A stretch of DNA of 37,793 nucleotides, from NCBI GenBank assembly GCA_017402445.1, contig JAFPME010000004.1, positions 1 to 37,793 on the forward strand, in the 5' to 3' direction. The DNA is from Prevotella sp. Lineage in GTDB: Bacteria > Bacteroidota > Bacteroidia > Bacteroidales > Bacteroidaceae. The position numbers and the translations under genes are program-made. The notes below the pieces were generated by a model, which was not told where the DNA came from, ran no database searches, and saw nothing but the letters and a program-made list of their open reading frames with translations. Shown here one piece after another: positions 1 through 37,793 of this stretch (positions are counted from its first letter, which is position 1; the number at the start of each line of letters is the position of its first letter).

Positions 1-135
1 CAGGTGAGAACGGAACCGGACAGCGAAGCCGAATCCCACTATTCACTGGAAGGCCGAAAGCTGAAAGCTCCCGCGAAGGGCCTGAACATCGTGAAGATGG
101 CTGACGGGACGGTGAAGAAGGTGATTGTCAGATAG
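1..135 (+). CDS. C-terminal tail of a secreted/surface protein (5' truncated by window edge)
   Basis: The frame is open from the first base and stops at TAG 133-135, leaving 44 residues. The tail has a Y-S-L-x-G-R-K-L pattern, then a short Pro/Gly linker (APAKGLNI) and a basic end (DGTVKKVIVR). This arrangement is typical of the C-terminal sorting domain that ends Bacteroidetes type IX secretion cargo. By family knowledge the protein would be exported and processed at the cell surface. The catalytic or binding part lies outside the window, so its function cannot be stated. I am confident it is coding; the sorting-domain reading is an inference from the terminal pattern only. Confidence 0.65.
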   Translation, partial: QVRTEPDSEAESHYSLEGRKLKAPAKGLNIVKMADGTVKKVIVR

Positions 136-522
136 CTGGCAGCGGCGAGGCTTCGCATCAGAATGATGAATGATGAAATGAAGTTGGGATGCTTCGCTCC
201 GCAATGAGAAGGGGAGCGTGAAGGGTGAAGGATGGCGGAAACCGGAAAAAGATTCTCAGGAGAAGTGTGCCGGTGGACATTGCGGCCGCAAGTTCTTCAC
301 TCTTCCTCCCCCCGACTCAGAGTGAAACCAGCCGTGACGTGCAGGACGGTGGCCTGCTGTTGGGCCGTCGCAGATGTGAAGCGGCACGGCGTAACGGCTC
401 ACTGAGAGGGATTGGTGAGAGGGATTGATGAAGATAATTGGTGGTGAAGGAGGTGTTTGCGGACACACAGATTTGATTTACATCAATAAAAATACAGAAT
501 TTGAATGATTCTTGTATAAATA
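136..522. other. Gene-poor intergenic stretch
   Basis: No convincing gene is visible between the tail of the first CDS and the promoter near 523. The short frames here are low-complexity or Arg/Ser-rich and lack a start with a plausible upstream signal. The only structure I see is a direct repeat of GAGAGGGATTG at 404-414 and 417-427 (13-base period). No RNA gene was recognised. Confidence 0.5.
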
Positions 523-554
523 ATTGCAGGAACAGAAGAAACGCCGTACCTTTG
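523..554 (+). promoter_or_regulatory. Bacteroidetes-type promoter for the 31-aa ORF
   Basis: A -7 box TACCTTTG lies at 547-554. Twenty bases upstream is ATTG (523-526), close to the TTTG -33 consensus used by the Bacteroidetes primary sigma factor. Transcription would start near 560, giving a leader of about 65 bases before the ATG at 627. Confidence 0.6.
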
Positions 555-626
555 CATCGCATTCGAGAGAATGCATCCGTTAAAGTTTTCATAGGTTAGT
601 AGTTTGATAGATTTAAGGTAAAGATT

Positions 627-722
627 ATGTTATTAGATTTTGAAACAACAGTGATGTTGGCGATAGCTATTATTATGACAATACTTAGTATCGTTACACT
701 GGTTAACACCGACGTTCACTAA
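627..722 (+). CDS. Small single-span membrane peptide, 31 aa
   Basis: ATG at 627 opens a 31-codon frame ending at TAA 720-722. The peptide has an acidic N-terminus (MLLDFETT), one hydrophobic segment of about 18 residues rich in Ile, Met and Leu, and a short polar end (NTDVH). A purine stretch (AAGGTAAAG) lies just before the start, and a promoter-like element sits about 73 bases upstream. A T-rich run follows the ORF. Together these look like a compact monocistronic unit. I do not recognise a family, and the frame is short enough to be fortuitous; the case rests on promoter, hydrophobic segment and T-tract being in the right order. Confidence 0.45.
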   Translation: MLLDFETTVMLAIAIIMTILSIVTLVNTDVH

Positions 723-731
723 ATTGTTTTC

Positions 732-774
732 AGGAGGCCGAAGTGAGTGATTCATATCGTCCTTCTTTTTTTTT
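732..774 (+). terminator. Possible terminator of the small unit
   Basis: AGGAGG (732-737) can pair with CCTTCT (761-766) through a G-U pair, followed directly by a run of T. The stem is short and the loop long, so this is weak. Confidence 0.3.
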
Positions 775-975
775 GTATATCTGACAACCCCATCATAACC
801 ATTATCCAGCATGCCGATTGTGCCCGAAGGGGTACGGCGTGCTACCGTATGTGGCGGCTTCCGGGCCGTCGCTACGCGTTTGGCGTGAACTCTAAACATA
901 ACTTAAAAAATGCTCATTTAATGAATATTTTAGAAAATATGCAAGGAAAAGGCGGTTTATTTGCGGATTTCTGAT

Positions 976-983
976 TAATTTTG
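976..983 (+). promoter_or_regulatory. Promoter -7 box upstream of the envelope gene run
   Basis: TAATTTTG at 976-983 matches the TAnnTTTG -7 consensus. No clear TTTG lies 19-21 bases upstream. Transcription would start near 990, so the upstream TTG at 981 cannot be the start codon and ATG 999 is favoured. Confidence 0.55.
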
Positions 984-998
984 CACCAAAAATTGATA

Positions 999-2414
999 AT
1001 GAAAAGAGTTTGGTTGCCATTGATGATGATTCTTTCGGCATTGTCCTGCCTGACTTCCTGTTTGAAGTCGGACAACGATGAGACGGTTTACTACGACGAT
1101 GCCGGCATCACATCGTTCACACTTGGAACCCTGAACCGCTACGTACACACCCTGTCGAAAAACGGGGCTGACAGCATCTACAAGACAACTGTCACGGGAA
1201 GCAAATATGCTTTCTACATCGACCAGAACGCGCGCGAAATATATAACCCCGACTCACTGCCTTACGGCACGGATGCCTCGCACATCATCTGCACGGTGCT
1301 GACGAAGAACAGCGGCGCCGTAGCCATCAAGAGCATGGTGAGCGACTCTGTCAGATGGTACTCATCGTCGGACAGCATCGACTTCACGCAGCCGAGGGAG
1401 TTCATTGTCTACTCGAACAGCAACAAGGCGATGACACGCTATAAGGTCCGCGTGAACGTTCACCAGGAAGAAGGCAACGTCTTCAACTGGACTCAAGCGG
1501 GCAGCAGCAGCCTGTTTGCCAACCTGAAGGGCATGAAAGGCATGGCCGTGGGCAAAGAGGTGCTGGTGTTCGGAACGACGGGCGAAGAGACGGTCGTCAT
1601 CGGCTACGGTGCTGACGGATGGACGCAACGCTCATCGGCGCTGGGTGCGTTCAGCGAGGATGCCTGGAAGAATGTGGTGGAGAAGGACGGCGTGCTCTTC
1701 ATGAAGAGCGGCACGCAGTTGCTGCGCCGCACGGCCGACGGCGAATGGGAGAAGACGGCGGATGTAGACCTGCAACAGCTGGTGGCCTCGAGCTCGTCGA
1801 GCCTTTATGCCATCAGTCGGGCAGGCGTCGTGGTGTCGTCGGACGACAACGGTCTGACGTGGGAGGAAGAAGAGATGGACGCTGACGCTGCGTTGCTGCC
1901 CACGCAGGACATCAGCTATGTATGCACTCCGGTGAAGACGAACACGAGCCTGGAGCGCCTCGTGCTGGTGGGCAACCGCAACGAAACGGCTTATCACGAC
2001 GAGAAAGTGGCCGTGGTATGGAGCAAGATAGAAGACCGCGAGCGCGAAAACGTCGTGCACTCATGGTCGTACAACGGTGCTGACGAGCTCGCGAAGTTCC
2101 CGCTGCCCCGTCTGCGCGGACTGGCAGTGGTGGGCTACGGCGACGGAATGGTTGCTGTGGGCGGCAGCGGACTGGGCGACTGCTCGGTGAACGCGTTCGC
2201 ACATATCTACGAAAGCCTTGACGGCGGACTGGCATGGAAGACGCGCAGCTATCTGCCTCTGCCTTCCGGACTGCAGTGCAACGACGGCATCGTGGCGATG
2301 ATGACCGATGCGGACAACAACCTGTGGTTGGTCTGTGGCGGCAGCGGACAGGTATGGCGCGGCCGGCTGAACCGACTCGGCTGGCAGGAGAACCAGACTT
2401 CGTTCACGAAATAG
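999..2414 (+). CDS. DUF6242-type lipoprotein
   Basis: This 471-residue protein begins with a lipoprotein signal: a hydrophobic stretch followed by LTSC, with the lipidated Cys at residue 21 and an Asp/Glu-rich sequence after it. The N-terminal third (ITSFTLGTLNRY region) resembles the Bacteroidales DUF6242 family as I recall it. The rest contains repeated short Gly/Trp segments such as WTQRSSALG and ISYVC that suggest a beta-propeller, sialidase-like fold; that is an inference. I chose ATG 999 because the -7 box covers the earlier in-frame TTG. It is first in a codirectional run leading to uppS and bamA, 58 bases before the next gene. Its biochemical role is unknown. Confidence 0.75.
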   Translation: MKRVWLPLMMILSALSCLTSCLKSDNDETVYYDDAGITSFTLGTLNRYVHTLSKNGADSIYKTTVTGSKYAFYIDQNAREIYNPDSLPYGTDASHIICTVLTKNSGAVAIKSMVSDSVRWYSSSDSIDFTQPREFIVYSNSNKAMTRYKVRVNVHQEEGNVFNWTQAGSSSLFANLKGMKGMAVGKEVLVFGTTGEETVVIGYGADGWTQRSSALGAFSEDAWKNVVEKDGVLFMKSGTQLLRRTADGEWEKTADVDLQQLVASSSSSLYAISRAGVVVSSDDNGLTWEEEEMDADAALLPTQDISYVCTPVKTNTSLERLVLVGNRNETAYHDEKVAVVWSKIEDRERENVVHSWSYNGADELAKFPLPRLRGLAVVGYGDGMVAVGGSGLGDCSVNAFAHIYESLDGGLAWKTRSYLPLPSGLQCNDGIVAMMTDADNNLWLVCGGSGQVWRGRLNRLGWQENQTSFTK

Positions 2415-2472
2415 CAGCCGGGGCCTCGCGACCATGCGCGTTCACGGAAAAAGATTAAAAGAAGGACCATCT

Positions 2473-3162
2473 ATGAGGCAGACGCTTATCTCCCTGTTCC
2501 TGTTGTTGGCTGCCCTGAGCGCAAAGGGACAGCAGTACGACGACGAGTATAAGATGGAGGTTGGCGGCGGCGTAGGGCTGATGACATACTTAGGCGACTT
2601 CAACAGCGGCCTCTTCAACAATGCGCAGCCCATGGCGTCGGCCTTGCTGAAACGCGTGCTGAATCCGTACATGGCCGTGACGGCGCAGTTCAGCTACGGA
2701 CAGCTGAAAGGGACGTCGAAGGGCGTCAAGACCTACTATCCCGACGTACAGGAGGCGGCCTACGACTTCAGCCATGCGCTTTTCGACCTGGGCATACGCT
2801 ATGAATATAACTTCTGGCCCTACGGAACAGGTCGCGACTACCGCGGTGCGAAGCGGCTGACGCCGTTCGTCTTCGGAGGTCTGGGCGGCACGCTGGCCAG
2901 CACGGACAACAAATCGGTCGTGGTGGTGAACGTACCCATCGGTGTCGGCGTGAAATACAAGGTGGCCAAGCGCCTGAACCTGTCGGTGGAATGGGCCTTC
3001 CACTTCTCGGACAGCGACAAGCTGGACGGCGTAGAGGATCCGTATTATATAAAAAGTACAGGACTGTTCAAGAACCGCGACTGCTACTCGATGCTGCAGC
3101 TGTCGCTCACGTACAGCTTCCTGCCGAAATGTGTAACCTGTAACAATGACATAGATGACTGA
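2473..3162 (+). CDS. DUF6089-type outer-membrane beta-barrel protein
   Basis: The 229-residue product has a signal peptide ending near ALSAKGQ and then alternating Gly/aromatic strands ([34 protein letters not shown]) typical of a small outer-membrane barrel. Bacteroidales carry a DUF6089 protein in just this position before uppS and bamA. I chose ATG 2473 over the in-frame ATG 2434 because the signal peptide begins there and GAAGGA lies 7-8 bases upstream. Its end overlaps uppS by 8 bases, so the two are probably translationally coupled. The mature protein ends in an unusual Cys-containing tail ([10 protein letters not shown]) rather than a terminal aromatic residue. The role is unknown. Confidence 0.8.
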
Positions 3163-3901
3163 CCAACTGGATATGAACCGCATTCCCAAGCACATTGCCA
3201 TCATCATGGACGGCAACGGACGATGGGCTACGGCACGCGGACAGGAGCGCTCGTACGGCCATCAGGCCGGGGTGGCCTCGGTTCGCAGAATCACTACGGA
3301 GTGCAGGAAGCTGGGCGTGAAATATCTGACGCTCTACACGTTCTCAACGGAAAACTGGAACCGGCCGGCGGAAGAGGTCGCTGCCTTGATGGCTCTGCTC
3401 GTGGCGTCGCTCGAGGAAGAGATCTTCATGAAGAACAACGTACGCTTCCGCGTCATCGGAGACCGCTCGCGACTGCCGAAAGAGGTCATCGACGCCGTTG
3501 AATACCTGGAAAAGAAAACGGAGGGGAACACAGAGATGAGTGCTGTCATCGCACTGAGCTACTCGTCGAGGTGGGAACTGACCAAAGCCATGACCGACAT
3601 GGCTAACGAAGTGAAAGCCGGCACGCTGCAACCACAGGACATCAGCGAGGAGACCATCACCCGACATCTGGAGACAAGCTTCATGCCGGACCCCGACCTG
3701 CTGATTCGCACGGGTGGCGAACTGCGCATCTCGAACTATCTGCTCTGGCAGATTGCTTACTCGGAACTGTACTTCTGCGATACGTACTGGCCCGACTTCG
3801 ATGCGCCGGAACTGCACAAGGCCATCCTCGACTACCAGAAACGGCAGCGCCGCTACGGGAAGACGGAGGCTCAGGTGGAGAACGAAGGGAAGGAGCAGTG
3901 A
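3155..3901 (+). CDS. uppS: Isoprenyl transferase (undecaprenyl diphosphate synthase)
   Basis: The enzyme condenses isopentenyl diphosphate units onto farnesyl diphosphate with cis geometry to make the C55 lipid carrier for peptidoglycan and O-antigen synthesis. The 248-residue length fits. The signature [10 protein letters not shown] contains the Mg-binding Asp19, followed by H-x-x-G and [13 protein letters not shown]; the C-terminal block [28 protein letters not shown] is the diphosphate-binding and dimer region. ATG 3155 overlaps the previous gene by 8 bases; ATG 3173 is an alternative start. It lies 98 bases upstream of bamA, a common Bacteroidetes pairing. Confidence 0.97.
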
Positions 3902-3999
3902 CGCGCTTCACTGACGAACGAAAGATTGGAAGGCAGGAACAAAAGGGTGGAAGGAGAAAGGAACAATGGTTTCAGACACGATAATAAGTTTTGACGATT

Positions 4000-6660
4000 A
4001 TGACATATAGAAAAATCTTGCTGCTTGTGGCCTTGATGCTCTCGCTGGGAGCAGGGGCACAGGAGAAGATTGTGAACCCTGACATCACCTATGCAGGCAC
4101 GCCTCGCAGTTGCACCATTGCCGGTCTGGCCGTCTCGGGTGTTGAGGGATATGAAGACTATGTGCTGACAGGCATTTCAGGATTACAGGTAGGACAGCAT
4201 ATTACCGTCCCGGGAACGCAAATCACGGATGCCGTGAAAAGATACTGGAAGCACGGCTTGTTCTCGAGAGTGTCCATCAGCGCTGACTCTCTCGTCGGCG
4301 AGAAAATCTATCTCCACATCCGTCTGGCCGTCAGGCCGCGCGTCTCGACCATCAACTACATCGGTCTGAAAAAGTCGGAACGCGAGGACATGGAGAAGAA
4401 ACTGGGTCTGCTCAAGGGCAGCCAGATTACCCCGAACATGATTGACCGCGCGAAGATACTCGCAAAGAAGTATTTCGACGACAAAGGTTACAAGAATGCT
4501 GACATCAACATCATGCAACGCGACGATGTGTCGAACAAGAATCAGGTGATTCTGGACATCACCGTGGACAAGAAGGAAAAGATGAAGGTGCACCAGATCA
4601 TCATCGAGGGTAACGAAAAGCTCTCGGACTCGAAAATCAAGGGTAAGCTTTTCACCAAAGGTGCCTTCAAGAACATACACGAAGTAAACAAACTCTCCAC
4701 TTTCCTGAAGAAGAAGAAGTTCACACCGGAACGCTGGAAGGAAGACAAACAGAACCTGATTGACAAATACAACGAGTACGGATACCGCGATGCCACCATT
4801 CTGGAAGACAGCGTCTGGAACTTCGACGACAAGCACGTCAATATATATATAAAGGTGGACGAGGGGCAGAAATACTATCTGAGGAACATCACTTGGGTGG
4901 GAAACACCATCTATGACACCGACCATCTGGCCAATGTGCTGGGCATGAAGAAAGGCGACGTCTACAACCAGAAGTACATGAACAAGCGACTCTCGGAGGA
5001 CGACGACGCCGTGGGCAACCTCTACTGGAACAACGGTTACCTGTTCTACAACCTGCAACCGACCGAAGTGAACATCGTCGGCGACAGCATCGACCTGGAA
5101 ATGCGCATTCAGGAGGGCCCGCAGGCTCATATCAGCCGCGTACGCATCATGGGTAACGACCGTCTGTACGAGAACGTCATCCGACGCGAGCTGCGTACCA
5201 AGCCGGGCGACCTCTTTTCCAAGGATGCCTTGCAGCGAAGTGCGCGTGAAATAGCTGCCATGGGACACTTCGACGCTGAGCAGGTGAATCCCGATGTGAA
5301 GCCGAACTACGAAGACGGCACGGTTGACATCAACTGGAACCTCGTGCAGAAGTCGAACGACCAGATAGAGTTCTCGCTCGGATGGGGACAGACAGGTATC
5401 ATCGGCCGCATCGGTCTGAAGTTCAACAACTTCTCCATGGCAAACCTCTTCGGCAAAGGAAAGGAGCACAGAGGCATCATGCCTATCGGCGACGGCGAGC
5501 AAGTGTCACTGGGATTCCAGACCAATGCCAACTACTATACGTCGGGTAACATCTCATACGCCACCGGATGGTTCGGCGGAAAGCGACCCATCCAGTTCTC
5601 CATCAGCGCATTCTATTCGAAACAGAGTGACGTATCGAGCAACTACTACAACACTGCACTGATGCGAAACTACTACAGCGGCGGCTATGGATTGGGCTAC
5701 GGAAGCAGTATCTACAACACGTTTGAGAACTTCTACGATCCCGACAAGTACGTGAAACTGCTCGGTGTCTCCGTAGGATGGGGTAAACGCCTGCGCTGGC
5801 CTGACGATTACTTCACGCTGAACCTCGAACTGGCCTACACCAGATACATGCTGAAGAACTGGAGTTACTTCCTGGTCAGCAACGGTAACTGCAACAACCT
5901 GAACCTCGGCATCACGTTGGCACGCTCCAGCGCAGACAATCCGCTCTTCCCGCGCTACGGTTCGGAGTTCATGGCTTCCGTCACACTCACGCCGCCATGG
6001 TCATTGTGGGAGAAATACGACTACGCGAACCTCGCCACCGACCCACAGGCAGCTGATTACCAAAACCAACAGCAGAAGAAATACCGCTGGATTGAATACC
6101 ACAAATGGAAGTTCAAGAGCCGTACGTTCACCGCTCTGTCAGGCGGAGCGAAATGTTTCGTGCTGATGACACGCGTGGAACTGGGTATCCTTGGCGCATA
6201 CAACAAAGACAAGAAGTCGCCTTTCGAAGGATTCTACGTCGGCGGTGACGGCATGAGCGGCTACAGCAGCGGCTATGCTGAAGAGACCATCGGACTGCGA
6301 GGCTACGAGAACGGTGCCATTTCGAACACGGCCGTGCGAGAATCTGGCATGGGCTACCGCTACAATGCGTACGCTTACGACCGTCTGTCGGTAGAACTTC
6401 GCTACCCGTTCCTGCTCGGCAATACAACCATCTACGGCTTGGGCTTCCTCGAAGCAGGTAACGCATGGACAGACACAAAGAACTTCAACCCGTTCAACAT
6501 GAAGCGTTCGGCCGGTCTCGGCGTGCGCATCTACCTCCCGATGGTGGGTCTGATGGGTATCGACTGGGCATACGGTTTCGACAAAGTGCTCAACTCCTCG
6601 AACAATGCCTACAGCCGTGGCGGCTCAAACTTCCACTTCGTGCTCGGACAGGAGTTCTGA
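4000..6660 (+). CDS. bamA: Outer membrane assembly factor BamA
   Basis: This is the central barrel of the machine that folds outer-membrane proteins. The 886-residue product has a signal peptide (ending GAGAQ), a series of POTRA domains to about residue 430, and a C-terminal barrel. In the barrel the conserved loop-6 motif appears as IGLRGYENG (VRGF/Y class), and the protein ends FHFVLGQEF with the expected terminal Phe. I chose ATG 4000 over the in-frame TTG 3991, since the hydrophobic signal begins there. No new promoter is evident in the 98 bases upstream, so it is probably transcribed with uppS. The following skp paralogues fit the same pathway. Confidence 0.96.
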   Translation: MTYRKILLLVALMLSLGAGAQEKIVNPDITYAGTPRSCTIAGLAVSGVEGYEDYVLTGISGLQVGQHITVPGTQITDAVKRYWKHGLFSRVSISADSLVGEKIYLHIRLAVRPRVSTINYIGLKKSEREDMEKKLGLLKGSQITPNMIDRAKILAKKYFDDKGYKNADINIMQRDDVSNKNQVILDITVDKKEKMKVHQIIIEGNEKLSDSKIKGKLFTKGAFKNIHEVNKLSTFLKKKKFTPERWKEDKQNLIDKYNEYGYRDATILEDSVWNFDDKHVNIYIKVDEGQKYYLRNITWVGNTIYDTDHLANVLGMKKGDVYNQKYMNKRLSEDDDAVGNLYWNNGYLFYNLQPTEVNIVGDSIDLEMRIQEGPQAHISRVRIMGNDRLYENVIRRELRTKPGDLFSKDALQRSAREIAAMGHFDAEQVNPDVKPNYEDGTVDINWNLVQKSNDQIEFSLGWGQTGIIGRIGLKFNNFSMANLFGKGKEHRGIMPIGDGEQVSLGFQTNANYYTSGNISYATGWFGGKRPIQFSISAFYSKQSDVSSNYYNTALMRNYYSGGYGLGYGSSIYNTFENFYDPDKYVKLLGVSVGWGKRLRWPDDYFTLNLELAYTRYMLKNWSYFLVSNGNCNNLNLGITLARSSADNPLFPRYGSEFMASVTLTPPWSLWEKYDYANLATDPQAADYQNQQQKKYRWIEYHKWKFKSRTFTALSGGAKCFVLMTRVELGILGAYNKDKKSPFEGFYVGGDGMSGYSSGYAEETIGLRGYENGAISNTAVRESGMGYRYNAYAYDRLSVELRYPFLLGNTTIYGLGFLEAGNAWTDTKNFNPFNMKRSAGLGVRIYLPMVGLMGIDWAYGFDKVLNSSNNAYSRGGSNFHFVLGQEF

Positions 6661-6902
6661 TCAACGCCACTGCGGAGCAACAGACAGTGAACAAACGTAC
6701 GCTGAGTGCATTATATATAATAAATGTAAAGGCCAAAACGAATACGATGAAGGCAGAAAAGCCGCATTCATACGGCCCAAACGTACGCACGGGGTGTTGA
6801 AAACAGCCCGTTGAAGACCTAATTTAACAATTAATAAGAAACCGACGGTTAATCTTTTCAAGTCAGGTGTCCGTCATATTGCAGAATCAAAACTGTGAAA
6901 CT

Positions 6903-7412
6903 ATGAAGAAAATAATGATGATAGCCCTCTTCGCCATCACCGCGATGACGGCAAGTGCACAGAAGTTCGCACTGATAGACATGGAATACATCCTGAAGAA
7001 CATTCCTGCCTATGAACGTGCCAACGAGCAACTTTCCCAGGTAGCAAAGAAATGGCAGGCCGAGGTCGACGCGCTGAACACCGAGGCACAGACCCTTTAC
7101 AAGAACTACCAGAATGAAGTGGTCTTCCTTTCGCAGGAACAGAAGAAGCAGAAACAAGAGACCATCATGCAGAAAGAGCACGAAGCAAGCGAGCTGAAGA
7201 AGAAGTACTTCGGACCGGAAGGAGAGCTCTTCAAGAAGCGCGAAGCACTCATGACGCCGATTCAAGAGGAAATCTACAACGCACTGAAGGACATTTCCAA
7301 GCTGCGCGGCTACGATCTCGTCATCGACCGCAGCGAACAAGGCATTGTTTTCGGCTCGCCCAAGATTGACATCAGCAACGAAGTGCTGCAGAAACTGGGC
7401 TACAGCAATTAA
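6903..7412 (+). CDS. OmpH/Skp-family periplasmic chaperone, copy 1
   Basis: The 169-residue protein has a signal peptide (cleavage near ASAQ) and then the OmpH/Skp pattern: KFALIDMEYILKNIP, a long charged helical middle rich in Lys, Glu and Gln that would form the tentacle-like coiled coil, and a C-terminal strand region (YDLVIDRSEQGIVFGSPKIDIS). Skp proteins hold unfolded outer-membrane proteins in the periplasm and hand them to BamA. I chose ATG 6903 rather than the in-frame GTG 6867 because the signal peptide starts there. The 242-base gap from bamA contains no clear promoter or terminator. Confidence 0.92.
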   Translation: MKKIMMIALFAITAMTASAQKFALIDMEYILKNIPAYERANEQLSQVAKKWQAEVDALNTEAQTLYKNYQNEVVFLSQEQKKQKQETIMQKEHEASELKKKYFGPEGELFKKREALMTPIQEEIYNALKDISKLRGYDLVIDRSEQGIVFGSPKIDISNEVLQKLGYSN

Positions 7413-7495
7413 GACTTGAACCGAGAGCGCCCTGTCCGCCCTCCCTTCCCCATGGTAAGAACAATTATCCTAAAACAATAAAACAAGAACGAAAA

Positions 7496-7993
7496 ATGAA
7501 AAAAATTATTTTAATGTTGATGTTGTTTGCTCCGATAGCAACATTCGCACAGAAGTTTGGACATGTCGACACACAGGCCATCATGCAGTCTCTGCCTGAG
7601 CTGAGCAAGGTGAACGGTGAACTGGAAGCCCTGAGCAAGCAGTACCAGAACGAGCTCGAAGGCATGCAGCGCGAAATCCAGACCAAGATGGATGCCTACC
7701 AGAAGCAGCAGAGCACCATGAACGAAACGCAGAAGAAAGAGACCGAGGCTGAACTGAACAAGCTCTACGAGAAGTTCCAGCAGGCCCAGCAGGATAACGG
7801 TAACGCTTTCCAGAAGGCTCAGCAAGAGAAAATCCAGCCAATCCAGGAGAAAGTCTTCAAGGCTATCGAGAATGTCGGCAAGGCCGGTGGCTATGTCTAC
7901 ATCATGCAGACGGGTTCGCTGCCCTATATCAGCAGCACGCTGAGCAAGGATCTCACCACGGAAGTGAAGGCCGAGCTCAACAAGATGAAATAA
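7496..7993 (+). CDS. OmpH/Skp-family periplasmic chaperone, copy 2
   Basis: This 165-residue paralogue has a short signal peptide (MKKIILMLMLFAPIATFAQ), the KFGHVDTQAIMQSLPE opening and a long Gln/Lys/Glu-rich coiled coil. The end (GGYVYIMQTGSLPYISSTLSKDLT) matches the family. It lies 83 bases after copy 1 on the same strand and presumably acts on the same clients. The coiled coil is notably Gln-rich compared with copy 1, so the copies are diverged rather than a recent duplication. Confidence 0.92.
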   Translation: MKKIILMLMLFAPIATFAQKFGHVDTQAIMQSLPELSKVNGELEALSKQYQNELEGMQREIQTKMDAYQKQQSTMNETQKKETEAELNKLYEKFQQAQQDNGNAFQKAQQEKIQPIQEKVFKAIENVGKAGGYVYIMQTGSLPYISSTLSKDLTTEVKAELNKMK

Positions 7994-8072
7994 ACATGTT
8001 CCGGAAATCATCGAGGAACACCATTACAGACAACAAAAGCAAAAAGGTAAAAGCGTAAAAAGACAAACGACT

Positions 8073-8636
8073 ATGAATCAGAACAGTGACAAACAACAGC
8101 GCAACAAAACATGGTTGAAGGCCATTTTCCTGTTTTACCTTTTTGCTTTTCTTCCCCTCAACGCCTCAGCACAGATACGTTTCGGCTACTTCAGCTACGA
8201 ACAAGTGTTCCGTAACATGCCCCAGTACTCCATCATGCAGCGCAACATGGACAATCTCGAGGCACAATACGACGCCGAAATGAAACGCGCCGAGGACGAA
8301 TTCAACAGCAAGTACGAAGATTTTCTCCTCCATCGGTCCACCTACGCTGAGCCCATCAAGCAGAAGCGTCAGGCCGAACTGCAGGCCCTCATGGAGAAGA
8401 ACATCGCTTTCAAGAAAGAGGCGAACCGACTTCTGGAAGCAGCACGCCGAGATGCCGAGATGCCGCTGAAGCAAATGATTGCCGAAGCCCTCGCCACCAT
8501 CGGCCAGCAGGGCGGATACGCCTTTATCCTCAATACCGACAACAATGCAGTTCCGTTCATCGACCCCGCTTTGGGCGAAGACATTACCCAACAACTGAAG
8601 CAGCGACTGGAGCAGAACCAATCCGTCCAGCCGTAA
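8073..8636 (+). CDS. OmpH/Skp-family periplasmic chaperone, copy 3
   Basis: The third paralogue has 187 residues. Its N-terminal polar stretch of about 15 residues precedes the hydrophobic signal core (AIFLFYLFAFLPLNASAQ), longer than in the other two copies. The mature part starts IRFGYFSYEQVFRNMP, has a charged helical centre, and ends GGYAFILNTDNNAVPFIDPALGEDIT like other OmpH proteins. It is followed 45 bases later by murI. Periplasmic chaperone activity is inferred from family and context. Confidence 0.9.
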   Translation: MNQNSDKQQRNKTWLKAIFLFYLFAFLPLNASAQIRFGYFSYEQVFRNMPQYSIMQRNMDNLEAQYDAEMKRAEDEFNSKYEDFLLHRSTYAEPIKQKRQAELQALMEKNIAFKKEANRLLEAARRDAEMPLKQMIAEALATIGQQGGYAFILNTDNNAVPFIDPALGEDITQQLKQRLEQNQSVQP

Positions 8637-8681
8637 AGGAAAAGCTCAAAGCAACAGAACCGCAACCAAACAGCCACTCAC

Positions 8682-9515
8682 ATGTTCCCAGCTGAGCCAG
8701 GTCCCATAGGCGTCTTTGATTCTGGCTACGGAGGCCTCACCATCCTGCACGGCATCCGCCAGCTCCTGCCCGAGTACGATTACATGTACCTCGGCGACAA
8801 TGCGCGTGCCCCATACGGCTCGCGCTCATTCGAAGTGGTGTACCAATTCACGCGCCAAGCCGTCCTCCGCCTCTTCGAGCGAGGCTGCCATCTGGTCATT
8901 CTCGGATGCAACACCGCCTCGGCCAAAGCGCTTCGCAGCATCCAGCAGCGCATTCTGCCCGAACTGGCACCCGACCGACGCGTGCTCGGCATCATTCGTC
9001 CCACGGCAGAAATCATCGGACAGCTCACGAAAACCCGCCATGTCGGCATCCTGGCCACCGAAGGCACCATCCGCAGCAAGAGCTACAACATGGAGATTCA
9101 GAAGCTCTGGCCCGACATCAGCGTCACCGGACAGGCCTGTCCCCTCTGGGCTGCCATCGTCGAAGCCAACGAAGCCGACTCTCCCGGAGCCGACTACTTC
9201 GTCAAGAAGCGCATCGACCAGCTCATGCGCCTCGATCCCGACATCGATGCCATCGTGCTCGGCTGCACCCACTACCCCCTTCTGATGAGCTCCATCGTCG
9301 CCCATGTGCCGCAGCATGTGCGCATCGTGCCGCAAGGCCAGTACGTAGCAGCCAGTCTGAGCGACTATCTGCAGCGTCATCCCGAAATGGAAAAGAAGCT
9401 GACCAAGCACGGACAGTGCCACTACCTGACCACCGAGAGCGAAGAAAAGTTCAAGGAAAACGCACAGATTTTCCTTCACGAACACATCAACGTACAGCAC
9501 ATCGACCTGGAATAG
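8682..9515 (+). CDS. murI: Glutamate racemase
   Basis: It interconverts L- and D-glutamate to supply D-Glu for peptidoglycan. The 277-residue protein shows all family hallmarks: the N-terminal FDSGYGGLT with Asp13, the first catalytic Cys in LGCNTASAKA (Cys76), and the second in LGCTHYPLL (Cys195). It is the last gene of the codirectional envelope run; the following promoter at 9620 starts a new unit. Placement of murI after bamA/skp is common in Bacteroidales. Confidence 0.96.
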   Translation: MFPAEPGPIGVFDSGYGGLTILHGIRQLLPEYDYMYLGDNARAPYGSRSFEVVYQFTRQAVLRLFERGCHLVILGCNTASAKALRSIQQRILPELAPDRRVLGIIRPTAEIIGQLTKTRHVGILATEGTIRSKSYNMEIQKLWPDISVTGQACPLWAAIVEANEADSPGADYFVKKRIDQLMRLDPDIDAIVLGCTHYPLLMSSIVAHVPQHVRIVPQGQYVAASLSDYLQRHPEMEKKLTKHGQCHYLTTESEEKFKENAQIFLHEHINVQHIDLE

Positions 9516-9619
9516 TCCCCATTTGTCCCGGACTATCCTGCTCTTTTTCTGCCCATTCCCGTCCAACTGCACTTTTTCCCGCATCTTACGGCATGACAAG
9601 GAGTTTTTTATTGTTTCCC

Positions 9620-9650
9620 TTTGCAGATTGGAAATAAATCGATAATTTTG
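9620..9650 (+). promoter_or_regulatory. Consensus promoter of the epimerase/PAP2 pair
   Basis: TTTG at 9620-9623, a 19-base spacer and TAATTTTG at 9643-9650 match the Bacteroidetes primary-sigma consensus exactly. The leader to ATG 9727 is about 70 bases. Confidence 0.75.
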
Positions 9651-9726
9651 CAGCAAACTTTCCGAACGACCGGAAACAGAGGCAACGAAACGATGCCCCT
9701 GCGGGGCGGTCATACAGAAGGCAGAT

Positions 9727-10722
9727 ATGGAGAAAATACTGATAACGGGAGCTTCCGGCTTCATCGGAAGCTTCATCGTGGAAGAAGCGCTCAGCCAAGG
9801 CATGGACGTCTGGGCTGCCGTGCGCCGCAGCAGTTCGCGCGAATGGCTGCAAGACGACCGCATCCACTTCCTGGAGCTGAACCTGTCCAGCGAGGAACAA
9901 CTGCGCCGACAGCTCGACGGCCACCAGTTCGACTATGTGGTGCATGCCGCGGGCGTGACCAAGTGCTTGCACAAAGCCGACTTCCACACCATCAACACCG
10001 AAGGAACCGAACACCTGGCCCACGCGCTCATCGCCACGCAAACGTCCCTCCGCAAGTTCGTCTACCTCAGTTCGCTCAGCGTCTTCGGTGCCATACGCGA
10101 ACAACAGCCCTACGAAGAAATCCGCGAAACGGACCGTCCGCAGCCCAACACCGCCTACGGTCAGAGCAAGCTCGAAGCCGAGCACTTCCTCAGCACGCTC
10201 ACCAACTTCCCCTGCGTGGTGCTGCGCCCCACCGGAGTCTACGGTCCGCGCGAGAAAGACTATTTCCTCATGGCCCAAAGCATCAAGCGCCATGTTGACT
10301 TCGCCGTAGGCTTCAAGCGTCAGGACATCACCTTCGTCTACGTGAAAGACGTCGTTCAGGCCGTCTTCCACGCCTTGCAGCGCGGAAAGCCCGGCCGCCA
10401 CTATTTCCTCAGCGACGGCGCCGTCTATCAGTCGGAGACCTTCAGCAACCTCATCCTCGACGAGATGGGCCACCCCTGGTGCCTGCGCATCAAGGCCCCG
10501 ATATGGGTTCTGCGCGTGGTCACCTTCTTCGGCGAGCACATCGGCCGCCTCACAGGCAGCATCACCGCCCTGAACAACGACAAGTACAACATTCTCAAAC
10601 AGCGCAACTGGCGCTGCGACATCCAGCCCGCGCGCCGCGAACTGGGCTACGAACCGCAGTACCCGCTGTCTCGCGGCGTCCGCGAGACCATCGCCTGGTA
10701 CCGTGAACACAAATGGCTATGA
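9727..10722 (+). CDS. NAD-dependent epimerase/dehydratase (extended SDR)
   Basis: The 331-residue protein has the Rossmann motif GASGFIG at residues 8-14, the Asn/Ala region HAAGVTK, a Ser-rich strand YLSSLSVFG, and the catalytic pair Tyr144/Lys148 in AYGQSK. RPTGVYGPRE and the downstream FVYVKDVVQA block are typical of nucleotide-sugar epimerases and related oxidoreductases. The substrate cannot be told from sequence. The gene is nearly contiguous with a membrane PAP2 enzyme (start four bases after its stop), suggesting a shared role in lipid or envelope glycan metabolism; that link is inference. Confidence 0.88.
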   Translation: MEKILITGASGFIGSFIVEEALSQGMDVWAAVRRSSSREWLQDDRIHFLELNLSSEEQLRRQLDGHQFDYVVHAAGVTKCLHKADFHTINTEGTEHLAHALIATQTSLRKFVYLSSLSVFGAIREQQPYEEIRETDRPQPNTAYGQSKLEAEHFLSTLTNFPCVVLRPTGVYGPREKDYFLMAQSIKRHVDFAVGFKRQDITFVYVKDVVQAVFHALQRGKPGRHYFLSDGAVYQSETFSNLILDEMGHPWCLRIKAPIWVLRVVTFFGEHIGRLTGSITALNNDKYNILKQRNWRCDIQPARRELGYEPQYPLSRGVRETIAWYREHKWL

Positions 10723-10726
10723 AGCA

Positions 10727-11689
10727 ATGAAACAACTGAAAGAACTGTTCTCCATCGAAAAAAAACCGTACAAGAACCTCTTCGCGCTCGAATGGGTGAC
10801 CGTCGGCTACGTGCTCTTCACGCTGATGCTCATTCTCTTCAGCGCAACACGGCTGCACAGCACCGAGGCCATGATCTGGGGGCGCGTCCGAATCGTGGCC
10901 ACCATGCTTGCCGTCTACGCCGTCTACCGCATGGTGCCGTGCCGTCTGACCCGCTTCATCCGCGTCGTCGTTCAGCTGTCACTGCTCTCGTGGTGGTACC
11001 CCGACACGTACGAGCTCAACCGCATCTTCCCCAACCTCGACCACGTCTTCGCCTCCGTCGAACAAGTCATCTTCGGTTTCCAGCCAGCACTCGCGTTTCC
11101 GCAGGCCATGCCCTGGCCGTGGTTCAGCGAGCTGATGGACCTGGGCTACGCGTCCTACTACCCGATGATAGCCGTCGTCACGCTCTTCTACTTCTTCTGC
11201 CGCTACCACGAGTTCCTGCGCGCCTCGTTCATCATCCTCACCTCTTTCTTCCTCTACTACCTCATCTTCGTCTTCGTGCCCGTTGTCGGACCCACGTTCT
11301 ACTATCAGGCTGTGGGCGTCGAAGAGATAGCACGCGGCGTCTTCGTCGACCTCGGAGCCTATTTCGAGACCCACCAGGAGTGCCTGCCCTCACCCGGATG
11401 GACCGACGGCTTCTTCTACTCACTCGTGGAGAACGCCAAGGAGGCGGGCGAGCGCCCCACGGCCGCTTTTCCCAGCAGCCACGTCGGCGTGTCCACCATC
11501 CTGATGCTGCTGGTCTGGCACACGCGCAACCGCCGTCTGTTCTACGTCCTGTTGCCGTTCTTCGTGCTGCTCTGTTTCTCCACGGTCTACATACAGGCCC
11601 ACTATGCCATCGACGCCTTCGCCGGTCTGCTCACGGGCGTAGCCATCTACTACCTGCTGTTCTGGATGACGAAGGAGATGAAGGAATAG
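10727..11689 (+). CDS. Integral membrane PAP2-superfamily enzyme
   Basis: The 320-residue protein has several hydrophobic segments and two clear PAP2 motifs: RPTAAFPSSHVG (Ser251/His252) and HYAID (His292, Asp296) followed by AFAGLLTG. The first PAP2 motif (Lys-x6-Arg-Pro) is not intact: the Lys before Arg243-Pro244 is only five residues upstream. That departure is also seen in inositol-phosphorylceramide-synthase-like and other phospho-lipid transferase members, so a transferase role in phospholipid or sphingolipid head groups is as likely as a phosphatase. I chose ATG 10727; the in-frame GTG 10703 would overlap the upstream gene. It is followed by a strong terminator. Confidence 0.82.
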   Translation: MKQLKELFSIEKKPYKNLFALEWVTVGYVLFTLMLILFSATRLHSTEAMIWGRVRIVATMLAVYAVYRMVPCRLTRFIRVVVQLSLLSWWYPDTYELNRIFPNLDHVFASVEQVIFGFQPALAFPQAMPWPWFSELMDLGYASYYPMIAVVTLFYFFCRYHEFLRASFIILTSFFLYYLIFVFVPVVGPTFYYQAVGVEEIARGVFVDLGAYFETHQECLPSPGWTDGFFYSLVENAKEAGERPTAAFPSSHVGVSTILMLLVWHTRNRRLFYVLLPFFVLLCFSTVYIQAHYAIDAFAGLLTGVAIYYLLFWMTKEMKE

Positions 11690-11760
11690 GCCCAGCGTCG
11701 CTGACCGAGCCCTGTCCGTGGGCAGCAACGGTCATCCGGCCCTTCGTCGGCCTCGCGGAC

Positions 11761-11811
11761 GAAAAGAGAGAGGGACCTCCCGCACCTTGCAGGAAGTCCC
11801 TCTCTCTTTTC
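11761..11811. terminator. Bidirectional terminator between convergent units
   Basis: A perfect 16-bp inverted repeat, GAAAAGAGAGAGGGAC at 11761-11776 and its complement at 11796-11811, encloses a 19-base loop. The A-rich left and T-rich right ends of the stem supply a U-tract in both directions. It lies between the + strand PAP2 gene and the minus-strand CoA-transferase gene and should stop both. Confidence 0.88.
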
Positions 11812-11834
11812 GTATGCTTGCGTCGCCGCCGCGA

Positions 11835-13343
11835 TTACTCCTTCACGTACTCGGCGAAGTCGGTCAGCTTCATGTCGCCCTTGCGAGCCAGCGTGTCGTG
11901 CATGGCAAAGGCAGCGGGCAGATTGTGGCGTGTGTGTCCGCCCTTGGCTATCTTCAAGTAGTCCCACAGCAGCTGCTTGTAGTCGGGGTGTACGCAGTTC
12001 TCGATGATGGTCTGAGCGCGCTGCACGGGGCTCTTGGCGCGCAGGTCGGCCACGCCCTGCTCGGTGATGATGACGTTCACGTCGTGCTCCGAGTGATCCT
12101 GGTGGCTGACGAAGGGTACGATGCTGGAGATGAGTCCGCCCTTAGCCGTCGACGGGCATGTGAAGATGGAGATGTATGCGTTGCGCTCGAAGTCGCCCGA
12201 GCCGCCGATGCCGTTCATCATCTTCACGCCGCTGATGTGCGTTGAGTTCACGTTGCCGTAGATGTCGCACTCGATGGCGGTGTTGATGGCGATGACGCCC
12301 AGTCGGCGGATAATCTCCGGACTGTTCGATATCTCGCTCTGGCGCAATGTCAGGTGGTTCTTGAAGTAGTCCATGTTGTCGTACACCTGCATCAGGCACT
12401 CGTTCGACACGGTGAGCGAGCAGGCCGAAGCGTCCTTCACGCGGCCGTGGAGCATCATGTCGATGACCGAGTTCTGAATCACCTCGGTGTAGATGTTGAA
12501 GTCGGGCACGTGCTTGTCCTGTCCCAGTGCGCCGAGAATAGCGTTGGCCGTAGAACCGACGCCGCTCTGCAGTGGCAGGAACTCCTTCGGAATGCGTCCG
12601 GCGTGCATTTCGTCCACAAGGAACTCAGCTGTCAGATAGCCGATGCGGTCGGTCACGGGGTCGCTGTCTTTGAAAGCGCGTGCCTCGTCGGGAATGTTGC
12701 ACTCCACGACGCCCACCAGCTTGTCCTTCGGCACCACCACGTAGGGCACGCCGATGCGGTCGCCTACATGCTCGATGGGGATAGCCTTGCGGTACGGTGG
12801 ATCCAGCGGCTCATACACGTCGTGAATGTACTTCGCATTGGGGTTGTGGAAGGAGTTCAGCTCCAGAATGACATGCTTGGCCAGCCGAGCTGCCGTGGGA
12901 GCGATGCCGCCTGCAGCTGTCAGGAACGCATGATACTCGTTGCCGCAGTCTTCGATGTCGCAGACTTCGAGGATGGCCCAGTCAATGTCTCCGTAGAAAC
13001 CGTAGCGCAGCTCCTGTGCCATGTGGCTCAGATGGAGGTCGTTGTACGGAATCTCTCCGAGGTTCACATGCTTGCGGAAGTCGGGGTTCGTCGTGTAGGG
13101 AGCGCGGTACTTGATGGCCTGTGCTGCTGCCAGGTCACCATCGGTGCTCTGACCCGTCGAGGCTCCGGTGAAGATACCCACTTTGAACTCGCGTCCAGCC
13201 TCGTGTTCCTTCACCGCAATCTTGGCCAGCTCCTTCGTGACGGCCTTGGCCACACCGGCGGGTGTAAATCCACTGAGTGCCAGGTTCTCATTGTGTTTAA
13301 TCAAAGCTGCTGCTTCGGCAGCTGTCATTCGTGTATAAGCCAT
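11835..13343 (-). CDS. Acetyl-CoA hydrolase/transferase family (succinate CoA-transferase-like)
   Basis: The 502-residue product opens with MTAAEAAALIKHNENLALSGF and has GxTGAS-like IFTGASTGQS, the LQSGVGSTANAIL block, QSEISNSPE, ECDIYGNVNSTH and the family hallmark GIGGSGDF. These match the succinyl-CoA:acetate CoA-transferase/acetyl-CoA hydrolase family, which moves CoA between short organic acids. In a fermenting, succinate/acetate-producing Bacteroidales this would link succinyl-CoA and acetate pools; the precise donor is inferred. I chose ATG at 13343; the upstream in-frame start at 13373 falls in the -7 box. It stands alone on the minus strand with its own promoter and terminator. Confidence 0.92.
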   Translation of the reverse strand: MAYTRMTAAEAAALIKHNENLALSGFTPAGVAKAVTKELAKIAVKEHEAGREFKVGIFTGASTGQSTDGDLAAAQAIKYRAPYTTNPDFRKHVNLGEIPYNDLHLSHMAQELRYGFYGDIDWAILEVCDIEDCGNEYHAFLTAAGGIAPTAARLAKHVILELNSFHNPNAKYIHDVYEPLDPPYRKAIPIEHVGDRIGVPYVVVPKDKLVGVVECNIPDEARAFKDSDPVTDRIGYLTAEFLVDEMHAGRIPKEFLPLQSGVGSTANAILGALGQDKHVPDFNIYTEVIQNSVIDMMLHGRVKDASACSLTVSNECLMQVYDNMDYFKNHLTLRQSEISNSPEIIRRLGVIAINTAIECDIYGNVNSTHISGVKMMNGIGGSGDFERNAYISIFTCPSTAKGGLISSIVPFVSHQDHSEHDVNVIITEQGVADLRAKSPVQRAQTIIENCVHPDYKQLLWDYLKIAKGGHTRHNLPAAFAMHDTLARKGDMKLTDFAEYVKE

Positions 13344-13370
13344 AATATAATGATGATTAGATGTTGGGCG

Positions 13371-13402
13371 CAAAGGTAGTGAGTTTTTCTGATTTGGCGA
13401 AA
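13371..13402 (-). promoter_or_regulatory. Promoter of the CoA-transferase gene
   Basis: On the minus strand TACCTTTG occupies 13378-13371, with TTTC (13402-13399) 20 bases upstream in place of TTTG. The leader before the ATG at 13343 would be about 20 bases. Confidence 0.6.
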
Positions 13403-13488
13403 AGAAAACTCATTTATTTTCGTTTTATGCCCGTCCTTTCGCGAAACATTCACTACTCCACTCATCCACGTCAGAATTCTCCAGCCGC

Positions 13489-13902
13489 TTATTTCGCTTT
13501 GTAGTCATAGAAAAAGTTCACATCTTCAAGTTCCGCCGTCGGGAACCGGTACGTGTACTCCACGTCCTTGGGTGACTGTTTCTTCACGGCCTCCACAATC
13601 TTCGCAATGTGCTCGGCGCTGAGTTTCTTCATGTTGATCTGGCACGGCTCTCCCATTTCGCCGTTGTAATCCAGGAAGATGTGGCCATCCTCCTCCTTCA
13701 TGACGAGCGGTTCCTGCTGTTCCTCCTGGGGCCGGCAGCCAATGTTGTAATTGTCAGGCGCTGCCATGACGCCGTCAATGAGGATTCCCACTCGCAGTTC
13801 CTCGCACGTCAGCGTACGTTCTCCTTTGAAAGGAAAAAGGCGGGAAAAAGAATGCCAAACGACTGTTTCCCACGTGACAGCAGGAAGCGACAGCGCTGCC
13901 AT
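13489..13902 (-). CDS. Unrecognised small protein, start uncertain
   Basis: A minus-strand frame ends at 13489 with a charged, plausible protein-like C-terminal half (EEDGHIFLDYNGE, LSAEHIAKIVEAVKKQ, FFYDYKAK). From ATG 13902 it has 137 residues; a GTG at 13929 lies inside a 22-bp tandem repeat and is unlikely. ATG 13767 would give a 92-residue version that excludes the doubtful N-terminal part (LSLPAVTWETVVWHSFSRL). There is no signal peptide, no recognised domain and no clear promoter. It may be a real small cytoplasmic protein, or a 5'-damaged remnant. I assign no function. Confidence 0.45.
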   Translation of the reverse strand: MAALSLPAVTWETVVWHSFSRLFPFKGERTLTCEELRVGILIDGVMAAPDNYNIGCRPQEEQQEPLVMKEEDGHIFLDYNGEMGEPCQINMKKLSAEHIAKIVEAVKKQSPKDVEYTYRFPTAELEDVNFFYDYKAK

Positions 13903-13904
13903 TT

Positions 13905-13992
13905 CAGTGAAATTGCCCGGTAATATCACTGAAATTGCGCAGCAAAATCACTGAAAATGCAGCGCAAAATCAGTGAAATGTCACCTCAACGC
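13905..13992. repeat. Four-unit tandem repeat, 22-bp period
   Basis: Units at 13905-13926, 13927-13948, 13949-13970 and 13971-13992 each begin CA[G/C]TGAAA. The middle two are nearly identical (CACTGAAATTGC... and CACTGAAAATGC..., both ending AAAAT). The outer two are degenerate. The spacing is close to two helical turns. It sits between divergent genes. Confidence 0.75.
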
Positions 13993-14111
13993 GCGCCTTC
14001 CGGCACTTCTTCGACGTCCTTTTGCCAACACAGCAAGGGCCCCTTGGCAGCGCTTGCAGGGCGTCAGCGACAAAAAAGCGCCGTTTTCTGACTATTCTCG
14101 AATAATTTTCT

Positions 14112-14119
14112 TACCTTTG
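14112..14119 (+). promoter_or_regulatory. Promoter -7 box of the LTA-synthase-like gene
   Basis: TACCTTTG at 14112-14119 fits the -7 consensus; the -33 region is degenerate (TCTG at 14087-14090). The roughly 90-base leader contains a perfect GC hairpin, GCGCCG (14138-14143) and CGGCGC (14147-14152) with a 3-base loop. Confidence 0.55.
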
Positions 14120-14219
14120 CACAACCATCGCCAAGCAGCGCCGCTACGGCGCGTTCGCGGCGCGACGGCACGCCTTCCGGCTGTTCGGACGGCACGACTC
14201 TCAAACCCAATCTTTCCAC

Positions 14220-16181
14220 ATGAGGATGAAACGAAACCGATTCTTCAAGACCGTAGCCTTCCTGTTGGGCATCCATGCCTGCGGACTGTTAGTGCTGTCG
14301 CTGTTCCGGCTGGTTCAGTATGTGAGCCTCCGCAGCATGGTGGGCGCCACGGACGCCAGCGCGTCGATGGCCTTCGTCAGGGGCGTATGGTTCGACAACG
14401 TAGTGGCTTGCTACCTGATGGTGGTCCCGATGGCCGTGGTGCTCGCGTGCGCCGCGCTGGGCTGCTACCGCGGGTGGCTGCGCCGTGCCGCGAGCGCGTG
14501 GTTCTGCGTGCTCTATCCTGTGCTCTTCATGGCCTCTGCGGCCAACATCCCCTACTTTGCCTATTTCTTCAAGAACATCAACTCGTCCATCTTCGACTGG
14601 TTCGGCTACACCGGCACCACGGCCGGCATGGTGTTCCAGGAGAAGTCGTACTGGTTCTACATCGCGCTCTTCTTCGTCCTGACGGCACTGTTCGTCGCAG
14701 CCATGGTGGCATGGCGCAGGCACATGGACCGAATCATCGGAACCGAACGCGAACACCGCACCAGCTGGCCGCAGGCGGCACTGCGACTGGCGGCCACAGC
14801 AGCCCTGGTCGGCCTGTGCGTCTTCGGCATCCGCGGCCGCACGGGCTACAATCCCATCAAGGTCAGCCAGGCCTACTACTGCGATGACCCCTTCCTGAAC
14901 CAGCTCGGCATCAATCCGGCCTTCAACCTGCTCACCAGCGTCCTGGACGACCGACGCTCCGAGAACGCCGAACTGCACCTGATGGACTACGGCGAGGCCG
15001 TCGGCAAGGCGCGCCGCGGGCTGAACATCACGAGCAGGGTGGACTCGCTCCACGTGCTCCGCCGCCAGATGGCAGCGGCCGACAGCAGCGCCATGCGCCC
15101 CCTGCCGAACGTTGTCTTCATCCTGATGGAGTCCATGTCGTCGGCATTCCTGGGCCGCGGGCTCACACCCGTGCTCGACAGCCTGAGCCGCCGTTCGCTC
15201 TTCTTCAGCAACTTCTACTCGGCCGGCATCCACACAAACCACGGCATGACGGCCACGCTCTACTCCTTTCCGGCCCTGATGAAGCGCAACCTGATGAAAG
15301 GCACGGTGACGCCTCACCGCGATGGCATCCCCACGGTGCTCAAGGCCAACGGCTACCACAACCTGTTCTTCATGACCCACGAGGCCCAGTACGACAACAT
15401 GAACGCCTTCTTCCGCACAAACGGCTACGACGACATCTACGCACAGGAGGACTATCCGCGCGAAGAGGTCGTCAACAGCTTCGGCGTGTCGGACCATTTC
15501 CTCTTCGACTTCGCCCTCGACAAGCTGCGCCAGCTGCCCACGACCGGCGCTGCCACTGGCGGCACGCAGCGCCACACGCCCTTCATGGCCACCATCCTGA
15601 CCATCAGCAACCATCCGCCCTACATCGTGCCCGAGTGGTTCCACCCCCGCACGAAGGACCCCGAGACGCAGATCGTGGAGTATGCCGACTGGTGCATCGG
15701 CGACTTCCTGCGCAAGGCCGCGCGCGAACCGTGGTACGACAACACGCTCTTCGTGGTGCAGGCCGACCACGGAAAACTGGTGGGCGACGTGGACTCGGAG
15801 CTGCCTCAGTCGTACAACCACATTCCGCTGATGATTTTCGGCCGCGGCATCGAGCCCCGCACCTACGACGGACTGGGCATGCAGGTGGACGTCATGCCCA
15901 CGCTGCTGGGCCTGCTGGGCCTGAGCTACACCTACGACGGCTTCGGCGTGGACCTGCTTCGCGAGTCGCGGCCGATGGTGTTCTACTCGGCCGACGACCA
16001 AGTGGTGGCTCGCGACAGCAGCCGCTACTTCATCTACACGCCGAAGCTGCAGAAGAGTTTCTGCTACGAGTGCCTGCCTGACGGTCGTCTGCGCGAGAGC
16101 CGCGAGGATAGCGCCTTTAGCCGTCTGCGCGACTACGTGTTCTCCATGATTCAGACAGCCGAGTTCGTCTTCCGTCACTGA
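14220..16181 (+). CDS. LTA synthase-like membrane phospho-head-group transferase (sulfatase fold)
   Basis: The 653-residue protein has about five N-terminal membrane spans and then an extracytoplasmic alkaline-phosphatase/sulfatase-fold domain. PNVVFILMESMSS carries the metal-binding Glu. The HTNHGMTAT segment supplies the probable nucleophile Thr344 (GMT aligned with the LtaS GKT), and VVQADHGKL holds the metal-binding Asp-His. The family transfers phosphoglycerol or phosphoethanolamine from phospholipid to an envelope acceptor. In a Gram-negative Bacteroidales the acceptor is not teichoic acid and is unknown. ATG 14220 and ATG 14226 are both possible starts. It is monocistronic, with its own promoter and terminator. 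Confidence 0.9.
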   Translation: MRMKRNRFFKTVAFLLGIHACGLLVLSLFRLVQYVSLRSMVGATDASASMAFVRGVWFDNVVACYLMVVPMAVVLACAALGCYRGWLRRAASAWFCVLYPVLFMASAANIPYFAYFFKNINSSIFDWFGYTGTTAGMVFQEKSYWFYIALFFVLTALFVAAMVAWRRHMDRIIGTEREHRTSWPQAALRLAATAALVGLCVFGIRGRTGYNPIKVSQAYYCDDPFLNQLGINPAFNLLTSVLDDRRSENAELHLMDYGEAVGKARRGLNITSRVDSLHVLRRQMAAADSSAMRPLPNVVFILMESMSSAFLGRGLTPVLDSLSRRSLFFSNFYSAGIHTNHGMTATLYSFPALMKRNLMKGTVTPHRDGIPTVLKANGYHNLFFMTHEAQYDNMNAFFRTNGYDDIYAQEDYPREEVVNSFGVSDHFLFDFALDKLRQLPTTGAATGGTQRHTPFMATILTISNHPPYIVPEWFHPRTKDPETQIVEYADWCIGDFLRKAAREPWYDNTLFVVQADHGKLVGDVDSELPQSYNHIPLMIFGRGIEPRTYDGLGMQVDVMPTLLGLLGLSYTYDGFGVDLLRESRPMVFYSADDQVVARDSSRYFIYTPKLQKSFCYECLPDGRLRESREDSAFSRLRDYVFSMIQTAEFVFRH

Positions 16182-16238
16182 AAACTGCTGCCTTCCTTCC
16201 TATACTTTTATATATTTAACGTGCGAACTTTGCGTCGC

Positions 16239-16276
16239 AAAACCGGAGCTTCCGATGCGAAAGCCCCGGTTTTTTT
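16239..16276 (+). terminator. Rho-independent terminator after the LTA-synthase-like gene
   Basis: AAACCGG (16240-16246) pairs with CCGGTTT (16266-16272), extended by GCTT/AAGC with one mismatch, followed by a run of T. A GAACTTTG sequence just upstream resembles a -7 box, so a very short independent transcript is also conceivable. Confidence 0.75.
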
Positions 16277-16347
16277 ATGCCGGTGCGACACTTTCAGAAG
16301 GTGCCGTTCGTCTTTGTCGTGCTATCGGGGCAGTGTCGTAAGAACCC

Positions 16348-16701
16348 GGAGCGAAGCCTAACATGCCCATTGGTGCGTTCAGCGACTACCCATACCAACT
16401 GCAAGAGACGACAATTGCTGCAGGAGAGACGCTCACCCTCTACACAGACGGACTGACGGAGGCGCTCAATGCCGAGCACCAGCTGTTCGGGCGCAAACGT
16501 GCCATGCAGCTGATAGCCCGCTGCAGCGGCATGACTGCCAAGGAAATAGTGGACACTGTGGTCGACGAGGTGACACAATATGCCGAACAGACCGAGCAGA
16601 GCGATGACGTGACGCTTCTCTCCATCTGCTACAAGCCTGACCACCCGAAAGCGCCCAAGCCCCATTCTTCCGAACAGATGACTAAAGATAACATCGACTA
16701 A
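16348..16701 (+). pseudogene. C-terminal remnant of a SpoIIE-type phosphatase gene
   Basis: The frame from about 16348 encodes the last ~115 residues of a SpoIIE/PP2C-type phosphatase: NMPIGAFSDYPY, LTLYTDGLTEALNAEHQLFG and the terminal metal-binding block TEQSDDVTLLSI. It aligns with the C-terminal parts of both intact phosphatases in this window and is closer to the minus-strand one (HQLFGKKR, EQSDDLTMLAI). Everything upstream is missing: no sensor, no VGGDLYD or GDVSGKG motifs, and an in-frame TAA stands at 16342. The piece cannot be catalytic. It is probably the leftover of a deletion or failed duplication. Confidence 0.82.
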
Positions 16702-16822
16702 CTCACTATGCTTCCGCCGATGAAAGCGGCTATCTTCCCTTACCTCCTTCTATCTTCTAAAGATGCGAAACATGTCTTATTACAATTTAATTAATAGATT
16801 ACCTTTAAAAAAACAATTTTTT

Positions 16823-16854
16823 TTTGGTAAGAACCAACTTTTTTTTTAATTTTG
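16823..16854 (+). promoter_or_regulatory. Consensus promoter of the PAP2/SpoIIE/STAS operon
   Basis: TTTG at 16823-16826, a 20-base spacer and TAATTTTG at 16847-16854 give a full consensus match in an A/T-rich region. The leader to ATG 16931 is about 70 bases. Confidence 0.75.
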
Positions 16855-16930
16855 CGTGCAAATAAGAAGATTGCGTGACTCACGACTGAAGAGATTCATC
16901 ATGATTCTGTCCTAAACTATCGAAAGAAAG

Positions 16931-18805
16931 ATGAAAAAACCGCTCGTTTCAATAGCTTTTGCTTTCACACTGTGTGCTTCCGCCTCTGCCACCAACCACA
17001 GCATGGTCACTGATTCTGTAGCAGCAGACAACAATCTGGATGCTATCTCCGACGCCGTCAGCGCTGAAAAGCAACTGTCAGCTGACGAAGATACCCGACT
17101 GACAGAAAGCGAGGGACTGCCCAAATGGGCCACTTCGCCGACAGGTCCGGGTGAAAAGAAGCTCCCGCTGTCTCTTGTCATGAAATCAGCCAGTGCACCC
17201 ACAAGTGCCCCGAAGATTGACCTGGACCTCTTCAAAATGAAAACGAACCCCGGCGTGAAACCCTATCGGTTCCTCGACGACGTGTCGTTCGTCGGCATCC
17301 CTCTTTTTATTGCCGGTGCAGCCATCAAGGGCGAGAAGAAGTCGTTCCGACAGAACTACAGCGACGCACAGGCTAACACACGATTGCTGAAGTCGTTCAA
17401 GACGCACATCGACGACTACACACAGTTCTTCGGACCGGCAATGACTGTGGGACTGAAGATCGGCGGCGTGGAGGGACGCAGCAGCTGGCCGCGCCTGCTG
17501 GCCAGTGCCGGCTTGTCGTATGCGCTGATGGCGGGCTTCGTAAACAGCATCAAATACACGGCAAGCGAGATACGCCCCGACGGTTCCACGGCCAACTCGT
17601 GGCCCTCGGGCCATACGGCCACATCGTTTGTCGGTGCCACGCTGCTCCACAAAGAGTATGGACTGACACGCTCGCCCTGGTATTCGGTGGCTGGCTACGG
17701 CGTAGCCACGGCCACGGGTGTGATGCGCGTGCTGAATAACCGCCACTGGGTGTCGGACGTGCTCTCGGGAGCAGGCATCGGTATTCTCTCCACCGAGCTG
17801 GGCTATGCCATCGGCGACTTGCTCTTCAAGGAGAAAGGACTGCTGCGCAACGACTTCGAGGACACGAGCGAAAACCCTTCGTTCTTCGGTATATCGATGG
17901 GTATGTCGCTCGGTTCGAAAGAACTGGAGTTTTTGGAGAGCGACAATGTCGACAATTTTTCCTTCTTTGACGACGATCAAATCAACTCAACCGCCTGCAA
18001 TGTGGACTTCCACACGGCCACCTCGGTCGATGCCGAGGGTGCCTACTTCTTCAACAAGTATGTGGGTGTGGGCGGAAGGCTGCGCGTCAGGGCCATGACG
18101 GCAAAGGACTGGAAGGAAGACCCTAACGAGACCGATGCAACCTACTCCGGATTCATGATGTCGCCCCTTATTTATACTTTGGTTACTCCAGAAACATACC
18201 CGACCATGGAGGAAGAGAACGCCGCGACCAGATTGGAACAAGGCGTGCAGTCGTGCAACTACACCATCGTGAGCGACCACCTCACCGAGTTCTTAGCCAG
18301 CGTGGGTCTCTATTTCAACATTCCGCTGAGCAAGCGTTTCGCCCTTGGCACAAAGGCTCTCGTGGGACGTTCCATCATGCAGGATCTGGAAGTAGACGCG
18401 CATTTCAAGGGCAAGAAGTTTGGCATCAACAGCCATGTGGAGATCAACGACATGAATCCCTTCGATACCAATATCGTACTAAGTAACCTGAAGGATGAGG
18501 GTGAATACGATGCACAGTGGCCCATGTTAACGCTGGCCGGTAACAGCTCGAGCACCCTGGGCACTGGCCTGTCGCTGACCTACCAGTACAAGTCGAACTT
18601 CTCGTGGAAACTGTTCGTCGACTACGACTATTCGAGGAAGACCTACACATTGACCTATGACCCGTTGCACTACTTAGAATACGTCAGCGGCGACATGACT
18701 GCCATCTACAACCTCTTGGGCGGCGAAACCGATCCCGAGGTGTACCGCATAAAGAAGAACATGCACTACTTCACCATCGGCGGCACGTTCGCCATCAACC
18801 TGTAA
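16931..18805 (+). CDS. Secreted PAP2 phosphatase with barrel-like C-terminal half
   Basis: The 624-residue protein has a signal peptide (MKKPLVSIAFAFTLCASASA) and a Ser/Thr-rich spacer. A complete PAP2 active site follows: Lys208-x6-Arg215-Pro216, PSGH with His228, and RVLNNRHWVSD with His272 and Asp276. From about residue 330 to the end are alternating strands (GAYFFNKYVGVGGRLRVRAM, FLASVGLYFNIPL, FALGTKALVG, LSLTYQYKS), ending HYFTIGGTFAINL, as in an outer-membrane barrel. The likely role is dephosphorylating a lipid or small phosphate at the outer membrane; that is inference. It is first in an operon, 15 bases before the phosphatase/HATPase gene. Confidence 0.85.
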   Translation: MKKPLVSIAFAFTLCASASATNHSMVTDSVAADNNLDAISDAVSAEKQLSADEDTRLTESEGLPKWATSPTGPGEKKLPLSLVMKSASAPTSAPKIDLDLFKMKTNPGVKPYRFLDDVSFVGIPLFIAGAAIKGEKKSFRQNYSDAQANTRLLKSFKTHIDDYTQFFGPAMTVGLKIGGVEGRSSWPRLLASAGLSYALMAGFVNSIKYTASEIRPDGSTANSWPSGHTATSFVGATLLHKEYGLTRSPWYSVAGYGVATATGVMRVLNNRHWVSDVLSGAGIGILSTELGYAIGDLLFKEKGLLRNDFEDTSENPSFFGISMGMSLGSKELEFLESDNVDNFSFFDDDQINSTACNVDFHTATSVDAEGAYFFNKYVGVGGRLRVRAMTAKDWKEDPNETDATYSGFMMSPLIYTLVTPETYPTMEEENAATRLEQGVQSCNYTIVSDHLTEFLASVGLYFNIPLSKRFALGTKALVGRSIMQDLEVDAHFKGKKFGINSHVEINDMNPFDTNIVLSNLKDEGEYDAQWPMLTLAGNSSSTLGTGLSLTYQYKSNFSWKLFVDYDYSRKTYTLTYDPLHYLEYVSGDMTAIYNLLGGETDPEVYRIKKNMHYFTIGGTFAINL

Positions 18806-18820
18806 GCAACTCTTACGTAC

Positions 18821-21070
18821 ATGAATAAAAAAGGGTGGGAACGCATCGTCAGGTCTGTGCAGGCTCGTTCGGGCCTGCTCATCGTCATCTTGGCAGCTGC
18901 TTTGGTGGAGCTGGTGAGCGTGGTGCAGTATCTATATGCTCGCGAAGGCATCCGCCAGGAGGTGCAGCAAAGAGCCGAGAACGAACTGCGCATGAAGAGT
19001 CTGGAAATCAAGAACATGATGACCTCGGTGGAGGTGGCCTTGCAGAACATGGCATGGGCGGTGGAACAGAACATCGACCGGCCGGAGCAAGCCGCAGAGA
19101 TGTGTCGCCGCATCGTCAGAAACAACCCTCAGATTGCGGGTTGCGGATTGGCTTTCGTGGCCGACTACTTCCCCCAGCGCGGCCGTTGGTGCGAACTCTA
19201 CACCCTCGGTATCGGCGACGGTGAGGCCGGGGCTGTGCAGCAAATAGGTTCGGCCGACCACGACTATCTCAAGGCAGAGTGGTTCACTGTGCCGATAGAG
19301 ACAGGCAAAGGCTACTGGAGCGAGCCCTACTACGACAATGCCGGAGCAAAGGCCCTGCTCTGCAGCTATTCCCTCCCCGTGCATGACCGGAAAGGGCAAA
19401 CGGTGGCCGTCATCGGTGCTGACCTGCCGCTGGAGTGGATCAGCGGGGTCATTGCACGTACGAAGACACTGAAATCGTCGTATAACCTCTTGTTGAGCCG
19501 TACCGGAAAGCTGATTGCTTGTCCTGAAGACAGTTTGGTGATGAGACGCACTGTGCAAGAGGCGACACGCGGCATGAACGACACAATGGCTCAGGTGGTA
19601 AACCGCAGGATGATGGGCGGGGAGCACGGACAGGCCGTGGTCTACGACAACGATGGTAACAAGAATATCGTGTTCTTCGCACCCGTGGAGAACGAAACAG
19701 GATGGTCAATGTCGGTGGTTTGTTCCGACAAGGAAATCTATAGCAGCCTGCACCAGATGGGGCTGAAACTGCTGATACTGATGATACTGGGACTTTCGCT
19801 GCTCGCCTTCATCATCTACCGGATGGGGCGCAGCTTCAAGCGGTTGCAGGAAGCAAATGCTGAAAAAGAACGCATCGCCAGCGAGCTGCATATCGCCAAC
19901 GGCATACAGATGGGCATGGTGCCGAAAGTATTCCCACCCTACCCCGACCGCGACGACATGAGCGTCTATGCCACCATGAAACCTGCCAAGGAAGTGGGTG
20001 GCGACCTGTACGACTTCTACATCCGCGACGAGAAACTGTTTTTCTGCGTTGGTGACGTCAGTGGGAAGGGTGTTCCGGCTTCGCTTGTAATGGCCGTCAC
20101 GCGCAGCATGTTCCGCATTGTCTCCAATCATGAATCAGCCCCAGAGCGCATCGTGCGCGCACTGAACGATACGGTGAACGAGACCAACGAAACAAACATG
20201 TTCGTAACACTGTTTGTCGGCGTACTCGACCTGCCCACAGGCCGACTGCGCTATTGCAACGCAGGCCACTGCCCGCCCTTCGTCATCGGGAAGGACTGGC
20301 AGCAACCACTGAACGTAGACACAAACGTACCGATCGGCATTGTAGAAAACTGGAAATACACCGCACAGGAAACGACACTGAAAACAAACACAACCATTTT
20401 CACCTACACCGACGGTGTGCTGGAGGCCGAAAATGCAGAATACGAACAGTTCGGAGAGCAACGCATGCACATGACAATCGACAGCATGCCGGCCAACGAG
20501 CGCACACAACCGGAAGAACTCATCATGGAAATGACGAAAAGAGTGGAACAATTCACCGACGGAATGAAACAGAACGACGACCTGACAATGCTCGCCATTC
20601 TGTTCAACAAAACAACGATGGCCGAACGACTCCAGCGCAGTATTACGCTGCCCAACGACATAGAGACCATTCCTCAGCTTCAAACCTTCGTCGAGGAACT
20701 GGGCGAAGAACTTCATTTAGACGACTCAACCGTCATGAACCTGAACCTCGCGCTGGAAGAAGCCGTTGTGAACGTCATGAACTATGCCTATCCGCCGGAA
20801 ATAAAAGGAGACGTCACCATCAAAGCTGAAGCCAACGATGTGAGACTGAAGTTCACCATCTGCGACAGCGGAACACCCTTCGACCCGACCGCCATCGCAG
20901 ATGCCGACACCACACTCTCAACCGAAGAACGCCCCATCGGCGGTCTGGGCATCTTCATGGTTCGCCAGATTATGGACTCGATCAACTACGAACGCGTCGA
21001 CGGACAGAACATCCTGTCACTGAGGAAGAAACTGCCGAACGACGGAGTTACATCACAACCACAACAATAA
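18821..21070 (+). CDS. Sensor-SpoIIE phosphatase-HATPase fusion (partner switching)
   Basis: This 749-residue protein combines both opposing activities of a partner switch. Order: a membrane span near residues 20-40; a periplasmic dCache-like sensor to about 305 (PQIAGCGLAFVADYFP, HDYLKAEWF, GYWSEPYYD); a second span near 311-330; a short linker with no clear HAMP; a PP2C/SpoIIE phosphatase (VGGD at 392-395, GDVSGKG, TYTDGVLEAEN, QNDDLTMLAI); and from about 605 an anti-sigma-type HATPase (ALEEAVVNVMNYAY, DSGTPFDP, GGLGIFMVRQI). By family, the phosphatase dephosphorylates and the HATPase phosphorylates a STAS-domain partner. That partner is probably the STAS gene starting 8 bases later. Confidence 0.92.
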   Translation: MNKKGWERIVRSVQARSGLLIVILAAALVELVSVVQYLYAREGIRQEVQQRAENELRMKSLEIKNMMTSVEVALQNMAWAVEQNIDRPEQAAEMCRRIVRNNPQIAGCGLAFVADYFPQRGRWCELYTLGIGDGEAGAVQQIGSADHDYLKAEWFTVPIETGKGYWSEPYYDNAGAKALLCSYSLPVHDRKGQTVAVIGADLPLEWISGVIARTKTLKSSYNLLLSRTGKLIACPEDSLVMRRTVQEATRGMNDTMAQVVNRRMMGGEHGQAVVYDNDGNKNIVFFAPVENETGWSMSVVCSDKEIYSSLHQMGLKLLILMILGLSLLAFIIYRMGRSFKRLQEANAEKERIASELHIANGIQMGMVPKVFPPYPDRDDMSVYATMKPAKEVGGDLYDFYIRDEKLFFCVGDVSGKGVPASLVMAVTRSMFRIVSNHESAPERIVRALNDTVNETNETNMFVTLFVGVLDLPTGRLRYCNAGHCPPFVIGKDWQQPLNVDTNVPIGIVENWKYTAQETTLKTNTTIFTYTDGVLEAENAEYEQFGEQRMHMTIDSMPANERTQPEELIMEMTKRVEQFTDGMKQNDDLTMLAILFNKTTMAERLQRSITLPNDIETIPQLQTFVEELGEELHLDDSTVMNLNLALEEAVVNVMNYAYPPEIKGDVTIKAEANDVRLKFTICDSGTPFDPTAIADADTTLSTEERPIGGLGIFMVRQIMDSINYERVDGQNILSLRKKLPNDGVTSQPQQ

Positions 21071-21078
21071 AGAAAGAA

Positions 21079-21384
21079 ATGGAAACAGAAATCAAAGAAA
21101 AGGATGGGAAACTGTACGTAAAATTCACAGGAAGGCTCGACACGTCGGCTGCTTCCCGCGTGGAGAACGATATCAAGCAGCTGAACAGCACTCTGGAACG
21201 CGACATCGTACTCGACTGTGCCGACCTGGTATACATCTCATCGAGCGGACTTCGCATCTTTCTCGGCATCCTGAAGAGTGCCAAAAGCAAGAACCTGCAC
21301 GCCTACATCCAGAATTTGACCCCCGAAGTGGAAAAGATTTTCAAGATGACGGGCTTCATCAACCTCTTCGAAAGCCTTGATTAA
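21079..21384 (+). CDS. STAS-domain anti-sigma-factor antagonist, module 1
   Basis: The 101-residue protein is a single STAS domain: GRLDTSAASRVENDI, DIVLDCADLVYISSSGLRIFL and MTGFINLFES. The phospho-acceptor by analogy with SpoIIAA/RsbV is Ser56 in YISSSGLR. It lies 8 bases after the phosphatase/HATPase fusion and is almost certainly its substrate. No sigma factor is encoded nearby, so the downstream target is unknown. It is last in the operon and is followed by two hairpins. Confidence 0.93.
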   Translation: METEIKEKDGKLYVKFTGRLDTSAASRVENDIKQLNSTLERDIVLDCADLVYISSSGLRIFLGILKSAKSKNLHAYIQNLTPEVEKIFKMTGFINLFESLD

Positions 21385-21493
21385 GCAGACCGGCACTGCC
21401 CTTCGGCCAGACAGCCACAAATAGTAACGGTTTGTTGCGAAAAAGCATCAGCCTGTTGAAAAGACAGCAAGACATCACGCACTCACACGACAA

Positions 21494-21529
21494 CTGGAAC
21501 AAATTCCTCCACGGAGCCACTTGTTCCAG
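21494..21529. terminator. Hairpin after the STAS operon
   Basis: CTGGAACAA (21494-21502) and TTGTTCCAG (21521-21529) form a perfect 9-bp stem with an 18-base loop. No T-run follows directly, though T-rich sequence begins at about 21540. It may be a terminator or a 3'-end stabilising structure. Confidence 0.5.
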
Positions 21530-21568
21530 CGGTGGATGATGTTTTTACTTTTTACATTAGACCCATGA

Positions 21569-21596
21569 CTTCGTCGGTTTCGTCGGACCGACGAAG
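21569..21596. repeat. Inverted repeat between STAS gene and metG
   Basis: CTTCGTCGG (21569-21577) and CCGACGAAG (21588-21596) form a 9-bp stem. TTCGTCGG is repeated within the loop, so the same right arm can pair with either left copy. It could be part of the termination region or an operator near the metG promoter. Apart from this and the hairpin above, I see nothing in 21385-21647. Confidence 0.5.
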
Positions 21597-21647
21597 CGCT
21601 TGTGATTGAACGTAAGCGGGGCGACGACCGAAAAAAAAGGAGGTTTG

Positions 21648-21679
21648 TTTCGTAAAGTCAGATTTTTACAGTAATTTTG
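21648..21679 (+). promoter_or_regulatory. Promoter of metG
   Basis: TTTC (21648-21651), a 20-base spacer and TAATTTTG (21672-21679) fit the Bacteroidetes promoter pattern. The short leader (about 20 bases) leaves no room for a T-box or riboswitch between transcription start and ATG 21705. Confidence 0.65.
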
Positions 21680-21704
21680 CATCCAAAATTAATCATTAAA
21701 AACA

Positions 21705-23771
21705 ATGGAACAAAAGAAGTATAAGAGAACAACCGTGACCTCAGCACTGCCCTACGCCAACGGCGGTGTCCACATCGGCCACCTGGCAGGCGTCTACGTG
21801 CCGGCCGACATCTACGTGAGATACCTCCGCCTGAAGAAAGAAGAAGTGATGTTCATCGGAGGCAGCGACGAGCACGGCGTACCCATCACCATACGGGCCC
21901 GGAAGGAAGGCATCACGCCGCAAGCCGTAGTCGACCGCTACCACAAAATGATCAAGGACTCGTTCGAAGAGTTCGGCATTTCATTCGATGTCTACAGCCG
22001 TACCACCTCGGAAACACACCACCAGTTTGCGGCCGAATGGTTCCGCAAGCTCTACGACGAGGGCAAGCTGACCGAAGAAACCACCACACAGCTCTACGAC
22101 GAAGAAGCCAAGCAGTTCCTGGCCGACCGCTACGTGACCGGCGAATGTCCCCACTGCCATAACGAAGGAGCCTACGGCGACCAGTGCGAGAAGTGTGGAC
22201 GTGACCTTTCACCCACCGAGCTCATCAACCCGAAGTCGACTATCAGCGGCTCGACGCCCGTCCTGAAGGAGACAAAGAACTGGTATCTACCCCTGAACGA
22301 ATATCAGGAGTGGCTCAAGCAGTGGATTCTTGAGGGTCACAAGGAATGGAGACCGAACGTGTACGGACAATGCAAGTCGTGGCTTGACATGGATTTGCAG
22401 CCGCGAGCCATGACGCGCGACTTGGACTGGGGCATTCCCGTACCGGTGGAAGGCGCCGACGGAAAGGTGCTCTACGTGTGGTTCGACGCACCCATCGGCT
22501 ACGTGTCGAACACCAAAGAGCTTTGCGAGCGTGAACCCGAGCGCTGGGGCTCGTGGCAGAAATGGTGGCAGGACGAAGATACGCGTCTCGTACACTTCAT
22601 CGGTAAGGACAACATCGTGTTCCACTGCATCATTTTCCCAGTCATGATGAAAGCCCACGGCAAGTACATCATGCCGGACAACGTTCCTGCCAACGAGTTC
22701 CTGAACTTGGAAAACGACAAAATATCCACGTCGCGAAACTGGGCTATCTGGCTCCATGAGTATCTCGTCGACTTCCCGGGCAAGCAGGACGTGCTGCGCT
22801 ACGTACTGACAGCCAACGCTCCGGAAACAAAAGACAACAACTTCACGTGGCGCGACTTCCAGGACCGCAACAACAACGAGCTCGTGGCCGTCTACGGCAA
22901 CTTCGTCAACAGAGCCCTTCAACTGACAAAGAAGTACTGGAACGGCGTGGTACCTGCTTGCGGCGAACTGCTCGACGTGGACAAGGCCGCACTTGAAGAG
23001 TTCAAGGACGTGAAGCAGAAAGTGGAGGCACTGCTCGACCAGTTCAAGTTCCGTGACGCTCAGTTCGAAGCAATGAACCTCGCACGCATCGGCAACCGCT
23101 ATATCACCGAGTGCGAGCCGTGGAAAGTATGGAAAACAGACGCCAAGCGCTGCGAGACCATCCTGAACATCTGCCTGCAACTGACAGCCAATCTGGCCAT
23201 CGCCTTCGAACCGTTCCTGCCTTTCTCGTCGAAACGCCTGCGCGAAATGCTCAACATGGACACCTTTGAATGGAACCAGCTCGGCAGCACCGACCTGCTG
23301 ACACCAGGACATCAGCTGGGCGAACCGGCACTGCTTTTCGAAAAAATTGAGGATGACGCCATTCAGGCACAGCTCGACCGACTGGAGCGCATCCGTCAGC
23401 AGAATCAGGCCGCAGCCTTCAAGGCCGCTCCGGTGAAAGAAAACGTGGACTTTGAAACGTTTGAGAAGCTCGACATCCGCGTCGGACTGGTCAAGGACTG
23501 CCAGCGTGTGAAGAAGTCGAAGAAACTTCTGCAGTTCACTATCGACGACGGCACCGGCACCGACCGCACCATCTGCTCAGGCATCGCCGCCTTCTATGAG
23601 CACCCCGAAGAGCTCATCGGCAAGCGAATCCTCTTCGTGGCCAACTTCGCACCGCGCAAGATGATGGGCATCGAAAGCCAAGGCATGATTCTCTCAGCCG
23701 TGGATTTCGACGAGTCGCTCAGCGTTGTCACCACCACTAAGGACGTGAAACCCGGCAGTCAGGTAGGATAA
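21705..23771 (+). CDS. metG: Methionyl-tRNA synthetase
   Basis: It charges tRNA-Met and initiator tRNA with methionine. The 688-residue protein carries HIGH at residues 23-26, a zinc knuckle Cys148/Cys151/Cys161/Cys164 in the connective domain, and KISTS (339-343) as its KMSKS loop. A C-terminal EMAP-II/OB-fold tRNA-binding domain (from [15 protein letters not shown] to the end) provides extra tRNA affinity and dimerisation, as in the long bacterial form. The Ile/Thr substitutions in KMSKS are common in Bacteroidetes. It is followed by a pair of alternative hairpins before the CHASE2 gene. Confidence 0.97.
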
Positions 23772-23797
23772 TTAACTGCACAGACAGCCCCTCACTC

Positions 23798-23851
23798 AGC
23801 TCCCGAAGGAGCTTTATATAGCCAGTAGCAATGCTGATGAAGCTCCTTCGG
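23798..23851 (+). promoter_or_regulatory. Mutually exclusive hairpins upstream of the CHASE2-caspase cassette
   Basis: AGCTCC (23798-23803) and GGAGCT (23808-23813) form a tight hairpin with a CGAA loop. The overlapping CCGAAGGAGCTT (23803-23814) pairs perfectly over 12 bp with AAGCTCCTTCGG (23840-23851). The two structures share bases and cannot coexist. No T-run follows either stem, so a translational or stability switch, or processing site, is as likely as an attenuator. An AGGAGG-like segment lies just downstream but about 20 bases before ATG 23889. Confidence 0.55.
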
Positions 23852-23888
23852 ATGCTGAAAAGGAGGGATTCGTAAACAAGAGAAGAGC

Positions 23889-25106
23889 ATGACAGAACGG
23901 ATTCGGAACTTCTTACTGCGCCCTTTGTCCATGGGTTGTCGTCAGCTCAAGGGCAAACTGGCCCTCTCGGCGTTCAGGGAGCACGTCTTCGTGTGCATCA
24001 TCGTGCTGCTCTTCATGGTTATTCTCGCCGCGCTGTCACTCAATCTCAGCATCTTCAGCCCCTTCCGGCAAGCTTTCGACGACTTCTCCATCACCGATGT
24101 CTACTACACTATCCAGCGAACTGACAACAACGTAGAGTGGAGCAACGACATAACCATCGTGGACATCACCGACCAGCACAGCCGGTCGGACATCGCACGC
24201 ACACTGACGCAGGTGGCCGAATGCAAGCCGAAGCAGGTGGTCATCGACCTCATCTTCGCTTCACCCGGCGAACAACCGCTTGCCGACGATTCGCTCGTGC
24301 GGGCCATTGACGCCCTTCCCGACAAGGTTCTCGCCATGAAGCTCACCGACTACGACCCTGAAAAATCTTCCTTCACGGCTTGCGTGCATTCGTTCTTCTG
24401 TCCGCCTGACGCACCTTACAACGGTTTCGTCAATCTACCCAAGAGCATCAACAGCGGAGTGCTGCGGACGTTCAGCATGTTTGAAACCTTTCAGGGAGAC
24501 ACCGTGCAAGCCCTCGCACCCCTTGCTTGTAGCAAATCGGGGCTAAAGACGCCCTCGCTGCAACCACGCGAAAGAATCATAGCCTTCAACAACGTACAGT
24601 TCCCCGTCGTCAGATACGACTCCATTGCGCAACTCAAGGGGCTGCTCACCGGCAAGATTGTCTTTGTCGGTGCAGTTCACGAGGAATCCGACATGCACAT
24701 CACACCCATCGGAAAGCGCCCCGGAACCGAAATACAGGCACACATCATGCAGACCTGCATTTCGCATCCGCACATCAAGACGACCGGCACATGGTTCTCT
24801 GTCTGTCTGGCTGCCCTGTTGTGTCTTCTTTCAGCATGGATAGGACACAAGATTCAGAAAAGATTCCCACTCATGTACCTCTATTGGCTTCAGGGCTACT
24901 ACTTTCTGCTCTCCGCACTGCTTGTCTGGATTGGCTTCATCTGCTACGTCAAGTTCGACCTGTACATCAAAATGACGATTCCCTTCGTCGCTATGGCACT
25001 GGTAGAACAAGCACGTCTTCACTACAAATGGATCATCTCCTACGGCAAGGCGCACCCAGAAAAGAAGTGGCTCAGCCGTCTGACGCAAAAGTCCATCTAT
25101 GCCTGA
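23889..25106 (+). CDS. CHASE2-domain membrane sensor protein
   Basis: The 405-residue protein has an N-terminal membrane span (about residues 34-54), a long extracytoplasmic CHASE2 domain (TIVDITDQHS, VVIDLIFASPGE, GKIVFVGAVHEESDMHITPIGKRPGTEIQAHIMQ) and a C-terminal group of three spans. There is no kinase, cyclase or other output domain, only a short basic tail after the last span. CHASE2 is an extracellular sensor domain normally fused to such outputs, so this protein probably signals through a partner. It opens a tightly packed cassette with a caspase-like gene 34 bases downstream. Confidence 0.88.
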   Translation: MTERIRNFLLRPLSMGCRQLKGKLALSAFREHVFVCIIVLLFMVILAALSLNLSIFSPFRQAFDDFSITDVYYTIQRTDNNVEWSNDITIVDITDQHSRSDIARTLTQVAECKPKQVVIDLIFASPGEQPLADDSLVRAIDALPDKVLAMKLTDYDPEKSSFTACVHSFFCPPDAPYNGFVNLPKSINSGVLRTFSMFETFQGDTVQALAPLACSKSGLKTPSLQPRERIIAFNNVQFPVVRYDSIAQLKGLLTGKIVFVGAVHEESDMHITPIGKRPGTEIQAHIMQTCISHPHIKTTGTWFSVCLAALLCLLSAWIGHKIQKRFPLMYLYWLQGYYFLLSALLVWIGFICYVKFDLYIKMTIPFVAMALVEQARLHYKWIISYGKAHPEKKWLSRLTQKSIYA

Positions 25107-25140
25107 CTGATTCATAAGCTCAAAACGTTACCCGACCATT

Positions 25141-27051
25141 ATGCGAAAACTGTTTTTCATCGTTTGTCTACTTGCTGGTCTACTCTCGGAAGTCACACAA
25201 GTCCACGCGCAGAGCACTCGGAAAAAGACCACTTACGAGCTCTACGCCGAAGAAGCTGCGAAGACACCCGCTGAGGAATGGGTGAAAAGAGGGGACGACC
25301 AGTATGAGAGACAGAACGTCGTCGGAGCGGTGGCATGCTACGGTTGGGCGGCCGATCAGGGACATGCCGACGCTCAGTTCAAGTATGGCTACGCGCTATA
25401 CTTCGGCGAAGGCATCGAGAACGACTATACCTCGGCTGCCATGTGGTTCAAACGTGCCGCTGTGCAGGGACATGCCAAGGCCATGTACAACCTTGCCTAC
25501 TGCTACATGTACGGCAAAGGTGTGCCCACCAACTACGAGAAAGCGCTGGAATACCTGAAGCAAAGTGCCCAGAACGGATGCAAAGAGGCTCAGGAAACAT
25601 TGGCCGAGTGCTACGAGAAAGGCGTCCTCGTGGAGCAAGACGCCGACGAGAGTCTGAAATGGAAGCGCATGGCCAACGGTGGAGAGCCTGTCAAGCAGCC
25701 CGAACAGCCAGCCGCCACTGAGGCAGACCAAGCTGTCCAATGGCCGGAACAACCCGAAACCGTCATGCCCGAACTGCTCGAGCAGCCCTCGCTGACCGTA
25801 GACCTTGCTGAACAACAACCAGCGAAACCGCAGACTGCGGACAACAGCAGCAGCCAACCACTGCCGCAACAGGGCACACCGGCCAAGACAACAGCCAACA
25901 ACAACCCATCAAGCAGCGGACAAGGCACCATCCTGAGCCGGGAGGACATTCTGAAAATGAAGGACAAACCCGCTCCGACCCAAGAAAAAACCGTTGCACA
26001 GACACCCGAGCAGTCTGTTGTCGCTGCCCCACCCGCCCTCCGCATTCTCTTCCCCGTAGACCAAGCCTCCTTCCACACACGTTCCATCAAGGTGAAATAC
26101 CAGCTGATAGCGAAGGGAATGGAAGACAAGACACACGTCACCGTAATGGTCGACGGCGTGAAACAGCCTGCCGACAGGGCCGTGAAAGCTGCCAACACCA
26201 TCGACGTAGACCTGCCCGACCACGACTGCACCGTCATTCTCTACGCCCAGAACGAGTACGGCAACAGCGAACCTGCCAGCATCCGGCTCGTCAGGGAACA
26301 GAAACAAGAAACGCTGCCCAGGCTCCTTGCCGTGGCCATCGGCGTGGGCGACTACCACGACCCGCAGCTTCCACCGCTGAAGTTCACCAGCAAGGATGCC
26401 AAAGACTTCAGCACGAGCATCATGAAGAAAAAGCACTTCCCCTACAGCGAGGTGCAAGTGAAACTGCTCTGCGACTCCATGGCCACACGCGATGAGTTCT
26501 TCGAGTCCATGGAATGGCTCAAACAGGAGGCCACGCCCAACGATGTGTGCATCTTCTTCTACGCCGGACATGGCTATCGCGACGAGAAAGACCGTTTCTA
26601 CTTCATGCCTTTCGGCAGTACAACCGACCGGCTCTACAACTGTTTCAGCAGTGCTGACTTCCGGCGCGAAGCAGAAGACATCAACAGCAAGTTCATTGTC
26701 TTCGTCGACGCCTGCTACTCCGGGGCACTGATGGAGGGCAACCGTTCGGCCAGTGCGCACTTCGTGGAACAGCTCCGACGCACCAAGAACGGAATGGTGC
26801 TCTTCGCGTCGAGTGCTTCCGACACCAAGTCAAAGGAAGACACGGCTTGGGGTAACGGTGCCTTTACGAAGGTTCTGGTGGACGCCATGAACGGTGCGGC
26901 CCGTGAACCCGGCGATGAAGGACTGTCCACACAGCAGTTAGAGCAATACTTATATAAAGAGGTAAGGAAGCTGACAGACTTCAAGCAAACACCGATATTC
27001 ATCAACCCGAGCGGTATCGAACACTTTAACATTTTCACCTATGAACCATAA
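25141..27051 (+). CDS. Sel1-repeat caspase-family protease (C14), secreted
   Basis: The 636-residue protein has a signal peptide (to about residue 24). Sel1-like repeats follow from about 45 to 185 (AVACYGWAADQGHADAQFKY; AAMWFKRAAVQGHAKAMYNL; LKQSAQNGCKEAQETL), then a Gln/Pro-rich linker to about 300, an Ig-like segment, and a C-terminal caspase p20 domain. The catalytic dyad is intact: His477 in FFYAGHGY and Cys525 in VFVDACYSGAL. The expected specificity is cleavage after basic or acidic residues, which sequence alone cannot settle. The signal peptide places it in the periplasm or envelope, unusual against the cytoplasmic caspases of many defence systems. It overlaps the next gene by 11 bases. 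Confidence 0.92.
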   Translation: MRKLFFIVCLLAGLLSEVTQVHAQSTRKKTTYELYAEEAAKTPAEEWVKRGDDQYERQNVVGAVACYGWAADQGHADAQFKYGYALYFGEGIENDYTSAAMWFKRAAVQGHAKAMYNLAYCYMYGKGVPTNYEKALEYLKQSAQNGCKEAQETLAECYEKGVLVEQDADESLKWKRMANGGEPVKQPEQPAATEADQAVQWPEQPETVMPELLEQPSLTVDLAEQQPAKPQTADNSSSQPLPQQGTPAKTTANNNPSSSGQGTILSREDILKMKDKPAPTQEKTVAQTPEQSVVAAPPALRILFPVDQASFHTRSIKVKYQLIAKGMEDKTHVTVMVDGVKQPADRAVKAANTIDVDLPDHDCTVILYAQNEYGNSEPASIRLVREQKQETLPRLLAVAIGVGDYHDPQLPPLKFTSKDAKDFSTSIMKKKHFPYSEVQVKLLCDSMATRDEFFESMEWLKQEATPNDVCIFFYAGHGYRDEKDRFYFMPFGSTTDRLYNCFSSADFRREAEDINSKFIVFVDACYSGALMEGNRSASAHFVEQLRRTKNGMVLFASSASDTKSKEDTAWGNGAFTKVLVDAMNGAAREPGDEGLSTQQLEQYLYKEVRKLTDFKQTPIFINPSGIEHFNIFTYEP

Positions 27052-27991
27052 CGAAACACTCAGACGCGTTTTCACGCTCAAGAATCATCCACTCATGCGC
27101 GCTTTCACACTCGTCTTGGTCTGGATGACAGCACAGATGGCTCTTGCCGACAGCTTTCTGGTCTATTCCGTCATCGGAAATGTCAAACAGACGAACGGAA
27201 ACAAGCAGATTGCATTGGCGGCAAGGACGACGATCCAGTCAGAAACACGCCTCACAATCGGAAAAGAAAGTGCCGTCACCGTCATCGACGAGCGCAACAA
27301 CAAGCTCTATTCCTTCACGACCACGGGCACGAACAGCGTGAAGACACTCCTCGCCAAGGCCAAAGGCGGAAAGAGTCTGACCAAACAATACGCGAGCTAC
27401 CTCGTGAAAAACCTGTTCTCGAAAGAGAGCAGCAAGCTCTCACACCCCAGTTCCTACATGCAGACGGCAGCTGCCGCCTACCGTTCCACGGCTACCGACT
27501 CGCTCCTGCTGAACAAAATCGCCTACTTGAAGAACGAGCACCACACGAACACCGTCGAAGAAGCCATCGTTCAGGAACAGACACACATCATCGGCGACCT
27601 TGACGTACGCTTCGAACTGGTCTCCTGTCTCACCGGACTGCCCATCGGAAAGGAAGTGGAACCGAACACCAGCTGCTACGTGAAGATCTACAACAACACG
27701 AAAGAGGCCCTCTACGTGAACATCCTGGACATCGACGAGCACGGAAACAAATACCTCGTGCTTCCTGTCGACGATGCCGCCCTGTGCGCCCATCTGCTCG
27801 TTCCGGCCGAAAGCACCGTCTGCTTCACCTCCGAACCATTCGAGTTTGTCGAAGCAAAGACGAAAGAAGCCTTCCTGCTCGTTGCCACCGAAGAGCCCGT
27901 CGACTTCAGCATCCTCATGAATCCCATCGAGGGCAGCGGCAACAAGCACCTGAAATCAGGACTTTACAGAAACGTCTATGAAACAAAATAA
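27041..27991 (+). CDS. DUF4384-like secreted protein
   Basis: The 316-residue product has a membrane-targeting segment (AFTLVLVWMTAQMALA). An N-terminal part of the FecR-like type follows (FLVYSVIGNVKQTNG, RLTIGKESAVTVID). The C-terminal half matches DUF4384 (SCYVKIYNNTKEALYVNILDID, KYLVLPVDD, FLLVATEEPVDFSIL). DUF4384 domains are often encoded beside or fused to caspase-family proteases in bacteria, as here. ATG 27041 overlaps the caspase stop by 11 bases; an internal Met at about residue 19 is an alternative start. A substrate, scaffold or regulator of the protease is plausible but unproven. Confidence 0.8.
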   Translation: MNHNETLRRVFTLKNHPLMRAFTLVLVWMTAQMALADSFLVYSVIGNVKQTNGNKQIALAARTTIQSETRLTIGKESAVTVIDERNNKLYSFTTTGTNSVKTLLAKAKGGKSLTKQYASYLVKNLFSKESSKLSHPSSYMQTAAAAYRSTATDSLLLNKIAYLKNEHHTNTVEEAIVQEQTHIIGDLDVRFELVSCLTGLPIGKEVEPNTSCYVKIYNNTKEALYVNILDIDEHGNKYLVLPVDDAALCAHLLVPAESTVCFTSEPFEFVEAKTKEAFLLVATEEPVDFSILMNPIEGSGNKHLKSGLYRNVYETK

Positions 27992-28655
27992 CCTTTTCCA
28001 CCGCGCTTTCATCATCGCGTTGCTCGCTTGCTGCGCCCTCAGCCTGTCCGCTCAGAAGACAGACCGCGACAAAAAGAATGCCGACGAAGCACTCTACACG
28101 CTGCTCACCAGCAAGCACACCCCCGAGAAACGCACCACGACATTCCAATTTCAGGCCAAAGACCTGCAAGCGACCTACGATTCCAACATCTTTCTCATCA
28201 GTGGAACCCACTTTCAGATTGAGACGCTGACCAACAACTTCTATGTAGAGAAAGCCGACGACGGAGCCTACCAGCCCGTCTTCCACGCAAAGTACCCACT
28301 TGAGTCGCTCGTCAACCTGATGCTCAATCTCACGCATGGCGACGACCGGAACATTGTCATCGACCAGCACCTCTACGGAGAGCGAAAGGCCATCGGCCCC
28401 ATTCCCATGGCAAACATCAACGAACTGCTCGCCCCCACCATGCAGGCCTACTGCAACGTCACTGCCATCGAGGGCAACGTGCTCAAAGCCATACTGGTGT
28501 ACCATCAGCCAAAGGACGACTACATACACATGTTCATTGTCGAAACAACCACCGAAGAGCTGTTCAAACCCTCCGGAACGCTGAAGGCACAGCTCTACGG
28601 CAACATTCCGCAAAGCAACCTTAAAAACCTATTCAAAAAATACAGACAGCCATGA
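27978..28655 (+). CDS. Unrecognised secreted protein of the caspase cassette
   Basis: The 225-residue protein has a signal peptide (RAFIIALLACCALSLSAQ) and no domain I recognise. The mature part is mixed alpha/beta with an even charge distribution and no clustered Cys or catalytic-looking motif. It overlaps the previous gene by 14 bases and the next by 4 (ATGA), so coupled translation and joint function are likely. It is probably periplasmic. Confidence 0.75.
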   Translation: MKQNNLFHRAFIIALLACCALSLSAQKTDRDKKNADEALYTLLTSKHTPEKRTTTFQFQAKDLQATYDSNIFLISGTHFQIETLTNNFYVEKADDGAYQPVFHAKYPLESLVNLMLNLTHGDDRNIVIDQHLYGERKAIGPIPMANINELLAPTMQAYCNVTAIEGNVLKAILVYHQPKDDYIHMFIVETTTEELFKPSGTLKAQLYGNIPQSNLKNLFKKYRQP

Positions 28656-29641
28656 ACACAAAAGTCATGCAAGCCATTGCCGTCGTCATGATGGCATTCA
28701 CTTTCAGCCATGCCAACGCACAGGGCACAACGTTCTTCATCAAGGACGGTATTGACAACCCGAATCTCAAGGCAAAGATGGAGCACAACGTCAACGCAAT
28801 GATAGCCGCATTCAAGACAGCCGTCATCGAGAAGAAAAAGCCCAAGCTGCCCAGCAGCATCTTCACCGACGACGTGGAAGACAGAATCGAAGAAATGTGG
28901 AAAACAAGCGCCATGAACTTCCCCATCGTCGAAATCAAGTCGCGCTGCCTGAACACCTCAACAGGCTATCAGGTGCGCGGAATACCCGTCGACGTGCTCG
29001 AAGCCGACAAGGACGAGGAACGGCAAGAACTGACCGTCGACTTCCAACGCGACGGAAGAATCAGCAACGTCTCCATCGCCATCGAGATGAACCGCTACGA
29101 AATGATCATGTCGAAGCGGTCCAGCGACCTCGACTACGAGCGCCGCCAGATGATTGTCGACTTTGTCGAGAACTTCCGCACGGCTTACAACCGCAAAGAC
29201 CTGAAGATGCTCAACAGCGTCTTCAGCGACAAAGCCCTCATCGTCACAGGAAAAGTGGTGCGCGAAAAGCCCAACAGCGACATCACCAGGATGACGCTCA
29301 ACAACAACCGCGTCGTCTACATCAAGCAAACCAAGCAGGAGTACATGCAACGACTGCAGCGAATCTTCAAGCTCTCGAAGTTCGTAAACGTGAAGTTTGA
29401 AGACGTCGAAGTGACACAGCACCCCAAGTACGACGACATCTACGGCGTCAACCTGAAACAGTACTGGCACACCAGCCGCTACAAAGACGTGGGGTACCTC
29501 TTCCTGATGATCGACTTCCGCGACCCCGACAATCCGCTCATCCAGGTGCGCACGTGGCAACCAGACAAGGACGACAAGGGAAACGTGGTGACCAGAAAGG
29601 AAAACGTGTTCCACCTGGGATCGTTCAGAATCGTCAGATAA
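28652..29641 (+). CDS. Secreted protein with a possible NTF2-like domain
   Basis: The 329-residue product has a signal peptide (ending SHANAQ). The middle contains FVENFRTAYNRKDLKMLNSVFSDKALIVTGKVV, which resembles the opening helix and strand of NTF2-like/SnoaL folds. That match is by pattern only. The end is strand-rich (DVGYLFLMIDFRDPDNPLIQVRTWQP). It starts inside the ATGA overlap with the previous gene and ends 21 bases before the next. No function is assigned beyond membership of the cassette. Confidence 0.75.
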   Translation: MNTKVMQAIAVVMMAFTFSHANAQGTTFFIKDGIDNPNLKAKMEHNVNAMIAAFKTAVIEKKKPKLPSSIFTDDVEDRIEEMWKTSAMNFPIVEIKSRCLNTSTGYQVRGIPVDVLEADKDEERQELTVDFQRDGRISNVSIAIEMNRYEMIMSKRSSDLDYERRQMIVDFVENFRTAYNRKDLKMLNSVFSDKALIVTGKVVREKPNSDITRMTLNNNRVVYIKQTKQEYMQRLQRIFKLSKFVNVKFEDVEVTQHPKYDDIYGVNLKQYWHTSRYKDVGYLFLMIDFRDPDNPLIQVRTWQPDKDDKGNVVTRKENVFHLGSFRIVR

Positions 29642-29662
29642 ACCAATCATCAACATAGCATT

Positions 29663-31006
29663 ATGAAAAAAATTCTATTCTTTGCCCTGTCCATGCTCCT
29701 CGGCATGACAGCTTCCGCACAAGGCATCCTGCAAGTGGAAGACCAGACCAACCCAAGCGACGTCTACACCAGCACGAACGACCAGGCGGCACTGCGCGTA
29801 CGTTGCCACCATGACATCGCGCTGAGCTTCTCTTCATCGATGGACAAGACGGCCAACCCCTTCAATACAGTGCTCGAAGGCTCCGATTCCATCTACTACA
29901 TCGAGTTCCCAACAGGCCCACGCTACCGTGGCCGCATCCTCACCATTTCCGCGCCCGGCTACTTTCCAATAGATGTTCCGCTGGAAATGGAGCCCAAACA
30001 GCTGCTCTCCATACGGCTCTTCGACCCGAACAGCCAAGTGGATGCCGGCTGCTACCGCCTCCACCGCAACAAAGGCGTTGAGGAGATGAAGAACATGAAC
30101 TACTCCGAGGCGCTCAACCAGTTCCAACTGGCCAGCGAATGCTCGGATACCGACTCGACAGAAAATGCCGCCAACCTGGCACTCGTAGACTCGCTCATCC
30201 AGCTGCGCAAGGAGGCCGACCAGGCATTCCAGCTGCTCGACTACTCCAAGGCAGCCAGTCTCTACAGCATCATCGTCGGTTTGAACTCGTACGACACCTT
30301 TGCCATCGACCGCATGAACGAGAGCAACACCAAGTTTTCGTCCGAGTGCACTGTCACCTTCAAGCGAGCTGAGGCCTACTTCGACGAAAGAGAATACGAG
30401 AAAGCAAAGGTGCTCTACCAGAAAATCATCGACAACGGATGCTTCCAGGCCACCATGGCCACCGACCGCATCGCCTCCATCGACCGATACACCACGGCAA
30501 AGGCCGACCACGCGAACATCGTATCTTACGAATGGCTCAACGGAGCGCCCATCGGTATTCATTACGGTAGATACAACATGCATAAGGTGGGCGGCTTCTT
30601 CCATCTGAACCTCCATCCGAAGGTGTTCGACGCCATCCGCGAGGAATGCACCGTCGGCGACAAGCCCGAAATACAGATGGGCTTCGGCTGGACGGTGAAG
30701 ATTGCCAACCCTGTCTGGATCCACTTCGGACCGGGTTTCGGCGCGAAGCTCTACTACGGCGACTACATGAAGGACAAGTTCCCGGGCAAAGACGGAAAGC
30801 CCGTGGCAGCCGACGACCTCGACCCCAGGGGAAAGCTGAGCAAGACGAACGCCGCCTTCTACATCAATCCGGAGCTCGGCATCACGGCGAAGTACAGCTA
30901 TTTCGCGCTTCGTCTGACCTACCAGTACCGCTTCGCCCTGAAGAAAGACCTTGAGGACTTCATCGGCAAGCACCGCATCATCGTCGGCGTGGGTGTGGCC
31001 TTCTGA
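29663..31006 (+). CDS. TPR-containing protein with outer-membrane barrel-like C-terminus
   Basis: The 447-residue protein has a signal peptide (MKKILFFALSMLLGMTASAQ) and an N-terminal beta-sandwich-like part (RILTISAPGYFPIDVPLEM). A helical TPR-like centre follows (NYSEALNQFQLAS; LLDYSKAASLYSIIVG; EREYEKAKVLYQKII). The C-terminal strands (GIHYGRYNMHKVGGFFHLNLH, IQMGFGWTVKI, YFALRLTYQYRFAL) end HRIIVGVGVAF with a terminal Phe, as in outer-membrane barrels. This would anchor the caspase cassette at the outer membrane; that is inference. It is the last gene of the cassette. Confidence 0.8.
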   Translation: MKKILFFALSMLLGMTASAQGILQVEDQTNPSDVYTSTNDQAALRVRCHHDIALSFSSSMDKTANPFNTVLEGSDSIYYIEFPTGPRYRGRILTISAPGYFPIDVPLEMEPKQLLSIRLFDPNSQVDAGCYRLHRNKGVEEMKNMNYSEALNQFQLASECSDTDSTENAANLALVDSLIQLRKEADQAFQLLDYSKAASLYSIIVGLNSYDTFAIDRMNESNTKFSSECTVTFKRAEAYFDEREYEKAKVLYQKIIDNGCFQATMATDRIASIDRYTTAKADHANIVSYEWLNGAPIGIHYGRYNMHKVGGFFHLNLHPKVFDAIREECTVGDKPEIQMGFGWTVKIANPVWIHFGPGFGAKLYYGDYMKDKFPGKDGKPVAADDLDPRGKLSKTNAAFYINPELGITAKYSYFALRLTYQYRFALKKDLEDFIGKHRIIVGVGVAF

Positions 31007-31098
31007 CCATCTGCTCGCAGCGCCGCCTGAAAGTCCTGCTGCTCCTGAATAAATATTAATATGTAAGACGTTTGTAGCGGTTTTTCATTCTTTATGAT

Positions 31099-31106
31099 TA
31101 CCTTTG
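31099..31106 (+). promoter_or_regulatory. Promoter -7 box of the pyrE unit
   Basis: TACCTTTG at 31099-31106 fits the -7 consensus. A TTTG at 31071-31074 lies 24 bases upstream, a longer spacer than usual. The leader to ATG 31143 is about 30 bases. Confidence 0.5.
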
Positions 31107-31142
31107 CACATACGAACAATAACAAAAGAAAGGAAAAAGAAT

Positions 31143-31775
31143 ATGAACACTATCAGTAAGGCCTTCGCCAGAAAACTGCTGGAAGTAGGAGCTGTCAAGC
31201 TGCAGCCCAACAACCCCTTCACGTGGGCCAGCGGTTGGAAGTCGCCTATCTATACCGACAACCGACGCGTGTTGTCATACCCCGAACTCCGTACAATGGT
31301 CAAGCTGGCCCTCACACACATGGTTCTCGAGTCGTTCCCAGAAGCAGAAGCGGTAGCCGGCGTAGCTACGGGTGCCATTGCACAGGGTGCCTTGGTGGCC
31401 GACGAGCTCAATCTGCCCTACGTCTACGTGCGTCCGAAACCGAAAGACCACGGCATGGGCAACCAGATAGAGGGTGAACTGCGCGCCGGTTCGCGCGTGG
31501 TGGTGGTCGAAGACCTCATCTCCACGGGTGGTTCGTCGCTCAAAGCTGTCGACGCCCTGCGCCGCGCAGGTTTCGACGTGGTGGGCATGGTGGCCAGCTA
31601 CACCTACGGTTTCCCCGTAGCCGAAGAGGCTTTCCGCGCCGCCGACGTCAAGTTGCTGACCATTTCCGACTACGAGCACGTCGTGGCAGAGGCCATTGCC
31701 ACAGGCTTCATCAGCAGCGACGACGAAGCCCTGCTGCGCCAATGGCGCCAGAACCCGAGCGAATGGGGAAAATGA
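31143..31775 (+). CDS. pyrE: Orotate phosphoribosyltransferase
   Basis: It joins orotate to PRPP to form orotidine 5'-phosphate in pyrimidine synthesis. The 210-residue protein has the FTWASGWKSPIYTDNR substrate-binding loop, the VRPKPKDHG catalytic loop and the PRPP-binding motif VVVVEDLISTGGSSLKA. I chose ATG 31143 since the in-frame codons upstream overlap the -7 box. It heads the unit pyrE-SRPBCC-argH-lipoprotein. Confidence 0.96.
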   Translation: MNTISKAFARKLLEVGAVKLQPNNPFTWASGWKSPIYTDNRRVLSYPELRTMVKLALTHMVLESFPEAEAVAGVATGAIAQGALVADELNLPYVYVRPKPKDHGMGNQIEGELRAGSRVVVVEDLISTGGSSLKAVDALRRAGFDVVGMVASYTYGFPVAEEAFRAADVKLLTISDYEHVVAEAIATGFISSDDEALLRQWRQNPSEWGK

Positions 31776-31857
31776 AAACCGTCTTGCTTCTGTCCCGTAT
31801 GCTGCCGTATCACAGCATCCGACAAGCCGTAAACTTGGAACATAATAAAAAACACCA

Positions 31858-32271
31858 ATGAGTCAATTTGAAAGTAGCGTCAAGCAGGTGGCCTATCCGC
31901 AGGAGAAGGTCTACCAGATGCTGAGCGACCTGTCCAACCTGGACCGCGTGAAGGACCGTCTGCCCGAAGACAGGTTCAAGGACATGAGCTTCGACCGCGA
32001 CTCCGTGAGCATCACCATGAACCCCGTGGGAACCATCACGCTCAGCATCGTGGAGCGCGAAGAGCCCAAATGTGTGAAGTTCGAGGCCACACAGTCGCTC
32101 ATCCCCTTCAACCTTTGGATTCAGATGCTCCCCGTCACCGACAACACCAGCAAGCTGAAATGCACCATCAAGGCAGAGCTGAACCCCTTCATCAAGCCGA
32201 TGGTGAGCGGCCCCCTGCAGGAAGCACTCGACAAGATGGCCGACGCACTGGCCATGATTCCTTACGAATAA
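31858..32271 (+). CDS. SRPBCC/START-like small protein
   Basis: The 137-residue cytoplasmic protein has the pattern of the SRPBCC (polyketide cyclase/START-like) fold: FESSVKQVAYPQEKVYQMLSDLSNLDRV at the N-terminus and LQEALDKMADALAMI as the closing helix. No catalytic residue stands out; such proteins bind hydrophobic ligands. It sits 82 bases after pyrE and 26 before argH. No ligand can be inferred. Confidence 0.78.
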   Translation: MSQFESSVKQVAYPQEKVYQMLSDLSNLDRVKDRLPEDRFKDMSFDRDSVSITMNPVGTITLSIVEREEPKCVKFEATQSLIPFNLWIQMLPVTDNTSKLKCTIKAELNPFIKPMVSGPLQEALDKMADALAMIPYE

Positions 32272-32297
32272 AAACTCAAGAAAGCTTCAGTATCATT

Positions 32298-33638
32298 ATG
32301 GCAAACAAGCTTTGGGAAAAGAATTTCGAGGTGAATGCGGAGATTGAGCGCTTCACCGTGGGACGAGACCGCGAGATGGACCTCTTCCTGGCACCCTACG
32401 ACGTGCTCGGTAGCATGGCCCACATCACCATGCTCGAAAGCATCGGACTCATAGACACTGAGGAGCTGCCTCTCCTGCTCGCCGAACTGCGCAACATTCA
32501 CGCGCAGTGCGCGCAAGGAGCGTTCGTCATCGAAGACGGCGTAGAGGACGTTCACTCGCAGGTGGAGCTGATGCTCACACGCCGACTGGGCGACATGGGC
32601 AAGAAGATACACTCGGGACGCTCGCGCAACGATCAGGTGCTGGTGGACCTGAAGCTCTTCACGCGCCACGAACTGCGCCAGGTGGCCGACGGCGTGCTGC
32701 TGCTCTTCGACGAACTGCTCGCCAAGAGCGAACAGTACAAGGACGTGCTCATGCCCGGATACACACACCTGCAGGTGGCCATGCCGTCCAGCTTCGGACT
32801 CTGGTTCGGTGCGTACGCCGAGAGTCTGTGCGACGACATGCTCTTCCTCCAAGCCGCATGGCGTATGACCAACCGCAACCCGCTCGGATCGGCAGCTGGC
32901 TATGGCTCCAGCTTTCCGCTCAACCGGCAGCTGACAACCGACCTGCTGGGCTTCGACACCATGGACTACAACGTGGTCTACGCACAGATGGGACGAGGCA
33001 AAATGGAGCGCAACGTGGCCTTCGCGCTCGCTACCATCGCCGGAACACTGGCCAAACTGGCCTTCGACGCCTGCCTGTTCAACTCGCAGAACTTCTCGTT
33101 CGTCAAACTGCCCAAGGAGTGCACCACGGGCAGCAGCATCATGCCTCACAAGAAGAATCCCGATGTCTTCGAGCTCATACGCGCCAAGTGCAACAAGATT
33201 CAGAGCCTGCCGCAGCAGGTGATGCTCATCATGAACAACCTGCCCGTGGGCTATTTCCGCGACCTTCAGATCATCAAAGAGGTGTTCCTGCCTGCTTTTG
33301 ACGAACTGAAGGACTGCCTGCAGATGGCTGCCTACATCATCAACAAGATTGAGGTGAACGAGCACATACTCGACAACCCCATGTACGACGCCATGTTCTC
33401 CGTAGAAGAGGTCAACCGACTGGCTGCCCAGGGCATGCCTTTCCGCGATGCCTACCGACAGGTGGGGCTCGAAATAGAGAACGGAACCTTCCGCGCCAGC
33501 CACGACATCCACCACACCCACGAGGGCAGCATCGGCAACCTGTGCAACGAACAGATCAGACAGCTCATGAACGACACGCTGAAGGGCTTCACTTTCGAAC
33601 GTGCCGAAGCTGCTGAGCGAAGGCTGCTTGAACCGTAA
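32298..33638 (+). CDS. argH: Argininosuccinate lyase
   Basis: It splits argininosuccinate into arginine and fumarate in the last step of arginine synthesis. The 446-residue protein shows the fumarase/aspartase-superfamily signature GSSIMPHKKNPD (residues 278-289), with the mobile catalytic-loop Ser and the KKN segment. EDVHSQVELML, HSGRSRNDQV and GYTHLQVAMP are further active-site blocks. I chose ATG 32298 because the family N-terminus (KLWEKNFEVNAEIERFTVGRD) begins there. The start is 26 bases after the SRPBCC gene. Confidence 0.96.
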   Translation: MANKLWEKNFEVNAEIERFTVGRDREMDLFLAPYDVLGSMAHITMLESIGLIDTEELPLLLAELRNIHAQCAQGAFVIEDGVEDVHSQVELMLTRRLGDMGKKIHSGRSRNDQVLVDLKLFTRHELRQVADGVLLLFDELLAKSEQYKDVLMPGYTHLQVAMPSSFGLWFGAYAESLCDDMLFLQAAWRMTNRNPLGSAAGYGSSFPLNRQLTTDLLGFDTMDYNVVYAQMGRGKMERNVAFALATIAGTLAKLAFDACLFNSQNFSFVKLPKECTTGSSIMPHKKNPDVFELIRAKCNKIQSLPQQVMLIMNNLPVGYFRDLQIIKEVFLPAFDELKDCLQMAAYIINKIEVNEHILDNPMYDAMFSVEEVNRLAAQGMPFRDAYRQVGLEIENGTFRASHDIHHTHEGSIGNLCNEQIRQLMNDTLKGFTFERAEAAERRLLEP

Positions 33639-33644
33639 GAACGT

Positions 33645-34229
33645 ATGGACATGCAAACCTTACGACATCTTTCACACCGAGCAGGCTGCCTGATGCTGGG
33701 CTGCCTGCTCGCTGTGGCGTGCAGCGAAACGGAGTATGAGTACAGCCACCACCGCGCTTTCTTCATCTTCGACAACTCCATCCATCTGGATCAGTGCCTG
33801 GCAACGGCCATGAATCCGATGTCGCCAGGCATCTTCTGCCGCATCAGCATCAGCGGAACGAACAACTATCGCTTTGAAAACAACCAGGGACTGACCGGAC
33901 AAGCCGTCATGACAGCCGTCGACCAGCAGCGTACCGTACTACTGGGAACGTACAACGAGAGCGGCGTCATCGTAGGTTTCGGTGCGCTGGACAACCCGCC
34001 CACCTTCTATGCCTACGACGCACAGTGTTCCAACTGCTACGAAAAGGAGAAGATGCCGAGGTATCAGCTCACGATGAACAGCAGCGGAAAGGCCACATGC
34101 AGGCAGTGCCAGCGCGTCTACGACCTGAACAACGGCGGCATCATCAGCCAGGGAGCACAGGGCGAAAAGCTCATTCGCTACCGCGCCACGACAACGGGCC
34201 CCATGGGAATCCTCTCGGTGAACAATTGA
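33645..34229 (+). CDS. Lipoprotein with a Rieske-like, four-Cys metal site
   Basis: The 194-residue protein has a lipoprotein signal (LLAVAC, lipidated Cys26). The C-terminal half has the spacing of a Rieske domain: Cys128-x2-Cys131, 20 residues, Cys152-x2-Cys155, then VYDLNNGGIIS. Both His ligands of a true Rieske centre are replaced by Cys, so zinc or a rubredoxin-like iron site is more likely than a Rieske 2Fe-2S cluster. The fold assignment is inference. It follows argH after 6 bases and its stop codon lies in the loop of a terminator. Its function is unknown. Confidence 0.72.
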   Translation: MDMQTLRHLSHRAGCLMLGCLLAVACSETEYEYSHHRAFFIFDNSIHLDQCLATAMNPMSPGIFCRISISGTNNYRFENNQGLTGQAVMTAVDQQRTVLLGTYNESGVIVGFGALDNPPTFYAYDAQCSNCYEKEKMPRYQLTMNSSGKATCRQCQRVYDLNNGGIISQGAQGEKLIRYRATTTGPMGILSVNN

Positions 34230-34248
34230 TGTTCACCGTTTTTTTTTG
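34217..34248 (+). terminator. Rho-independent terminator overlapping a stop codon
   Basis: GGTGAAC (34217-34223) and GTTCACC (34231-34237) form a perfect stem with a 7-base loop, followed by about 9 T. The TGA stop codon of the lipoprotein gene (34227-34229) is in the loop, so the last codons are part of the stem. Confidence 0.9.
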
Positions 34249-34399
34249 GAAGAAGCCACCTGTCCCTTCAAATAGGACTGTTGTAACAAATAGAATCTTA
34301 AGAATTCTGTTAGAAAAATAAAGATTCATGATCACACAATATATTTTATTTAAGGTATTAGACGATGAAAACCGACAAAAAGTTGCAGAGGTTTATCAT

Positions 34400-36268
34400 T
34401 CAAGGTTTCCTCCATTGAATGGCGAGCATAGTGAGGTCATCGCTTTGCTCGGTATCGCCCACAAAGTCGGCCACGGTCTGCATCATACGCCCGATGAGCG
34501 TACGGGGCTCCTTGGAGGCGGTTTGTACCACCTCCAAGATCCGTTTCTTGCCAAACAGCTGGTGGTCGGCATCCTCGGCCTCATCGAGTCCGTCGGTATA
34601 GAGGAAGAGCGTACTGCCTGGGGCAAGGTCGGCCTCTTGAGCCATGAACTCCCAATCGGGTAAGGCACCTATGGGCAGATTGTTCTTTACGGCAAGAGGC
34701 TGTCCATCAACAAGCGGTGCTTTATGTCCGGCATTACAGTAGTGCAGGTGTCCGGTGTCAAGGTCGAGCACACCAGCGAAGAAGGTGACGAACATCGACA
34801 TGCCGTTTTGACGGCTCATTTGATCATTCATGCGGCTGACAATACGCATGGGCTCCGACTCACTCTCAGCCAACAGGCGGAAGGCTCCGCATACGGTGGT
34901 CATCACCAGCGCAGCTGGCACACCTTTACCTGAAACATCGCCTATGCAGAAATACAGGCAATTGTCGTGCAGGAAGAAATCGTAGAGGTCGCCGCCCACC
35001 TCCTTGGCGGGAGTCATTGAGGCATACACGTCGAGGCCTTCACGGTCGGGGAAGGCGTTGGGTACCATCGAATTCTGGATGTCTCGGGCGATGGACAGCT
35101 CGCTCTCAATAGCCGCCTTTTGGGCGGTCGTCGTCTTCAGTTCTTCGATATAATGACTGAGAGACTGCTGCATATTACCAAATGAGTCACGCAACAAGCG
35201 TATCTCGTCGTCGTCCCTGATGTCGGGCAGCGGAGCTTTGAAGTTTCCTTTCGCCACCTCTTCTGCCGAATGGGCGAAGCGGTGCAGGGGGGATGTGATC
35301 TTTCTGATCTGTTGGCGACAGAACAGGTAGATAGCAGCCAGACCCATGAGCATGACCGCCAGGATGGTGGTGTTCAGCATACGTCCATGCCGCTGTATCA
35401 GGTCTTTGGGCGCCACCATCATGACGGTCCACTCCGTGAATCTGACGGTGCGATAGCACACCCACGCCGGAACTCCATCAACAACGGCAGATACGGCTCC
35501 CTGCTTACCCTTGAAAGTTATGTTTGCATCGAGCGTGTCTTTCAGCATGCGATCTTTGTCAGGATGGAGAATATAACGGCCGTTACGGTCGATAATGCAG
35601 CAGTATGACGGGTGTTCTTCCTGCTTTTCCCCTATTTGTACTTTCTGCATCATATCAATTCTCAGATCCTCCAGCGAGAGGTCGGAGCAGAGCACGGCCA
35701 CGGGTTGTCCCTCATGGTTGTGGATGGGTATGGCGTGTGTGGTCAGCAGTCGCGGCGCTATATTGGTCGTCAGCAGCGGATTCTCAAAGTAGGGGTCCAC
35801 CCAGTCGGCACTATCACTCTTCAACCGCTCAGCATACCAGTCTTCCTCGAAGTAATCGTGATATACGCTATCTATGCGCATGATGCTTACCACATCTGCC
35901 GTATCGCGAGTGGCGAAGGGTGCGTAGAAACGGCCCTTCTCAGGATAATAATCAGGAACGAACAACAGTCCGCAGCTGACGATGCTGGGGTTCTGCCTGA
36001 CGATACGCTCCAGGTGGGCGTACAACCTGTCAGGATGAGCAATGTCGCGCTCTATCTCATGTACGTTGTTGGTGTTTGCCACATATACATCTGACAGTCT
36101 GCGCTGTAGCTCCCTGTACGTCCTCATCACCACGACCTCAAAACGCTGCTCAGCCTCGTCTTCCATATACTCCCTAACGGCGAAATACACCACCCCGGCA
36201 ATGACTGCCATCATTGCCAGTACCACCATCATGATGCGTAGTGTAAGTCGTTTGGAAATGGATCTCAT
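34400..36268 (-). CDS. Sensor-HAMP-SpoIIE phosphatase, module 2
   Basis: The 622-residue protein has a first span (MMVVLAMMAVIAGVVYFAV), a dCache-like periplasmic sensor similar to that of module 1 (SCGLLFVPDYYPEKGRF, YHDYFEEDWY, WVDPYFENP), a second span, a HAMP-like linker (ITSPLHRFAHSAEEVAKGNF, DEIRLLRDSF) and a C-terminal SpoIIE/PP2C phosphatase (VGGDLYDFF, GDVSGKG, TDGLDEAED, QSDDLTMLAI). Unlike module 1 it has no HATPase domain. I chose ATG 36268; ATG 36307 is a longer alternative that overlaps the upstream regulator gene. It probably dephosphorylates the STAS protein of its own operon. Confidence 0.92.
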   Translation of the reverse strand: MRSISKRLTLRIMMVVLAMMAVIAGVVYFAVREYMEDEAEQRFEVVVMRTYRELQRRLSDVYVANTNNVHEIERDIAHPDRLYAHLERIVRQNPSIVSCGLLFVPDYYPEKGRFYAPFATRDTADVVSIMRIDSVYHDYFEEDWYAERLKSDSADWVDPYFENPLLTTNIAPRLLTTHAIPIHNHEGQPVAVLCSDLSLEDLRIDMMQKVQIGEKQEEHPSYCCIIDRNGRYILHPDKDRMLKDTLDANITFKGKQGAVSAVVDGVPAWVCYRTVRFTEWTVMMVAPKDLIQRHGRMLNTTILAVMLMGLAAIYLFCRQQIRKITSPLHRFAHSAEEVAKGNFKAPLPDIRDDDEIRLLRDSFGNMQQSLSHYIEELKTTTAQKAAIESELSIARDIQNSMVPNAFPDREGLDVYASMTPAKEVGGDLYDFFLHDNCLYFCIGDVSGKGVPAALVMTTVCGAFRLLAESESEPMRIVSRMNDQMSRQNGMSMFVTFFAGVLDLDTGHLHYCNAGHKAPLVDGQPLAVKNNLPIGALPDWEFMAQEADLAPGSTLFLYTDGLDEAEDADHQLFGKKRILEVVQTASKEPRTLIGRMMQTVADFVGDTEQSDDLTMLAIQWRKP

Positions 36269-36287
36269 TTCGTTAAACAGACGAATG

Positions 36288-36857
36288 CTATACCGATCGC
36301 ACATCACTTGTAAAGAGGGCCCTGTAATCCGCAGGTGTCATGCCTGTGACATCCATGATGCGGCGCTGCAGGGTGCGCACATGGTTGAATCCTGAAGCCT
36401 CGGATATAGCAGCTATGCTGTAGTTATGCTGGGTGCGCAGCATTCGCATGGCGTTCATCGTACGGAGGTTGTCGATGTAGGCCTCCGGCGTGCGGTAGAT
36501 GGACTTGTTGCGGAAGAGGCGGATGAGGCGTTCCTGACTCACGCCGAGGAGTTCGGCCAACTGCCTGGTGTCGAAGTCGGGGTTCAGGTGAGAGCGCTTC
36601 TCTTCGAGCCGCAGGTCGATCAGGGCCATCAGCTGACTGTCGTCCTGCAGGTCGGCATTGCGCTGCCGCTCGATATTCTCCTCCATCAAGACCCGCGCCA
36701 CTTCGGCACGACGGCGCATTTCCACATTGTCCTCCAATTGTTCGCTGAGATTGAGGTTGCGACTGACCAGGCGTATCATCTCAGACTGCAATCGTTCGTT
36801 GTCAGCCCTCAGCCGCTCTACCTCGGCCTGCAACTGTTTGATCTCTTTTTCCGTCAT
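36288..36857 (-). CDS. AraC-type regulator with N-terminal coiled coil
   Basis: The 189-residue protein begins with a heptad-like coiled coil (about residues 3-65: EIKQLQAEVERLRADNERLQ...) and ends in an AraC-family double HTH from about residue 90 (FDTRQLAELLGVSQERLIRLFRNKS; YSIAAISEASGFNHVRTLQRRIMDVTGMTPADYRAL). There is no ligand-binding domain. It lies in the module 2 operon, overlapping the STAS gene by 4 bases and ending about 19 bases before the phosphatase start. An attractive reading is that the STAS protein or the coiled coil controls DNA binding. That is inference. Confidence 0.88.
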   Translation of the reverse strand: MTEKEIKQLQAEVERLRADNERLQSEMIRLVSRNLNLSEQLEDNVEMRRRAEVARVLMEENIERQRNADLQDDSQLMALIDLRLEEKRSHLNPDFDTRQLAELLGVSQERLIRLFRNKSIYRTPEAYIDNLRTMNAMRMLRTQHNYSIAAISEASGFNHVRTLQRRIMDVTGMTPADYRALFTSDVRSV

Positions 36858-37165
36858 AGCGTTTGGCGTATATCAAAGAGGCTAATGAATCCCACCTCGT
36901 CGAACACTTCGTAAATATCGTCGTTGAGCCCTACAAGAGTACACTTGCTGCCCTTACTCTTGGCAACCTTCAGCAAGTCGAGGAAGAGGCGCATGCCACT
37001 ACTGGTGATATATTCCAGATTGGTACAGTCGAGGATGATGTCATGGCCTTCGCAGTTATGTAGCACCTGCATGTCGCGTCCCACCTGAAGTGACGACGGT
37101 GTGTCGAGGCGACCTTCGAAGGTCATCACATAGTTCTGGTTTTCTTCTCTGAATTCAGTCTTCAT
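36854..37165 (-). CDS. STAS-domain protein, module 2
   Basis: The 103-residue STAS protein has GRLDTPSSLQVGRDM, DIILDCTNLEYITSSGMRLFLDLL and DEVGFISLFDIRQT. The probable phospho-acceptor is Ser56 in YITSSGMR. It is a clear paralogue of the module 1 STAS protein and the first gene of the minus-strand operon. No kinase-type HATPase is encoded in this operon, so phosphorylation by the module 1 fusion or by an enzyme encoded elsewhere is required if it switches classically. Confidence 0.92.
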   Translation of the reverse strand: MKTEFREENQNYVMTFEGRLDTPSSLQVGRDMQVLHNCEGHDIILDCTNLEYITSSGMRLFLDLLKVAKSKGSKCTLVGLNDDIYEVFDEVGFISLFDIRQTL

Positions 37166-37200
37166 CTTACTATCGTTTAATAGATACTGTAGTTTTGCTG

Positions 37201-37208
37201 CAAATATA
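37201..37208 (-). promoter_or_regulatory. Promoter -7 box of module 2
   Basis: TATATTTG on the minus strand (37208-37201) matches TAnnTTTG. The sequence upstream is A/T-rich, with no clean TTTG at the usual distance. The leader to the STAS ATG is about 30 bases. Confidence 0.55.
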
Positions 37209-37298
37209 AGTATATTTTTTTAAAACAACGATTAATTTCAAAAAAACCGATTCTTTGCATCGAATTCTTATGATGAATCACTGGAGAAGTGTGTGAAA

Positions 37299-37793
37299 TT
37301 ACCATACGGACTGATACCACTTCAGCTGCTTGATGTCCTCGTTGTTCTGGGCATAGTATTTACCGTACTCCGTGTTGGCATCCTGCGGAATATACATACT
37401 CACCCCGTGGTATTTCTCCTCTGTCATCTCGAAGTCGCTGTAGATGTAGCGACACGTCATGCAGGTCCGCCACTGTTTGGCAAAGCGTTTCTCGACGACG
37501 ACCTCGTCCAGCGCCTGCTTCCACTGCTGGTAGTCGCTCTCCGACAGCTGTGAGCGGAAGAAGTCTCCGGCATCGTAGAAGAGATTGTACTCCTGGTGAA
37601 ACTGTATGCTCGAGGCGCTGTAGCCGTAGTGTATCAGTCCTTGTGTGTCGGCATGGTCGTGCCGATGCTCTATGCCGGCATGCTGCTGGGAGGTACACCT
37701 GCCCTCCAAGGGCTGCTCGTCACCCTGTTGCTGATAGCGGCTTCCTTCGTAGCCAATATATTGGCGGGCGTGATAGCGCTGAGGATGATTAAA
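37299..37793 (-). CDS. C-terminal part of an unrecognised protein (5' end outside window)
   Basis: The frame is open from the window edge to the stop at 37299, giving 164 residues. The last ~100 look like a genuine protein (FHQEYNLFYDAGDFFRSQLS, CMTCRYIYSDFEMTEEKYHGVSMYIP, KQLKWYQSVW). The upstream part is rich in His, Gln and Arg and its reading is less certain. There is one CxxC pair but no recognisable domain. It lies upstream of and codirectional with the module 2 operon, separated by that operon's promoter. Confidence 0.55.
   Translation of the reverse strand, partial: FNHPQRYHARQYIGYEGSRYQQQGDEQPLEGRCTSQQHAGIEHRHDHADTQGLIHYGYSASSIQFHQEYNLFYDAGDFFRSQLSESDYQQWKQALDEVVVEKRFAKQWRTCMTCRYIYSDFEMTEEKYHGVSMYIPQDANTEYGKYYAQNNEDIKQLKWYQSVW

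Follow-up and report, generated by a model that had tools for sequence, protein, structure and literature searches.

The six genes at positions 23889-31006 of the window (the whole 37,793-nucleotide stretch of Prevotella DNA analysed here, one contig of a 1.87 Mb genome assembly that is 50.7% complete) constitute a real, conserved envelope operon. The operon joins two modules that also occur separately, a CHASE2-P3-caspase unit and a P4-P5-P6 unit. Bacterial caspases are mostly discussed as cytoplasmic agents of defence or death, whereas this cassette predicts a periplasmic one. With a sensor, a candidate adaptor and a predicted outer-membrane partner encoded alongside it, the role of exported bacterial caspases becomes testable.

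The products, P0001-P0006 in the list of translated ORFs, are referred to as P1-P6 (Table 1). An earlier note on this DNA had described six codirectional genes with short overlaps or gaps, and the ORFs are indeed arranged in this way. From their coordinates, 34 nt separate P1 from P2 and 21 nt separate P5 from P6, while P2/P3, P3/P4 and P4/P5 overlap by 11, 14 and 4 nt, respectively. The neighbours are housekeeping genes, metG upstream and pyrE plus argH downstream. Scans for sigma-70 promoters (5 against 2.9 expected, sd 1.8) and for terminators (9 against 10.3 expected) gave counts near background, and no tRNA was found within the window. Antisense ORFs lying over the cassette, such as 29834-30973, were regarded as mechanical. 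Upstream of metG, the interval 16931-21384 encodes PAP2, dCache/SpoIIE/HATPase and STAS proteins (Pfam); genes resembling this set, judged by size and start only, lie near the cassette of locus L151.

Table 1. Features of the six-gene cassette (positions in the window).
Feature	Position	Strand	Description	Basis
P1	23889..25106	+	CHASE2 membrane protein without output domain	Pfam PF05226, hydropathy
P1, CHASE2 domain	24042-24827	+	residues 52-313	Pfam PF05226
P2	25141..27051	+	Sel1-repeat caspase, signal-peptide-like N terminus	Pfam, dyad alignment, hydropathy
P2, Sel1 repeats	~25273-25680	+		
P2, caspase domain	26326-27000	+		
P2, His477 codon	26569-26571	+		
P2, Cys525 codon	26713-26715	+		
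P3	27041..27991	+	predicted exported	
P3, CHASE2-partner domain	~27128-27400	+	N-terminal	
P3, DUF4384-like domain	27680-27898	+	C-terminal, weak	
P4	27978..28655	+	no known family; hydrophobic N-terminal segment	
P5	28652..29641	+	well conserved, predicted exported	
P5, NTF2-like fold	29108-29590	+	C-terminal	AlphaFold2, fold comparison
P6	29663..31006	+	beta-sandwich, TPR, predicted outer-membrane barrel	AlphaFold2, Foldseek
P6, TPR	30050-30508	+		
P6, predicted outer-membrane barrel	30515-31000	+		

CHASE2 signalling receptors usually have an output domain within the same protein. P1 matches CHASE2 with an E value of 1.3e-19 (71.2 bits, cut-off 26.3), contains no second Pfam domain above cut-off and ends after a C-terminal hydrophobic or TM cluster, which together with one N-terminal TM segment makes up its topology by crude hydropathy. 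The sensor without output domain that had been read from the sequence is thus borne out. A tblastn search of plasmids with P1 returned no match. P2 had been taken for a Sel1-repeat caspase with an intact His477/Cys525 dyad, and so it proved: the Sel1 (E 9.2e-23) and Peptidase_C14 (E 7.6e-19; 68.8 bits against 21.4) matches both exceed the Pfam cut-offs, and an alignment of 26 Sel1-caspases shows His477, Cys525 and Asp419 in 25 and Asp523 in all. In Trypanosoma metacaspase 2 (TbMCA2), the residue aligned to Asp419 is likewise an Asp and forms part of the S1 pocket; since Asp523 moreover lies within the DAC motif, P2 is predicted to cut after Arg or Lys. As an EACC1-associated caspase (NF047832), P2 falls below the curated cut-off (97.4 bits against 140).

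All six products had been credited with a signal peptide or membrane spans, and hydropathy agrees, as a prediction. P2-P6 start with hydrophobic, signal-peptide-like segments by a crude measure, although no clean cleavage motif was found in that of P4. A signal-peptide-like or TM N terminus occurs in 21-22 of 22 copies of each cassette product as compared to 386 of 798 other genes at the same loci, the measure being crude enough for 48% of control genes to pass. We predict that the cassette products are exported or membrane-bound.

In P3, the DUF4384 match (PF14326) covers the C-terminal part only and stays below the Pfam cut-off (E 8.5e-4; 19.8 bits against 27); the same family matches 5 of 31 partner proteins at E values up to 1. 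Hence, the DUF4384-like assignment made earlier stands, weakly, for the C-terminal part, and the N-terminal part is a separate domain, the CHASE2-partner domain, which fitted no Pfam family when the 31 partner proteins were scanned. FecR had been considered for this domain and was dropped, no Pfam FecR match being found in P0003; across the 31 partner proteins, FecR is missing from the first 25 of 32 families, and the other seven match at most one member each. PDB sequence profiles gave nothing credible for P3, P4 or P5.

A Pfam search of P4 likewise returned nothing credible, in keeping with the earlier view that it belongs to no known family; its relatives outside the cassette are mostly ~360-400 aa long. 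P5 gave sub-threshold Pfam matches only, one of them NTF2-like. The AlphaFold2 model of P5 (mean pLDDT 84.7) has an NTF2 fold over residues ~153-313, and supports the NTF2-like character tentatively proposed for it. Mean column identity in the P5 alignment (A2) is 71% over 14 rows. Csd6, Pgp2 and Bd1075 are peptidoglycan carboxypeptidases; by Pfam, P5 differs from them in having no carboxypeptidase domain, and the shared fold shows no function. In P6, Pfam recognized a weak TPR. The AlphaFold2 model (pLDDT 89.9; pTM 0.48, hence an uncertain arrangement of the domains) comprises a beta-sandwich, a TPR and an OmpX/Ail-like barrel, supporting the TPR and the barrel-like tail already noticed in the sequence. 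Foldseek matched the model to Ail, OmpX, OprF and OmpA, with E values of 1.3e-4 to 6.6e-4 for the first three. Thus, P6 is modelled as carrying an outer-membrane beta-barrel fold, whose membrane insertion is predicted.

A CHASE2 alignment (A1) offered no stretch of sufficient conservation to serve as bait for named genomes, and the conservation of the cassette was followed with the P5 alignment. P5 is 59% identical to its counterpart in family genome G100; the corresponding values are 52% (P2) and 51% (P6). Scanning named species genomes gave 133 P5 relatives; the best 80 were taken, a set biased towards P5 carriers near the window, in which the closest relative (Prevotella sp. UBA3294) is 74% identical. 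On the same strand within 9 kb of P5, these best 80 of 133 loci contain P4 in 78 instances, P6 in 68 (75 if either strand is considered), a caspase in 31 and CHASE2 in 22. The gene order recurs in relatives: CHASE2, caspase, P3, P4 and P5 are found together at 22 of the 80 loci and in the same order in all 22, counts that overstate independence as the loci are related and some near-identical. Median gaps along CHASE2-caspase-P3-P4-P5 are -4, -11, 0 and 9.5 nt. P6 adjoins every one of the 22 cassettes, on the same strand in 15 (median 25 nt after P5) and inverted in seven (L143, L144, L147, L148, L149, L153 and L154). Most of these cassettes are from Prevotella, the others from Prevotellaceae, Bacteroidaceae and one Muribaculaceae (L185), and many come from ruminants.

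When P2 was used as bait on 201 family genomes, the matches listed were mostly Sel1-repeat proteins, and among them only the one in G100 (52% identity) is full-length besides that of the window. P3 is full-length in 2 of 399 family genomes, again the window's and G100, and the latter has all six genes in the same order. The complete cassette is therefore rare across the family. Locus L162 is apparently contig C183 of G100 (21,061 bases), with an identical caspase domain. L141 keeps the other five genes, but metG is followed there by the caspase with CHASE2 missing in between, and none was found anywhere in that assembly. The cassette may be able to do without CHASE2, another gene may have taken its place, or an incomplete assembly may have concealed it.

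The two modules are also found apart. No same-strand caspase lies within 9 kb of P5 at 49 of the 80 loci, an absence partly limited by contig ends; where at least 6 kb of upstream and at least 4 kb of downstream sequence are available, 38 of 61 loci are caspase-free. P4-P5-P6 spans several Bacteroidales families, often without a caspase. P6 was detected in 15 of 201 family genomes, together with P4 and P5 in 14, while a contig end truncates the fifteenth locus. In 12 of these genomes the three genes are preceded by one for a TPR/Sel1-type protein of 644-818 aa (Pfam on three). A scan of the family CHASE2 loci (L095-L125) turned up neither P4 nor P6. At L176, P4-P5-P6 accompanies LytTR, FHA, PP2C and Ser/Thr kinase genes (Pfam), and at L158 it lies beside a kinase gene. 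At L215, a tubulin-like protein (5046-8144; PF13809, E 2.2e-42) is encoded upstream of P4-P5. Such occurrences of each module alone or in other company speak for two separate systems that share an operon for co-expression, the P4-P5-P6 outer-membrane unit being unrelated to the CHASE2-P3-caspase unit. We consider this reading unlikely on account of the ties between the modules described below.

In the P5 tree, all 31 caspase-bearing loci, the window and five caspase-free rows form one clade (37 rows, support 100/99). The Muribaculaceae loci L185 and L177, which have P2/P3-type genes, branch lowest, on long branches whose placement is unsure under a midpoint root; the P2/P3-type arrangement may be ancestral in the clade. 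Within it the identity of the caspase changes. The P2-type caspases make up one clade (27 rows, support 99/92); caspases fused to P5 (L151, L152) and caspases that come after P6 (L163, L167, L168 and L176, one clade) group with other caspases, and caspases of at least three lineages adjoin P4-P6. The caspase-P5 fusion (L151:8978-10924 and L152:8900-10936) counts as one event since the two are sister Prevotella loci; in L151, where its N terminus was checked, it starts in signal-peptide-like fashion. At L150, which has no P3 gene, a P2-type copy (2208-3914) with His477 changed to Asn and Cys525 to Ile adjoins a caspase that is intact and belongs to another lineage. The contig ends just upstream of the locus, and a search of the assembly found no CHASE2. 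Finally, the genome of L151 harbors a second CHASE2-partner operon, whose third protein includes, at residues 340-597, a P5 domain (E 9e-52). Judging from these sequences, caspase and P4-P6 are linked by the fusion, by the several caspase lineages beside P4-P6 and by the decayed copy next to an intact one. Of the earlier idea that sensor, protease, adaptor and anchor act as one system, the conserved unit, the predicted export and the fusion uphold a part; the separate occurrence of the two modules qualifies it.

Two side observations concern these loci. L163, L167, L168 and L176 all appear to have P4-P5-P6 in a LytTR/FHA/PP2C/Ser-Thr kinase operon (kinase set Pfam-checked in L176 only), and the caspase following P6 is small with a signal-peptide-like start. 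At L207, L212, L213 and L214, a gene similar in size to the tubulin-like gene of L215 occupies the same place.

With a confidence just short of even, we favour a periplasmic protease unit, controlled by P1 and P3, whose target or partner would be a P4-P5-P6 complex located at the outer membrane. What was observed are the genes present, the order in which they recur, the intact dyad, the links between the modules, the fusion and the way in which caspases replace one another; location and topology are predicted from sequence, and we infer proteolytic activity, direction of signalling, substrate and physiological output. P1 would span the inner membrane and expose its CHASE2 domain to the periplasm. 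Since P1 has no cytoplasmic output domain and its partners are predicted to lie outside the cytoplasm, the signal most likely travels sideways within the periplasm, possibly from P1 to the partner domain of P3 and on to the caspase. P2 could be recruited through its Sel1 repeats and, cutting after basic residues, would change the state of a P4-P5-P6 assembly or be gated by it, the assembly presumably reaching the outer membrane via the P6 barrel.

Alternatively, the cassette might serve in assembly or maturation of a surface structure, P1-P3 including the caspase processing a secreted client and P6 acting as its dock on the outer membrane. An OmpA-like gene (OmpA identity by Pfam in L105 only) lies just upstream of CHASE2 in 13 of 49 instances (fetched loci L095-L125, L224-L238, L247 and L248), and BACON and LRR proteins are encoded in the CHASE2-related loci L123 and L124, as this explanation would have it; no constant client gene accompanies the cassette, however, and the downstream genes vary between loci, which makes it improbable. 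A caspase domain that serves for scaffolding or binding, with proteolysis beside the point, is suggested by the inactive-looking copy at L150 and by Sel1 and TPR repeats, which hint at assembly. This seems distinctly improbable given that dyad and predicted S1 residue Asp419 are kept in 25 of 26 sequences and that the lone decayed copy adjoins an intact caspase. Several defence systems employ caspases as effectors, and the generic caspase model of PADLOC 2023 matches P2 (E 3.5e-9), but a periplasmic defence or programmed-death module whose caspase kills the cell upon infection is most improbable in view of the housekeeping neighbours, the predicted location outside the cytoplasm and the PADLOC search of the six proteins and two related caspases, which otherwise returned only a match to P6 that is not credible (E 0.0034).

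The periplasmic protease unit that we favour has partial precedents. P2 resembles orthocaspases and metacaspases in its Peptidase_C14 domain, His/Cys dyad and Sel1 partner. The accessible text of PMC3501461 names Sel1 as a common partner of the metacaspase domain (40 sequences), places 98 metacaspases at the membrane, the majority via an N-terminal helix that is possibly a signal peptide, and 30 outside, and reports OmpA in 14 metacaspase operons. As far as this text goes, such membrane or outside locations and OmpA operons fit the picture of the cassette. A natural metacaspase-CHASE2 fusion exists in Trichodesmium, the caspase being left in the cytoplasm by the authors in the parts available (PMC3501461, PMC2853523); here, in contrast, CHASE2 and caspase are separate proteins, export is predicted for the latter, and both belong to a six-gene envelope operon. 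The Burkholderia BiofilmReg operon is alike in having a CHASE2 protein beside an exported one (LysM-FecR), with no protease named in the accessible part of PMC5192318; it differs in that its CHASE2 belongs to a histidine kinase, whereas P1 has no output domain and no FecR match was found for P3. The literature searched included accessible parts of these articles and of PMC7475262, PMC8195603, PMC8406250 and PMC2877116, subscription journals being largely outside its scope; neither this operon nor a link between CHASE2 and CHAT was found described in it. PMC2877116 and PMC8195603, in the text available, name CHASE2 and deal with other subjects.

Output-less CHASE2 proteins with a secreted partner occur across Bacteroidota. 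P1 relatives are present in 29 of 201 family genomes and CHASE2 in 78 of 198 phylum-level genomes. Many of the phylum-level frames are ~730 aa long, and the sole one scanned (L222, 729 aa) is a guanylate cyclase fusion (PF00211, E 6.7e-21); the CHASE2-guanylate cyclases of Bacteroidota share their sensor with P1, which differs in having no output domain. Short CHASE2 frames (~390-500 aa) were found at 15 phylum loci, four of them with a caspase nearby by our own profile (L227, L234, L237 and L238; confirmed by Pfam near L237). A protein with the N-terminal domain of P3 is encoded just downstream of CHASE2 in 37 of the 49 instances (27 of 31 family loci, 8 of 16 phylum loci). In the family sample, a caspase-fold gene lies within 10 kb of CHASE2 at 21 of 33 loci (17 CHAT, 4 C14) against an expected 0.66% per locus (binomial P ~5e-38, kinship between loci uncorrected), and a direct scan revealed two further CHASE2 loci with C14 (G170:C49 and G104:C30). 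By hydropathy, the CHAT ORFs at family loci have a signal-peptide-like N terminus in 17 of 17 cases, and 16 contain the Cys motif LSACxTG.

Trans-envelope proteolytic signalling throughout Bacteroidota, running from output-less CHASE2 via the partner domain and an exported C14 or CHAT protease to outer-membrane machines, is a tentative extension that we think possible and rather doubtful. If true, it would amount to a receptor-plus-caspase pathway outside the cytoplasm. The pattern offers a hypothesis of function for the orphan class of CHASE2 proteins, as well as for several unnamed protein families of rumen and gut Bacteroidales. TPR-CHAT proteases (PF12770), such as Craspase and HetF, are likewise caspase-fold proteins with repeats, whereas the window protease is C14 and not CHAT. 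Craspase is cytoplasmic, unlike the CHASE2-linked CHAT proteins with their signal-peptide-like N termini. The latter also differ from cyanobacterial HetF, a divisome protein with one TM segment according to the accessible text of PMC8406250.

Several arrangements at CHASE2 loci may be added. At L096-L122 and related loci, CHASE2 and the partner domain share operons with an exported TPR-CHAT protein, and an OmpA-like gene frequently precedes them; in the genome of the window, one CHAT gene lies outside this contig (G000:C10:30421-31485, L140). The product of L124:11404-12798 starts with a part that is caspase-like by our own profile only and then matches the Autotransporter beta-domain (E 1.8e-6), possibly a caspase borne on an outer-membrane barrel; the BACON and LRR proteins of that locus come after it. 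The partner domain was also seen on larger proteins beside CHASE2 (L095:6541-8355, L111:10614-12452 and L113:7805-9634); those of L095 and L111 have weak transglutaminase matches, and both loci carry LRR-caspases as well.
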